A program made the translations under genes and the position numbers. Under the pieces are notes generated by a model that worked only from the letters and a program-made list of their open reading frames with translations, searched no databases and was not told the DNA's origin. This document shows positions 1 to 64,000 of a DNA stretch of 64,000 nt, in pieces. Origin of the DNA: Peptococcaceae bacterium BRH_c8a (GTDB lineage: Bacteria > Bacillota > Desulfotomaculia > Desulfotomaculales > Desulfallaceae); NCBI GenBank assembly GCA_000961575.1, contig LADP01000025.1, positions 1 to 64,000 on the forward strand. Reading direction: 5' to 3'. Each line of letters opens with the position of its first letter. Positions within the stretch are counted from its first letter, which is position 1.

Positions 1-9052: not shown

Positions 9053-9204
9053 CTCTCTTTAATACGCTAAACCGTATCCAACAGTCATTACTCCCAAGTC
9101 TTATTTTATGCAATAGTTTAATCTCTCCCTGACAGTATACATTTATCACGGCCTTACAATTAGTGTTTTAACCGGAATTGTATTGGCCACATAAAAAGAC
9201 AAAG

Positions 9205-9247
9205 AAACAGCCTGCTCCTTCATTCTGGAAAGCGCAGGCTGTTTTTG
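9205..9247 (-). terminator. terminator after the first MRNNKR protein gene
   Basis: Arms AACAGCCTGC and GCAGGCTGTT followed on the minus strand by TTTCTTTG. A near-copy stands after the paralogous gene at 13.1 kb. Confidence 0.7.
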
Positions 9248-9487
9248 TTATGCTATCCGCCATACCTTCATCATCACCAGATATCCCGTTTCATTTATTA
9301 CTACCTGGTCGCCCAGGCGCAATTCATCTATAAGGATTTGGTTTCCATCAGCATCGAACAGGGATGAGGGCATGACGTTGTAATTTGTAATGGTACCCAA
9401 AGCGTCGCTTACTCCAATCAAGCCATTTTCAGTGTCCAAGTTGACTATTGAACCGGAAGATACGCTAATCCGTTTGTTATTTCTCAT
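9248..9487 (-). CDS. small beta-rich protein of unknown function (MRNNKR family, copy 1)
   Basis: 79 residues starting MRNNKRISVSSG, no signal peptide, with alternating hydrophobic residues and turns (DADGNQ, LRLGDQVVINETGY) that suggest a small beta barrel. GGAGGTGA precedes the ATG. A second copy 3.9 kb away (13116-13355) is about three-quarters identical and has the same terminator. This copy is preceded by a perfect 9-bp inverted repeat and by an 11-bp hexamer array. I do not recognise the family. Confidence 0.8.
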   Translation of the reverse strand: MRNNKRISVSSGSIVNLDTENGLIGVSDALGTITNYNVMPSSLFDADGNQILIDELRLGDQVVINETGYLVMMKVWRIA

Positions 9488-9510
9488 GATTCACCTCCAA
9501 AAAAAAGGAA

Positions 9511-9532
9511 TAGGGGGGAGTTGTCCCCCCTA
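9511..9532. repeat. perfect inverted repeat in the leader of the MRNNKR gene
   Basis: TAGGGGGGA, four-base loop, TCCCCCCTA. It lies in the 5' untranslated region 24 bases before the start codon, between the promoter and the ribosome site. It could be a leader hairpin or an operator. It is absent before the second copy. Confidence 0.6.
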
Positions 9533-9573
9533 AAATACAGGGAGTTGGGATTAGGGGATGTCCTTATGGTTAT

Positions 9574-9627
9574 AGTATAACTGACGAATGTATTACTGCT
9601 GTTACAGCAACTTAAATTATTTGTAAC
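9574..9627 (-). promoter_or_regulatory. 11-bp hexamer array plus -10 box before the MRNNKR gene
   Basis: Reading the minus strand: GTTACA, N5, TTTAAG, N5, GTAACA, N5, AATACA, nine bases, then TATACT (9579-9574). No -35 is needed if an OmpR-type activator binds the array. Confidence 0.75.
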
Positions 9628-9770
9628 ATACCAGCTACCTTTTAATTGATTTAAAAATCAATATGTAATCATTGATTTGTGAGCTATGGTCATAAAATAT
9701 GAAAATCTAACTGATCTTTTTCAAGGTTAGCTTATTAATTTCAGACATCCCACGTTTAAGAAAAATCAAT

Positions 9771-9983
9771 TTAATGTTTCGCTTCTTCGCTTCTGCCTTT
9801 ACGTAATACATAAATTTGTGGGTTGATAAATGAGGTTAAAATTATTACCAACTCAACCGAAGGAAAACTAGGTATTTTCTTGCGCCGTCCATCCCAGTGG
9901 ATTATTTTGGTGACGCCGATTTTGTGATTCAAGTAATTCTTAGTTGTGCCAAGATTATCCGCACCGACAATTAAACATCGCAT
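9771..9983 (-). CDS. DUF2325 protein, shortened
   Basis: 70 residues starting MRCLIVGADNLGTTKNYL with IIHWDGRR and VELVIILTSFINP, matching the N-terminal two-thirds of DUF2325 proteins, which are usually nearer 90-110 residues. The normal C-terminal helix and strand are missing, and the end is a charged tail. GAGGAG lies before the ATG. It begins 39 bases after the sigma-like gene on the same strand, so they are probably co-transcribed. The family's function is not established. Confidence 0.65.
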   Translation of the reverse strand: MRCLIVGADNLGTTKNYLNHKIGVTKIIHWDGRRKKIPSFPSVELVIILTSFINPQIYVLRKGRSEEAKH

Positions 9984-10022
9984 TAAATACTACTCCTCAG
10001 CCATAAAGAATTTGTCTTTTGG

Positions 10023-10535
10023 TTAATTTCTAAAAAAATCTTTAATCCAGTTTTGAGCTTTCGAAAGCCAACTCTTACCTTGCTTTTCGTTAGTTCCCAA
10101 CAGGTCTTCATAACAAAAACCATGCTCTTCCAATACATTTTTATGTTTTTCCCAAAGGTCAAGTATTTTTTCCCTCCTGTCTCCAACTTTAGGTTTTTCT
10201 ATGAGCGGAGTAATACTTTTGAATGCAGTGTTTTTCATATCCAAACTACTCAGCTTACCTGTTCTTTCAAAATGCTCATACATCCGAAGTTCAATAACTT
10301 TACGTGCAAACCTTAAAAAATGTCCTTCCTTAGTTTTGGGAAATATATCAATGGCTTCATTAAAAGCACTAAATGCAATTTCCAGTATTTCATTGTTATT
10401 TGTTTGTCTAAGGCGGTTGCAAATATTGACAGCAGTTTTTTTCACAAAACCTTCATTTCGTATAAGCAAATAATTGCGGGCATACGGATCACTTTGAGCC
10501 AATGATACCGTATTCATAATTTGGTCATTTAACAA
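10023..10535 (-). CDS. SigI-like protein with sigma region 2 only
   Basis: About 170 residues. Residues 20-110 align with the region-2 part of SigI: AFSAFNEAIDIF corresponds to AIIAFNDAINFY of the full SigI at 15 kb, and HFLRFARKVIELRMYEHF to SFLTFSRRLISQRLIDYF. The C-terminal DNA-binding part of SigI is not recognisable; the last 60 residues are charged and lack a helix-turn-helix signature. Start chosen: TTG at 10535, 7 bases after GGAGG, instead of the TTG at 10553 that precedes that site. It could be a minimal sigma factor, a regulator of SigI, or a decayed copy. Confidence 0.6.
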   Translation of the reverse strand: MLNDQIMNTVSLAQSDPYARNYLLIRNEGFVKKTAVNICNRLRQTNNNEILEIAFSAFNEAIDIFPKTKEGHFLRFARKVIELRMYEHFERTGKLSSLDMKNTAFKSITPLIEKPKVGDRREKILDLWEKHKNVLEEHGFCYEDLLGTNEKQGKSWLSKAQNWIKDFFRN

Positions 10536-10639
10536 AGAGTCACCTCCTGCCAAAGGCCTGCTACTTATAAATTAAAGACTTAGTAATCGATTAGAAAAGA
10601 AGTTATAAAATCAGGGAAGCAAAAAGGATGACCGGGATA

Positions 10640-10783
10640 TGGCCCAGTGCGGCCTACAACGGTCCAGGTATTCGAAGGAGGAATCAAATATATCGGGGAA
10701 CAGTTTTTTAAAGTGGATAAATCCGGAGCCGGTAATAAATATTACCTACCTAAACCCCCAAGACCCTGCGGGGCACAATAGCA
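10640..10783 (+). pseudogene. short gene remnant of unknown origin
   Basis: An open frame without a start codon reads a coherent peptide containing QVFEGGIKYIGEQFFKVD and ends in a stop near 10783. It has no start or ribosome site of its own. Nothing identifies the parent gene. Confidence 0.25.
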
Positions 10784-10795
10784 AATGAAAATGGG

Positions 10796-11383
10796 CTATT
10801 TTCTCATCAAAATGCTGTTCTTAAGATGTGTTTCAATAAATTCCCTATCTCTTGCCCTTTTTAGCCAGGATAAATTCCTTGCCAGATTATCATTCTGGTC
10901 AAATAAGCAATATACCAGCCTGTCCATAGATAGTTTGGACAGTATCACCGCATCCGGCGTATTGAAGCTCGTTCTCCTTTTATAAAAGTATTCGCCCGGT
11001 TTAATCGGGAAACCAAATACATCCATGTGTTTTTTCCCGGCCCGGGCTTTTTTCCATTCATTCCAGGCGTGTGCATCGCTTATTCCGTTCAGCATTTCCA
11101 CATGCTTTTGCAGCCTTTCTTCGGGGTAAACGCCGGTTTCTCGCAAACCCTGCTTAGCCGCCAATTGGGAACCGATTTCTTTCACTTCTCTCTTTAATGC
11201 TTTGATATCGCAATTAACCTTTGCTTTGATAAATGGACAATCACCGGCGGCCCTGATAAATGTAACCCCGCCAGGGCATTCGTTATGAGATTGTAACACC
11301 GCACAATAATTAGTTAGTGTTCCACTAACGTGATTGACCCTTTCTTTTAATGACATCTTGTCTTTTCCTTTATCCACAGGCAT
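10796..11383 (-). CDS. hypothetical soluble protein
   Basis: About 195 residues, charged, no membrane segment or signal peptide, with three Cys in the N-terminal third (NYCAVL, NECPGG, DCPFIKAKVNC). These could form a metal site but match no motif I know. Start taken at the ATG at 11383, just behind AGGAAGG; a further ATG nine codons on (MSLKERV) is possible. A four-fold 11-bp hexamer array lies about 150 bases upstream, which places the gene in the same putative regulon as the two-component system. Confidence 0.65.
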   Translation of the reverse strand: MPVDKGKDKMSLKERVNHVSGTLTNYCAVLQSHNECPGGVTFIRAAGDCPFIKAKVNCDIKALKREVKEIGSQLAAKQGLRETGVYPEERLQKHVEMLNGISDAHAWNEWKKARAGKKHMDVFGFPIKPGEYFYKRRTSFNTPDAVILSKLSMDRLVYCLFDQNDNLARNLSWLKRARDREFIETHLKNSILMRK

Positions 11384-11529
11384 TGCTGAACACACCTTCC
11401 TGGTAGTATACGAATCCGAAACCCAATTATTCCATGTAAAGCAACAGGGGTACCATCGCCATACATTGCATGGCTTACGCTATTCTTGGCCATATACGAT
11501 GAAAATAAGTTTTATCTGTCGTTGGAACT

Positions 11530-11583
11530 AATATAACTTATTAGTGTGACACCCAAGTGGCAGGAAGTTAACATTTTTGTGAT
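11530..11583 (-). promoter_or_regulatory. 11-bp hexamer array plus -10 box before the hypothetical protein gene
   Basis: Minus strand: ATCACA, N5, GTTAAC, N5, GCCACT, N5, GTCACA, nine bases, then TATATT (11535-11530). Same geometry as the other arrays in the window. It leaves a leader of about 145 bases before the chosen start codon. Confidence 0.7.
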
Positions 11584-11667
11584 TTTAAAGGAATAAACTC
11601 CGCCGGCATCAAGGTAAACCGGGCAATAATACACGTCCCAAAGGGTATGATGATATAAATAAAACAC

Positions 11668-11703
11668 CTACACCACCTGGCATACTAACCCGGGTGGTGT
11701 ATT
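11668..11703 (-). terminator. terminator after the small membrane protein gene
   Basis: Arms TACACCACC and GGTGGTGTA around a loop, directly after the gene ending at 11720. Confidence 0.6.
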
Positions 11704-11719
11704 ATCTTAAAAAAACTGT

Positions 11720-12160
11720 TCAAGTTTCCACACTCTCGTCCATCCAGCGCAGCGTGGCCGCCACCACCAAGCCGAAAACCGAAGCAGCGATGACGTTTGA
11801 TATCGCGGTTTGCCAGGGCAGCTTTTCCAGCGTACCAAAAAGCCGTCCCACGGTATAAATGGCAAACCATATCGTAACTCCGTAAAGCCAGCCTTTAAAC
11901 AAATAGTTTTTACTCTTTATGTTAATAATGATATAGCTGAATAATACCCCCAGAACACCGGCAAATAATAACTGCGCTCCCTGACCGATTACGGCTTCAA
12001 CCAGGGACGCCGCCCGGTGATCAAAAATTATTTCCGCAGCAAAGTCCAATAGCCGTTCCTTGCCGAAGTTCAAGTAAAAAGAAATATAGTCCAATAAACT
12101 CATGACAATGCCACCGGCCAGCCCGGCAAAAAAACCTCTTGTCAGCCTATCTTCCATCAT
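11720..12160 (-). CDS. small multi-spanning membrane protein (same domain as the DUF3231 fusion at 21.6 kb)
   Basis: About 146 residues with four hydrophobic segments. The pattern of an N-terminal TRGFFAGLAGG helix, then LLFAGVLGVLFSY and LFKGWLYG, parallels the C-terminal membrane half of the protein at 21657 (LIVGSAGGVLLSH, WLKGLALSG). The start is the ATG at 12160, 8 bases after GAGGTGA; the GTG at 12172 overlaps that site. Function unknown; the DUF3231 association hints at a sporulation role. Confidence 0.7.
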   Translation of the reverse strand: MMEDRLTRGFFAGLAGGIVMSLLDYISFYLNFGKERLLDFAAEIIFDHRAASLVEAVIGQGAQLLFAGVLGVLFSYIIINIKSKNYLFKGWLYGVTIWFAIYTVGRLFGTLEKLPWQTAISNVIAASVFGLVVAATLRWMDESVET

Positions 12161-12235
12161 AAAATAGGTCACCTCGAATATTTTTACTTATCTTGTCCGG
12201 TAAATCGGATAGTATTCTTTTGCCAATCGGAAAAA

Positions 12236-12262
12236 CAAAGCCGGGAGGTTATCCCGGCTTTG
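12236..12262 (-). terminator. terminator after the first long Cys-Trp gene
   Basis: AAAGCCGGGA, short loop, TCCCGGCTTT, then a T run on the minus strand. A nearly identical hairpin follows the paralogue at 25.8 kb. Confidence 0.85.
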
Positions 12263-12288
12263 CAACTTGAGAGAGGGGAAAGAGCTTT

Positions 12289-12792
12289 TTACCAACAATA
12301 TCCGCATCCGCAATTCCAGCCATAATATTGCCTGTTGCCGTTATTGTATTGCGGGGCCCGAGTAGGAGGGTTACTAGGTGCGGGTGCACTTTGCTGAACT
12401 TGCTTGACCTGCTGAACTTGCTTGGCCGGCTGGTAATTGGCCATATAGTTTTGCATCCAGGTCTGGTGCATTTTTAACGCATCCTGGGTGTTCAGGCTGG
12501 GGTTTTGCTGCATTACGCCCTGCATCCAGGCCTGCTCCATCTTGAGTAGATCATCTTTACTTAAACCGGTGGCTTTGACCCACTGGTCAACCATAGCCTG
12601 GTCAAACTGCCAGCAAGCCTGGATCATTTGTTGCACTTGCTCTGGTGTTACGGTCTGCGCCGCCGCCGGTGCCTGTGCCGGCGCAGACCGGCTGGCATTG
12701 TAGGTAGCCGCGTTGGCCACCCCCACAATGGCGATCCCCAGAGCTATAACCACTAAAATTAAATACCATTTACTGTTTTTAATTTTCTGCAC
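12289..12792 (-). CDS. exported Gln/Trp-rich protein ending in Tyr-Cys-Trp (paralogue 1)
   Basis: About 167 residues: signal peptide or anchor (KWYLILVVIALGIAIVGVANA), Ala/Pro/Gln linker, a helical core with TPEQVQQMIQACW and several MEQAWMQ / MHQTWMQ segments, a Gln/Pro linker, and a tail ending NCGCGYCW. A paralogue at 25854 shares most of the sequence, the promoter and the terminator, so the whole cassette was duplicated. GTG at 12792 is the plausible standard start. However, GGAGGTG stands right over it, and an ATT nine bases on has better spacing. The ACCCAC-N19-CGAACA promoter marks it as a SigI-class gene. Confidence 0.8.
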   Translation of the reverse strand: MQKIKNSKWYLILVVIALGIAIVGVANAATYNASRSAPAQAPAAAQTVTPEQVQQMIQACWQFDQAMVDQWVKATGLSKDDLLKMEQAWMQGVMQQNPSLNTQDALKMHQTWMQNYMANYQPAKQVQQVKQVQQSAPAPSNPPTRAPQYNNGNRQYYGWNCGCGYCW

Positions 12793-12834
12793 CTCCTTTC
12801 TTAGAATTTTGTAAACATTTTGCACCTGCAATAC

Positions 12835-12865
12835 TGTTCGTAACTAATGTTTTCTTTACGTGGGT
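12835..12865 (-). promoter_or_regulatory. SigI-type promoter of Cys-Trp paralogue 1
   Basis: Minus strand ACCCAC (12865-12860), 19 bases, CGAACA (12840-12835). The same pair at the same spacing precedes sigI and two other Cys-Trp genes. Confidence 0.75.
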
Positions 12866-13075
12866 TTTTTTAAAAATACACAGGCTTCCAACGCAATTTT
12901 AACTTTTGATTTGGCAAAGCGGTCGGCATTCTTTTTTCGGTTATATAGAGGAATCTCGATCGAAAACAATTGGTTTAACCCAGTAAAACAAAATTTGAAA
13001 ACTTTTTGGAGTGATCTTAAAATGTAGGATATTCACAGTTACACATCGCGCCTACTACCTCTAAAGGCAAAAAAA

Positions 13076-13113
13076 CAGCCCGCCCCTTCATTATAGAAAG
13101 CGCAGGCTGTTTT
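13076..13113 (-). terminator. terminator after the second MRNNKR gene
   Basis: A GCAGGCTG / CAGCCCGC type stem that is a diverged copy of the one at 9205-9247. Confidence 0.6.
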
Positions 13114-13115
13114 AG

Positions 13116-13355
13116 TTATGCTATCTTCCACACCTTCATCATCACCAGATATCCCGTTTCGTTAATCATTACCTGGTCGCCCGGGCGTAATTCATCTAAG
13201 TGGATATGGTTTCCATCAGTATCGAACAGGTATGAGGGCATAACGGCATATTTTGTTATGGTACCCAATGCGTCACTTACTTCAATCAAGCCTTTTTCAA
13301 AATCTATATTAACTATTGTTCCCGTAGATACGCTAATCCGTTTATTATTTCTCAT
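13116..13355 (-). CDS. small beta-rich protein of unknown function (MRNNKR family, copy 2)
   Basis: 79 residues when started at the ATG at 13355 (MRNNKRISVSTG), which aligns exactly with the start of copy 1 and has AGGTGACC upstream. It keeps the ALGTIT, DELRPGDQV and NETGYLVMMKVW segments. It lies downstream of rsgI on the same strand with about 150 bases between, and may be read through from sigI-rsgI. Copy 1 instead has its own hexamer-array promoter, so the paralogues seem to be differently controlled. Confidence 0.8.
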   Translation of the reverse strand: MRNNKRISVSTGTIVNIDFEKGLIEVSDALGTITKYAVMPSYLFDTDGNHIHLDELRPGDQVMINETGYLVMMKVWKIA

Positions 13356-13505
13356 GGTCACCTCCAGTTGTATGCTTAAGTAAGGCACGGTTCAACCGGT
13401 AGCTGTTTTGTACAGCGCATCCAAAAGAGGGAGGTTTGGGCGGATTTAACCGCCTTATCAGCAAAAAAGGTCGCTGACGAACTAATTAAACTTTATTATT
13501 AATAG

Positions 13506-14654
13506 CTAGTTCCAGCGATCCCAGCTATGGGATTCTGATCTTTCATTATCCTGATAGTTATTTTGATGATCTTTTTCATTGCTGTCATGTTCCTCAGCGG
13601 GTTTGGTGTAATTTGGTGCTGAAGACTGCCAGGATGAATTTTGCCCGTCCATCCGCCAGGATCCTGCTGCATGCTGTTCCGATGAAGTGCAGCCGTCATC
13701 ATCATAAAACTTTGTTCCATCATTACCCGTGCTGGTATTCACTTGAGCGGGCTGTTGACTTGTGGGGCGCCACGATTTATCGTCATGCCCCTCATTGCCA
13801 TCATGCTCACCGGCAGGCTGGTTGTTGTTTGTTGTAGTGGGCTGACCGGCTGAATTACGGCCCTGCCAGGTTACCTCACAACTATTTTTTCCAAACCACT
13901 GGGGAATGGCCGCTTGGTATTCTTCCGTCACCTGTGTGAGGCCCTGGTCTTTTACTTCTTGCGGATCTATGCTGACACCGTGTTCCCTGGCCTTTTCCGA
14001 CATAATAACCTGGTTCACCGAGTAACCTGATTGTTTGGCGTTTTGCCACTGTTCCCTATCAGCCACGTTTACCACCACATAACCGGGGTAATGTTTGGCG
14101 CTTAGTTCATCATGAATAATTGTGCGGAGCTTAGCTTCGTCAATTTGATAACTGGATGAATCCCCGGCCTTGGTGATGCCGGCCATGACAACATTGTTTT
14201 TCTGGCCGTCGAAATAGCCTGCTTTACCTGCTTTTTGCACGATCTCCCTTACAGCCAGATAGATGTCCATATTTTTTAAATCCAGTTGTTCCAACAGTGC
14301 CTTACCCGCCTCGTTAAGCGCGGTAACCTCCGTTATTTTCCCCCGGTCATCTACAGATAACTGCAAGCTGGGTTTCATGTCCAGGGTAACATAGGCGGAC
14401 ACGGGCGTTACCCCCATAGTGCCCAGCATGCCGGTGGCCAGCATCAGCAACAGCACGGCGGCGGCCGCAAGCCATTTGGTTTTTAGCAGGCTGCTAATGA
14501 AGCTTTTTTCTGCGGGGAGAGACACTTCAATTGTTGCCCCCAGGGGCGGCACAACATCGGGCAAGGGCAGGCGCCTGAATTGCCTATCTTCCGTAAGAAC
14601 CACCATTACTTTATTTGGTTGATCTATTTTAGCCACCTTGGCTTTTACCTGCAT
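13506..14654 (-). CDS. rsgI: RsgI-family membrane anti-sigma factor with His/Asp/Trp-rich exterior
   Basis: 382 residues. An RsgI N-terminal cytoplasmic domain (about 1-55), one membrane helix (about 60-84), then the conserved RsgI outer segment (SAYVTLDMKPSLQLSVDD ... VTALNEAGKALLEQLDL) and a helical region to about 250. The last 130 residues are low complexity, rich in Asn, Gln, His, Asp and Trp (GEHDGNEGHDDKSW, EEHDSNEKDH), and end SWDRWN. AGAGGT precedes the ATG, 21 bases after sigI. By family rule it holds SigI inactive until the outer part senses a signal. The tail lacks the carbohydrate-binding modules of clostridial RsgI and looks suited to metal binding (inference). Confidence 0.88.
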   Translation of the reverse strand: MQVKAKVAKIDQPNKVMVVLTEDRQFRRLPLPDVVPPLGATIEVSLPAEKSFISSLLKTKWLAAAAVLLLMLATGMLGTMGVTPVSAYVTLDMKPSLQLSVDDRGKITEVTALNEAGKALLEQLDLKNMDIYLAVREIVQKAGKAGYFDGQKNNVVMAGITKAGDSSSYQIDEAKLRTIIHDELSAKHYPGYVVVNVADREQWQNAKQSGYSVNQVIMSEKAREHGVSIDPQEVKDQGLTQVTEEYQAAIPQWFGKNSCEVTWQGRNSAGQPTTTNNNQPAGEHDGNEGHDDKSWRPTSQQPAQVNTSTGNDGTKFYDDDGCTSSEQHAAGSWRMDGQNSSWQSSAPNYTKPAEEHDSNEKDHQNNYQDNERSESHSWDRWN

Positions 14655-14675
14655 AGACCACTACCTCTTTTCCGA

Positions 14676-15395
14676 TCACTCATCCAGCCCGGCAAAATGT
14701 TTCAACGTCGCAAATCTTTCCTCGGTTATAATTACCACCAGGGCAATTATGTATTTGCGCCCGTTCTCCAGTATCCTTTTGCTTACTCTGGCTTCCCGGG
14801 ACAGTTCTTTGGCCGGCAGTCTTTTATTTTTACGCAATATCTCCAACAAATTTTTATTACTACATAAAACCTCTGCCACACGCACCAATTTTTCACGGGC
14901 ATCCCGGTGTTTGGGGCAAATATCGGCCAACTCGTTTAATGAGGTGCCATATTCCCCCAGCCGCTGCTCCAATTCAAGCATGGTTTGGGCCAGTTCCTCC
15001 TGTTCGGATTGCAACTGGTGGTTTTCCCTGGCTTGAGCACACTCCGCGAGACTGATCTCAGTTTCCTCATCGGCGTTAAAACTGGATAAAGGCTGGTGTT
15101 TATGCCTTGCCTCGCTTCTAAAATAATCAATTAACCTTTGACTGATCAGCCTGCGGGAAAATGTAAGAAAGCTAGCCCCCCTGGCGGGATTATAGAAGTT
15201 TATCGCATCATTAAAGGCAATTATCGCAATACTTAACTCGTCATCATTTTCCCAACTCAAGCGTCTGCGACAGACATTAAAGCTGGTTTTTAGGATAAAT
15301 GGCTTGTATTGTTTTATTAGTTCTTCCCGGGCCTGGCGGTCGCCTTTTTGAGCTAAATTAACCAGATTTAACGCTATGCTGTCGTTCAAGGCCAT
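14676..15395 (-). CDS. sigI: RNA polymerase sigma factor SigI
   Basis: 239 residues from the ATG at 15395. Region 2 (QKGDRQAREELIKQYKPFI, then AFNDAINFYNPARGASFLTF) and the SigI-type C-terminal domain (ELADICPKHRDAREKLVRVA ... RLPAKELSREARVSKRILE) are clear. Two longer starts (15431, 15596) are rejected because the presumed promoter, ACCCAC-N19-CGAACA at 15443-15413, lies over them; GGAG stands just before the chosen ATG. The gene is followed directly by rsgI. The same promoter pattern at other genes implies SigI drives its own transcription. Confidence 0.9.
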   Translation of the reverse strand: MALNDSIALNLVNLAQKGDRQAREELIKQYKPFILKTSFNVCRRRLSWENDDELSIAIIAFNDAINFYNPARGASFLTFSRRLISQRLIDYFRSEARHKHQPLSSFNADEETEISLAECAQARENHQLQSEQEELAQTMLELEQRLGEYGTSLNELADICPKHRDAREKLVRVAEVLCSNKNLLEILRKNKRLPAKELSREARVSKRILENGRKYIIALVVIITEERFATLKHFAGLDE

Positions 15396-15412
15396 CACTC
15401 CGCTTTGCAAAA

Positions 15413-15443
15413 TGTTCGAAGCTAAACTCATATTTAGGTGGGT
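15413..15443 (-). promoter_or_regulatory. autoregulatory SigI-type promoter of sigI-rsgI
   Basis: Minus strand ACCCAC (15443-15438), 19 bases, CGAACA (15418-15413), 17 bases before the start codon. Bacillus SigI promoters use a C-rich -35 and a CGAA -10, which this resembles. Confidence 0.75.
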
Positions 15444-15530
15444 AAATTTAAAAGAAGTTAAAGTTAATTCTTTGGTATGCTGCACATAATTGTAACTTGA
15501 ACAAAATGATTCACAAGATTTGGCCAAACA

Positions 15531-15562
15531 TAAAAATCTCCCCGAAAATTTAAGGAGAGATT
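15531..15562 (-). terminator. terminator after the short Cys-Trp gene
   Basis: Arms AAAATCTCTCC and GGGGAGATTTTT, followed by T's on the minus strand. It separates the Cys-Trp gene from sigI. Confidence 0.75.
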
Positions 15563-15568
15563 TTGTAA

Positions 15569-15979
15569 TTACCAGCACCCGTCCCGGTCCCAACAACCGT
15601 AAAGGGATGGTGGGGGAGCATTGTAAACGGCTGGTTGCTGTTGGGGGTTGCCGGCACCGGTATTGTCGGGTTTTCCGTCCGTTGTCCCGGGACCGGCAGT
15701 GTATGAAGGATACAAAGGTACAGGGAAGTTAAGGTTTACATTGCTTGTTTCCTGCCCCCGGTTAGTTTTTAAATCGCCCTGCTCTTTTAAGTCGCCCTGC
15801 TCATTTAAGTTATGCTGTTCGGCTGCGGTTACAGCTGTTCGAGCAGGCATTATATCAGCATTTCGGTACACATTGGTATTTGTGTTGATTGGCTTTGCTG
15901 AAACCATATTCATGCCGTAAAGGGCAATCCCCACAATCAAAATACCAATCAATAAAATACACCCGGTTGCTTTGTTCAT
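15569..15979 (-). CDS. exported protein with Cys-Trp ... Cys-Trp C-terminus
   Basis: 136 residues: N-terminal anchor (CILLIGILIVGIALYGMNMV), a linker with a small repeat (NEQGDLKEQGDLK), a Pro/Gly/Tyr-rich stretch, and the ending LYGCWDRDGCW. GGAGG lies 8 bases before the ATG. It lacks the TPEQ helix of its longer relatives but shares the terminal motif. It is transcribed away from the two-component operon, and an 11-bp hexamer array with a proper -10 faces it, so it is probably a direct target of that response regulator. Function unknown. Confidence 0.8.
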   Translation of the reverse strand: MNKATGCILLIGILIVGIALYGMNMVSAKPINTNTNVYRNADIMPARTAVTAAEQHNLNEQGDLKEQGDLKTNRGQETSNVNLNFPVPLYPSYTAGPGTTDGKPDNTGAGNPQQQPAVYNAPPPSLYGCWDRDGCW

Positions 15980-16007
15980 ATAGGGTGCCTCCTTTATTTG
16001 TTTTTTT

Positions 16008-16061
16008 AGTATAATGGATCAACTTGTCAGGCACGTAATCTGAACTTAACATTTTTGTAAC
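16008..16061 (-). promoter_or_regulatory. 11-bp hexamer array plus -10 box facing the short Cys-Trp gene
   Basis: Minus strand: GTTACA (16061-16056), N5, GTTAAG, N5, ATTACG, N5, GACAAG (16028-16023), nine bases, TATACT (16013-16008). Confidence 0.78.
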
Positions 16062-16087
16062 ATTGGAAGTTCATTTATAATAAAAAT

Positions 16088-16130
16088 GTTAAACTACTAA
16101 AAAGAGCTTGTAACAATACTGGTCTATAAT
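16088..16130 (+). promoter_or_regulatory. hexamer sites plus -10 box of the two-component operon
   Basis: GTTAAA at 16088 and GTAACA at 16110 (22 bases apart, with a weak middle hexamer), nine bases, then a perfect TATAAT (16125-16130). With the array just to the left that faces the other way, this suggests the response regulator controls itself and its divergent neighbour. Confidence 0.68.
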
Positions 16131-16173
16131 AATCTATCTATCTGCAGGTAATATTTTGAGGTGGTGAGGATCT

Positions 16174-16866
16174 TTGTCCAATATAGTGATGATAGCCGAT
16201 GACGACCCACGCATTAGAAGCGTAGTGAGGCTATACCTGGAAGCCGAGGATTTTCAGGTTATTGAGGTGGAAAACGGCGCGGCGGCGATAAAACAGCTAA
16301 ACGAAACCCAAATAGATTTAATTATTCTGGATTTGATGATGCCGGTTATGGACGGCTGGACGGCCTGCAAATACATACGCAAAAATGCCGAAGTACCGGT
16401 AATCATGCTTACAGCTAAAGGCGAAGAAAACGACCGTATCCTGGGGCTGGAGCTGGGTGCTGATGATTATATCGTCAAACCGTTCAGCCCGCGTGAACTG
16501 GTGGCCAGGGTCAAAGCGGTGCTGCGCCGGTCGGAAAACAAGCAATCCGATACTTATACTTACAAGTACCCGGGGCTGACGATAAACGCGGTGACGCGAC
16601 AGGTGAAGGTCAATGACCGAGAAATCAAACTTACTTTAAAAGAATTTGATTTACTGCATTTACTTGTCCAAGCCCCAGGCCGGGTTTACACCCGGGATGA
16701 GCTGTTGGAACAAGTTTGGGGTTTTGATTATTGCGGGGACACCCGTACTGTTGACACACACATAAATCGGTTAAGATATAAAATTGAGGAGCAGGGTGGC
16801 AACAGCAGCTTTATCCAAACCGTCCGGGGGGTGGGTTATAAATTTCTACCGGAAGATGGTCAATAA
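16174..16866 (+). CDS. OmpR/PhoB-family response regulator
   Basis: 230 residues: receiver domain with the acidic pocket DDD (residues 9-11), phospho-acceptor Asp in IILDLMMPVMDG (about 53), Lys in DYIVKPFSPRE, and a C-terminal winged helix (LTLKEFDLLHLL ... VWGFDYCGDTRTVDTHINRLR). Start is TTG behind GAGGTGGTGAGG. The sensor kinase follows at once. Upstream and genome-neighbour 11-bp repeats match what this family binds. They resemble the TTnACA repeats of Bacillus PhoP, but the presumed targets here are envelope genes, not phosphate genes. Confidence 0.93.
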   Translation: MSNIVMIADDDPRIRSVVRLYLEAEDFQVIEVENGAAAIKQLNETQIDLIILDLMMPVMDGWTACKYIRKNAEVPVIMLTAKGEENDRILGLELGADDYIVKPFSPRELVARVKAVLRRSENKQSDTYTYKYPGLTINAVTRQVKVNDREIKLTLKEFDLLHLLVQAPGRVYTRDELLEQVWGFDYCGDTRTVDTHINRLRYKIEEQGGNSSFIQTVRGVGYKFLPEDGQ

Positions 16867-16892
16867 AAAATAGTATTGTTGGCAAGTTCTGG

Positions 16893-18290
16893 GTGCTTAT
16901 TGTTACCCTCATATTAATCGTCCTGGCTGTTTCGATTCTCATCCAGTCCAATCAGATCAAGTCTTTAATATACAACCAGCAGGCCCAGTTTTTTATTTAT
17001 GAGGCCAATGAAGTGTCCACCATCATTAAAAACGAATCATCATCGGAGGTAGTTAATGAACGGGTGCGCATTTTGGCCCAGTTTTTAAACGCTACCATAT
17101 TAATCTATGACCGGGACGGTGATTTGACTACCGCCCAGAAGACGCAACATGAGGGGCATAATCACGTCATTTTGAAAAAAGAGTTTTTGACCAGGGTATG
17201 GCAGGGGGGAAATATCATTCATGCCGGCAAGGTGAATAACTACCCCATTGACATTTTCCTGGTTGCTGTGCCAGTCATAGAGAATGATAAAATCACCAAG
17301 GCTGTGGTCATCTATAGCCCCCTGGCACCACTGAAGCAGCAAATAAATAGCATCAGGCAAATTTCTTTTTGGGGCGCCCTGCTGGGTATGGGGCTGGCCA
17401 CAATTCTTAGCGTGTTTATACTAAAAACCATGACCAGGCCGCTTCTAAAAATGGAAGCAGTGGCCCATGCCATTGCCAATGGTGAGTTCGGCAAACAGGT
17501 GCCCGTGGTTACCAATGACGAAGTGGGGAAATTGGCTTCTTCGCTTAATAATATGTCTTTACAGCTAAAGGAAAAAATTGAAGCCATTGAGCGGCTGGAT
17601 AAAACCAGGCAGGAGTTTGTCTCTAATGTCTCTCATGAACTGCGCACGCCGCTGACCGTAATCCAGAGCTTTTCGGAGGCGATTTTGGACGGACTGGTTA
17701 AAGAGGAAAAGGTAAGGGATTTTTACCTTAAAAACATTTTGGAGGAATCCAAACGGCTAAAACGCCTGGTGGACGACCTATTGGACTTAAAAGCTTTGGA
17801 AGCCGGGCAAACCCTGGCCGACATGGAGTATGTATTGATTTCCAAACTGGTTATGGTTACGTCCGGGAACTTTATGAGCCTGGCTAAGGAGAAGAATATA
17901 GATTTAAACGTAACCATTAAAGACAAAGAGGTAACTGTTTACGGCAATATCGACCGGCTCAAACAAGTGATGACCAACTTGATCGGCAACGCCATTGCTC
18001 ACACTCAGCCGGGTGGCCGGGTGGAAATCATGGAAGAACAAAAAGATGACCGGGTATTGATCAGTGTGGCCGACAATGGCCCGGGTATCCCGCCGGAGGA
18101 AATTGAGCATATCTGGGAGCGGTTCTATAAAGTGGACAAGTCCAGATCCAGGGGTGCTGGGGGCACGGGTTTGGGCCTGGCCATTGCCAGGCGGATTGTC
18201 GAGCTGCACGGCGGATCCATTACCGTCGAAAGTGCTCCGGGCCAGGGGGCTGTTTTCATCGTAAACCTTCCCATTATCAACAATGTTTAA
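16893..18290 (+). CDS. membrane sensor histidine kinase (PhoR/WalK-like)
   Basis: About 465 residues: membrane helix 1 near the start, extracellular sensor (about 25-145), helix 2 (ISFWGALLGMGLATILSVFIL), HAMP linker (TRPLLKMEAVAHAIANGEFG), HisKA with the His in SHELRTPLT, and HATPase with NLIGNAIAHT, DNGPGIP and [12 protein letters not shown]. The frame stays open upstream to SIVGKFW, which would complete the first helix, but the only codons there are ATA (16863, overlapping the response-regulator stop) and ATT; the GTG at 16893 has no ribosome site. Signal unknown. Confidence 0.9.
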   Translation: MLIVTLILIVLAVSILIQSNQIKSLIYNQQAQFFIYEANEVSTIIKNESSSEVVNERVRILAQFLNATILIYDRDGDLTTAQKTQHEGHNHVILKKEFLTRVWQGGNIIHAGKVNNYPIDIFLVAVPVIENDKITKAVVIYSPLAPLKQQINSIRQISFWGALLGMGLATILSVFILKTMTRPLLKMEAVAHAIANGEFGKQVPVVTNDEVGKLASSLNNMSLQLKEKIEAIERLDKTRQEFVSNVSHELRTPLTVIQSFSEAILDGLVKEEKVRDFYLKNILEESKRLKRLVDDLLDLKALEAGQTLADMEYVLISKLVMVTSGNFMSLAKEKNIDLNVTIKDKEVTVYGNIDRLKQVMTNLIGNAIAHTQPGGRVEIMEEQKDDRVLISVADNGPGIPPEEIEHIWERFYKVDKSRSRGAGGTGLGLAIARRIVELHGGSITVESAPGQGAVFIVNLPIINNV

Positions 18291-18311
18291 AGCCGGCGGG
18301 CACTCAAGCAT

Positions 18312-18341
18312 GAAGGTAGGTTTCATCACCTACCTTTTTTA
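18312..18341 (+). terminator. terminator of the two-component operon
   Basis: AAGGTAGGT, six-base loop, ACCTACCTT, then a T run. Confidence 0.85.
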
Positions 18342-18551
18342 TTACCGAAAGGTAAGTGGTGGTTTCGGAAAATCCGCAGTTTATTGGATTGGAGTACTGG
18401 GAGCGGCGCTGGCCGGGATTTAGACATTATTTTTATAGAACTTAATCCTCACTGATAAAAACAAAATGCTTTTTCGTGCCATAATAAAACGCCTATAGTA
18501 TTCAGGAGGTATATTTATCAAACCAATGTTTTATCCGTGTTTTTATTTTTA
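18342..18551. other. intergenic stretch before the Met-repeat Cys-Trp gene
   Basis: A CAGGAGGTATATTTATC ribosome-like site at about 18503 is followed only by a nine-codon ORF (ATG at 18525) at a poor distance. I see no gene here. Confidence 0.4.
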
Positions 18552-18582
18552 ACCCACTTAAAGTTCGGCCCGAATACGAATA
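18552..18582 (+). promoter_or_regulatory. SigI-type promoter of the Met-repeat Cys-Trp gene
   Basis: ACCCAC (18552-18557), 19 bases, CGAATA (18577-18582). It is unlike its three relatives in spacer sequence, so the shared hexamers and shared 19-base spacing are unlikely to come from duplication alone. Confidence 0.7.
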
Positions 18583-18629
18583 ACCATTAAAGGAGCGCTC
18601 CCATACCAATTCAGGAGGTTAATAGACAA

Positions 18630-19193
18630 ATGAATTTAAAAAAGAAAATTCTACCCATCACACTAACACTACTTTTAAGCGTTGGTTCGCTGGGCGTAGC
18701 TTACGCCGCTGCCCCCACTGATTACCAACAAAAAATGGCCAATTGGATACAAAACGATCCCAACCCCATGCCGATGAATATGAATATGGATATGAACATG
18801 AATATGAATAGCACTAACCCTAATTCCGGGGCAGGCAAATCCAGTAACCCATCTAACAGCGCAAATCAGACCACTGTTAATAAACAAGGGACTGCACAAC
18901 AGCAATCTAACGGCACAAACCAGGGCTACAATATGATGCCGAACATGACACCTGAGCAAATGCTGGAATTGGATAAGGCCTGGATGGAAAAAACGGCCCA
19001 AAAACAGCAGGCCCCCGCGGGTTACAATATGATGCCGAATATGACACCTGAGCAAATGCTGGAATTGGATAAAGCCTGGATGGAAAAAACGGCCCCAAAA
19101 CAGCAAGCTCCCACAGGAAGCAAGAATTACCAAAAATCTTGGAGCGGCAACACACACCAGCAAAACTGGAACTCCCAATATTGCAGATGGTAA
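18630..19193 (+). CDS. exported Met-rich protein with 32-residue repeats, ending Cys-Arg-Trp
   Basis: 187 residues: signal peptide (LPITLTLLLSVGSLGVAYA), a strikingly Met/Asn-rich block (PMNMNMDMNMNMN), a Ser/Asn/Gln linker, two tandem 32-residue repeats starting YNMMPNMTPEQMLELDKAWM (96 bp, first at 18927, second at 19023), and the end NSQYCRW. AGGAGG precedes the ATG. Met blocks like this occur in Cu(I)/Ag(I)-binding secreted proteins. The TPEQ helix links it to the paralogues at 12.3 and 25.9 kb. The SigI-type promoter places it in the sigI regulon. Confidence 0.83.
   Translation: MNLKKKILPITLTLLLSVGSLGVAYAAAPTDYQQKMANWIQNDPNPMPMNMNMDMNMNMNSTNPNSGAGKSSNPSNSANQTTVNKQGTAQQQSNGTNQGYNMMPNMTPEQMLELDKAWMEKTAQKQQAPAGYNMMPNMTPEQMLELDKAWMEKTAPKQQAPTGSKNYQKSWSGNTHQQNWNSQYCRW
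18927..19118 (+). repeat. two tandem 96-bp coding repeats
   Basis: Copies at 18927-19022 and 19023-19118 differ at only a few bases and encode the two 32-residue TPEQ repeats. The near-identity points to a recent duplication. Confidence 0.85.
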
Positions 19194-19219
19194 AATAAAT
19201 ACCAATACTTCTTACTACA

Positions 19220-19252
19220 GAGAGGCTGCCGGATTTATCGGCAGTCTTTACT
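19220..19252 (+). terminator. terminator after the Met-repeat gene
   Basis: GGCTGCCG, short loop, CGGCAG, then TCTTT. Confidence 0.7.
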
Positions 19253-19317
19253 TATCAATGGGTTAATAATAACAACATTTTAAACGGTTCTGTTAATAAC
19301 TAAAAAGCAAATAAGCA

Positions 19318-19352
19318 GAAGGGAAGCTCCTATCGAGCCCCCCTTCTGCTTA
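19318..19352 (-). terminator. terminator after the small tri-Cys exported protein gene
   Basis: AAGCAGAAGGG and CCCTTCTGCTT arms; T-rich sequence follows on the minus strand. Confidence 0.75.
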
Positions 19353-19362
19353 ACATTTAACT

Positions 19363-19602
19363 TTAGTTTGCTGTCACCACCATATCGGGGCAGGAAGAAG
19401 ATTTCATCATTTCAACACAAGCTTTAGCCTGTTCCTTGGTGATCATGTCAGCATCAACAGAATCATTCATCATATCACGGCAAACCTTGATAACCTGGGC
19501 CTGGACAGCTCTGGGGTTTGCGTTTTCCGCGGGAGCGGCGAAAGCGGGTACGGCAGCAAATAGTGCTGAAACAGTGACTGCTAATAGAATTAGTTTTTTC
19601 AC
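19363..19602 (-). CDS. small exported protein with three cysteines
   Basis: 79 residues: clear signal peptide (MKKLILLAVTVSALFAAVPA, cleavage near FAA), then a 55-residue helical domain with cysteines in KVCRDMM, AKACVEMM and SSCPDM. The segment MITKEQAKAC matches RITPEQAKAW of the Met-rich Cys-Trp protein at 6.1 kb, so it looks like a tail-less relative. GGAGG precedes the ATG. It is controlled by a three-fold 11-bp hexamer array with a perfect -10. Function unknown; a periplasmic-type metal or redox role is inference. Confidence 0.8.
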   Translation of the reverse strand: MKKLILLAVTVSALFAAVPAFAAPAENANPRAVQAQVIKVCRDMMNDSVDADMITKEQAKACVEMMKSSSCPDMVVTAN

Positions 19603-19659
19603 GACAATTCCTCCGACTAAGATTATTTTGAGGACACAGTATCCAACCGTGCGTGTCTA

Positions 19660-19702
19660 ATTATAAATAGGAATTGTCACAAACATGTGTCATAAGGGTA
19701 AC
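19660..19702 (-). promoter_or_regulatory. 11-bp hexamer array plus -10 box before the tri-Cys protein gene
   Basis: Minus strand: GTTACC (19702-19697), N5, GACACA, N5, GTGACA (19680-19675), nine bases, TATAAT (19665-19660). Confidence 0.78.
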
Positions 19703-19789
19703 ATTTTTGTTTGGATCACAAAACTGCTGCTTTTTTTGTGGTGATAAAAGAACTCATTATCAAAGCTTTATGGGTGCCCGGCTGTTTAC

Positions 19790-20914
19790 TTACAGATAAT
19801 TCCTGGGGTTGACGGGGTTACCGTTTTCTCGCACTTCAAAGTGCAGGTGCGGTCCCGTGGACATCCCGGTACTGCCTACCCGGGCGATAGTCTGTCCTTT
19901 GGTGACCGTCTGCCCTACCTTGACCAGTTGGGTTGATAGGTGGGGGTACAGGGTAGTAATACCCCCGCCGTGATCCAGCATCACTATATTGCCGTAACCG
20001 CCCATGTAGCTGACATCGATTACACGACCGCTCTGGGCGGCCACCACGGGGGTACCCGAAGGCGCGGGAATGTCCATGCCCGTATGTAACTTCCTGGTTT
20101 TTAAAATAGGGTGCATACGATAACCAAATGGCGAGGATACGTTTGCATAACCCGGTAAGGGCCAGATAAAAGCGCCCGTGGCTGCAGGCTGCTGCCCGGC
20201 TTTCTGGCGGGCCATCTGGCTGATTATGGCTTCCTCTTGTTCTTCCAAACGCTGCACTTCAGCCTGGTACTTGCTTAAATCCCGGTTGGCCCCGGCCAGA
20301 AGTTCCCTTTTTACCGCACCCCGCGAGGCCAGTTCCATCTGCGCCGTCCGCTGGCGGTCTAGCAAAGCAGTAATCTTTTCTTTTTGCTGTTGCAGCTCCT
20401 TGTTCTTTGCCCCCAGTTCTTGTTTAAGTCTTTTCATTTCCTCCACTGCCCCTGCGTCCCTGTCCACCACTCGCTTGAGCAGTTCATAGCGGTTTAGAAA
20501 ATCGCCAAAGTCCCTTGAAGCCAGCAATACTTCCAGGTAACTTACCGTGCCGTTCATGTACATTCCCCGCACCCGCCGCTGTAAATCCCGGTTGTTTTGC
20601 TGTAATTGCTCCTCGGTCTGTTTTATTTCCCGTTCATTCCGCGCAAGATTGGCCAGCGCCATATCCAGCCGGGTGCTAAGGCTGTTAACCTCACGGTTTT
20701 GTAGATCAATTTCCCGGTCAATGGCCTTAACTTCATCCGCATATGATTTGGCCTCGCTTTTCTTTTTGTTTTCCTGTTGCTTAACCTGGTAGAGCTTTTG
20801 TTTGGTCTGTTGCAATAAATCTTCCAGATTCGCACCGTAAGCCGGGCCATAACCTGAAACCAGCCCAGTGACCAGGATTATAATCATGGCTTTTTTACCC
20901 CAACCCGAACGCAT
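19790..20914 (-). CDS. EnvC-like M23 peptidoglycan endopeptidase with coiled coil
   Basis: 374 residues: signal anchor ([18 protein letters not shown]), a long coiled coil (about 25-245), and a C-terminal LytM/M23 zinc domain with the complete metal and catalytic set ([25 protein letters not shown]). By family it cuts cross-links in peptidoglycan, usually at division or sporulation septa; coiled-coil partners regulate the activity. It stands alone on the minus strand. Upstream hexamers (GTACAC, TGTAAC, GACAAT at 11-bp steps) hint at the same regulon, but no -10 box is found at the right distance. Confidence 0.9.
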
Positions 20915-20986
20915 TTAAACATCCCCTGTCAAATTTACTTTATTGTCGTTAAGTTACAATTAGGTGTACTAGTATTTTGTTTTTAA

Positions 20987-21178
20987 TCAACCCATTAAAC
21001 TTTTGTTTTCTTTTTTATAGTTGCCACTCAGTTGATATGTATTGATTAACAGATCAATTTGCATGCTTAGACCAAGCACTTCTCCATGTCTGAAATTGTA
21101 ATTATGTATTTGGGCTGTTTCTACCAGCAAACGCCTTAAATGCTCAAGATGCACCATGCCCCGATCCTGGTTTTTCAT
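20987..21178 (-). CDS. Spo0E-family aspartyl-phosphate phosphatase
   Basis: 63 residues forming a two-helix hairpin: EHLRRLLVETAQIHNYNF then EVLGLSMQIDLLINTYQ. The LSMQID-LI segment corresponds to the SQELD-LI signature of Spo0E proteins, which remove phosphate from Spo0A~P and delay sporulation; here Q-I-D replaces Q-E-L-D. GGAG stands before the ATG. The promoter is an 11-bp hexamer array, so the two-component system may link an envelope signal to the sporulation decision. Confidence 0.82.
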   Translation of the reverse strand: MKNQDRGMVHLEHLRRLLVETAQIHNYNFRHGEVLGLSMQIDLLINTYQLSGNYKKENKSLMG

Positions 21179-21227
21179 GATGGCGGTCTCCTTTTCCAGC
21201 AGAGGTTAAATATAGTCACTTCTAATC

Positions 21228-21281
21228 AGCATAACCTATGAATTTGTCCAGCTTGTTACATAAACTTAAAATTTTTGTGAT
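21228..21281 (-). promoter_or_regulatory. 11-bp hexamer array plus -10 box before the Spo0E gene
   Basis: Minus strand: ATCACA (21281-21276), N5, TTTAAG, N5, GTAACA, N5, GACAAA (21248-21243), nine bases, TATGCT (21233-21228). Confidence 0.78.
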
Positions 21282-21328
21282 AATTGTCGTGTAATGTCAC
21301 ACTAGAACCTGTTACCAGCAATGAAAAG

Positions 21329-21356
21329 AGCTGCCCCTGAAGAGCAGCTCATTCTT
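21329..21356. terminator. hairpin with T runs on both sides
   Basis: GAGCTGC, loop, GCAGCTC, with TTTT after it on either strand. It lies in a 480-base stretch (21179-21656) where I see no gene; a 60-codon frame after it has no ribosome site. Confidence 0.55.
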
Positions 21357-21656
21357 TTGGTTTTTATTGGTGTTTCCCTACCTGCCAAAGTTATGCCAAG
21401 TGCCGTTGTGTTGCATGCGCTATTGCTAAACGATTTGACGTTTCAGGCTGCCGCCTCCTTGTCCAACCAGTATAACTTCTCGGCAACACAGGCCGAAAAC
21501 TAGATACCAACATGATGCCATACAAAACTAGAACCCTGTCTAAGCCTAGCGGATGAGTATTAATGTCTTTTTAATCTTTTTATTTATAAACCATACATAA
21601 AAACTATGTAGAATAAAAAGATATAATAAAATGCTCTTTCTAAAAGGGGTTATAAC

Positions 21657-22700
21657 ATGGCATTAACACGTTTCCGAACAAAAACTGCCCCCAGGCATAA
21701 AAAGACCAACATAAATGAATCATTTTACTTATGGGAGCTGCTAAAAAGTTATTTCGTTACATATGAAAGTATTAAAACATGGGAAGATTATGCTGAGGAT
21801 ACCCAGCTAAACGACTTTTTAAAAAGATATAGTGGAAGCTTGGAAGATAACATTACCAGACTGGAAACGGCAATGGATAAACAGGGACTGGGTGAACCCG
21901 ACAGACAGACAATCGGGGTAACTTATACCCTGGGTGCGAACAAATTGAATGATAGGTACATCGCCAATGAAACATTAACACTGGCGCAAAAAAATGTCGA
22001 CTTATTAACAAGAGCAATAGGGGCACCGGCTATCAATGATGATATACACTCTTTACTGGTTAAATTCGTGCCCGGAGCAATGGAGTACAGAGATGAAATG
22101 GCCAAGTATGTTGAAATGAACGGCTGGCTGGAAAGTTCGTCTTATGTTCCACAAGTAACTGTGGGTACGAAACGCAAGCCGGCTAAAGGTCCTTCGTCGA
22201 AGTCCGATGTGCATGGCGATAGTTCGGCAAGCTTAGTAGATAGGGTGAAGCAGGATACTTTAACTATCGGCACCATCGCAGGCCTAATCGGCGTATCGTC
22301 AATGCACATTGTAGGTATGTTATGGATGTGGCTGGGATGGGCAAAAGTAAGCACCCTTCAGGTTTCAGGTGCAATTTTTATTGATGAAAGTGACGTTAAT
22401 ACAACATTGGGATTAATGATCAGCGCAATTGCTCATCTAATAGTGGGCTCAGCAGGAGGAGTGTTGCTGTCTCATTATATGAAATACGTCGGGAAGGATT
22501 TTTTCTGGTTGAAAGGACTGGCTTTGTCGGGCCTATTATTGCTTGGGGGCATGGGGCTCATAGTCCACATGTTGAACATATATCCCAAGGCGGAAAAAGA
22601 CGCCCTCACACAGTTTTTACATATGATAAACTATTTTATATACGGCATTGTAGTTTCTTATATACTCGCTAGATATGCTGTTTACAAAAAACGCACATAA
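21657..22700 (+). CDS. DUF3231 domain fused to a multi-spanning membrane domain
   Basis: 347 residues. Residues 15-165 are helical and match the DUF3231 / spore-coat-like ferritin-type pattern (ESFYLWELLKSYFVTYESIK ... AGAMEYRDEMAKY-like), normally a soluble protein. A Ser/Lys linker leads to five hydrophobic helices (about 205-340) similar to the stand-alone protein at 11.7 kb. AAAGGGG lies before the ATG, and a TATAAT is present near 21623. The fusion suggests the soluble domain works at the membrane, perhaps of the forespore; that is inference. Confidence 0.72.
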   Translation: MALTRFRTKTAPRHKKTNINESFYLWELLKSYFVTYESIKTWEDYAEDTQLNDFLKRYSGSLEDNITRLETAMDKQGLGEPDRQTIGVTYTLGANKLNDRYIANETLTLAQKNVDLLTRAIGAPAINDDIHSLLVKFVPGAMEYRDEMAKYVEMNGWLESSSYVPQVTVGTKRKPAKGPSSKSDVHGDSSASLVDRVKQDTLTIGTIAGLIGVSSMHIVGMLWMWLGWAKVSTLQVSGAIFIDESDVNTTLGLMISAIAHLIVGSAGGVLLSHYMKYVGKDFFWLKGLALSGLLLLGGMGLIVHMLNIYPKAEKDALTQFLHMINYFIYGIVVSYILARYAVYKKRT

Positions 22701-22807
22701 GCTTGCCTTTGTTATAACACTTTTTGAAGTTGGAATACTGGCAATAAGATGGGCTGCATACAATAAGCCCCACTTAACAACTGTACCATACTAAAACGTT
22801 TTTTAAT

Positions 22808-22861
22808 GTTACAAAAAGTTTAAATACATGTAGCATTGCTGACAAATTGATAAGGTAAAAT
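22808..22861 (+). promoter_or_regulatory. 11-bp hexamer array plus -10 box before the LysM-G5-M23 gene
   Basis: GTTACA (22808), N5, TTTAAA, N5, GTAGCA, N5, GACAAA (22841-22846), nine bases, TAAAAT (22856-22861). The expected transcription start is at about 22868, two bases before the start codon. Confidence 0.78.
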
Positions 22862-22869
22862 CAATAACT

Positions 22870-24210
22870 ATGAGGGTAAAATTAGCAAAGCAGGCAGAAA
22901 ATAAGCAGCCCCATAAATATAAATTACTAATAACAGCCCTTGTTCTTGGAATATTGGCTGTTATTATAGGGGCAAGCTTCACAGGCGTATGCGCTATCAG
23001 TGTGGGCGGAGAGATAATAGCCTACGGAGAAAACAAGAAGCAAGTCGATAAAATTATTAACCGCTTGACTTCGGAAAAATCACAGGTATTGGGCCAGGAG
23101 GTCACTGTTGGCAAAGACCTGGAGCTTAAGACAACCAAAAGCTCCAAGGAACCGTTGAATGAACAAGAGCTATATGCAGTTTTAGCTGGAAAGGTTGATT
23201 TTGTAACCAGGGGCGTATTAGTTAAGATTAAAGGCAGCCCGGAATTGCAATTCAAGAACCGGGCCACTGCAGATTCGTTTTTTCAAAAGCTAAAAGAAAG
23301 GTATAGAACCGGTGCCAATTGTGAAGTGAGCATTGCTGAAAAGACTGAAATAATAGAGCAGGAAATAAATATTAATGAATTGGATACAATTGAACGCGCC
23401 CTGCAGTTGGCGCAGCAGGGAAAAGATAAACCAATAAGACACATTGTTCAAGAAAATGATACCCTGTGGGATCTCGCCGTAACTTACGATACCAGTGTAG
23501 AAGAGTTGATGCGATTAAATCCGGAAACAAGCGAGAATCTGCAGCTGGGGCAGGAAATTATAACTTCCGGGTATGCACCGCTACTTACAGTAATAAGTGA
23601 GTTTGAACTAACCCAGGAAGAAAAAATACCGTTTGAAACTGAATACATAAACGACTCTTCCCTACCCCGGGGAACCAGTAAAACCATCCGGCAAGGGGAA
23701 CCCGGGATTAAAAAAGTGACGTACCGGGTTACCGCCCAAAACGGGAAAATAACAGAGAAAAAGATAGTAACCGAAGATGTTATTAAAGAACCCCAAGCCG
23801 GGATAGTTAATAGGGGGACAAAGTTTGTGCTGTCGTTCAGAGGCGGGGGTGCCCTGGTCTGGCCTGCTTCAGGAAGCGTCACATCCCGTCTCGGGCCGCG
23901 CTGGGGTAGAAGTCATACCGGCATAGATATCGATGCAGGGTACGGGAGCCAGGTTTGGGCGGCCGGACCGGGCCGGGTGGTCAGCGCCGGGTGGAACGGC
24001 GGGTACGGCCAAATGGTGGCCATATCCCACGGTAATAATGTGGTAACCCGATACGCACATTTGTCGTCCATTAATGTAAAAGCAGGGCAGACCGTCGACA
24101 GCCGTCAGTTTATCGGCCGGGTAGGCACATCCGGCAATACCACCGGACCAAATCTGCATTTTGAAGTACTGATCAACGGAGCCCAAAAAAATCCCTTGAA
24201 TTACCTATAA
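22870..24210 (+). CDS. membrane-anchored LysM-G5-M23 peptidoglycan hydrolase-like protein
   Basis: 446 residues: N-terminal anchor (about 18-42), an extracellular region, LysM (about 195-240: IVQENDTLWDLAVTYDTS), G5 (about 245-315), and M23 (about 325-446). The M23 zinc ligands are visible in RSHTGIDID and the final His of LHFE, but the usual GPHLHFE reads GPNLHFE, so the first His of the HxH pair, thought catalytic, is Asn. It may bind rather than cut. No ribosome site precedes the ATG. The -10 box ends nine bases upstream, so the message is likely leaderless. Confidence 0.88.
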   Translation: MRVKLAKQAENKQPHKYKLLITALVLGILAVIIGASFTGVCAISVGGEIIAYGENKKQVDKIINRLTSEKSQVLGQEVTVGKDLELKTTKSSKEPLNEQELYAVLAGKVDFVTRGVLVKIKGSPELQFKNRATADSFFQKLKERYRTGANCEVSIAEKTEIIEQEININELDTIERALQLAQQGKDKPIRHIVQENDTLWDLAVTYDTSVEELMRLNPETSENLQLGQEIITSGYAPLLTVISEFELTQEEKIPFETEYINDSSLPRGTSKTIRQGEPGIKKVTYRVTAQNGKITEKKIVTEDVIKEPQAGIVNRGTKFVLSFRGGGALVWPASGSVTSRLGPRWGRSHTGIDIDAGYGSQVWAAGPGRVVSAGWNGGYGQMVAISHGNNVVTRYAHLSSINVKAGQTVDSRQFIGRVGTSGNTTGPNLHFEVLINGAQKNPLNYL

Positions 24211-24221
24211 AAAGCATGTTT

Positions 24222-24265
24222 ATAACCCGCCAGGATTACTTTGCTGAATTCTGGCGGGTTATTGT
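24222..24265. terminator. bidirectional terminator
   Basis: TAACCCGCCAG and CTGGCGGGTTA arms between two convergent genes, T-rich on both sides. Confidence 0.85.
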
Positions 24266-24290
24266 TTATTGTAACTTTGCCATTCTCCCG

Positions 24291-25712
24291 CTATGTTAAT
24301 ATTGCTTGCATGGCAATAAAAAGAACCGTAGCCAGGCCGATTACTACTGCCGCGTACGGTAATGTTGTTTGTACGTGGTCTAAAATGGGAATATCTGTGA
24401 TGGCCGAAGTTAATACCGGCGTTTCGCCCAGGGGGGATACGTTATCGCCGATGGAGCCCCCGGCTAAAACCGCACCCACAGTCAGAGGCAGGCCGGCACC
24501 CGTGCTTACCGCCAGCGGCAGGCCCAAGGGCATCATCAGCGCCCAGGTGGCCCACGAGGAACCGATAAAGTAGGAGGTAAAGCCGGCGATTAAAAATACC
24601 GCCGCCGGTATAAATAATTTGGGGATGGTCGCGCCCACGGTTTCCGATACAAACTCGATAAACCCCAGGTCCTGGGTGGCACTGGACAATGACCAGCTTA
24701 AAATCAAAACCACGATGGGGGGCAGCAGTTCGGTGCCGCCGCTTAAAAAATGGCTCTCCATTTCGGCCATCGGTATTTTTTGCAAAGCATAATACAAGGC
24801 GGTAATTACTAATGTGGCAAAGGTGGCAATAAATATGGCCTTCTCAAATTCGGCGTTTAAATAAGCCTGCATAAAAGTACGCCCTTCTCCCTGACCGGTG
24901 TACCAAAATAAAAAGAAGATCAAGCCAATTAATAAAGCCAGGGGCAGCAGCAGGTTTGATACCCTGGGCTGGGCCTTTTCTTCAAATTGGCACTGTTCGT
25001 GGGCTTCATGCTCACCATGCACGCCGCCTTCCGCGCTGCCGCCTTTACCAAAGCGCCATTTGCCAAAACCCAGGCCGAAATAAATGACCAGGACACTCAT
25101 CAGAACCATGCCGATGGAGTAAAAATTGTACGGGATACTCTGCACATACAAGGCATAAGGTGAACCTTCAATCCCCGCTTTACGCATGGACGAGGCTGTA
25201 ACCCCGATGATATATCCAACATAAGTAGTGGCCACGGGTATTAAGACTATCAGCTGGCTTGATGTGACGTTAACCACCATAGCCAGCTTTTCCTTGGAGC
25301 CCTTAACCTTCTCAATTAAGGGCCCGGCAATAGTGCCTGTGGAAATGACATGAAAGCAGCAATCTAAAAAAGTGGCCGGGGTTGCTGCCCAGACGGACAG
25401 CAAAGCTCCCCTTTCACTTTTTACATACCGTTGGGCCAGGATGGAAAAGCCTTTTATCCCGCCGGACATTTTAAAAATCTCGGTCAGCGAGCCAAACAAA
25501 AACAGAAATAAAACGATATAGGCGCTGCCGGGGTCGGCCAGCGCATCAACAATATACTCAGTGGCTTTAACCACACCCGTAAAGACATTCCGGGCAACCA
25601 GCATGCCACCTACTAATAAACCGAGGGTCAGAGAGGGGATGATACGCTTGGTGATAATAGCCGTGGCTAAGGTGGTTAAGGGGGGAATTAAAGACATCCA
25701 GTTGCCGTCCAT
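24291..25712 (-). CDS. NhaC-family Na+/H+ antiporter
   Basis: About 473 residues with some eleven hydrophobic helices. Signatures of the COG1757 NhaC group include the N-terminal LIPPLTTLATAIITKRII, the ATPATFLDCCFHVISTGTIAGP segment, and GSSWATWALMMPLGLPLA followed by GGSIGDNVSPLGETP. It exchanges sodium for protons across the membrane; amino-acid antiport is possible in the family. The start is the ATG at 25712 behind GGTGGAGG; the GTG at 25727 overlaps that site. A His/Glu-rich cytoplasmic loop (HGEHEAHEQ) could be a pH or metal sensor (inference). Confidence 0.88.
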   Translation of the reverse strand: MDGNWMSLIPPLTTLATAIITKRIIPSLTLGLLVGGMLVARNVFTGVVKATEYIVDALADPGSAYIVLFLFLFGSLTEIFKMSGGIKGFSILAQRYVKSERGALLSVWAATPATFLDCCFHVISTGTIAGPLIEKVKGSKEKLAMVVNVTSSQLIVLIPVATTYVGYIIGVTASSMRKAGIEGSPYALYVQSIPYNFYSIGMVLMSVLVIYFGLGFGKWRFGKGGSAEGGVHGEHEAHEQCQFEEKAQPRVSNLLLPLALLIGLIFFLFWYTGQGEGRTFMQAYLNAEFEKAIFIATFATLVITALYYALQKIPMAEMESHFLSGGTELLPPIVVLILSWSLSSATQDLGFIEFVSETVGATIPKLFIPAAVFLIAGFTSYFIGSSWATWALMMPLGLPLAVSTGAGLPLTVGAVLAGGSIGDNVSPLGETPVLTSAITDIPILDHVQTTLPYAAVVIGLATVLFIAMQAILT

Positions 25713-25802
25713 GTACAAAACCTCCACCCGTAGTTTAGGTAGAGGTATCGTTTTTTATCCTCGCAGGTTGCGTAGTATGGCAGATATACCAGGGCATAAA
25801 GA

Positions 25803-25828
25803 TAAAGCCGGGAGGCTATCCCGGCTTT
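25803..25828 (-). terminator. terminator after Cys-Trp paralogue 2
   Basis: AAAGCCGGGA, short loop, TCCCGGCTTT. Near-copy of the hairpin at 12236-12262. Confidence 0.8.
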
Positions 25829-25853
25829 ACACTGAAGGGAGGAGAGGAGGTTG

Positions 25854-26384
25854 TTACCAACAATATCCGTTGTTCCAGCAATGACCGCCATAATACTGCC
25901 TGTTACCGTTATTGTACTGCGGGGCCTGAGCTGGAGGGTTACTGGGCGCGGGTGTATTTTGCTGAACTTGTTTGGCTTGCTTGTTTTGCTGAACCTGCTT
26001 GGCCGGCTGGTAATCGGCCATATAATTTTGCATCCAGGACTGGTGGATTTTAAAAGCATCCTTGGTGCCCAGGTTGGGGCTTTGCTGCATTACGCCCTGC
26101 ATCCAGGTCTGCTCCATCTTGAGGAGATCTACTTTACTTAAACCGGTGGCTTTGACCCACTGGTCAACCATAGCCTGGTCAAACCGCCAGCAAGCCTGGA
26201 TCATCTGTTGCACTTGCTCTGGTGTTACGTTGGACTGCACCGCCGCCTGAGCCTGGGCCGGAGCCGGAGTCGGAGCGGCCTGGCTGGCCTTAAAGGTATT
26301 CGCGTTGGCCACCCCCACAATGGCAATCCCCAGAGCTATGACCAATAAAGTCAAGAGCCATTTACTGTTTTTAATTTCACGCAC
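25854..26384 (-). CDS. exported Gln/Trp-rich protein ending in Tyr-Cys-Trp (paralogue 2)
   Basis: 176 residues: anchor or signal (KWLLTLLVIALGIAIVGVANA), Ala/Pro/Gln linker, TPEQVQQMIQACW core with MEQTWMQ and IHQSWMQ repeats, Gln/Lys linker and the end GHCWNNGYCW. It mirrors the gene at 12289 in promoter, signal, core, tail and terminator; the linker lengths and the last 20 residues differ most. GTG start at 26384 after AAAGGA, with an ATT three codons on that has better spacing. SigI-type promoter upstream. It has one more Cys-Trp pair than its sister. Confidence 0.8.
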   Translation of the reverse strand: MREIKNSKWLLTLLVIALGIAIVGVANANTFKASQAAPTPAPAQAQAAVQSNVTPEQVQQMIQACWRFDQAMVDQWVKATGLSKVDLLKMEQTWMQGVMQQSPNLGTKDAFKIHQSWMQNYMADYQPAKQVQQNKQAKQVQQNTPAPSNPPAQAPQYNNGNRQYYGGHCWNNGYCW

Positions 26385-26426
26385 ATCCTTTCTAAATTTT
26401 TTTGAACACTTGCACCCGCAATATAC

Positions 26427-26457
26427 TGTTCGTAACCAATGTTTTCTTTACGTGGGT
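26427..26457 (-). promoter_or_regulatory. SigI-type promoter of Cys-Trp paralogue 2
   Basis: Minus strand ACCCAC (26457-26452), 19 bases, CGAACA (26432-26427). The spacer is nearly identical to that at 12.8 kb because the cassette was duplicated. Confidence 0.75.
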
Positions 26458-26680
26458 TTTTTAAAATGTTTGGTAGCTACTACAGCAGTTCATCGGTGGT
26501 TATTGGGATGGCCCGGGGAAAAGTGCTGGAGGTTGGATTAGGCACCAGTCAGGCATTGATTTTAGAGACTTAATATCCAAAAATTAACTGACCTGAGCAA
26601 TACAAAAATATTAAAGCTAATTGTTGCTTCCCCGTAGGCAATAGAACCAGATGCTAAGGCCATTCATAAAGCACATGGTC

Positions 26681-26899
26681 TTATTTAGGCATGGCAAAAT
26701 AAAAAGTGCTTCCCTGCCCCGGCTTGCTGCTGACACCTATTGTTCCACCGTGGGCTTCAATGATTTGCCTGGCTATGGCCAGCCCCAAACCCGTTCCCCC
26801 GCCTGTTCTGGCGCGGGATTTATCCACCTTGTAAAACCGCTCCCAGATTAACGGCTGTTCCTCCGGGGATATACCCGGTCCTGTATCGGTTACGGACAT
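26681..26899 (-). pseudogene. C-terminal fragment of a sensor histidine kinase
   Basis: 72 residues of the ATPase domain only: [24 protein letters not shown], then [12 protein letters not shown] and a normal C-terminus. The ATP-lid part resembles the kinase at 18 kb ([15 protein letters not shown]), so it may be a relic of a duplicate. The N-box, HisKA and membrane parts are missing and no ribosome site fits its first codon. Confidence 0.85.
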
Positions 26900-27079
26900 T
26901 ACTCATTGTGGCATGTTCTTTGTATGGTGGGCTGTCTCAGTTTTTATTTTGGCTTGCAATTTTTTAAATTATAAGTACCAATAGGCCTGATAAAGTTGAT
27001 TTTATATGATGTTGCACATCGACCCAATTTTCGAAGTTCAGTAGACCGCGTTTGTAAGAAGGGCAAGAAGACACGGTAA

Positions 27080-27415
27080 TTATAAACTATCTTTAATTTG
27101 CTGCAATATCTTTTTAGCAATAGGAACTGCACTGAAGACAAAATTTAGTTTCTGGCATGCAAAGTCAGAACAATAGCCGCAATTTTCAATTTGCTTTTCT
27201 TGTCCACACAGCCTGATTTCACAGACTCTGCAATGGTTAAAAAGCCGCCCGCTGTCTGTCAGGCATCCATCACAGTTTATGTCCTCGGGTTTAATTTCAA
27301 CTCCAAATTCTTTAGACCAGACTTTAACCGTTTTTGCCCTTTTACTGTTGTCGTTTTCCTGGGTTGCAATATAAGCAGGGCACTCCGTACAAATTAATCC
27401 GCAGTAAGCTATCAC
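27080..27415 (-). CDS. DUF3795 Cys-rich protein
   Basis: 111 residues starting MIAYCGLICTECPAYIA, with a second cluster DGCLTDSGRLFNHCRVCEIRLC and a third NCGYCSDFACQKL, at least nine cysteines. This matches DUF3795 small metal-binding proteins, common in anaerobes, function unknown. A GGAG ribosome site lies before the ATG. It stands between a kinase relic and a broken VanW gene. Confidence 0.85.
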   Translation of the reverse strand: MIAYCGLICTECPAYIATQENDNSKRAKTVKVWSKEFGVEIKPEDINCDGCLTDSGRLFNHCRVCEIRLCGQEKQIENCGYCSDFACQKLNFVFSAVPIAKKILQQIKDSL

Positions 27416-27483
27416 TTGAGTTCACTCCTTTTCATAAACATTTATTGCTTACTAATGGCTTGTATTTTAATTACCTAATTATT

Positions 27484-27767
27484 TCACTGGGGCAGAAGGG
27501 GCTCGTACATCATAACTGCATGGTTGTCGGTAACAACCTCGTCTGCTATAAATTTATCACCAGGACCAAATACCTTTTTCCTTATCACATTGTGCCTTGC
27601 ATACCCTCCCCACCACTCATGAGTAATACATTGGTCGGTATCATAGATTTCGTAACGTAATGCGGTCGGCAGGTTGCAGCGCCATTCGCCGTGTAGGCGT
27701 TTTTCCCCAACCCAAGTCAACAGCTGAAATGTGCTATTTGTTTCATTGGTAATCTGCAGGTCTATAT
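27484..27767 (-). pseudogene. VanW-family protein, C-terminal part, cut by a Tn3-type end
   Basis: The frame from about 27767 to 27484 reads a VanW-type C-terminus: ITNETNSTFQLLTWVGEKRLHGEW, ITHEWWGGYARHNVIRKKVF, and ADEVVTDNHAVMMYEP. The coding similarity ends exactly where the 38-bp Tn3 terminal repeat starts (27768), so insertion of the element removed the N-terminal half. The missing half is not found in the window. Confidence 0.8.
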
Positions 27768-27947
27768 GGGGTATCGCCAATAAAACGCGTATTTCGTACG
27801 CTAAGTATTGTAGCTTAGCTAAAATTAAGAGATGGAAACCGGAATTCCTGTTTGCTAATGAACTACGGTTTTTATTTATTGGCCTATTAGGCCCAGTACC
27901 AGCGAAGCTGATGAGGAGCAAATGTAATCCCGCGTAATAAAAGGACG

Positions 27948-28715
27948 GTGCTATTGGAGCCGTACCGGGCAATCGTTTCCGAGTTTGCCGACGAGCTGGC
28001 CGGATCTGACTTGAAAAACTCCTATAAATACGAAGGCCGGGAACATATTAAAGATGGTTGGAACGTATTCTTATCAACTTACAAGAGTTTTGAAATCATG
28101 CTTCAGAGGCCGAATGTTTACCTGCTGGAGTCCGTTTTACCCCTGAACGTAGACGAATGCCATATGGTTGAACGGTCGCCCCTGGAAAGTATTATTAATA
28201 TTTTCCGAGCCATTAACCCCCGGGCGAATATTATTGCTATGTCCGGCACCATAATACCGTGCCAGTGGGAATGGCTAGACCCAATGGTGGTTAATGCCGC
28301 CCGTGATCGGGGGATCTCAAGGGTTATGGTTACCTTGCCGGCGAATCCGATAAACTAAATGCCGTCTGCCGTCAGCTGGGCGAGTAGAAAAACCGGCCTT
28401 GATATTTCGGTGGCGACCCACATGGCCACGGGGAGAGAAAAACAGCAGGATGTGAGACTGCCGGGCAGCGGCAAACAGAACCAGGTGCTCGTCGATATGC
28501 TGGAACGAGGGATTGGGTCCATCATGCCTTGCCCCCGAGATAAGGAAAATGGTCGAGGGTTTATACCGGGAAGACCGACTGGATGTCAGCACCATAACCC
28601 TGTTGGCCGGGGTTAATCTGCCGGCAAGGTCGGTTATTATCGCTGACACACATATCTATACCCGGGACGGTTTCCAGTTGGATATCAATAACTGGCTACA
28701 ATCAGTTTTAAATAT
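27948..28715 (+). pseudogene. Ski2/Hel308-type superfamily 2 helicase fragment
   Basis: Three frames carry helicase pieces in order: PYRAIVSEFADEL (motif Ia), the TYKSFEIML region, DECHMVER (DEAH-like motif II), NIIAMSGTI (motif III), then after frameshifts ITLLAGVNLPARSVII (motif V). The N-terminal Walker A and the C-terminal half are absent, and frames change near 28357 and 28510. It is cargo of the decayed Tn3-type element. Confidence 0.7.
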
Positions 28716-28827
28716 ATTTCAAGAGATTTGCGACTTTCATGCCCGAATAACGTTGAACGTGAAACAAAATAGATCCATAGACACGTTGCGGCCACTTAGA
28801 AAAGAGACAGAAGCCGGTTCTTCTTAG
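28716..28827 (+). pseudogene. C-terminal scrap of a Tn3 transposase
   Basis: The peptide ending SIDTLRPLRKETEAGSS matches the end of the intact TnpA (SLDSLRPLRKGLEAGAS). The stop lies in the subterminal repeat, as in the intact copy. The rest of the gene is gone, fused in frame to helicase sequence. Confidence 0.8.
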
Positions 28828-28997
28828 CGTACGGAAAATCCGGCTTCTAGTCCAAAATTTTTGTTTAGCGTACGAAATACGCGTTTGTTGGCGGTACCCC
28901 TAGTAGGCAAGAGCTTTAAGGTTAACCGTTAGTAGGTAGGATTACTCACACAAAACTTCGTCTACTCCCTTTACCTGTCCCCTTTAAGTGATTAAAA

Positions 28998-29396
28998 CTA
29001 TTTTTTAACTGTTACGCTATCACTTGCAAGTAAACCGCTAGCTTTTTCCATACTATTATATGCTTTTTGTTGATACAATTTAAATGTTGCAGTATGGGTG
29101 CCAGCACTTATACCTTCCCAAAGATCTTGAATGTGTCTACTGTCATAATCTCCGGCAAAGTTATAAAATGTAGATACCCGATAGCCATCGTGCCAAATTT
29201 CTACCATGTAATATTTATCATATTGCCCTTGAACATATACGTCATATTCTGCCCAGTTGTCTGCATTGACTGTCTGTGACCTTGGGGTAACATAAACATC
29301 AGGAATAGCTTCAATAGAAGCTGAAGCTAAACCGCTAAATCCAATAAGCAAATATACTAACGCAGCAATAATTAAAATGTTTTTCTTTCTTACCAT
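28998..29396 (-). CDS. hypothetical secreted protein
   Basis: 132 residues: signal peptide (about 1-26, ending GLASAS), then a beta-rich domain with many Tyr and Asp (YDVYVQGQYDKYYMVEIW, GTHTATFKLYQQKAY) that looks like one Ig-like sandwich. AGGAGG precedes the ATG. It is AT-rich, like the next gene and unlike the rest of the window. No family recognised. Confidence 0.7.
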   Translation of the reverse strand: MVRKKNILIIAALVYLLIGFSGLASASIEAIPDVYVTPRSQTVNADNWAEYDVYVQGQYDKYYMVEIWHDGYRVSTFYNFAGDYDSRHIQDLWEGISAGTHTATFKLYQQKAYNSMEKASGLLASDSVTVKK

Positions 29397-29598
29397 AACT
29401 TAAACCTCCTAACATTTTTTTAAATAGAAATAAACCTTGCCTAGGTATTGGTATAATTTACACCCCCTTCCTTCAATTGTATTTTAATCTATTAGTTATA
29501 AAATTTCAAATATAGAATAAACTAGTAAAATCAGGATAAACCTATAAAATTAGGTTGCAATCTCCTTTTAAGAGCTACAAATGCATTTATGTAAAAAG

Positions 29599-29634
29599 TT
29601 AAGACAACTGACCATAATTAAGACAACTGACCAT
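29599..29634 (+). repeat. 17-bp direct repeat, period 19
   Basis: TTAAGACAACTGACCAT occurs at 29599-29615 and again at 29618-29634. Just upstream of an AT-rich gene; it may be an operator or an insertion-sequence scar. Confidence 0.7.
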
Positions 29635-29677
29635 TTATAATTATTCCTTATAACACGGAGAGGATGGAAGAAAAGAA

Positions 29678-30214
29678 ATGAAAAAAGTTCCCTTTTTATT
29701 TATTGCGTTGTTTATCCTATTGCTTATTATTTTGTTAACTAATCTAAAAAATCCAACAAATCAATTAGTTAATTTTAAAAATTATTATATTAAAAACTTC
29801 TCATTAAAAATAAATTTGCCAGAAACTACATCTACAAATGAAGACTACTTTTCTGGGAGTGAAATTATTTTTAATTGTTACCTGCAAGATAAGTCTCTAA
29901 ATTTTAATGGCTACATCCAGGTTTGGAATATTAATGATTTAAATAAGTTTTTAGAAGTAAGCAAAAATAATAGCGAATTTGATTTTAAATTATATAATAA
30001 GGAAATGATTACAATCAATTCTTATAATGGCTTTAAAGTCGATTGGACTGCCCTATTTGCAAACCATAGCTATACATCAGGGGTAGAATATTTTATCACT
30101 AAAAAAAATAGCAATATGGTTTTAAGGGTATCTTTGTTTGTTAACCAAAAAGATTTTCCAAAACAGTTGGAACATACATTAAACACAATTATTAATTCAA
30201 TCATTTGGGATTAA
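29678..30214 (+). CDS. hypothetical membrane-anchored extracytoplasmic protein
   Basis: 178 residues with one N-terminal helix (PFLFIALFILLLIILLT) and a 145-residue outer domain with alternating strands (NGYIQVWNINDLNKFL, GFKVDWTALF, GVEYFITKKN). It resembles in outline the PsbP-like domains of clostridial lipoproteins, but I cannot confirm that. No Cys lipobox. Ribosome site GGAGAGG upstream. Very low GC suggests transfer from an AT-rich relative. Confidence 0.68.
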   Translation: MKKVPFLFIALFILLLIILLTNLKNPTNQLVNFKNYYIKNFSLKINLPETTSTNEDYFSGSEIIFNCYLQDKSLNFNGYIQVWNINDLNKFLEVSKNNSEFDFKLYNKEMITINSYNGFKVDWTALFANHSYTSGVEYFITKKNSNMVLRVSLFVNQKDFPKQLEHTLNTIINSIIWD

Positions 30215-30482
30215 AATTCTTATTGAAAATATTTTTTAAATGACTATAAAATAAAAAAATGCAACGCCACTTACGGATCGTGGAATACCCAAAATCTTGG
30301 ATAAGGTATTCCGAGGAAGTAAAGCTCGCTGAAAACTTGTCACCGCACAAACTGCAGCATTTTCTGCTAACCTAGTTAAAAAAGCATCGGTGGACACGCC
30401 CCGGGCTTTTTTTATTGCCTGTAATACTCGCGGTAGCGCCGGTCGAACAAGGATGGTTGATATTCACGACAGGCAGGCGGCA
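30215..30482. other. gap between the AT-rich gene and the transposon module
   Basis: No gene is seen. An inverted repeat GGAATACC ... GGTATTCC lies at 30282-30312. The left terminal repeat expected for a Tn4430-like element (about 4.15 kb left of 34553, near 30400) is not present. Confidence 0.5.
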
Positions 30483-30600
30483 GATTAATACAACACAATA
30501 TAAATTGTGTTGTATTAATCTACCGGTAGAGTTATAATAAGGTCATCTAACGCAACACAATTTACAGATCAAGAGGATATTTTTAATGCAACACAATTTA
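30483..30600 (+). other. TnpI recombination (internal resolution) site
   Basis: A perfect 17-bp inverted repeat (arms 30483-30499 and 30504-30520, 4-base spacer) contains AACACAATTTATA-like TnpI sites, and is followed by two direct repeats GCAACACAATTTA at 30552-30564 and 30588-30600. IR1-IR2 plus DR1-DR2 is the exact layout known for Tn4430, where TnpI resolves cointegrates. DR2 lies between the palindrome and the presumed tnpI start, so TnpI binding may also repress tnpI-tnpA. Confidence 0.85.
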
Positions 30601-30639
30601 AATAAGAATTCAACCATAACGAACTCGGTAGGTGAAGCT

Positions 30640-31494
30640 ATGAAACGAAACAGTCAATTTGATGAATATCTAAAGCAATGCGGTAAAAGCATAAACACTA
30701 TTAGAGGATATTTGTTCGACTTGAACCAGTATCTCAAATGGTTTGAAGACTCATTTGGGCAAGAATGCACCGCTCTTTACCGACAAAATGTGCTTGATTA
30801 TGTAAGTTACCTAAAAAACATCAAGATGAACAATGCTAAAACCATCAATCACAAGCTCAGCAGCCTGCGCAGTTATAATGAATTTCTTATTCATACTAAC
30901 GTGCAAGACGAAATGGTCATTTATAAATCAGACATGATTAAAATCCAAACGGAATATGCTTCCCCCACAAAGGTCACGGAAATAGAAGTCAAGCAGTTTT
31001 TGCAACGAGTGTTGGAAAGCAAAAACAAACGAAATTATGCAATCGTGTCGCTGCTGGCCTACACAGGAATGAGAATCTCAGAAGCTCTTTCGATCCGGCT
31101 GAATGACTTTAACCTCCAGACCGCCGAGTGCATCATCAAAAGTGGCAAGGGTGAAAAACAGCGGACGGTGCTCTTAAACACAAAAATCATCAACGCTATG
31201 CGCGAATATCTTAAAGAGCGTGCCAGATACACCAGGGCGGCGGAATCAACCTATTTGTTCGTTAGTAAAAAGAATGAAAGCTTAGACCGGACCGTTGTCA
31301 ACCGTGTATTTAAAAAATTTAGCCAAAAGATTACTCCCCATCAGTTGCGGCATTTTTTTTGTACTAACGCCATTGAAAAAGGGCTGAGTATTCATGAAGT
31401 GGCAAATCAGGCAGGCCATTCTAATATTAATACGACCCTTCTTTATACAAACCCAGATAAAGCCAAGCTAAAACTAAAAATGGAACTTTTGTAG
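30640..31494 (+). CDS. tnpI: TnpI tyrosine recombinase (cointegrate resolvase)
   Basis: 284 residues from the ATG at 30640, the same length I know for Tn4430 TnpI; AGGTGA stands 4 bases upstream. The longer reading from 30586 would start inside the DR2 recombinase site. Catalytic set: Arg in YTGMRISEAL, Lys in GKGEKQRT, HQLRH, GHSN and Tyr in LLYTNPDK. N-terminal core-binding domain about 1-95. It resolves the cointegrate made by TnpA at the adjacent site. Confidence 0.9.
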   Translation: MKRNSQFDEYLKQCGKSINTIRGYLFDLNQYLKWFEDSFGQECTALYRQNVLDYVSYLKNIKMNNAKTINHKLSSLRSYNEFLIHTNVQDEMVIYKSDMIKIQTEYASPTKVTEIEVKQFLQRVLESKNKRNYAIVSLLAYTGMRISEALSIRLNDFNLQTAECIIKSGKGEKQRTVLLNTKIINAMREYLKERARYTRAAESTYLFVSKKNESLDRTVVNRVFKKFSQKITPHQLRHFFCTNAIEKGLSIHEVANQAGHSNINTTLLYTNPDKAKLKLKMELL

Positions 31495-31509
31495 CGGAAG
31501 GTGTAAACG

Positions 31510-34479
31510 TTGAGAGGAAAAGAATTACTGACAGCAGAACAGCGGCAGGAATTCATGCAGATCCCGGCGGATAACGATTGGAATTTAGGTACTTATTACA
31601 CGTTCTCACATTATGACCTCGGAATTATTAAAAACCACCGACGCGACCATAACCGGTTAGGTTTTGCTGTGCAACTGGCGGTTCTTCGTTACCCGGGGTG
31701 GCCCTTATCCGACCAGAAAGCCATTCCTGATACAGTGCTAAACTACATTGCTAAACAAGTTGATGTAGATCCAGGCATATTTCCACTCTATGCTCAGAGG
31801 GAGCCTACGAGGCGGGAGCACATGGAGGAAATCCGGCAAGCCTACGGCTTTCAGAACTTTACGATTCGAGAATACCGTTCTCTGTCACACATAATGCTTG
31901 AGTATGCACTGGAAAACGGCAATTCAATTTATCTGATCCGAATGGCCCTTGATGAATTACGGAAACAGAAGATCATTTTGCCGGCAATGACCACGATTGA
32001 ACGAATGGTATGGGAATCCCGGCAACGTGCGGAGGGGGAAATATTTAAGCTACTTGTTTCCTCACTGACTGAAGGACAAACGCAGAAACTTGAATGTATC
32101 CTGTCTCATATGCCGCAAAGCAATAAAACGTATCTAGCATGGCTGAGGGAAGTACCGGGTACATGCTCGCCAGACTCATTCCTCAAAGTGATCCAAAGGC
32201 TCGAATACATACGGGCTTTACAACTAAAAATTAATACGAAAGGACTTCATCCAAACCGGCTGCGGCAGCTTTCCAAAATCGGTGAAAGATATGAACCTCA
32301 ATCTTTCCGAAGGTTCAATGACACCAAAAAATATGCGATACTGGTTGCCTATCTGCTCGAACTTATCCAAGACTTAACCGACCAGGCATTTGAAATCCAC
32401 GACCGACAGATTATGTCCCTTCTGTCTAAAGGGCGGAAAGCCCAGGAAGAAATTCAAAAGCAAAACGGTAAGTCGATTAATGAAAAAGTTGTCCATTTCG
32501 CTGATCTAGGAGCCGCACTTATTAAAGCCAGAAACGAAGGTGTTGACCCTTATGTTGCATTAGAGGCCGTCATGCCGTGGGAGCAACTGGTCCAATCCGT
32601 GGAAGAAGCAAAAAAGTTAGCACGTCCCATTGATTATGATTATTTGGACTTACTGGAGAAAAAGTTTTATACACTGCGCAAATATACCCCAATATTTCTC
32701 AAATTATTTAAATTTAGATCTACAAAGTCAATGGAACCGTTAATGAAAGCCATTGATATTATACGAGACATGAATGAAACTGGTAAACGGAAAGTGCCGA
32801 AAGGTGCACCTCTTGATTTTGTTTCGAATCGCTGGCAAAACCATGTCTATGACGATGACGGTACGATTAACCGACATTATTACGAAATGGCTGTTCTCAC
32901 GGAGTTGCGAAATTATGTGCGTTCCGGGGATGTGTCTATTGATGGCAGCCGCCAGCACAAAGACTTCGACGAATATCTTATCTCGAAAGATGATTGGTCC
33001 CAGATCCAACCTAGCTCAATAAGATTGGCGGTTAGCTTGTCTGCTAAAGAATACATAGAAGAAAGAACCGATTCGCTGTTAAAACGGTTGCAATGGGTTT
33101 CAAGCAATGTAGAAAAACTAGAAGGTGTTAATCTAGAGAACGGCAAGCTTCACATTGATCGACTTGAGAAGGACGTGCCAGATGAAGCCAGAAATTTCAG
33201 TTTATCTCTTTATGAGATGCTCCCACGCATTAAGCTGACCGATTTGCTGATGGATGTTGCCTATTGGACTGGTTTTCATGAACAATTTATACATGCATCA
33301 ACGAATAGGATTCCTAACGAAGAAGAAGCAGCAATCCTAATGGCTACTCTCATGGCGATGGGAACGAATGTCGGCCTGACTAAGATGGCCGAAGCTACGC
33401 CAGGTATTTCGTATCGGCAGATGGCTAACACTGCGCAATGGCGGCTCTATGAAGATGCGATGAATAAGGCTCAGGCGGTGCTAGTGAATTTTCATCACCG
33501 ACTAGCCTTGCCTTCTTATTGGGGAGACGGTACCACATCCTCATCAGATGGGATGCGTGTACAAATTGGCGTATCTTCACTCCATGCGGATGCCAACCCG
33601 CACTATGGTACCGGAAAAGGTGCAACCATTTACCGATTTATTAGTGATCAGTTTTCTAGCTTTTATACCAAAGTTATTAACACCAATGCCCGAGATGCCG
33701 TTCACGTCATTGACGGGCTGTTGCACCATGAAACGGACTTAGCTATTGAGGAGCACTACACGGACACCGCTGGTTACACCGATCAAGTCTTTGGCCTAAC
33801 ACACTTACTTGGGTTTCGATTTGCACCCAGACTGCGCGATTTGGCCGACTCCAAACTGTATACCATTGGAAAAGCAAGTGATTTCCCCAAGTTGGAGAAG
33901 CTACTGCGCGGTCAGATTAACATAAAAATCATTCAAAAGAATTACGATGACGTGCTGAGGCTTGCTCATTCAATCCGTGAAGGGAGCGTATCAGCTTCGC
34001 TCATCATGGGAAAACTGGGTTCCTATGCGCGGCAAAACGGCCTGGCCACGGCACTCCGCGAAATGGGCCGAATCGAAAAGACAATATTTATCTTAGATTA
34101 TATTTCGAGCGAAGCCCTCCGCCGCAGGATTCATCGAGGATTAAATAAGGGAGAAGCCATGAATGCGCTGGCTAGAGCTATATTCTTCGGGAAGCATGGG
34201 GAATTGCGTGAACGTGCGTTACAGGACCAGCTCCAACGGGCCAGTGCACTGAATATCCTTATCAATGCCATTAGCGTGTGGAACACAGTCTATCTGTCCA
34301 AAGCAACGGAGTTCAATAAGAAGAAAGGTTCTCTCAGGGATGAACTACTACATCATATTTCACCGCTTGGATGGGAACACATCAATTTCCTGGGCGAATA
34401 TACATTCAATGTGAAACAAACTACATCTCTAGACTCATTACGGCCACTTAGAAAAGGGCTAGAAGCCGGAGCTTCTTAG
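31510..34479 (+). CDS. tnpA: Tn3-family transposase TnpA
   Basis: 989 residues, close to the 987 of Tn4430. N-terminal DUF4158-type DNA-binding part (about 10-170), C-terminal DDE domain with Asp in GDGTTSSSDGMRV, Asp in YTDTAGYTDQVFG and a following acidic region. The frame is intact. GGAAGG precedes the TTG start, 15 bases after tnpI. The stop codon is part of the subterminal CTTAGCGTACG motif. It carries out replicative transposition by binding the 38-bp ends. Confidence 0.93.
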   Translation: MRGKELLTAEQRQEFMQIPADNDWNLGTYYTFSHYDLGIIKNHRRDHNRLGFAVQLAVLRYPGWPLSDQKAIPDTVLNYIAKQVDVDPGIFPLYAQREPTRREHMEEIRQAYGFQNFTIREYRSLSHIMLEYALENGNSIYLIRMALDELRKQKIILPAMTTIERMVWESRQRAEGEIFKLLVSSLTEGQTQKLECILSHMPQSNKTYLAWLREVPGTCSPDSFLKVIQRLEYIRALQLKINTKGLHPNRLRQLSKIGERYEPQSFRRFNDTKKYAILVAYLLELIQDLTDQAFEIHDRQIMSLLSKGRKAQEEIQKQNGKSINEKVVHFADLGAALIKARNEGVDPYVALEAVMPWEQLVQSVEEAKKLARPIDYDYLDLLEKKFYTLRKYTPIFLKLFKFRSTKSMEPLMKAIDIIRDMNETGKRKVPKGAPLDFVSNRWQNHVYDDDGTINRHYYEMAVLTELRNYVRSGDVSIDGSRQHKDFDEYLISKDDWSQIQPSSIRLAVSLSAKEYIEERTDSLLKRLQWVSSNVEKLEGVNLENGKLHIDRLEKDVPDEARNFSLSLYEMLPRIKLTDLLMDVAYWTGFHEQFIHASTNRIPNEEEAAILMATLMAMGTNVGLTKMAEATPGISYRQMANTAQWRLYEDAMNKAQAVLVNFHHRLALPSYWGDGTTSSSDGMRVQIGVSSLHADANPHYGTGKGATIYRFISDQFSSFYTKVINTNARDAVHVIDGLLHHETDLAIEEHYTDTAGYTDQVFGLTHLLGFRFAPRLRDLADSKLYTIGKASDFPKLEKLLRGQINIKIIQKNYDDVLRLAHSIREGSVSASLIMGKLGSYARQNGLATALREMGRIEKTIFILDYISSEALRRRIHRGLNKGEAMNALARAIFFGKHGELRERALQDQLQRASALNILINAISVWNTVYLSKATEFNKKKGSLRDELLHHISPLGWEHINFLGEYTFNVKQTTSLDSLRPLRKGLEAGAS

Positions 34480-34515
34480 CGTACGGAAGATCCGGCTTCT
34501 AATTCAAAATTTTTG

Positions 34516-34553
34516 CTTAGCGTACGAAATCTGCGTTTTGCTGGCGGTACCCC
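34516..34553 (-). repeat. right 38-bp terminal repeat of the Tn4430-like element
   Basis: Reads CTTAGCGTACG ... GGCGGTACCCC. A second CTTAGCGTACG stands 41 bases inward (34475-34485), forming an extended end that is also seen at 28.8 kb and 1.3 kb. Confidence 0.9.
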
Positions 34554-34558
34554 TTTAC

Positions 34559-34702
34559 CAGGCTAGGCAGTCGGTAATCGCAGTGAATAGTGACCTGCCG
34601 GAGCAGATGCAGCGGATTATCCTGGCGCATGAAATCGGACATGCCGTACTGCACCGCAAAGCGGCACGGCAGGCGTTGGGTCGCTCCTCAGCGTTGCCCT
34701 AA
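34559..34702 (+). pseudogene. ImmA/IrrE-type metallopeptidase, truncated by the transposon
   Basis: Starting six bases after the transposon end, the frame reads MQRIILAHEIGHAVLH, the HExxH zinc motif of ImmA/IrrE peptidases that cut phage-type repressors, then a normal stop. Everything before it was removed by the insertion. Its XRE-repressor partner is not adjacent. Confidence 0.75.
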
Positions 34703-35628
34703 ACAAAAAACGGCGGAAGACATCTCCGCCGTTCCAAAAACCCAAATTGTCCTTGACATAGGGTACACATTAGTTCCAGAGCCATTGCGAGGGAAACCGC
34801 CGTGCGCTTGCTTGGTATATAGCCCTTGCTTCTCCTGATTTTCGAGAACAGCTTTCTGTCGATGTTGGCGCGCTTGTAGACTTCCACGTCTGTTTTACCC
34901 TTGGCATCAATCAGGCGTAGGAGCGTTGCCGAAAACGGCTCGTCGAGGTTGCCGACCAAATCGTCAATCCTTGTGGTTGGTTCTTCGAGTATGCTCTCCG
35001 CCATTTTTGGCATCGGAGCATTATATTGAATGAATTCAGCCTCATCGAGGGCTTTACGCTCCCCATCGAGCAACTCACGCCGTATGTCCTTACGTTCCTC
35101 GACATAATGCTCGTTAATGTAACTGGCGACTTCACCGAGCAGCTTCTCGCTCACATCAAACGCAGCTTTATTAAACACCACAAGTGACACATCAATGTCG
35201 TGGTTGTCGAGAAAATCCTGAATTGCAGCGGTTGCCGCACGTAGAGCTTCAACTTTCGGATAGCCATAAATTCCGCTTGATATCAGCGGAAAAGCTACGC
35301 TTTTACAACCATTTTCCAGGGCACGTTTCAGAGAATTGGCATAGCAGGAGCGAAGCAACTCCTCCTCGCCATGCTTACCGTCACTATAGACGGGTCCCGC
35401 CGTATGTATAACGTACTTCGCGGGAAGCCTGAACCCCGGCGTAATGACTGCATCGCCCCTCTGAATAGGTGCAAGTTTATTACAGGCGGCTTGAAGTTCA
35501 GATGCTCCCGCCGCTATAAATATGGCTCCGCAAACCACGCCGCCCATCTGGAGAGCGGTATTCGCAGCGTTGACTATAGCGTCAACCCGCATTTTTGTTA
35601 TATCATTTCAGATGATGGAAAAGGGCAT
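34699..35628 (-). pseudogene. macro-domain (ADP-ribose) protein with nonsense codon and lost C-terminus
   Basis: The frame starting at the ATG at 35628 reads MPFSII, stop, NDITKMRVDAIVNAANT. TGA at 35610-35608 replaces the CGA (Arg) expected in the family's IIRNDITK. After it the macro domain is complete (DAIVNAANT, GDAVITPG, SGIYGYP) and a second domain follows (DEPFSATLLRLIDAKGKTDVEVYKRANIDRK in pieces). That domain breaks off after ALEL, about 60 residues short, where the downstream sequence is foreign. Translation from the internal ATG at 35592 would lack the first strand. Confidence 0.75.
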
Positions 35629-35820
35629 CGATACATCTCCTTGCTTTATTCCATATAGTCGAGTGTCTAACCGTTCAGCAATATTGGGCTTGGAAAGGCC
35701 CACTGAACCCAAAATATCAACCACTTCATTGGAGGATATGGCCTTGGAAATCAGCTGGTTAAGTTCAATGTCCAGCTGGGAGGTGGTTTTCTTTTTATTG
35801 TCATCGCTAATCATTTTCAC
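35608..35820 (-). pseudogene. scrap of an HsdR C-terminal domain fused before the macro gene
   Basis: 70 residues with LDIELNQLISKAISSNEVVDIL and LSKPNIA, which match the extreme C-terminal region of some type I restriction HsdR proteins. After NIA the similarity stops and the frame runs into the macro start. The intact hsdR beside it ends differently, so this is from another, lost system. Confidence 0.55.
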
Positions 35821-35961
35821 CAGGCTAGCTTTAACGGCTTTAGCTTAAATAACGTTTTAAAGTGCATATCTATAATTGCCTGATTACAGTTAGGGTATAA
35901 TACAATAGTTTTCGTTAGCTTATTGTAGTTTAAATGTACTTGCTATTCTTCCACAAAACGC

Positions 35962-38900
35962 TCACTCAGCATATTTCTTAAAATTCTCTGCCTGCTCCAT
36001 GACCTTCTCAAAAACTTCCTCATCCCATTCAGGCGGATACCCATTCTTATAAAGAAGCACGGTCAAGTCCATATTAAGCTGGTTTTTTATGTCATCTCGG
36101 GTAGCCCAGTCAGCAAATTGTGCTTTGTCGTCAACGAGATTTTTGATTTTTTTCGCAAGTACCAGGCATTTCTCATCAGCATATGGGAAGCCGTGGTCAT
36201 CGCGCACCTTAACGAGAATATCATAAAATGCCTTCTCCTCATAAGTAATGCCGAGTTTCTCAAAGGATGTTTTGTCGGTCTGCAGATCTTGGAATATTTT
36301 CAGGAGTTCTTCGGATAAATCGTTGACAAAATCCGCCACAACTTCACTGGTGAAAACAAGTTTATCTCGGCTATTATAAGCCTCAACCACTTTTTTGAGA
36401 CGCTCATCAAATTCAAGAGCTTTTACCTTATTTGTGCGTCCGTAACTGGTAATCGCTTTTCTCAGTAGTTTCAACAAAGCGTTGAACTTGGATATTGGCA
36501 ATTTTATAGTATTCAGCTTTTCTATAAATTCATCGCTAAATAGATCTACTGATTTTTGCTCATCAACAATATTTTCGATACCCGTACAGGTGATAGCGTT
36601 CTTCACCATTTCTTCAACGACACGGTTCATTACTTCTGCATCTGGAGCTTCGCCTTTTGTCTGCTTATAGATGATAGAACGGATTGCAAGATAGAACTGG
36701 GCTTTGGATGTTTCCTCATCAGTCAGTTCACCCGATGGGAAGCAAATCAAATACGCGCCTTTCAAACGGCGAGACAAGCCCATAAAGCGTGTTTCCATCT
36801 CTTTACTGGTCTGCACATATTCCGCAGCTATATTCAGGCACATCAATCTTTCTAATGGCTCGCCACAATAAAACTTTGTTGCATTGAATCCGCTTAAAAG
36901 CTCATCTATTAGCGCCAGGTGATTACGAAAAATAGATAAGGAAATGTTGAGCTCATCAATCGGGCTTTCCTGCGGGCCACCGTATTTTTTGACTGCTTCA
37001 AGCATATCGTTCTTTATGCCAATGTAGTCAACAACCAGTCCTTTGTCTTTGCCTTCAAATACGCGATTAACACGAGAGATCGTCTGAATGAGGGTATGCC
37101 TTTGCAACGGCTTATCGATGTACATCACTGCAAGCGAAGGTACATCAAAGCCGGTAATCCACATATCAACAACAATAGCAATTTTGAAATTGGAATCATT
37201 GTTCTTGAACTGCTTATCGAGGGTCTTGCGGTATTCTTTTGTGCCACATAGATCATAGAGTTCCTTCTCATCATTTGCACCCTGTGTGGCGACAAGATTT
37301 ATTTTCGGTAGCGGTAATAGCTTATCAAGCTGTTCTTCGATAAGCACACTTTCGTTCTCCGCCTTGCATTTTTCACCCCAATCAGGACGAATGAAGAGGA
37401 TTTCTTTTAGAACCTTAAACGCAAGAGTTCTGTCGGCGCAGACAACCATAGCATTTTGCACGATTTCCGGCTTTTCAGCACAGAGTGAATCATAGTGCAT
37501 TACGATATCAGCAGCCAGCTTTTTCAATCTGTCCGGGTGGCCGAGTATTGTAGTCATGGTGCTCATAGCACGCTGGCTTTCCTCAATCTGCTCAGGGTTT
37601 GAGCCTTCCTCGACGCATTTATCATAATACTTCTGGATTTCTTTTGCCTGCTCTTCCGAGAGGATAACACGGGCAAGGCGGGGTTCATAAGCAATGCGGA
37701 CAGTGATGCCGTCATCGCTGGATTCCTTCATATTATAACTGTCAACCACATCACCGAACACGGCAATGGTTTCATCAATCGGCGTTCCCGTAAAGCCGCA
37801 GTAGGTCGCATTCGGGAAACTATCACGCAGATATTTTGCAAAACCAAAGGTAGTAAAAACTCCTTTGTCGGTCTTTTTCAGCTTTGCACCGACACCGGTT
37901 TGCGTTCTGTGCGCCTCATCAGAAATGCAGATGATGTTATTTCGATCGGAAAGCAATCCCGTTTTTTCGCAGAATTTTTGAATCGTGGTAATATACACAC
38001 CACCGCTTGGTTTACCATTTAACGTATCTGCTAAATCCTTACGACTCTCGATACTGCGAACATCGTTCTCATGCAGATACTTCTTTGCAGTTACAAAAAG
38101 TTCGGATGCTTGTGTGTCCAAATCCTCACGGTCGGTAATAATGATAATCGTAGGATTATTGAAAGCCTCCCGGTCCCGAAGCGTGATCAGGCGTGACAGA
38201 AACAGCATCGTATATGTCTTGCCGCAGCCGGTCGCTCCGAAATATGTACCACCTTTACCATCACCGCTTGGACGCAGGTGTTCCTTGACATTATCCAGCA
38301 TTTTCACTGCTCCGAAGAACTGTGGATAGCGGCAGACGATTGCCTCACTTTTCTTACTGTCATCAGGATAGAACACAAAGTCCCTAAGTAGCTGTGTGAC
38401 ACGTCCTTTGGCAAATGCTCCTTCAATCATGGTAAGAAGCGAACTAATGCCGTTGGAAACCTTGTCCACGTCATTTGCCTTATTCCACGAGTAATAATAT
38501 TCATAGGAAGTGAAGATGCTGCCCATTTTGGTATTGGCACCGTCGCTAATCACTGACAAGAAGCAATACTTCATCAGCTTCGGAATATCACGGCAATAGC
38601 GAATTGTAATCTGTTTCCACGCATCATGAATAGTGGTGTCTTCCTCGATGGCAGTCTTAAACTCACAAATAGCAATCGGGATGCCATTAATAAAAACAAG
38701 CAAATCCGGGCGGCGCAGGCGCTCTCCCTGCACGGAGTATTGGTTGACCACTTTGAAATAATTATTACTCGGCTCATCAAAATCGATAAAGTCAACGTGC
38801 AACGCAATCTTACTCGTATCATCACGTACAAGATCAAAACCCTCATTCACGAGCCAAAAGGTCTCGCGGTTTCCGGAATAAAGTGGAGTGGATGGAATGA

Positions 38901-39126
38901 GGCTGATGCGATTGATGATTTTCTGGACTTCATTCTCGCTTAGGTTTTCGGATGCATAGCGAGCCGACAGAAAGGTGCGGAGGTCATCAAGGAGTAGAAT
39001 ATCCTCGTACTTTCTGTGGATATTCTCACCGAGGACATATATATAGTCCTGCTGCTCGAAAAGGTTAATAATAGCCCTTTCAAGTTCTTCTTCGGTGAAT
39101 TTTCCCTTTTCAAAAATAAAATCCAC
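35962..39126 (-). CDS. hsdR: type I restriction enzyme, motor/nuclease subunit HsdR
   Basis: 1054 residues, intact. N-terminal PD-(D/E)XK nuclease (RPDLLVFINGIPIAICEFKT, about 140-160), SF2 translocase with Walker A GATGCGKT (about 300), ISDEAHR (DEAH), TGTP, and motif VI QTISRVNR, then a helical C-terminus that contacts the methylase. It cuts DNA lacking the HsdM mark. It is the last gene of the hsdM-hsdS-AbiJ-like-hsdR operon, 12 bases after the AbiJ-like gene. Confidence 0.95.
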   Translation of the reverse strand: MDFIFEKGKFTEEELERAIINLFEQQDYIYVLGENIHRKYEDILLLDDLRTFLSARYASENLSENEVQKIINRISLIPSTPLYSGNRETFWLVNEGFDLVRDDTSKIALHVDFIDFDEPSNNYFKVVNQYSVQGERLRRPDLLVFINGIPIAICEFKTAIEEDTTIHDAWKQITIRYCRDIPKLMKYCFLSVISDGANTKMGSIFTSYEYYYSWNKANDVDKVSNGISSLLTMIEGAFAKGRVTQLLRDFVFYPDDSKKSEAIVCRYPQFFGAVKMLDNVKEHLRPSGDGKGGTYFGATGCGKTYTMLFLSRLITLRDREAFNNPTIIIITDREDLDTQASELFVTAKKYLHENDVRSIESRKDLADTLNGKPSGGVYITTIQKFCEKTGLLSDRNNIICISDEAHRTQTGVGAKLKKTDKGVFTTFGFAKYLRDSFPNATYCGFTGTPIDETIAVFGDVVDSYNMKESSDDGITVRIAYEPRLARVILSEEQAKEIQKYYDKCVEEGSNPEQIEESQRAMSTMTTILGHPDRLKKLAADIVMHYDSLCAEKPEIVQNAMVVCADRTLAFKVLKEILFIRPDWGEKCKAENESVLIEEQLDKLLPLPKINLVATQGANDEKELYDLCGTKEYRKTLDKQFKNNDSNFKIAIVVDMWITGFDVPSLAVMYIDKPLQRHTLIQTISRVNRVFEGKDKGLVVDYIGIKNDMLEAVKKYGGPQESPIDELNISLSIFRNHLALIDELLSGFNATKFYCGEPLERLMCLNIAAEYVQTSKEMETRFMGLSRRLKGAYLICFPSGELTDEETSKAQFYLAIRSIIYKQTKGEAPDAEVMNRVVEEMVKNAITCTGIENIVDEQKSVDLFSDEFIEKLNTIKLPISKFNALLKLLRKAITSYGRTNKVKALEFDERLKKVVEAYNSRDKLVFTSEVVADFVNDLSEELLKIFQDLQTDKTSFEKLGITYEEKAFYDILVKVRDDHGFPYADEKCLVLAKKIKNLVDDKAQFADWATRDDIKNQLNMDLTVLLYKNGYPPEWDEEVFEKVMEQAENFKKYAE

Positions 39127-39138
39127 GCGATCGCCTCC

Positions 39139-40047
39139 TTAGTTTAAGTATTGGATTGCCAAACCAATCAATGATAAGCAGCGATTGAAAAAGTAGTCGT
39201 AATGCCTGCTATCCGTTATGTCAATTTTATTAGTTTCATGATGGCGTATCCTAAAGCTGTTACCAATATCGGTTAACGCTTTAAACTCTGCATTAAACAA
39301 GGTTATAAATTCAGCCTGTCCGTTGGCCATATCTTTCACGATTTTTGCGGCGGATGCTTTTTTATCAAGCTCGGTATAGTATGTTTTCAATCGCTCCAAT
39401 GCGTCCCAAATTTTTTCTACAGCGTCTTTTCTTGCAGAGGGATGGGGCTGCTTGAACAGCATAATCGCTTCTTCAAGAAGTTCTTTCGTTCCAACTTCGG
39501 AAACCTGTTCCGCAGTGGTTTCTATTTCAGTTGAAAGTGGGCTATCTTTCACAACTCTTTCGACCGTTCTTGCCTCCGTTAATGTGTATAGCAATCCAGT
39601 TTTTTTAAAGATGTTATTGATCTCACTTCGGTATTTCGTAAAGACCTCATCGGTTTCAAACAGGTTAATGTGGTGATGTCCGAAATAGCTGTGAAAACTT
39701 CCGATAGTAACGTCTCTACAGTTCTGTGCGATAAATTCAATGTAGTCCAACAGAGCGTACTGATCATATTCGTCATCTCGCGAATAATAATTATTCCCTG
39801 GTATATCGATGCGCCCGTTTGAATCCCTGTATAGAGTAGGTATCTCAAATTTTAACGCGCCAGTAAATTTAACGTAATCCAAGCCACAGCAAACTTGTCC
39901 ATCTGGACATTCATCTGGCCAAAGCCAAGCAATGTTATTGTAGTATTTTTCGCAGCACGCAAAAATTAGCGCATACATATCTGTTGTGATGGTGGAGGTG
40001 TGCTCAATGGGTACTCTCATACCATGTCGTTCAGTATAATAGCTCAT
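39139..40047 (-). CDS. AbiJ-like protein inside the hsd operon
   Basis: 302 residues. The start YYTERHGMRVP resembles the F-S-E-R-x-G-x-x-P opening of AbiJ N-terminal domains, followed by a mixed domain with WPDECPDGQVC. The C-terminal 90 residues are helical (SARKDAVEKIWDALERLKTYY ... FFNRCLSLIGLAIQYL) like HEPN/AbiJ toxin domains, but I do not see a clean RxxxxH. It lies 14 bases from hsdS and 12 from hsdR, so it is co-expressed with the restriction system and may be a back-up abortive-infection effector. Family call moderate. Confidence 0.6.
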   Translation of the reverse strand: MSYYTERHGMRVPIEHTSTITTDMYALIFACCEKYYNNIAWLWPDECPDGQVCCGLDYVKFTGALKFEIPTLYRDSNGRIDIPGNNYYSRDDEYDQYALLDYIEFIAQNCRDVTIGSFHSYFGHHHINLFETDEVFTKYRSEINNIFKKTGLLYTLTEARTVERVVKDSPLSTEIETTAEQVSEVGTKELLEEAIMLFKQPHPSARKDAVEKIWDALERLKTYYTELDKKASAAKIVKDMANGQAEFITLFNAEFKALTDIGNSFRIRHHETNKIDITDSRHYDYFFNRCLSLIGLAIQYLN

Positions 40048-40061
40048 TGCCTTGCCTCCTT

Positions 40062-41183
40062 TCAGTAGCTTTCTTCTTCAAGCGATCCTTTTATCAATAT
40101 CGGGCAGATATCTTTTATCTGTGCTTTCAGCTTTTCATTAATTTCTTTACGGGCTTTATATGCGTTATAAATATTCGAAATCGACCGCTGTATCGCTATT
40201 TTAGGAACTGGAATTTCTACTTCTATCAAATCGTTCCATGTAAATGTTTCACGCGCCGAACCCCAAGAATGAAAACGGGCATATCTATCAAATTCTGTAC
40301 GGTTAAAAAACATCGAAAGATATTCTGGTAATAGCTGTGATTCGTCTGTTGAAAATACTTCATTTACGGAGGATACTACAATGTCCTCATTAGTATTATT
40401 AAACGCATACGCAAAAACTTTTTCGTTGTGTGTTGTTTGAACGAAGGCGATTTGGCGAGGTTTAACCACTTTATAGTTAGCTAATTCATTTCGATTAACT
40501 TTAGATGTAGGAATACGAAACTCTTTATATACACTAATTCCCATAACATTCTGTGTACTATCTTCGCCATTTCTAACATCATAACGATCTATGTACGGTC
40601 CAATTTTCTCGCACGGCATTTTTCTACGTAAATCCTCGATATATCCGTCGCAAACGAGCTTCAGATCTTCGAGACCACGTTCATAGCTGCGCTGGTTTTG
40701 GAGCATGGCATTGTAGACAGCCACATACTTCTGTTGAATTGGAAACGAAGGGAGGTCAAGTTCCATTTCGCATAAAGCCTCCCATGAGAAAACTTCGGTT
40801 GAACTTCCCCATGAACGATAGCAAGCTTCACGATCCCACTCTGAACGGTTAAAATGTAAAAATAGGTATTCTGGCAATACGGTGCTTTTCATATTTTCTT
40901 TCACGCGAAAAGAAATGTTGTTCCAGCTAATGATAAATGATTCATCAGTGTCGTTATAGCCAAGTCCAATTCTTTTGCCGTGAGTTCTCGGATTGTATAC
41001 GAACTCGTCTGGATGGACAACAAGGAACTTATTTAAATTAGTCCCTGTAACATCAGCTTTTGTTGGGATAATCTGTTTTGTTATGGTCATGCCACGCACA
41101 TCATCTGCGCCGTAGATTAAATCGGCATTTGTTTCCGTAGTCAGTTCAATCAGATCACCGATCGTGCATTTAGTCAATCCCAT
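40062..41183 (-). CDS. hsdS: type I restriction specificity subunit HsdS
   Basis: 373 residues with two target-recognition halves, each ending in a similar helix boundary: LPEYLFLHFNRSEWDREACYRSWGSS and LPEYLSMFFNRTEFDRYARFHSWGSA style segments (about 105 and 290), then LPSFPIQQKYVAVYNAM and VPKIAIQRSISNIYNAY. The near repeat implies gene duplication and a bipartite target. Start at the ATG at 41183, overlapping the hsdM stop by 14 bases. Confidence 0.92.
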   Translation of the reverse strand: MGLTKCTIGDLIELTTETNADLIYGADDVRGMTITKQIIPTKADVTGTNLNKFLVVHPDEFVYNPRTHGKRIGLGYNDTDESFIISWNNISFRVKENMKSTVLPEYLFLHFNRSEWDREACYRSWGSSTEVFSWEALCEMELDLPSFPIQQKYVAVYNAMLQNQRSYERGLEDLKLVCDGYIEDLRRKMPCEKIGPYIDRYDVRNGEDSTQNVMGISVYKEFRIPTSKVNRNELANYKVVKPRQIAFVQTTHNEKVFAYAFNNTNEDIVVSSVNEVFSTDESQLLPEYLSMFFNRTEFDRYARFHSWGSARETFTWNDLIEVEIPVPKIAIQRSISNIYNAYKARKEINEKLKAQIKDICPILIKGSLEEESY

Positions 41184-42768
41184 AGCCAATCCCCCTAAAC
41201 GCGTCGACCAGCATGGCCTGCGATTGCTTTTCAGCTTTCATAACCTCCCGCATTTCACCTTGAATACGAGCCATTTCTTTTGAATAATCGATTTCCAAAT
41301 CATGGTCGATAAACTCGATATACTTGCTTGGTGCAAGAGAATAGTTCTTTGCACGAATACTATTCTCACTGTCAAGTGTCACGGACTTGCAAAACTCCGG
41401 CACATCGGAATAAAGGCTTGTGTCTACATCCTGCCAATTGTTATAGACTTTTTTGATTTCGGCAATCTGACTGTCGGTCAAGACGGTCTTTTTCTTTTTC
41501 TTGCCCTTATCAATAACATATTCCTCAATATTACTGTCCCATCGGCGCAGATCCATAAAAAGGATTTCATTCATACGGTCACGCAGCTGTCTGCCTTTTA
41601 CAGTCCTTGCGTGTTTATTCATATTCATAATCCAAAGTGTGACGGAAATGTCCGTAGTATAGAACATGTCGCGAGGCAAAACGATAATCGCCTCGATTTT
41701 ATCGCGTTCTAAGAGTTCCTTGCGGATTTCATATTCAGCACCGCCTGCATTGAGTGCACCATTAGCAAGCAGGAAGCCGGCGATGCCGTTGGTCACATCA
41801 AGCTTCGAAAGCATATGTAAAACCCATGCATAGTTGGCATTAGCCACGGGCGGCAGTGCATATCCCTTAAAACGCGGGTCATCCGTCAGTTGATCTTCCC
41901 CGCGCCAGCCTTTCAGGTTGAACGGCGGATTTGCCATGATGTAATCCACTTTTTTATCCTGATGCAAATCCTCGGTGAAGGAGGATGCGTTTTTTTCGCC
42001 CAGATTATGAGCAATACCACGAATCGCCAGGTTCATTTTGCAAAGACGCCATGTGTCCGGATTACTTTCCTGGCCAATGATGGATACCTTCTGTCGGTTT
42101 CCATTATGCCGGTCTACAAATTTTAAGGATTGGACAAACATACCTCCTGATCCACAGCATGGATCGTATACAACTCCACTGTAAGGCTCGATTATTTCAG
42201 CAATCAGCTTAACCACGCAAGCGGGAGTATAGAACTCACCGTCTTCCTTTGTACCTGCGGCAGCATAAATCTGAAGGAAGTATTCATATACACGCCCAAT
42301 GAGATCTTCATCTTGAAAGCGTTTTTCATCTATCTGATTAATATTGTCAATCAGAGACTTAATAGATTCTTTACTTGCACCCAAGGTAGCAAACAGGTTC
42401 TGAGGCAAAGCGCCCTTCAGCGGAGGGTTGCTCTCCTCGATGTCTGCCATAGCCTTATCAATAATAACTGCGATGTCATTGGCGCTGGCGTTTTTTACGA
42501 TGTACGACCAACGAGCAGTTTCTTTGATATAGTACACGTTAACGGCATTATAAAAGGAAACCTTTTCAAGGAACGCCGGAACATCGCCGTACTGTTCTTT
42601 GATTTCGGCCCGGCGCTTCTCAAACTTATCCCCTGCAAACTTCAAAAACACCAAACCGATAACGGCATCTCTATTCTTTTCGGTGCTGCCAATTCCGCGC
42701 AGGGCGACACGACAGTTCCATAATACAGTTTCGAGGGTAATCTCTTTTGTTTTCGCTGCTTTTGCCAT
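41170..42768 (-). CDS. hsdM: type I restriction adenine methyltransferase HsdM
   Basis: 532 residues. N-terminal HsdM domain (LWNCRVALRGIG ... FLKFAGDKFE), then the N6-adenine methyltransferase core with the SAM motif DPCCGSGGMFVQS and catalytic NPPF (YIMANPPFNLKGW). GAGGAAA precedes the ATG. First gene of the operon. It marks the recognition sites chosen by HsdS. Confidence 0.95.
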   Translation of the reverse strand: MAKAAKTKEITLETVLWNCRVALRGIGSTEKNRDAVIGLVFLKFAGDKFEKRRAEIKEQYGDVPAFLEKVSFYNAVNVYYIKETARWSYIVKNASANDIAVIIDKAMADIEESNPPLKGALPQNLFATLGASKESIKSLIDNINQIDEKRFQDEDLIGRVYEYFLQIYAAAGTKEDGEFYTPACVVKLIAEIIEPYSGVVYDPCCGSGGMFVQSLKFVDRHNGNRQKVSIIGQESNPDTWRLCKMNLAIRGIAHNLGEKNASSFTEDLHQDKKVDYIMANPPFNLKGWRGEDQLTDDPRFKGYALPPVANANYAWVLHMLSKLDVTNGIAGFLLANGALNAGGAEYEIRKELLERDKIEAIIVLPRDMFYTTDISVTLWIMNMNKHARTVKGRQLRDRMNEILFMDLRRWDSNIEEYVIDKGKKKKKTVLTDSQIAEIKKVYNNWQDVDTSLYSDVPEFCKSVTLDSENSIRAKNYSLAPSKYIEFIDHDLEIDYSKEMARIQGEMREVMKAEKQSQAMLVDAFRGIGYGID

Positions 42769-42877
42769 ACTATTTCCTCATTTCTGGGACATAAGGTGCT
42801 TTAATAGCTACCACTTCCCAATATATTCTATACGCCGATGTGCCCAATAAACAGGACTCTCATTTCTGAGTTTCGGT

Positions 42878-43072
42878 TTAAGCTTTTTCCGTGTTGCGAT
42901 CGTCAGCCCCACCAGACCTAATCCAGTCATCTACTTCGGACAGTTTGAACTTACGCAATCTACCGACCTTATATGCGGGCATATTACGTTTCGCAATCCA
43001 TTGTAAAATGGTTTCTCTGCCACCAAGATACTCTTGTACTTCCTTTAAGGTTGACCATTTTTCAATGTTCGT
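42878..43072 (-). CDS. excisionase-type helix-turn-helix protein, start codon lost or non-standard
   Basis: The frame gives WSTLKEVQEYLGGRETILQW, IAKRNMPAYKVGRLRKFKLS and EVDDWIRSGG, a MerR/Xis-like DNA-binding fold often found beside type I restriction genes. The frame is closed by TAG just before ACG-AAC-ATT, and no ATG, GTG or TTG lies in frame upstream of the conserved part; GGAGG stands 20 bases out. So either the start was mutated or ATT is used. Stop at 42878-42880, 110 bases before hsdM. Confidence 0.6.
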   Translation of the reverse strand, partial: TNIEKWSTLKEVQEYLGGRETILQWIAKRNMPAYKVGRLRKFKLSEVDDWIRSGGADDRNTEKA

Positions 43073-43097
43073 CTAGCTCACGTCGTAGACCTCCATA

Positions 43098-43328
43098 CTA
43101 AACATTCATATTGTTTATCACTGTTATTGTAACGCTAAGTGTTCTCGCCGCATTCGGGAAGCAAGCGTTTCCTTCGCTGTCTTCTATTTGCCATGTGCTT
43201 TCAGATGTCCGTTCAGCACCCCGAGCATCAAACTTGGTAGTCAGCTTAACGCTTTGACCGGGTATCGTATTCGGAATATCAATGCAATAAGGGACCGCCC
43301 GAACTGGTACTTGTATGAATGTATCCTA
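43098..43328 (-). pseudogene. C-terminal fragment of an NBR1/Ig-like domain protein
   Basis: About 70 codons without a start read PNTIPGQSVKLTTKFDARGA, then STWQIEDSEGNACF and a C-terminal strand, the pattern of NBR1-type Ig-like domains (PGQSV ... W-x-L-x-D-x-x-G). An in-frame stop lies just upstream. The remainder is missing. Confidence 0.5.
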
Positions 43329-43548
43329 TAACAAGTTATTTAAGCTTCTAATTGACAAGGGCATGAAGAAAACTGAATTGCGGAAAGCCACTGGAACAAG
43401 CCTAAACACCTTGGCAAAATTATCTAATAACAATTTTGTGTCTATGGAAGTACTGGTAAGGATTTGTCGCACTCTAAATTGTGATGTTAGAGATATTGTT
43501 GAAGTCATTCAGAGTCATAATAATAGGACAGCCAATAATAAAGAATAG
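43315..43548 (+). CDS. small XRE/Cro-type helix-turn-helix regulator
   Basis: 77 residues: KLFKLLIDKGMKKTELRKAT then SLNTLAKLSNNNFVSMEVLVRICRTLNCDVRDIVEV, the compact Cro/YozG-type fold. ATG at 43315. It is divergent from the hsd operon and may control it. The start overlaps the Ig-like fragment. Confidence 0.75.
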   Translation: MNVSYNKLFKLLIDKGMKKTELRKATGTSLNTLAKLSNNNFVSMEVLVRICRTLNCDVRDIVEVIQSHNNRTANNKE

Positions 43549-43872
43549 AACAGAACACGGTAACTTTCTTCGGTAACAGTGATTTCTTGTCCATCGATTT
43601 CGATGTAACACTGGGTGATTGTCTGGTGATTTTCATTGCTTGTCTTAGATTTGCAAATACACCTCAATTAAATTTGACATAATTTTACAAATTATATTAT
43701 AGCACAATAATTTTCCCTGTAATAGTAAAAATGTATAACTTGTTGTGAATTCTTCTTAAATTTAAGTTATTTACTCAACTTTCGCACCTTTAAAATAAGC
43801 TCAATCCCTTAGTGCGTAAGGGGTTGGGAACCAATTAATATCAAGCAACCGCACTTTTCTGAAGCGAACATT
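43549..43872. other. gene-free stretch
   Basis: No gene is seen. A TTGACA with an AT-rich follow-up at 43674 could be a promoter, but nothing suitable starts after it. Confidence 0.4.
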
Positions 43873-44088
43873 TCAGAAAAGCAGGTAACTGTTCAAAAAA
43901 CGTATCAAGAATTGTTGAATTTGCTCTTCAGACAAAAGAAATTGTTTGTTTAGTGTTGAGGCAAAAAGCTCCATGATTAGAAGAACAGCTTCAGCGAAGC
44001 GAATATCCTCAATCTCATCGCAACATAGATAGAAGAGTTCACCAAGGGTTTTGGGGTCTTTTTCCTCTCTGGCACCCAGCGCCAGCAT
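43873..44088 (-). pseudogene. probable C-terminal fragment of an IS4-type transposase
   Basis: 71 residues with LGELFYLCCDEIEDIRFAEA and LLSEEQIQQFL, which I associate with the C-terminus of IS4-like DDE transposases in Firmicutes. N-terminal and catalytic parts of a similar transposase lie nearby on the opposite strand, so the IS has been rearranged. Confidence 0.4.
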
Positions 44089-44189
44089 GATATAATGGCA
44101 AAAAAGTATAAAAAGAAAGTCCGGGGCTCCTTCCCAACGCGGGGAAGCGTATCAGAACTACTGGGAAGGCTATTTACAAAAGCGCCTGA

Positions 44190-44272
44190 AGATATTTCTT
44201 TCTTCGGAATTGAATTAAAGGTTGCTAAAATAGATAACTCTCGACCTGCCCCCTTATTTAAATTAGTATCTC
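44190..44272 (+). pseudogene. C-terminal piece of a DUF4268 protein, inverted
   Basis: FFGIELKVAKIDNSRPAPLF matches the end segment of DUF4268 (PD-(D/E)XK-like) proteins. It is on the plus strand, while the N-terminal and central pieces of the same protein are on the minus strand at 44.45-45.26 kb. Confidence 0.6.
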
Positions 44273-44449
44273 AACCTTTGAACAGACTAAATCTTATTTT
44301 GAACGGTTTATCAAACAGGCAAAGGTTGGTACATTTTTGCACCAGGCGAACATCCGAAAAGAATCTGGCCTATCTCCATTGTTCCTATTCCAATTTATCT
44401 TTTCCCTTGTATTACAAGGGAAGAATCTATATCGAACACTGCAATCAGG
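44273..44449 (+). pseudogene. N-terminal piece of an IS4-type transposase
   Basis: In frame: KSYFERFIKQAKVGTFLHQA, NIRKESGLSPLFLFQFIFSL and VLQGKNLYRTLQSGR, the typical N-terminus of DDE transposases of this group. It breaks at about 44449, where minus-strand DUF4268 coding begins. Confidence 0.6.
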
Positions 44450-44752
44450 GCGATTTTCGTTTAACCAATCTAAGGCTTGTCGGTGTTCCTCTCTAAATAA
44501 AGGAGAAATCCAAATAATTATTTTCGCTTCTCTTCCGGCTGCGTAGGTAAAAAGTTGTCCGAGGTATGTATGATCTGTTGATTCCAGTTGGTTTTCAATT
44601 ATTACAATATTTCCAGAGCTTAAATCCCTTCCCACAAGGTCAACAGCAAAGCTGCCAACGGCACCTTCACTTTCTGTTATTTCTAAGTCAATAAATAGAT
44701 AACGCTCCTTCCAAAGATGCGGTATACCGATTTCTAAACAGGCCTACGTGCA
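44450..44752 (-). pseudogene. central piece of a DUF4268 protein
   Basis: Minus-strand frame: LFIDLEITESEGAVGSFAVD, GRDLSSGNIVIIENQLESTD, HTYLGQLFTYAAGREAKIII, REEHRQALDWLNENRPDC. Conserved D...E-x-Q of the nuclease-like fold is visible (VIIENQ). Both ends are cut by transposase sequence. Confidence 0.7.
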
Positions 44753-44754
44753 AC

Positions 44755-45139
44755 TGGCGGAAATTTCAACCGTAGTAAGTCGGTTGAGTTATTGTCTCGG
44801 GTACACGATCATTCAACAAATCGATTCCTTAAAGGATTTCGGATGCTGACCTTAGGTTGGTCTGATGGTGGAACCTTTCTACCCCTTGCCTTTTCTCTAC
44901 TTAGCTCTGATAAAGAGAAAAATCGTTACCAGGGGCTAAATCAAAAGATTGACAAGCGGACAGTTGGATACCGCCGTCGCAAAGAAGCTATGCAAAAATC
45001 AACGCAAACTATGTTCTCGCTTCTCGACCAGGTGAACCCTTTTCAGCTTTGTGCGAGTACCCTGCTTTTTGATAGCTGGTTTGCCTTTCCGGCCGTAATT
45101 AAACGGGTGATAACGCAATACCATTTACACGTACCGAGT
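44755..45139 (+). pseudogene. central piece of an IS4-type transposase
   Basis: Frame reads ELLSRVHDHSTNRFLKGFRM, LTLGWSDGGTFLPLAFSLLS and LLFDSWFAFPAVIKRV, with one DDE Asp in SWFAFP-type LFDSWF. Start and end are missing. Confidence 0.65.
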
Positions 45140-45258
45140 ACTTGAGCGAGTTGACCGATATTTTCTTTTAACCAAGGGGTAAAATCTCTAGCTTCGTTGG
45201 ACCATATTCTACGGGGATCTACTTCTTCTAATATCCCAAGTTCGGGTACCATGGCAAT
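45140..45258 (-). pseudogene. N-terminal piece of a DUF4268 protein
   Basis: Starts at an ATG and reads MVPELGILEEVDPRRIW, then EARDFTPWLKENIGQLAQVLG, the usual opening of DUF4268 proteins. It stops at 45140 where the transposase begins. Together with the pieces at 44450 and 44190 it makes almost a whole gene. Confidence 0.7.
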
Positions 45259-45573
45259 TCCTCCAAAAATTATAGGTGTGCCGCCAACCTCAATCCTTAT
45301 TATCATTTTAAAAAAAACAGGCGTTTTTATTCCCCTAAACTAATGCTAACATAAATCTTATTTATCAATGTTAACTTAATACTTTAAAGGCCTGGGCGTC
45401 AACCTTGTTTTTACTGTTCACGCCGTCTGCTTGACAACTTTAATTATTAATTTTCCGTAATGTTCTATCCAATGCAACCTCGAACCGGAAACTTTTAAAC
45501 TCATGTTAATATAATTCTATTCCTCCTCTTTTGTGGCTATATTATATTTACAATTATTCTAGTGAGAAAGTGT

Positions 45574-46380
45574 TTATTCTATATCAATAATATCATCAAA
45601 TTCTATGTCTATATAATATTTATCTTGTTTGCAAAAATTAACGTCTGCGGTTGGCAGTCCTTTTAGATAATTTTTTAATCGTACTGCTAATGGTTTAAAT
45701 GTTAAATATGTAAGCCCACCTGAAATAGCACCACCCACTACAGGAACTACCTTACCTACCCCCTTTGCAAAAATTTCTTTTGTCATTTTTACTCCAAGTC
45801 TCTCTGCTGTTTTCTTTACTATAGGATAAATTAGTCCTTTAGTTAATGCTTTATTAGCTAACGACTTTTCAACTTTTAAAGCAGCACTATGGGCTAATTT
45901 AGCAACAGCTGCATTAGCCGCATTTACTCCAAACATAACACCAATAAATAAAGTGAGTTGACTTTCGGTTTCATCATCAAAATCTCCATTTGAATTATAT
46001 ATTTCTTTCCAGCCATATAAATATATTAATTTCTGAAGTATCCGAACTATATGTGCAAAATACTGTGCCGTATCGGCTGGCACAGTACCTAGCATAGCGA
46101 ATCCACCTGGAATACCAGTAACTACAGAAATAGCAGTTACTTTATTTGTTTCATATTTAATACAGGAAATTGCTATTTTTTCTATTTGATCAGTCGATAT
46201 GCCTGCACTTGCAGGATTTTTTTCTATAGCCAAGTCTACGATAGGTTTATCAAAATACTTAGATAATTCTTTTCTTAAAAAATCACTTCTTTTAATTTGT
46301 ACTCCCGGAACATTCATGGCAGCTTTTAAAACCATATAAAATTTACCATCATATGATACTTCTTCAATACTATTTGCCAT
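45574..46380 (-). CDS. EcsC-family protein
   Basis: About 268 residues. Central hydrophobic helices (AISVVTGIPGGFAMLGTVPADTAQYF and VVGGAISGGLTYLTFKPLA in pieces), the PGGF...DTAQYFAHIVRI motif and a final acidic tail. EcsC proteins are membrane-associated and of poorly known role. Start at the ATG at 46380, 8 bases after GAGG; the GTG at 46389 overlaps it. It is flanked by mobile remnants. Low GC. Confidence 0.72.
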   Translation of the reverse strand: MANSIEEVSYDGKFYMVLKAAMNVPGVQIKRSDFLRKELSKYFDKPIVDLAIEKNPASAGISTDQIEKIAISCIKYETNKVTAISVVTGIPGGFAMLGTVPADTAQYFAHIVRILQKLIYLYGWKEIYNSNGDFDDETESQLTLFIGVMFGVNAANAAVAKLAHSAALKVEKSLANKALTKGLIYPIVKKTAERLGVKMTKEIFAKGVGKVVPVVGGAISGGLTYLTFKPLAVRLKNYLKGLPTADVNFCKQDKYYIDIEFDDIIDIE

Positions 46381-46495
46381 TTCGCTCACCTCTATATAGT
46401 CTTATTTTATATAGGATCATATGTTTCAAGGATAAATATCTATCTTTTTACAATATACTTATCATCTGTTCTTGGTCGCACCTTCTAGTGCTTAT

Positions 46496-47400
46496 TCATG
46501 ACAACCTCATCCTGTCCACATCCGATTGCAATCGTTCCTGATTGGGATACCCATATGGGGCCAGAGCGTTAAAGTCCTTGTGGCCGGTCATGTGGATAAT
46601 GTCCGTTTCCGGTACTTGCTGATCCAACAGGTAACGGACAAAGGTGTGCCGCAGCCGGTGCGGGTGCAAATTAAGCTTCAAGTTGACATCGTGTTTTTTA
46701 AGCATGTGCCTTACGCAGTGCGGGGTTATTGGACCGCGCTGGCCGATAAACAGGTAATCTATTTTTTTGGCCCCTTCCTTTTCCCTCTTTTCAATATAAC
46801 ATGCGAGTACCCGCCGGGCCTCCACGTTGATTGGGACGGTGCGTTCTTTATCACCCTTGCCCTTTCTGACCAACATACTACCTTTGCGGTCGGACAGAGT
46901 TATGTCCCCCAAAAGTAATTCGCATAATTCGCTCACACGCAGGCCGCTGAAAATAAGAAGGTAAACTATAGCAATATCGCGCAGGATGTACTTCGGTGGT
47001 TTCTTAAAGTTAGCATCCTTCTCAATGGCCCGGAACAGGGCCAACTGCTCCTTGCGTTCCAACCATTTTGGGGCCTGCTTTACCTTTTTAACGGTCTTGA
47101 CACGCTCTGCCGGGTTTGCCCCAAAGTAATCCTGGTCAATCGTCTATTGGCAAAACATGCGGATCAAGGACATGGCCCGGTTGATAGTGTCCGCTTTCCG
47201 GTTCTTTACGGTCTGAAGGTGGGCCTTGTAGTCCGCCAGGTCCATACTAGTGATATTCTCAAAAGCGAATTCCTTTGCCCTAGTCTGCTCCATAAGCTCG
47301 GCAAACCTTTTGATGTCGGAGATAAGATATAACCGCGCAAAGTATGGGAGCTCGTCCATTGACTAACTAAATGTTGCTCAAATTGTTTTATGTAATCCAC
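46496..47400 (-). pseudogene. XerC/D-type tyrosine recombinase, frameshifted and with an amber stop
   Basis: Frame-corrected product about 300 residues: MDYIKQFEQHLVSQWTSSHT, then after a frameshift near 47330 ISDIKRFAELMEQTRAKEFA to LIRMFCQ, TAG at 47146-47144, then TIDQDYFGANPAERVKTVKK and the catalytic half with Arg in SGLRVSELCELL, HRLRH, GHKD and a Tyr in APYGYP. All catalytic residues remain, so the inactivation is recent. A degraded second copy of its 5' end lies at 56.73-56.84 kb. Confidence 0.8.
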
Positions 47401-47703
47401 TGTTGTAGCTGTTTGCGCTACTTGGCATTAAATAAATTAATGCCAATGTCATTAAGCAACAAAGTAGTGATCACCGTCAACGGCAATGATTAATTAGATT
47501 CAGAGCCAATGCCAATGACGGTGGTTTTGTTTTTTCATTCTTCAAAACTAACCGCCATTGGCAATTACGATATTCGCCACCGACTACCCTGCTTCAAAGC
47601 TTTTGCTTGTAATCCACCCGGGGGAGATTGGAGAATCATCCCCCCGGGGTGAATTATCTATTTGATTTCGTAGAGTATTTAGCCTGTTCTGTGTTCAACG
47701 CAT
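47401..47703. other. gene-free stretch with a hairpin
   Basis: No gene is seen. Inverted repeat CACCCGGGGG ... CCCCGGGGTG at about 47617-47653, a possible terminator-like or element-end structure. AATGCCAATG words recur. Confidence 0.4.
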
Positions 47704-47892
47704 TCATAGCAAAAACCATAATCGATCTACTTTACAGACATCATCCGGCGTGAGCTGGTAAAATTTTTTAGCAAATAATTGACAGAGAGCATAGTTGCCT
47801 ACAGGCACATATTCCGGGTCTTTCAATTCCTCATCGGATGACAAATCAATGACGACGAGGCTCCCAATCCAGCCTGCTATTACACTGATCAC
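47704..47892 (-). pseudogene. possible gene remnant of unknown family
   Basis: 62 codons with reasonable composition (VVIDLSSDEELKDPEYVPVG, FAKKFYQLTPDD) and a stop, but no ribosome site. It adjoins transposition remnants. Confidence 0.25.
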
Positions 47893-47893
47893 A

Positions 47894-48245
47894 GACCATC
47901 CTCGCCTCGCCCTTGATCAGTCTGGCTCAGGAGATCAGCTCGGCAATTTTGCGAGAGATGCGTTTCGCACTCAACCAGCAAATGGATTCGGTGTCTCTAT
48001 TTTCACTCATCCTTGTTGGCCAACCGGAGTTGCGTCGGACGCTGCGTAAAAACAAATATGAAACGATAGCTCAGCGAATTCGCCTTCAGTATTATCTTAC
48101 CGGCCTAACGGTGGATGAGACGGCAGCCTATATCCGCCATTAACTGAAGGGCGCATTGATGACTGCTCCATTGTTTGCTGAAAATGCCATCCATCTAATT
48201 CATTCGGAGACGAAAGGGATTCCCCGATTAATGAACTCGTCCACA
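47894..48245 (+). pseudogene. TniB/ExeA-like AAA ATPase fragment of a transposon
   Basis: Reads MRFALNQQMDSVSLFSLILV, GQPELRRTLRKNKYETIAQR and IRLQYYLTGLTVDETAAYIRH, then TAA where CAA (Gln) is expected, then in the same frame LKGALMTAPLFAENAIHLIH and SETKGIPRLMNS. This is the back half of the ATPase that works with Mu/Tn552-type transposases. Walker A is missing. Confidence 0.7.
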
Positions 48246-48246
48246 T

Positions 48247-48345
48247 GATTGGCATGTGCGGCGGGGTTCTCCTTTTTATCCACACTTTCACCATTGATTG
48301 ACATGTGCTGTTTGTTTTATTCTCAATGATTGGCATATGTCTTTT
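48247..48345 (+). repeat. three imperfect ATTGGCATGTG repeats
   Basis: GATTGGCATGTG (about 48247), GATTGACATGTG (about 48297) and GATTGGCATATG (about 48330) follow the TniB fragment. Short repeats of this sort mark the ends of Tn7/Tn552/Mu-like elements, where the transposase binds. Confidence 0.5.
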
Positions 48346-48404
48346 TTTAACTAACGGCTAACTTCTAGTTATACTGGCGGCTTGTCGTTACACTTGCGCC
48401 ACCA

Positions 48405-48545
48405 TTGTCGGTGAAGAATACGCCGTCATATAAGATTAGAAGCAACAATCTGGTTGCCCAATTGGCAGAAGCCCAGTCAGAGAAACATCTGTCCCGCATG
48501 CTTAAAACGCTTCACCAGTGTCAGCTTCTCGTCGTGGATGGACAT
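48405..48545 (+). pseudogene. IS21 IstB-type ATPase fragment
   Basis: SNNLVAQLAEAQSEKHLSRM, then LKTLHQCQLLVVD, fits the segment of IstB before and at the Walker B (LLVIDELGY). The sequence leaves the frame right after VVD. Flanks do not show the rest. Confidence 0.55.
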
Positions 48546-48637
48546 GGCACTATTACTGAGGCAGAGTGGTCCCAAAAGTGTTGTCAGTAAGGTGATTTTT
48601 CAGGGTACCAGTCTGGTATACTTTTAGCGAATCATTT

Positions 48638-48997
48638 TCAATAAACTGCGTTAAGACTTTGTGAAGTAAATTCAACACTTATTGTAACCTTAAAACCCCT
48701 TGGAATTCCCCCATATGTGCCGGCGGGCTTTGATAGATCAAAAAAACTCGCTTCTATCATTTCAATAATTTTTTTACTAACTTGTTGATCATTCAAGTAA
48801 TTAGATATAGCTTTCTTTATAACCTCTGGGGTATCAGAATTTGCCCTAAAAAGTGCTTTACCTGAAGCCATATCATAATTACCTAGTTTTTTGTTCCCCT
48901 TCCATATCTCCACATGAGGAGTTGGACGTCCATTTGCATGATCTATCTTTCTTAAAGTAATTCGATACTTACCATAAGATTTTTCTAAAGGCCCCAC
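48638..48997 (-). CDS. hypothetical protein
   Basis: 119 residues, soluble, basic, with KYRITLRKIDHANGRPTPHV, EIWKGNKKLGNYDM and a C-terminal beta segment GIPRGFKVTISVEF. GGAGAGGATACCGTG ribosome and start region. It overlaps the end of the frame-corrected PD-(D/E)XK gene upstream by a few bases and may belong with it. Unknown family. Confidence 0.5.
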   Translation of the reverse strand: MGPLEKSYGKYRITLRKIDHANGRPTPHVEIWKGNKKLGNYDMASGKALFRANSDTPEVIKKAISNYLNDQQVSKKIIEMIEASFFDLSKPAGTYGGIPRGFKVTISVEFTSQSLNAVY

Positions 48998-49004
48998 GGT
49001 ATCC

Positions 49005-49352
49005 TCTCCTTTGCTAAAAATGAAACATAATCAAATATTTGTCCCACTACACTCCTTCTTAATTCTGAATTTCGTGCCAGTTTAACTTCAACAGCTGTTG
49101 GTTTACCATCCGAATCTATTACAATAAATCAAGGTATCCAGCATTACCAAGTGGTACTTCTCGTTGAACCAAATAAACCGGTGGCTCACTGTCGTCCATA
49201 AGGAGTTCAGGGCTTTCTGCCAATATCTGTTGTAATTCATTTTCACTATCAAAATCTTGGGGCATTAATTTTGTACTTTTTGCGGTTTGTTTATAAATAA
49301 TGGGCACTTTTAGATAACCTCCATCAACTGTTTCTATAAATAAAATAAGCAT
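49005..49352 (-). pseudogene. frameshifted PD-(D/E)XK nuclease-like protein
   Basis: First frame: ENELQQILAESPELLMDDSE ... REVPLGNAGYLDLL, then a one-base shift at about 49120, then VDSDGKPTAVEVKLARNSEL and RRSVVGQIFDYVSFLAKE. D in YLDLL and E-V-K in TAVEVKL are the nuclease core, as in NucS/DUF91-type proteins. Repairing one base restores a 115-residue protein. Confidence 0.65.
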
Positions 49353-49362
49353 ATAGACCTGC

Positions 49363-52300
49363 CTAAACTACAACCCACCTGTTAACATGCGTAAAATACA
49401 ATCCCGCCTCTTTGACCGTTCCTATGGCCAAATCCTCCCAGTATTTCTTATACATCTGTACCTGAGGGGTGTAGTAATCTACAAGATCTGCTAACATTTC
49501 GTCGTTTTCCACTGTGTCTGTCTTGTAATCTACCAACACCCAACCGTCGCCTTCTTGGAAGACCAGGTCTATGGTACCGGATATGACGGTTTCTCCTTCC
49601 AGGCCGTACTCTTTGCCGTCGACACTGGCGGAAAAAGGCACCTCCATGAAGCGATTCTTGCTTTTGAGCATCCTCCGCCAGAGGGGTGACTGTAATATTT
49701 TCCCCACCAGGGCCAGTATCTGATCTTTCTCCTCCTGCGCCCTTCCTTCTTCGGCAATGATGTTTTCCACCAACAACCCCAGGTTGTCAGGAGTTTTCTT
49801 AGCACAGACCTCCAGCACCCGGTGAATCACCCTGCCCCATGACAGGCCGCGACCCGTGCTGACCCTGACCGGCCTTGCACTGCCTCCCTTAACCAACTCT
49901 GTAACCGCTGCCACATGATAACTGGGTTTATTGATGGGGCTATGGGGGCCAAGAAAGCCTTCCCTTGCCCCGACTAGGTCTTCCACCGTCAGCTCGTCAC
50001 AGGGTTCCGGTTCACCCCATGGTAAATGCCCTTTGCTGTCCTCAAGTTCGGTTGCACTTTCAAAAAAGCCGTTTAGCTTACGCCAGGGGCTGTTTTCAGG
50101 CTTTGATGAATAGGTGCTCACCACCAGGAGGTTTTTCGCCCTGGTAGCAGCCACATATAGCAGCCGCAGTTCTTCGGCATCCAGATACTTTTGTTCTTTC
50201 TCGGCAAAACCATCCCAGCCCGTGGGCTGGCCCAGTATTTCACTCCGATAATTTTTCTCCTTTTCAATCACGAAGTAGCCGCGGGGAGTATCTCCACCTC
50301 GGTCGATATGCATCTTGGGAGGTTTGTCAACTTTTTTCCCGGGGTTGGCCAGGAACACCACCGGTGCTTCCAACCCCTTGGCTTTGTGCAGGTTCATCAG
50401 CCTGACGGCGTCGCCTTCCCAGGGGGCGATGTTTATCTCCTCTTCTAACCCTCTCTCCATAAGTATCTCCAGGTATTCCACCAGCGAGGTAAAAGTAGTT
50501 ATTCCTCTGCGTTCAGCGGCGGCGAGTAACTCCAGGCTTTGCATTAAGTGCCCGGAACGGCTCTTACCCTGTTCTCCTGCTAGGGCGTATGGCACAATAC
50601 CCAGTTCCCGCATGATGTTTTCCAGGGCGGCGCCGGCCGGTAACCTCTGCGCCCACTTCCGGAAAATCCGTAATTGCCCGAACGCCCACGTGAATATTCC
50701 CCCGTCTTTATCGACGTAGCCGGTCGGAACTTCGGTCATGAAGTTAAAACGGCCGCCCGCCTGTTTAAACCGCCAGAGCTGGTTATCGCTTAACCCGAAA
50801 AGGCCTCCCCGCAGTGCCGCTGCCAGCTGAACCGGGTTATCCGGATCTATAACTGCTTTCAATACTTTAAGCACTTCAGCCATCTCCACGGACTGAGAAA
50901 AACCATTGCCCCCGGCAATCTGGAAAGGGATGCCGTGCTTTTCCAACGCTCTTGCATACTCATCCATGTACGTCTTATACCGCAGTATGATCATAAAATC
51001 TCCGGGCGCGGGCTTTTCGGTTAAACCAGCCTCCAGCTCGTCACGGCTTCTGGATAGTAAAATCCCGCCGTCAATGGCCCAGCGAATCCAGCGGGCGATC
51101 CGCACCGCGTCAACCTGGACAATGCCAAGTTGTTTGTTCCCGTTCAGCTTGGGTATGTTATTAATTCTTACTCCGTAACACTTGCCGTCCCCATTGGTGC
51201 GCACGGTATCGAGACTGGCAAAGGCAGCCTGGAAATCATCAGCCTCCTCGGGGAAAAGGCTCTGGAAGGCAGGATTCACAAATTCTCCAATAGCCTGAAC
51301 CGAACGGAAATTGGTGGTCAAATGCAGCACTGTACCCCCGCTGGTTGCTAATAGCCTCTTGACCTCGTTGTATGTATCTATGTCGGCGCGGCGGAAGCGG
51401 TAGATGGCCTGTTTGGGGTCGCCAACTACGAACAGCGACCCGGGCCCGGGAACGAGCTTTCGCCAGTTTTTTTCGTTAACGTTCCGGCCGGTTAAGTAAA
51501 ACATAATTTCAGCCTGGATGGGGTCAGTATCTTGAAACTCATCCACCAGCAGGTGGGAATAGCGTTTCTGGAAATACTGCCGCACTTCCGGGTTATCTTG
51601 CAATAAAGCAGCCGTGTTCATCAGCAGGTCCTGGAAGTTAAGTTTGGAGCATTCCCTTTTACGCTGGTTATACAAGTCAATCGCCGGCAGGACGAAGTTA
51701 ATGATGCGGGCGTGCCTGTGTTCTCGCCATGTTCGCAATACGGGTATAATGTGATGCTCCCGAAAATCGGCAAAGGCATCTCGGGCAGCTTTGGCATCAT
51801 CACCGCTGTTCCATCTTTTTAAAACCACATCTCCTTTTTTATCCAGGGCCGTCAAGAGACGCAGTAGCGTTATATCGTTATCGAGCCCCAAGAACCTGCG
51901 CCGTCTTAAAGCCATGCGCAGCATCTGCTGTAGCGTGTCCAATCCCTTTTCAGGCTCGCTGTCGGGCAACACCTTTTCAGCCCAGTCCAGCAGCTCTTTG
52001 AGCCGGGTTCGCACCGGTGCCGGGTCGGGAGCCGGCGCATCTTCGCGGGCAATTTCCACGTCCGGGTAAGCCATTAAATTCCTGTAACAATCCTTCAGGT
52101 CCCGGGCGTCTATATCTATTTTTGTTAAATCGCCCAGAAGATGCGGTGCAGTGGCTCGTACGCCGTTCAAGTAATCATCCCAAACCCTTTCTTGAAGCAG
52201 TGCATCTTCCAGGTCATCCAATTCTTCAAAATCGGGGTCCAATCCAGCCTCGATGGGCCGTTCCCGCAGGAGCAAAGCACAGAAAGAATGGATGGTGCCC

Positions 52301-52611
52301 AAAAAGCAGCGGTCCAAGTCGCTTAAGGCCCGGTCCAACCGCTCCTTTTTATCCGCATCGGCTTCCCTGGCTAGGGTCTTTTCCAACTCCACCTGGAACC
52401 GGCCCTTCAACTCCGCAGCTGCTTTCCTGGTGAAGGTTACCGCAGCCATCCTATCCACGGTGCAACTGTTTTCCCTGACCAGAGCCACCATGCGCTGTAC
52501 CAGACTGTAGGTTTTTCCCGAACCGGCCCCCGCTTCCACCATGATGCAGCTGTCCAAATCATCGACTATGGCCCTTCGCGCCTCGTTATCTTTGAACACG
52601 GCGTCAGTCAA
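49363..52611 (-). CDS. addA: UvrD/Rep-type helicase with C-terminal nuclease (AddA-like)
   Basis: 1082 residues, intact. Walker A EAGAGSGKT (about 27-35), AVTFTRKAAAELK, motif II LVDEFQDTDPIQ, motif III VVGDPKQAIYRFR, TNFRS, and motif VI RLLYVAATRAKN. The C-terminus is RecB-like nuclease: GTIDLVFQEGDGWVLVDYKTD. It resembles the AddA subunit that processes double-strand breaks. The ATG overlaps the AddB-like stop by eight bases, so they are co-translated. As a second, island-borne copy it may act in defence rather than general repair (inference). Confidence 0.88.
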   Translation of the reverse strand: MTDAVFKDNEARRAIVDDLDSCIMVEAGAGSGKTYSLVQRMVALVRENSCTVDRMAAVTFTRKAAAELKGRFQVELEKTLAREADADKKERLDRALSDLDRCFLGTIHSFCALLLRERPIEAGLDPDFEELDDLEDALLQERVWDDYLNGVRATAPHLLGDLTKIDIDARDLKDCYRNLMAYPDVEIAREDAPAPDPAPVRTRLKELLDWAEKVLPDSEPEKGLDTLQQMLRMALRRRRFLGLDNDITLLRLLTALDKKGDVVLKRWNSGDDAKAARDAFADFREHHIIPVLRTWREHRHARIINFVLPAIDLYNQRKRECSKLNFQDLLMNTAALLQDNPEVRQYFQKRYSHLLVDEFQDTDPIQAEIMFYLTGRNVNEKNWRKLVPGPGSLFVVGDPKQAIYRFRRADIDTYNEVKRLLATSGGTVLHLTTNFRSVQAIGEFVNPAFQSLFPEEADDFQAAFASLDTVRTNGDGKCYGVRINNIPKLNGNKQLGIVQVDAVRIARWIRWAIDGGILLSRSRDELEAGLTEKPAPGDFMIILRYKTYMDEYARALEKHGIPFQIAGGNGFSQSVEMAEVLKVLKAVIDPDNPVQLAAALRGGLFGLSDNQLWRFKQAGGRFNFMTEVPTGYVDKDGGIFTWAFGQLRIFRKWAQRLPAGAALENIMRELGIVPYALAGEQGKSRSGHLMQSLELLAAAERRGITTFTSLVEYLEILMERGLEEEINIAPWEGDAVRLMNLHKAKGLEAPVVFLANPGKKVDKPPKMHIDRGGDTPRGYFVIEKEKNYRSEILGQPTGWDGFAEKEQKYLDAEELRLLYVAATRAKNLLVVSTYSSKPENSPWRKLNGFFESATELEDSKGHLPWGEPEPCDELTVEDLVGAREGFLGPHSPINKPSYHVAAVTELVKGGSARPVRVSTGRGLSWGRVIHRVLEVCAKKTPDNLGLLVENIIAEEGRAQEEKDQILALVGKILQSPLWRRMLKSKNRFMEVPFSASVDGKEYGLEGETVISGTIDLVFQEGDGWVLVDYKTDTVENDEMLADLVDYYTPQVQMYKKYWEDLAIGTVKEAGLYFTHVNRWVVV

Positions 52612-55600
52612 TTTCCATCAGCCTCCTCCAGGGTTCCAGGCAAGCGCTGTCACCTTTGACCAGTTCCTTGGCCCGGGCCAGCGCCCCGGGCTGGTCGCAA
52701 ACCAAATCATAATCGCAAAACATGCACTTATCGCCGTCCTCAGCGGCGACAAAAGTACCGCCGGCCAGCAGGTCGAACAGATAGCTCAACGCTTCCGACA
52801 ACTTGGCGTGGTCGGCCCGAACCCGGCGCACCCGCTGGCCCTCTCCCTTCTCGGTGGGGAAATAATAGCCTGATATTTTAACCCGATGGGAATCTTCGGG
52901 CGCAGCCTGGCTGAGAATTTGTTCCGCCGCTATAGCATACAAGGCGTGCTGGACCTGGCGTCCCCGGTGCAGGTATTGGTTGTCACTATAGCCATAAGTG
53001 CCCCCGGTTTTATAATCCCAGACACTGTAAGTACCATCTTTATTCAGGTCAATACGGTCAATTTTACCCCGCAGCCGAAAGACGTTGCCATCAGCCAGCT
53101 TAATTTCCACCGGGTCAGCCAGGCCGCACCCAGCTTCGACCACCGCATCCCGCCCCATACCGAAGGGAACTTCAAAATATACTGGGGTGCAGTCTTTTTC
53201 TGCTTCCTCTCCGACTAAAAACAGTTCGCAGCAACGGTAAATGTCGTTCACTTCTTGATCAAACACAACTTCACCAGGCGGCGGGATCCGTTTCCTTAAA
53301 TCCAATACCAACTCGTCGGCCATCTCCATCATCATTTTTTTATGCTTGAGTAGGCTGAGCTTCTCCCCGGCTGACGTAACCCTGCGCATGAAATCGCAGA
53401 ACAACTGGTGCAATAGCGCCCCCCGTTCAAGTGCATCAAGCCAGTGCCCCGGGTCGTATTCGATATCATCCGGGGGTAAAATGTAAAGGACATGGCGCAT
53501 AAAGTAAGCAAAGGGGCAACCTGCCAGTTTTTCTATCCTGCTGCAGGACAGCACTAGCTCCTTATTATTGATCGGATCAAGATCGGCACCACAAACATCG
53601 ATTACTCCGTCGTACTCGGTAGGCTCACCGGATTGCCTTGCTTCCATCGCTGCCAGCCCCAAATCGATATTCTTATAACAATCCCTCACCGCCACCAGAC
53701 CGTCCCCCTGTACGGCCCCTGTCAGGGCCTTGCCAATCCACCATTCCAACTCGTCCAGGTATGGCTTACCGTCCTGTGGACAGTAACCAGAAGTTCTCCC
53801 CAGTGAATTGATTAGGTGCGAATAATCCAGCGAACTGTCTCTATGTAAGAGGCGATGAATCTGTAGCAGTACTGAGGATGGATATACTGCACGGTTTTCT
53901 ACCACATCAAAGGAAGAAAAACTGGTCACTACTTTACCCCTTCTTGATGCCAGGGCCAGCGCCATATAATATTGATTTTCACCGAGCCTGTTGGTGCCCG
54001 GGGGTAAATCTGGATGAATACTTAGACGCTCTTCATCCAGCAGTACTGGATCCTGGCGGCCATTACCCGGGAAAGTGTTGGCGTCTAGACCTACGATAAA
54101 GGTGTAAGGTCTGTTGGACCAGACCAGATTAGCGTATCCGGTTAGATGCATGCACCCGGGTTGGGGGCCGGATGCTCCAACCCGGAAGTCTGCCAGCAGT
54201 TTTTCCACCCGTTCCAGGGCTTCGTCCAGAGTAATTTCTAATGTGGCCAGCTGGCCGGACTGATTTATATTGATTACCAGACCCTGTAGAGCAGCGGCAT
54301 CTATTTCTTCTTTAATCCGGGTGATGCGGGCAAGAATATCGGAAAGGCTGCTGGTAAACTCACGGTAAGCGATTTTTCCATCGCTGCCCGGCAGGGGCAG
54401 TTGATTCAGCATCTGACTAATAAACTTGAATAGCTGCCTGGCCTGTTCACTCTTTCGGAGAATCTTTTCCCGCCGGCCATCCCCGTCATCTGCGTCTACT
54501 TCCAACTCAGCCCGTTCCTTTAAGCTCTCAGCCAGGTTATCCAGTAATGCATAACGCTCACGCCCCCATCCGATGCCACAACCGCGAACTAAACGCGACG
54601 CAGCCAGGGGACTAAGAAAAACATCATCCTCTGACGGCAAGCGCACGTCCCCACTAAGCAGCAGGTCCTTTAAAATGCCGGATGAGAAATTGATTTTAAT
54701 CCAATCGATAAGGCCGTCAAGTACCCTGCCCGGGCTCGTAAGCGTCCCCGGTATGCCTTCTTCCACGGTCAAGTCCAAGCCGGTACGTTTGGCCAGCGAG
54801 TAAAACACTGGTATGTAATCACCGCTTGTGTAGCCCACCGTTACATTATCCAGAGGCATCCCTTCCCCTAGAACCCTCCTTAATACCTCTTTAACCTCAT
54901 TTGTTATACCGTAAGCCTGGAAGTAGCTGAGCGAGTCGTCCCCAACAGGCTCAGGCGAATAATCAACACTATACAACCAGGGCAATCGACCGGTTTCCGA
55001 AGCGGGTTTGCTCTGGCTACCGTCGGCATAATCTGGAGACTTCGCCCCAGGCCTATTAAGCCCGTATACAGGGTCTGCTTCTAAAACAAGTAAATTATCC
55101 CCGGCCATTGCTTTAACCACTTGCTCCTCCAGTGGATAAAGCTGCAGGAAGGACGGCAGCAGGTAGAGGGCCTCACTTACAGGTGCAAAGTCAGCATCGG
55201 ATAGTATATTTAGAGCCTGAGTAAGTAAACCAGGTGAGTCAATATAACGGTGCTCATCTAAATAGCGCTCATAGGCTTTAAGCAGGGCGATCATATCACA
55301 CCCCTTGGCGGTGCTGACAAAGCTATCGGCGTTCAGTTTATCTGACTTGATGCAACAATTCCGCATAGCAAAAATCGATGATGCTATGGCTTTGACCAGA
55401 CCGGTGGAATTGCCACGCCTGGTAAAGTATGTTAAAGCCCCCTTCTCATCCAGTTCCCCAAAAACTTCTTCTATAACGGTGAAGGCAAGAGGACCGGTTA
55501 AAAGAGTTATATTTTTCTCCGCCAGGTACTCACCCGCCACTTGCTGGGCCAAACCGGTGGTTGTTTCGGGGTGCAGATTTATCCACCCGCCATCAGCCCT

Positions 55601-55714
55601 GGCCAGCCCTGCACAGAGCATACGCCCCGTGCCATAGCTGGGGACGATAAGGACTTTTTCTCGCAGCGGGTTTTTATTACATGCATTTTTAAGCGCAAGG
55701 AGCAACTTGTTCAA
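52604..55714 (-). CDS. addB: AddB-like nuclease subunit with Fe-S cysteines
   Basis: About 1036 residues. The N-terminus (KVLIVPSYGTGRML) has no proper Walker A, as in some AddB/Cas4-like scaffolds. C-terminal nuclease GKIDRIDLNKDGTYSVWDYKTG framed by the four-Cys iron-sulfur pattern: Cys in LAGCPFAYFM and CMFCDYDLVC (C-x2-C-x5-C). TTG at 55714, six bases behind AGGGTGG, is preferred over the ATG at 55756, which has no ribosome site. Partner of the AddA-like gene. Confidence 0.82.
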   Translation of the reverse strand: MNKLLLALKNACNKNPLREKVLIVPSYGTGRMLCAGLARADGGWINLHPETTTGLAQQVAGEYLAEKNITLLTGPLAFTVIEEVFGELDEKGALTYFTRRGNSTGLVKAIASSIFAMRNCCIKSDKLNADSFVSTAKGCDMIALLKAYERYLDEHRYIDSPGLLTQALNILSDADFAPVSEALYLLPSFLQLYPLEEQVVKAMAGDNLLVLEADPVYGLNRPGAKSPDYADGSQSKPASETGRLPWLYSVDYSPEPVGDDSLSYFQAYGITNEVKEVLRRVLGEGMPLDNVTVGYTSGDYIPVFYSLAKRTGLDLTVEEGIPGTLTSPGRVLDGLIDWIKINFSSGILKDLLLSGDVRLPSEDDVFLSPLAASRLVRGCGIGWGRERYALLDNLAESLKERAELEVDADDGDGRREKILRKSEQARQLFKFISQMLNQLPLPGSDGKIAYREFTSSLSDILARITRIKEEIDAAALQGLVININQSGQLATLEITLDEALERVEKLLADFRVGASGPQPGCMHLTGYANLVWSNRPYTFIVGLDANTFPGNGRQDPVLLDEERLSIHPDLPPGTNRLGENQYYMALALASRRGKVVTSFSSFDVVENRAVYPSSVLLQIHRLLHRDSSLDYSHLINSLGRTSGYCPQDGKPYLDELEWWIGKALTGAVQGDGLVAVRDCYKNIDLGLAAMEARQSGEPTEYDGVIDVCGADLDPINNKELVLSCSRIEKLAGCPFAYFMRHVLYILPPDDIEYDPGHWLDALERGALLHQLFCDFMRRVTSAGEKLSLLKHKKMMMEMADELVLDLRKRIPPPGEVVFDQEVNDIYRCCELFLVGEEAEKDCTPVYFEVPFGMGRDAVVEAGCGLADPVEIKLADGNVFRLRGKIDRIDLNKDGTYSVWDYKTGGTYGYSDNQYLHRGRQVQHALYAIAAEQILSQAAPEDSHRVKISGYYFPTEKGEGQRVRRVRADHAKLSEALSYLFDLLAGGTFVAAEDGDKCMFCDYDLVCDQPGALARAKELVKGDSACLEPWRRLMEID

Positions 55715-55756
55715 CAAAACCACCCTTTCCAACTTAAAAAAACCACCGTGTTGCAT

Positions 55757-56104
55757 GTTGCTTTATCATGGTGCTGTGAATACTCATTGTGATTACTTAT
55801 ATTAAGAAACTATCTTTCTGGAATTACAACTGCTACAGCCATAAAACGTTTTTGATTAAAAAAATATATTATATTTAGTTTCATCACTGTTTTTAATAGA
55901 GAAACTCCCATCATAGTCGAACCAACCCAAATGTATTCTTATATTCAGCCCTATATTGAGTAGACATACCTATATTAAAGGCCTTCTATTAACTTTTTTA
56001 GGCTTCAATAATGTGAGAGAGCTTATGGGCAATTACATGTTCTATGACAAATATTGTGCTTTAATTAACAAACCATTGATATATCTAACGTGCTGCAAAT
56101 TAAA
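55757..56104. other. gene-free AT-rich stretch
   Basis: No gene, repeat or clear promoter is seen between the AddB-like gene and the next hypothetical gene. Confidence 0.5.
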
Positions 56105-56599
56105 TTATTTTGAATGAATAACATATTGATCAAAAACCCAATGGTCAGTAGCCCACCCTATTAAAAGATACCTATCTCCAATACTAGTCCTCGAAAACTT
56201 ATGAATACCAAGCTTCATATTGCGAATTATATTATAAATATTATCATCAGTACCTGATTGAAAAACCATCACTCTATATTTCGCTCTTGACACTAACAAC
56301 TTCTCAAAATCTGCTTGAACTGCGTCTCGATTTCCCCATTCGCATTCTGCTACCAAAGGCACATCAGTTATATGTCCTGCTCTATCATACTGGTACCATA
56401 CAATATCATATAGCCATTCACCATTATTATCGTTATCACACCCATTAGCAGCAGTCTGATAACTATTAGCACGACCAATATCAACAAGTACCTGTTTCAC
56501 AGCACGGGTCCAAAGAGAATCGTACTTCCAATTCTCTGCTTTTGCTTTTCCTGGAATTGTTTCCAATGCATCTTTAATTTGTAATTCAATTATATCCAT
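56105..56599 (-). CDS. hypothetical protein, possibly nuclease-like
   Basis: 164 residues. WLYDIVWYQYDRAG, PLVAECEWGNRDAVQADFEK and LLVSRAKYRVMVFQ give a D ... E-x-E ... K order that could be a PD-(D/E)XK-like fold without proof. GGTG(TTATT)-type ribosome site upstream; ATG start. It lies alone between the AddAB-like pair and McrBC-like genes, so a defence link is likely. Confidence 0.55.
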   Translation of the reverse strand: MDIIELQIKDALETIPGKAKAENWKYDSLWTRAVKQVLVDIGRANSYQTAANGCDNDNNGEWLYDIVWYQYDRAGHITDVPLVAECEWGNRDAVQADFEKLLVSRAKYRVMVFQSGTDDNIYNIIRNMKLGIHKFSRTSIGDRYLLIGWATDHWVFDQYVIHSK

Positions 56600-56729
56600 C
56601 TTAATAACACCTCATCTTATTTATTAATTTACTTAAATGCTAATGTTTTTTACATTTAAATAGCTATGTAGTCGACTAAGTCCTACTGGCTAATGTTATC
56701 ATAGCGAATTCTTCCGGCCGGTTTTGCTC

Positions 56730-56840
56730 CATGGAATTGAGCAAACCTTTTGATGCCGTCGGATGAATAACCGCGAAGAGTTCTGGGGACTAGTTCATTG
56801 GCTAGCTAAATATTTTGCAAATTGTTTTATGTAAATCTAC
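56730..56840 (-). repeat. degraded copy of the recombinase 5' end
   Basis: The words TTTGCTCCATGG, GCAAACCTTTTGATG, ATAACCGCG and CTAAATATT...CAAATTGTTTTATGTAA recur in the same order and orientation as in the recombinase pseudogene at 47285-47395. The two copies bracket the 9.4-kb block with the AddAB-like genes. Confidence 0.65.
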
Positions 56841-56998
56841 TCCTAGGGCTTAACCTTGGACCTTGGATGAAAGTTTAATGAGAATAACACACAAAAGACT
56901 ATAAAAACATCCACATAGCACACCGTTTGAGACGCAACGGTTAACAGGATTATATCTACTTGTTATACTCACTCACTTTGTGCCAAAACTTATTTTGT
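56841..56998. other. gene-free gap
   Basis: Together with 56600-56729 this is about 290 bases without a gene, apart from the recombinase-end copy. Confidence 0.4.
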
Positions 56999-58627
56999 TC
57001 AAGACATAAGTTTTACCTTAGCAGTATTTAACATTTCAATAAAATCATAAGTTTGATCAAGACCGCCTGGCTTTAATATAAAACACCCAAATTTGTGTTT
57101 ATCACGGTATTCTGAAGTAAAATAAAGTGACTCAGAACCCCCACAATGACCAGGTGTAATAATAAAGGCACCCCATGCTCCGGCCAAAGATTGACCATTT
57201 CGTAATGCATCCCGATAAACATGAATATCTCTTAATCCTTCTTGAATTGATTGCCCGTTCGTTCGGTATTTAGCATCCAAGATAATTAACTCGGTTTTAT
57301 GCCTTGTCTTTACTTGGATTATATAGTCAGGTATTAAGGTCTTTGATATAGAGAAAAACTCATCGCATTGCTCGTCTAAAGAATACGAGTTAAATTTTCT
57401 CTGGAAAACAAATTTTACTTCAATATCCTGTCCTTTGCCGACCATCCTTGTGTAATCAGGTATATCATAAACAAAACCTCTCCCGTTAAGTTCCGGAAAC
57501 GACCATGTTAATTCCGGCCAAGCTTGTTGTACTAATTCCGCTATCCTGAAAAACACCCAATACTCATATACCTGCCAAGTGCACCTTAGATTAAAAAGTG
57601 AATTATCGAAGCCCAAACTAGCCCTTGGGTAAAGAATTCGCCTTGTGACTCTTTCAAAACGTGTATAAGCAGGGTGACCAATTATGGCAATCAGAGCAGC
57701 AGTATCAGGGGGGGTGGGACTAATATCTTTTAAGAAAAAGGCGTTCTTCATTGTGTTAATAATCAAGGAATAATTATCAAGTTCTTTAAGCCACCTTGTT
57801 AATCTTGACCTTGTTATGGGGTTATCAACGTTAACCAGTTTAGCCACGCTTTGTTGGAGCTCTAATATCATCCTCTGAATTCTATATAATACTTCCTTTA
57901 CATAGCAATTAGCCGGGGTGTTAAAAGTGTGTATCCTTGCTGGTAAATCAAAATAAGGGTTAGGGTCAGTACAGTAGCTCGAATTACTTCTCTGATGGGT
58001 AATTGCTGCCACTAAACCCGGTTTTCGAGCTGCGCTAATCAAAGTTTTTTTATCTGAACGTCTAGCTTGGCTTAATCTTTTCGCCTGCCTTTCGGCAATA
58101 AGCCTTCGTTGTGGCTCCTCCTTAATCGCATTAAAAGCCTTTTGCAAAGTCCTCATGTAAGTTTTAAGTAAAATAAATTTTGCAATACCAGGTGCATTAT
58201 TAACACCATGAGCAGAGATGTTGGCACCGGTTCGTCCATGGCCAGCATCAAAAACAAGCCCTTCAATTTTAGTATTAAGCTCCTCAAGTAGTTCAGAGTA
58301 AGCGTCCCGGCCAAGTTTACCCTCGTGGGGTGCTATATCAAGCGTCCAGCATTCAACACCAGTTTGACTAATTAATTCAAGAGTAACTTCGCCAGCATGA
58401 TCTTCAATTGGGATTTCCCATTTTATAAAGGTTTCGGTTTCCCTTATTTCAGTGTATTTAGAGGGAACCTCTCCGCCTGATAGATAAAGCTTCGGCCTTT
58501 CCGTTCCCTTATATATAACCTCATATATACCGCGTTCCTTTAAAACACCCGGCGGTATAATGGCGGTTTTACCTTTTTCTAATATATACTGTTCCCTTGT
58601 TCCCGTCAGCGGTATCAGACAAAGCAA
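56999..58627 (-). CDS. McrC-like DUF2357 nuclease subunit
   Basis: About 542 residues. The N-terminal half is beta-rich (ERPKLYLSGGEVPSKYTEI region), the middle is a DUF2357-type helical domain, and the C-terminus is a PD-(D/E)XK core: IPDYIIQVKTRHKTELIILDAKYR in sections, with D, D and AKYR. Start: TTG at 58627, eight bases after GGAGG; that ribosome site contains the stop codon of the McrB-like gene (GGAGGTAA), so the two are tightly coupled. A longer start at 58702 would overlap the upstream gene by 70 bases. It would be the cutting subunit of a type IV system. Confidence 0.8.
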   Translation of the reverse strand: MLCLIPLTGTREQYILEKGKTAIIPPGVLKERGIYEVIYKGTERPKLYLSGGEVPSKYTEIRETETFIKWEIPIEDHAGEVTLELISQTGVECWTLDIAPHEGKLGRDAYSELLEELNTKIEGLVFDAGHGRTGANISAHGVNNAPGIAKFILLKTYMRTLQKAFNAIKEEPQRRLIAERQAKRLSQARRSDKKTLISAARKPGLVAAITHQRSNSSYCTDPNPYFDLPARIHTFNTPANCYVKEVLYRIQRMILELQQSVAKLVNVDNPITRSRLTRWLKELDNYSLIINTMKNAFFLKDISPTPPDTAALIAIIGHPAYTRFERVTRRILYPRASLGFDNSLFNLRCTWQVYEYWVFFRIAELVQQAWPELTWSFPELNGRGFVYDIPDYTRMVGKGQDIEVKFVFQRKFNSYSLDEQCDEFFSISKTLIPDYIIQVKTRHKTELIILDAKYRTNGQSIQEGLRDIHVYRDALRNGQSLAGAWGAFIITPGHCGGSESLYFTSEYRDKHKFGCFILKPGGLDQTYDFIEMLNTAKVKLMS

Positions 58628-58632
58628 AGCAA

Positions 58633-60915
58633 TTACCTCCAAAAGCGGGTGGTCCCGTTTAACATCAGCTCTTCTTTCATCTGGATAAGCCTTCCAAGGC
58701 ACTTCTGTAATTTCTTTTGTTCCATCAGTTTAATAAGGCTATCCATAGCGTTTATTAATGTAGAGTTGTTTTCACCGCGTATTTTTGGCAGTATTTTCAT
58801 ATACAGAGCTTCGTCCAAAGCTGTTTCGGTACTTAATATACCTGCCCCAAGGTCTTTATTAGCCTTTATGTAAAGCAATAATTCTTCTGTTGTTCTATAT
58901 CCAAAATGCAGCCTGCATTGAATCAATATATCCTGAATTTGTTTTAGTATTGATACAATGTCATTAGCCAATTCTTTGGGATAATCATCTCTGCCCTTTA
59001 AGAACTTATTTGTGTAGGCATCTAAATCCACATCCCAAAACTCCATGGTAAAGGCCCGGTCCAGTACTTTGTCACTGAATGTATGAGTCGTTTCATCCAT
59101 GTTTACAGTTCCAATAATAAATAAGTTACCTGGCCATTCGATATATGGGGGAACCCCATCAATAAGAGATTCCTCTAAATGAATGGTGAGTCTTGAACCT
59201 GTTTCCATGGCAGATAGAAAAGGAGCAAAGTAATATTCCACCCGGGCCAGATTCATTTCATCCAGACAGAGAAAGTACGGGTTTACCGGATCGCCGGAGG
59301 CTTTCATGAGAAACTCCAGGCATGGTGTTCTAACAAATGACAGTTGCTCGGTGAGAGGATTTATGTAACCTAGAAGGCCGGAGGGATCTGTCCAATCGGG
59401 TTGTACCGGAACCGTTAATAAATAAGGATTTTCTCTCTCGATTTCGTAATAAATGTTTGCATATACTTGAGCCAGTAATGTTTTACCGGTACCGGATAAC
59501 CCAGAAAGAAGAACAAAGTGTTTCTTTTCCCTTGTGTGTAGTGCAATATGAAACTTGGCAATGGTCTCTTCTGAAAATAGGTATTGAGTTTCTTCAAACT
59601 TAGCAATAATTTGTTTTAAGGTCGTGTTTGCTGGTTTATATGGGCTCTCTCCCTGGGCATCAAGTTCCTGGCCCCCAATCGATGGGGTTTCCAATATAAT
59701 ATCTGCAGGTTCTTCGTTAATTAAATCTGCCCATTGCTTGCCTTTCTCCGTTAAATAGTAACCTTGATCATCTTTTTTTATCAGGTCAAAAGACATACTC
59801 CAGCTTACCATAACACCAGGCATAAAGTTGGAAGTCCAGCCCGGATAATACTGTTGTAGCTTATCCGTTAACTCTTTTCTGGACAAGCTTTTATTATCTC
59901 TAAGTTCCCATAAGATTTTTTCAAAACCAATTATTCGGGTTAATAAAGTAGCTTGAAGCACATCGGGATCCATGGTTTCTAAGTATTCCAGTCCCAACTG
60001 GGTGGGCTCTAATATATTACCAGCCGATAGTTTGAGTAATCCAAGCTCATGCCTAACAATATTGATATAAGTTGAAATAGTTTGTCGCTTAGATGTGGGA
60101 AACTCTTTGGATAGCAAATCTTTGGCCTCATCAATCGTTACCCCATTACGAGTTAAATCAAGAATTTTTAAAATAGCATTGGTATATCCACCTATTGATG
60201 TAAGTCCTTTGCGCCTTTGCATCACCGGCGGGTATACTAATCTTTCATCGCCGGGTTTGGGGCCAACTTTTTCTTCAAGGCCGCTAGAAGATGCTTCGGA
60301 TTTATCCTGGCAATGTACAAATAGAAACCAACTAAAAATAGACCTTTTTACTAACTCCTCAACGTTACCTTCAGTTGGGCCAACAGCTTTATAAAGCTTT
60401 TCTAATATAGCTTTATTTAGGTGTACTAGATTATATCGCTTATCATAAACACCAAAATATCGGGCGGTTTTCTTTAAGTAAAGGATATTTGTAATGCATG
60501 TAAAATCATGGGGGAAAAGGGCTGCCATTAATCTGAGCAGTTTTAACCTTGGTAGCTTTCTGCATAGGAGTTCAATCTTCTCTAAAGCTTCCAGGTATAT
60601 ACGATATATTTCTTCAACTTTATCATCGCCTGTAGGAAACTGCTTGTCTCGAAGATTGGCAAACCACTTTCTTAAGTCAGCATCTTGAATTACTTTTTCA
60701 ACGCTAATATTACCCTGGCCAACCGCTGAGATATCATTATCATCCCAAAGTTTGGTCATAAATTCCACGCTGGACAATTCATCTACGGTTGCAGCTTTAA
60801 CATTTTCTATAAGTTTGATATAACTACTCTTCCAATTTTGGGCCCAGTCCTGTTTTAAGTAGTCAACAAATTCATTTTGCCAAAGTCTTTTTATTTCCTC
60901 AGTGGTTAAAACCAA
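58633..60915 (-). CDS. McrB-like AAA+ NTPase of a type IV restriction system
   Basis: 760 residues. The first 450 are helical with winged-helix-like parts (VDYLKQDWAQNWKSSYIKL, GFEKILWELRDNKSLSRKEL) and probably recognise DNA. The AAA+ domain has Walker A LSGLSGTGKT (about 500), Walker B FLCLDEMNLARVEYYF and the sensor IIGTVNMDETTHTFSDKVLDRAF, the McrB style. Start TTG at 60915, 7 bases after GGAGG, is preferred to the ATG at 60999. By family it drives translocation and activates the McrC nuclease at modified DNA; the modification is unknown. Confidence 0.85.
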   Translation of the reverse strand: MVLTTEEIKRLWQNEFVDYLKQDWAQNWKSSYIKLIENVKAATVDELSSVEFMTKLWDDNDISAVGQGNISVEKVIQDADLRKWFANLRDKQFPTGDDKVEEIYRIYLEALEKIELLCRKLPRLKLLRLMAALFPHDFTCITNILYLKKTARYFGVYDKRYNLVHLNKAILEKLYKAVGPTEGNVEELVKRSIFSWFLFVHCQDKSEASSSGLEEKVGPKPGDERLVYPPVMQRRKGLTSIGGYTNAILKILDLTRNGVTIDEAKDLLSKEFPTSKRQTISTYINIVRHELGLLKLSAGNILEPTQLGLEYLETMDPDVLQATLLTRIIGFEKILWELRDNKSLSRKELTDKLQQYYPGWTSNFMPGVMVSWSMSFDLIKKDDQGYYLTEKGKQWADLINEEPADIILETPSIGGQELDAQGESPYKPANTTLKQIIAKFEETQYLFSEETIAKFHIALHTREKKHFVLLSGLSGTGKTLLAQVYANIYYEIERENPYLLTVPVQPDWTDPSGLLGYINPLTEQLSFVRTPCLEFLMKASGDPVNPYFLCLDEMNLARVEYYFAPFLSAMETGSRLTIHLEESLIDGVPPYIEWPGNLFIIGTVNMDETTHTFSDKVLDRAFTMEFWDVDLDAYTNKFLKGRDDYPKELANDIVSILKQIQDILIQCRLHFGYRTTEELLLYIKANKDLGAGILSTETALDEALYMKILPKIRGENNSTLINAMDSLIKLMEQKKLQKCLGRLIQMKEELMLNGTTRFWR

Positions 60916-61154
60916 AACAGTACCTCCCGTATTCAGTATTTTAAAACTATCTTTTAGCCCTGTGAAAAAACAAAGAACAGCATAGACAATGCTGCTCAAA
61001 AATTTGTGATGTTATCCATTTCGACATATTATAGGAAAATCCTTTATGTTAAATAAAACACGGATTATTACTCAGGCACCCTGTAACATTTGATACCAAC
61101 GGTAAATATTATTCCCCCACGGTAGTTTTCCAAAAATCAGTTGAATTTTCTATG

Positions 61155-62078
61155 CTACCTATTGTCCCCTACCCAAAACCGCCGATTCATCCCGATTACC
61201 TTTCCTGTCCAGTTTTCATCATCCGGTGTCTGGCTCTTAGCCTTGTTTATTTTCCAGAGTTCTGCATTCAGCATATCGGCGTTATGCAAAAGGATTGCCT
61301 CTTTGGTACGGGGTTCAACCGGGCTGCCGTATTCGAGTTTGCCGTGGTGACTTGCAATAAGATGTAATAGTAAATTCAACCGTTCTGTCGTTAGGTCAGG
61401 ACAGTTAACTGCCTGTCCTGATATAAGCATCATCCCCTGAGTTATGTGCCCGAGGAGTTGGCCAGTGTCAGTCATTGTAATAACGCAGGAGTTCTTCCAG
61501 CTGTAATCTAGGCATTTGCCAATATCATGCAATATAGCCCCAGTGATCAAAAGATCGGTATCGATGTCGTCGGTAGCCAGACGCAGGCATTGGTTTACCA
61601 CGCCGCAGGTATGCTCCAACAAACCCCCTATGTAAGGCTCATGATAATAAAGAGCAGCCGGTGCCTCCATAAAATCATTATAATATAAAGTGAAAATCGA
61701 ACGGAGCATCTGGACCAGGCCCGGGTCTGTTACCCGTAGCATGTACCCCTTGAGTTCGTCCCTCATCTGGTTAACGTCCCGCGGGGTAACAGGCAGAAAA
61801 TCAGCGGGGTTGCATTCCCCGTCACCGGCCACCCTCCACTGATTGACGTTAAGTTGATTCTCGCCCCTGTATTGAGTCATCATTGTGTTAACATATATTA
61901 AGGTATTCACGGTGGGTGCCGGCCCCGTATGTTCCCAGGCCCGGGCCACCATGTCTGTATGGCCATCAGATAAAGTTAGGTCAAGATAATCTTTTTTGGT
62001 TGAAGTTTGTCGGACCTCGCATCTTTTTACCGCTAGGAAACCTTCAAATGACTGGCCAACTGCATAATCTTTTAACAT
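61155..62078 (-). CDS. YhaM-type 3'-5' exoribonuclease
   Basis: 307 residues: N-terminal OB-fold (DYLDLTLSDGHTDMVARAWE), a linker, and an HD domain with LLEHTCGVVNQ, ILHDIGKCLDY and LIASHHGKLEYGS. This order and length match YhaM, a single-strand-directed 3' exonuclease. Start is the ATG at 62078 behind GAGGT; starts at 62093 and 62174 have no ribosome site. Its neighbours are a defence system and a phage-type integrase, so it may not be the housekeeping copy. Confidence 0.85.
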   Translation of the reverse strand: MLKDYAVGQSFEGFLAVKRCEVRQTSTKKDYLDLTLSDGHTDMVARAWEHTGPAPTVNTLIYVNTMMTQYRGENQLNVNQWRVAGDGECNPADFLPVTPRDVNQMRDELKGYMLRVTDPGLVQMLRSIFTLYYNDFMEAPAALYYHEPYIGGLLEHTCGVVNQCLRLATDDIDTDLLITGAILHDIGKCLDYSWKNSCVITMTDTGQLLGHITQGMMLISGQAVNCPDLTTERLNLLLHLIASHHGKLEYGSPVEPRTKEAILLHNADMLNAELWKINKAKSQTPDDENWTGKVIGMNRRFWVGDNR

Positions 62079-62093
62079 TTTTACGTACCTCAT

Positions 62094-62427
62094 TTTTAGG
62101 TTTGTTGACTTCCGCCCCGCGTTAAAACGCGAGAGTTCCCAAGTCTTCCGGCAGGAGCTTGGCAGGCTGTACAATCCTTTAATACATTTGGGTGGTACAT
62201 GCTGCTTGGGCCAATATGAAAACTATGGTACATTTTCCGACTGCTTACCCTGGTCGCGCCAGTTATAATAATCTTCATCGACGGGGGACAGTGAGTTTTA
62301 GACGAGTTTCTTCTATTATATGTGTACGTTTTATTGCCAGGCCTTTTCAAACACAACCTCTACATAATCTATAAATCTTTTTCCTGACCTGCCCTATTAT
62401 ATTAAAATCTAACGCCTGTAATTTCAG
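62094..62427. other. gene-free stretch
   Basis: Open frames here have neither ribosome sites nor protein-like composition. The promoter for the YhaM gene presumably lies in it. Confidence 0.45.
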
Positions 62428-62979
62428 TTATAGGCTGAAATCATCAAGCGCACTATCAATAATATCTTGATTAATTCCTATATACCGCATTGTAATACTC
62501 GGTGCAGAGTGGTTGAATATCTCCTGCAAAAGGGCAACATCCTTGGTCCGTTGATAAAAATGATAGCCCATTGTTTTTCTTAGTGTGTGGGTTCCAATTT
62601 CACTTATGCCTGCAACCCTGGCTGCTTCGTTTAGGATCATGTAAGCTCTTACCCTGGTTATCGGTTTAATCCCCTGTCCATTCCTGGACGGGAAAAGATA
62701 ATCGCCATCATTCATACCTTTGACGTATTGCGATATTTCATTCTGTAAAGAGTTGTTAATTCTTAGTCTCTTGGCTTTACCGGTCTTTTTTTCTTTAAGT
62801 GTTATGTGGCTTTGACCTTTAACATGTTTAACTTTGAGATTAAGAATATCACTTATTCTTAGCCCACAATTAATACCAAATGTAAACAGAAAATAATCCC
62901 TGTAATTTTTTCTTTTTAATATATTTTTAATTTCCTCAATTTTGGAAATATCTCTTATTGGTTGGACGTAGTTCACCAA
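62428..62979 (-). CDS. small tyrosine recombinase / integrase
   Basis: 183 residues, the catalytic domain only: Arg in NCGLRISDILNL, Lys in LKEKKTGKAKR, HTLRKT, FNHS and Tyr in MRYIGI. GGAGGG precedes the GTG/ATG region. It lacks the usual N-terminal arm-binding domain, like some phage and Bacillus integrase-like proteins. A good 9-bp inverted repeat stands 42-70 bases upstream. It may be the mover of the island to its left. Confidence 0.8.
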   Translation of the reverse strand: MVNYVQPIRDISKIEEIKNILKRKNYRDYFLFTFGINCGLRISDILNLKVKHVKGQSHITLKEKKTGKAKRLRINNSLQNEISQYVKGMNDGDYLFPSRNGQGIKPITRVRAYMILNEAARVAGISEIGTHTLRKTMGYHFYQRTKDVALLQEIFNHSAPSITMRYIGINQDIIDSALDDFSL

Positions 62980-63020
62980 GCCCCCTCCTTCCAGTTGGCA
63001 ACATCGTTATGTAAAAATTA

Positions 63021-63049
63021 GCTTAACATTATGGTACAATATGTTAAGC
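63021..63049. promoter_or_regulatory. inverted repeat upstream of the integrase gene
   Basis: GCTTAACAT, 11 bases, ATGTTAAGC. Size and position suit an operator or a recombinase core site. Confidence 0.6.
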
Positions 63050-63184
63050 TCTTAGTCAATAAAAAAGACCAATTTTAAACTAAGCTAGCAATATCAATAA
63101 TTCGGGGTTTTTGCCCAGATTAACACAATACTTATTTTGTTAAGCTGAGAGAATCCTACCTTCTCGTCTGTAGCGTAATACATT

Positions 63185-63366
63185 CTAACTTTTCTTGACA
63201 CGCGAAGCCAAAACCACTATTGGTGAAAATGTTTTTGCAATAACCTGATCCATTGCCGCGGTAACCGCGCCTCAGTAAGGGTATCCTTGGGATTATCCAG
63301 AGAAATGGTAACCCGGCTGCCCGCCTGGTTTACGAAGCGCATCTGTAAAGTCTGCGTAGTGGCCAT
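63185..63366 (-). pseudogene. DUF2922 protein, frameshifted
   Basis: MATTQTLQMRFVNQAGSRV, then TISLDNPKDTLTEA in frame, after which the expected AVTAAMDQVIAK is in the next frame. One base change near 63255 explains it. A standard ATG start and normal opening show the gene was real. Without the shift it ends at 63217. Confidence 0.7.
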
Positions 63367-63438
63367 ATCCCAAAACATCCTTTCACGGGTCGGTTATGCC
63401 CGCCTGTTAATTGTCATGTAAGTTAAGCTGCCGAAACA

Positions 63439-63669
63439 TTAGATAACCTCTTCTATTCTGGCGGTGTCAATGCGCAGCACATCCGCGAGGATATATTCCT
63501 GCCAGGCCAGTCAAGGCTTGGGCTACCTCAAAGACATCTTGGTCCAGAGCATCGGTTTTGACGTTACTCAGGTTCTTATTACGAAAAAAAGGGTCGCCAT
63601 TGCCTTCCACCCCGGTTTGAAACTGCAGCCGCAGCGCAGCACCGACGGTTATATATTATTAACTGCCAT
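63439..63669 (-). pseudogene. DUF1659 protein with several frameshifts
   Basis: Pieces in three frames: MAVNNI, then GAALRLQFQTGVEGNGD, then RNKNLSNVKTDALDQDVFEV, then EYILADVLRIDTARIEEVI and stop. DUF1659 and DUF2922 genes are normal neighbours in this group, and both are broken here. Confidence 0.7.
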
Positions 63670-63749
63670 TATTTCTCATCCTTTCACCGAAGGTTTTAAT
63701 TACACCGGTTGAATTTGCATTTGGCGGCGGAAGTGGCCGGACTACCGCC

Positions 63750-63784
63750 GCCAAAAAACAAAAAGGCCGGAATCTCCGGCCAAT
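63750..63784 (-). terminator. terminator after the 33-residue gene
   Basis: GGCCGGAGATTCCGGCC followed by TTTTTGTTTTTT on the minus strand. Confidence 0.8.
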
Positions 63785-63816
63785 TCCACATTAACACTGG
63801 TTATTGCACTGATCAA

Positions 63817-63918
63817 CTATATTTCATTATTATGTGTATTAGTTTCTTCTACTTTTAACAACGCCTGGCTGGCTTCCGACTTGCGCAACGGAACAGTAAA
63901 AGGGACGGTTAAATTCAT
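63817..63918 (-). CDS. 33-residue protein of unknown function
   Basis: MNLTVPFTVPLRKSEASQAL, then a charged tail to NNEI and a stop. GGAGG lies 8 bases before the ATG and a strong terminator follows, so this small gene is probably real. No family recognised. Confidence 0.55.
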   Translation of the reverse strand: MNLTVPFTVPLRKSEASQALLKVEETNTHNNEI

Positions 63919-64000
63919 ATTCTTGTCCTCCATTTTATATAACTTTTATTATCTTTAGTTATGAATATCACCAAGATTAAAGAAATTGAATTACAGCTGG

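Follow-up and report, generated by a model that had tools for sequence, protein, structure and literature searches.

Candidate SigI promoters link sigI to exported Trp-tail proteins in a Peptococcaceae locus and its relatives

The regulons described for the envelope-stress sigma factor SigI serve cell-wall synthesis in Bacillus and, in cellulolytic clostridia, polysaccharide enzymes. The stretch of DNA analyzed here, 64,000 nucleotides of contig LADP01000025.1 of Peptococcaceae bacterium BRH_c8a (hereafter the window), raises the question of whether SigI might also serve exported proteins of quite another kind. A preliminary description had noticed the pattern ACCCAC-N19-CGAA upstream of sigI and of three genes for exported Cys-Trp proteins, and had proposed a SigI regulon of secreted Met/Cys/Trp proteins. 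No earlier report of such SigI targets was found in the searchable literature, and a literature search found no study of SigI in Desulfotomaculum relatives. From sequence comparison, we consider it very probable that the SigI encoded at 14676-15389 recognizes all four sites as promoters and runs its own gene together with a local regulon of Trp-tail proteins.

Four sites carry every element of published SigI promoters

The four ACCCAC-N19-CGAA sites were found again at the same coordinates and strands (0.08 expected in the 64-kb window; 0 of 100 shuffles reached 4), with a spacing of exactly N19 in all of them. They precede the 12.3-kb Cys-Trp gene (12835..12865, minus strand; ACCCAC-GTAAA-N14-CGAACA), sigI (15413..15443, minus strand; ACCCAC-CTAAA-N14-CGAACA), a Met-rich Trp-tail gene (18552..18582, plus strand; ACCCAC-TTAAA-N14-CGAATA), and a duplicate of the Cys-Trp gene (26427..26457, minus strand; ACCCAC-GTAAA-N14-CGAACA). 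The preliminary description was right about ACCCAC and CGAA and missed a further element, N-TAAA directly 3' of ACCCAC, that alignment revealed in all four. The extended motif, ACCCAC-N-TAAA-N14-CGAA, contains the A-tract of known SigI promoters. In published examples, an AAA A-tract ending the -35 element is preceded by a C-rich specificity region and followed after 13 to 14 nt by CGWA; the Bacillales form is ACCCCC--AA-N15-CGAA (PMC4711584, PMC6056542, PMC10575876). Each of these elements was present at 4/4 window sites: ACCCAC as the C-rich region upstream of the A-tract, TAAA at the 3' end of the -35 element, and CGAA at N14 from the A-tract. The reading of the sites as SigI promoters is supported to that extent.

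A genome scan for the bare pattern, as originally envisaged, matched background: 12 matches in the whole 4.17-Mb genome versus 12 for the reversed control. The signal of the bare pattern is therefore carried by its clustering, not by the pattern itself, which was dropped as a genome-wide regulon finder. Once the A-tract was included, the scan became specific, with CCCACNTAAA-N14-CGAA occurring in the 4.17-Mb genome at the four window sites only (control, 0) and a single N13 stray of this motif type appearing elsewhere when the spacing was varied. The relaxed form CCCAYNWAAA-N14-CGRANA added two sites (control, 0), one a stray within a helicase region and the other in front of a CAP-domain gene, at 1.2 kb from a different sigI.

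A common motif could merely reflect the copying of genes and their upstream DNA within a single locus. The 12.8- and 26.4-kb genes plainly arose by a duplication that took in their promoters; near the 26-kb copy there is a histidine-kinase-like remnant; and the nearly identical spacers of this pair leave three independent window sites, not four. However, the spacers at sigI and at 18.5 kb are unrelated in sequence to the others, as had been claimed; motif bases were kept while spacers diverged in five further genomes; and the motif is shared by sigI, rsgI, and genes for S-layer-anchored (SLH) proteins, none of which is related to the Cys-Trp genes. Because neither spacers nor flanks resemble each other from one unrelated target gene to the next, duplication is refuted as a full account, and we give it almost no credence as one.

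The putative targets encode SigI and exported proteins with Trp tails

The protein encoded by sigI (14676..15389, minus strand) ends in LDE and matched the NCBIfam SigI model (E=1e-78) and SigI6 of structure 8i24 (E=5.6e-40); it has SigI-N and SigI-C domains with conserved -10 contacts. Its translation most likely starts at the TTG at 15389, which follows GGAG and is conserved in relatives; that of the 12.3-kb gene most likely starts near 12783-12792. The starts 12831 and 15596 in the list of open reading frames (ORFs) were ruled out, since neither is downstream of the predicted transcription start.

The 12.3-kb gene (12289..12792, minus strand) encodes an exported Cys-Trp protein with a signal peptide (..VGVANA/AT), a four-helix core with invariant QMIQxCW and DLLxMExxWM, a disordered Q/P linker, and the tail WNCGCGYCW. 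Its duplicate (25854..26384, minus strand; tail HCWNNGYCW) is about 80% identical; both paralogues are about 170 aa long and end in ..GYCW. The four helices of the core were predicted with pLDDT near 85, and the linker and Trp tail were predicted to be disordered. The 18.5-kb promoter precedes a gene (18630..19193, plus strand) for an exported Met-rich protein with MNMNMDMNMNMN, a duplicated NMTPEQMLELDKAWM, and the tail YCRW. Two further exported proteins are encoded by genes lacking the SigI motif upstream: a Cys-Trp-tail protein (15569..15979, minus strand; tail GCWDRDGCW) just upstream of sigI, and a Met/Gly-rich Trp-tail protein (6082..6489, plus strand; tail ..GGWCW). Since only part of the family has the motif, the SigI regulon would be partial and mixed.

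The Cys-Trp protein had no credible family or fold match in Pfam, NCBIfam, PDB sequence, or Foldseek searches; weak matches to Peptidase_C70 and ABC2 fell below cut-off and were judged chance, and a plasmid search gave no match. Because the core has no known relative, it is export, gene neighbors, and SLH targets that point to a role in the cell envelope.

Motif, Trp tails, and one SigI clade occur together

The 12.3-kb protein family was found at E<1e-30 in 6 of 60 related genomes, namely the source genome (G000) and relatives G007, G042, G043, G056, and G059, a small set of bacteria of sulfate-reducing type. G007 is Desulfotruncus alcoholivorax DSM 16058, and G043 is Desulforadius tongensis DSM 29799. 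These six and no others have an orthologue of the window SigI (59-100% identity; all others, <=48%), and the six SigIs form one monophyletic clade (support, 100/100). The proposed tie between SigI and exported Cys-Trp genes is thereby strengthened, recurring in all five relatives that have both and in no other tested genome. Among ORFs of at least 100 aa, 24/217 end in Trp in the six loci versus 1/106 in paralogous SigI loci, and 0/20 in the far part of the window. Related proteins of the same loci are widely divergent, yet Trp-ended.

Across 113 genomes of the order, exact CCCACNTAAA-N14-CGAA was found four times in G000, three times in G007, and once each in G043 and G059, all close to sigI; elsewhere there were five singles. 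Upstream regions of G056, G042, and G059 contained the same promoter with CGGA at -10, and exact CCCACNTAAA-N14-CGGA, a form chosen after these regions had been seen, was found in the same 113 genomes five times in G056, twice in G042, and once in G059, all near sigI; of five further singles, G000 had one. Summed as CGRA, the exact pattern occurred 18 times in the six genomes (17 in sigI loci) versus 9 times in the other 107. A relaxed local scan of the six loci yielded 23 sites (21 at N14, 2 at N15), a count that is partly fitted, since the motif came from the window sites and was loosened while the relatives were being inspected; the exact-pattern counts are less affected. All 23 sites were upstream of an ORF and on its strand. 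The genes behind them comprised Trp-tail genes, sigI, rsgI, the short sigI-like gene described below, SLH genes, and a few ORFs without identification. The idea of a regulon of Met/Cys/Trp secreted proteins thus stands for part of that family and has to be widened to SLH proteins, rsgI, and the short sigI-like gene. An N15 motif in G042 (13369-13400) was set aside, being palindromic and possibly a terminator. A scan of the genome collection gave five loci, all from genomes already compared or near copies; L097, nearly identical to G056, was given no independent weight.

Individual promoters were retained to differing degrees. That at 12.8 kb was kept in G007 (ACCCACGTAAAGAAAACATTTGATACGAACA) and G043 (ACCCATGTAAA..CGAATG), and the 18.5-kb motif was also found at related genes of G059 (15858) and G056 (9581). 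The motif upstream of sigI was kept in G043, G042, and G059, in the CGGA form in the latter two; the complete motif was absent there in G007, where the -10 CGAACA alone is left, and in G056, so autoregulation is not universal. The 15569-15979 gene, itself without the motif, has a counterpart adjoining sigI in G007, G043, G042, and G059. The short SigI-like protein (10023..10553, minus strand) represents the sigma-2 part (NCBIfam E=2.9e-16, residues 18-108 only) with no recognizable SigI-C domain; orthologues occur only in G007 and G056, with the SigI motif upstream in both.

A clade-specific glutamine accompanies the relaxed -10 element

The -10 element is mostly CGGA in three genomes (G056, G042, and partly G059), which departs from the published CGWA. 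In the SigI6 structure, R97 wedges between positions -13 and -12, the latter being A or T in the published description (PMC10575876). Residues R98, D101, and R104 (SigI6 numbering) were present in 6/6 clade SigIs; residue 97 was Gln in 6/6, versus 0/30 other SigIs examined. We hypothesize that Gln97 permits A or G at -12. Residues 74 and 93, considered as explanations of CGAA versus CGGA, gave no clean split. One L097 promoter has CGAA where its near copy G056 has CGGA, the two differing by exactly that base. The natural A/G change at -12, together with the clade-specific Gln, makes the evolution of SigI specificity open to a direct test.

RsgI lacks the usual autocleavage site

The gene for the anti-SigI factor, rsgI (13506..14654, minus strand), adjoins sigI. 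Its product has a cytoplasmic N-terminus, one transmembrane helix, a periplasmic RsgI_M domain (Pfam E=2.7e-25), and a disordered tail rich in Trp, Asn, and Gln that ends in WDRWN; RsgI_N matched at E=0.1 only. RsgI_M was the sole Pfam domain above cut-off, the tail is of low complexity, and neither a carbohydrate-binding nor an enzyme sensor domain was found. Clade RsgIs end in or near Trp; in G043, some 67 N-terminal residues of RsgI were recognizable, and no more.

PDB periplasmic domains of RsgI aligned with the window RsgI at E=7.8e-11, and chains 8her and 8heq, which are cleaved forms of this domain, begin at the Pro aligned with window Pro95. The Asn-Pro autocleavage pair is absent from the window RsgI and replaced by K-P, as in G007 and both G056 copies; the position reads T-S in G042 and N-S in G059, and N-P is present in a paralogous RsgI of G042 (C48). 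C. thermocellum RsgI8 is likewise without self-cleavage, so that the N-P motif does not strictly define RsgI (PMC12203970). An RsgI without this site may not undergo the usual activation step, and its first cleavage here probably needs another protease. Activation would then have to differ from the main model, as for C. thermocellum RsgI8.

The C-terminal Trp could itself be a signal, with an envelope partner, for example a PDZ protease, binding the Trp-ended exported proteins and the RsgI tail. Exposed tails would then report on the state of the envelope and trigger cleavage of an RsgI unable to cleave itself, much as outer-membrane-protein tails act with DegS in the sigma-E pathway. We regard this as a long shot: the facts behind it are thin, comprising the Trp-tail enrichment, the lost N-P site, and an HtrA-type PDZ protease in the G056 locus. 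That protease was absent from the other five loci, and a broad HtrA link was dropped.

A two-component system may read separate boxes

Near sigI lie genes for an OmpR/WalR-type response regulator (16174..16866, plus strand; Pfam Response_reg, Trans_reg_C) and a HAMP histidine kinase (16893..18290, plus strand; Pfam HisKA, HATPase_c, HAMP). The response regulator adjoins sigI in G007, G043, and G059 and is nearby in G056. The WalR box consensus is TGTWAH-N5-TGTWAH. WalR-like boxes were located upstream of the two window Trp-tail genes without a SigI motif, at 16046-16062 (TGTTACAAAAATGTTAA; gene at 15569-15979) and at 6030-6046 (gene at 6082-6489). Boxes of the form TGTNAC-N5-TGTNA numbered 27 in 40 kb of G056 versus 0.4 expected, and 3 in the window versus 0.6 expected, a weak enrichment to which these two belong. 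Several G056 Trp-tail genes without the SigI motif have such repeats upstream.

The conserved two-component system beside sigI, with its likely boxes in the same locus, might suggest that ACCCAC-N-TAAA-N14-CGAA is itself the binding site of such a regulator and not a sigma-factor promoter. Yet each part of the motif, from the C-run and A-tract through the fixed 14-nt spacing to CGRA, has its match in published SigI promoters; the sites are on the coding strand, at a distance from their genes that suits promoters; and the repeat that an OmpR-family regulator would be expected to bind is a separate one, upstream of other genes. We therefore hold a second regulator at these sites to be highly improbable. 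The adjoining two-component system would instead read the TGTNAC-N5-TGTNA boxes, and its control of other Trp-tail genes is plausible because SigI and WalKR share targets in B. subtilis, where they jointly control sigI, lytE, and mreBH and cooperate with LytE (PMC7478892).

Peptidoglycan hydrolases recur in these loci: a PcsB-like coiled-coil and M23 protein (19790..20914, minus strand; Pfam), of a type also found beside sigI in G042, and a LysM-G5-M23 protein (22870..24210, plus strand; Pfam), of the same architecture as in the G056 and G059 loci. The exact SigI motif was absent from both window genes. A role in handling copper or other heavy metals, instead of cell-wall or surface homeostasis, would leave the SigI promoters real; it is suggested by the Met-rich (MNMNMDMNMNMN), Cys, Trp, and His content, by a heavy-metal P-type ATPase with HMA domains (6611-9052; Pfam) conserved near sigI in G007, G043, and G059, and by an ArsR-like gene near the G007 locus. 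Domain searches, however, found no known metal-binding family, the core alignment has no evident conserved metal-site spacing, SLH proteins are among the candidate SigI targets, and M23 hydrolases recur in the loci. We consider the metal role unlikely, if clearly less so than the alternatives to a SigI promoter.

A probable Bacillus-like circuit with different targets

The SigI reading that we favor can be drawn as follows. SigI would control its own gene, with rsgI, plus a local regulon of exported, largely disordered Trp-ended proteins, and RsgI would keep SigI at the membrane. Should the disordered Trp-rich outer part of RsgI register an envelope condition, RsgI would be cleaved and SigI freed, allowing RNA polymerase to read ACCCAC-N-TAAA-N14-CGRA promoters. 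The surface would then fill with proteins of the Cys-Trp and Met-rich Trp-tail kinds, joined in some relatives by SLH proteins, while the neighboring WalRK-like system plausibly controls other Trp-tail genes through its own boxes. By the features compared here, the locus is similar to the cell-wall circuit of Bacillus SigI and WalKR, except that its targets would be new and its -10 relaxed.

As in the B. subtilis cell-wall regulon (lytE, mreBH, bcrC), there is a SigI-RsgI pair with a probably self-regulated sigI, a C-rich -35 with AA and a CGAA -10, and an RsgI without a carbohydrate-binding sensor domain, and peptidoglycan hydrolases and an OmpR-type two-component system are neighbors. The locus differs from B. 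subtilis in its candidate targets, which are disordered exported Trp-tail proteins and SLH proteins grouped around sigI; in addition, the hydrolases lack the exact SigI motif, the -35 is ACCCAC-N-TAAA, and the -10 can be CGGA. With SigI1-SigI8/RsgI of C. thermocellum, the locus shares the AAA A-tract, the 13-14-nt spacing, several SigI paralogues per genome, and a paralogue-specific C-rich region (SigI3, CCCYYAAA). In contrast, targets there are polysaccharide enzymes and RsgIs have carbohydrate-binding or enzyme domains; here, neither was seen. Exported disordered Trp-tail proteins without known relatives would thus add a target class to SigI regulons. The same genome has further SigI-RsgI modules (C5, C39 at 83.6 kb, and C21) in which an exported protein is likewise encoded directly upstream of sigI, preceded in C5 and C39 by the motif ACCCTC-CAAAA-N14-CGAA; these modules differ from the window in their specificity letters, ACCCTC, and in the absence of a Cys/Trp tail.

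Related SigI modules and variation among the loci

Other SigI-RsgI modules encode an exported protein immediately upstream of sigI, both in the window genome (L079, contig C5; L080, contig C39, 85 kb) and in its relative G042 (L076, contig C48). These modules also carry related motifs that differ in letters, ACCCTC-N-AAA or ACCCCC-N-AAA (L079, 11585-11615; L080, 11132-11162; L076, 7245-7275 and 11690-11721). Together, the gene order and the motifs suggest that the pairing of SigI with an exported protein is general among these bacteria.

A short SigI-like protein (window 10023-10553, minus strand; G007:C19:25614-26105; G056:C1:1879246-1879683) was restricted to three of the six genomes having the window-type SigI clade: the window genome and relatives G007 and G056. 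The protein has a sigma-2 part, and no SigI-C was recognizable in it. A SigI-type motif precedes the gene in G007 and G056, and the protein may act together with SigI or modulate it. In G007, a rearrangement appears to have broken up the sigI-rsgI operon: a second rsgI copy (C19:19291-20562) has a SigI motif followed by the apparent start of a lost sigI, and sigI itself (26286-27005) has lost its -35 element.

Both Cys-Trp paralogues of the window lack an ATG at 12783-12792 and 26375-26384; a GGAGG is followed there by ATT-AAA-AAC where relatives have ATG-AAA-AAC/AGC, which suggests a rare ATT start codon, with an alternative GTG lying farther upstream. A stretch resembling a truncated histidine-kinase C terminus (26690-26900, minus strand) lies near the duplicate of the Cys-Trp gene; it looks as though part of the locus had been copied together with that gene.

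In G056, 27 TGTNAC-N5-TGTNA direct repeats (WalR-like boxes), frequently overlapping in tandem, occur in 40 kb (L071/L072) versus 0.4 expected, and many Trp-tail genes are preceded by them. Its SigI/Trp-tail locus alone among the six compared encodes an HtrA-type PDZ serine protease (L071, 15440-16579).
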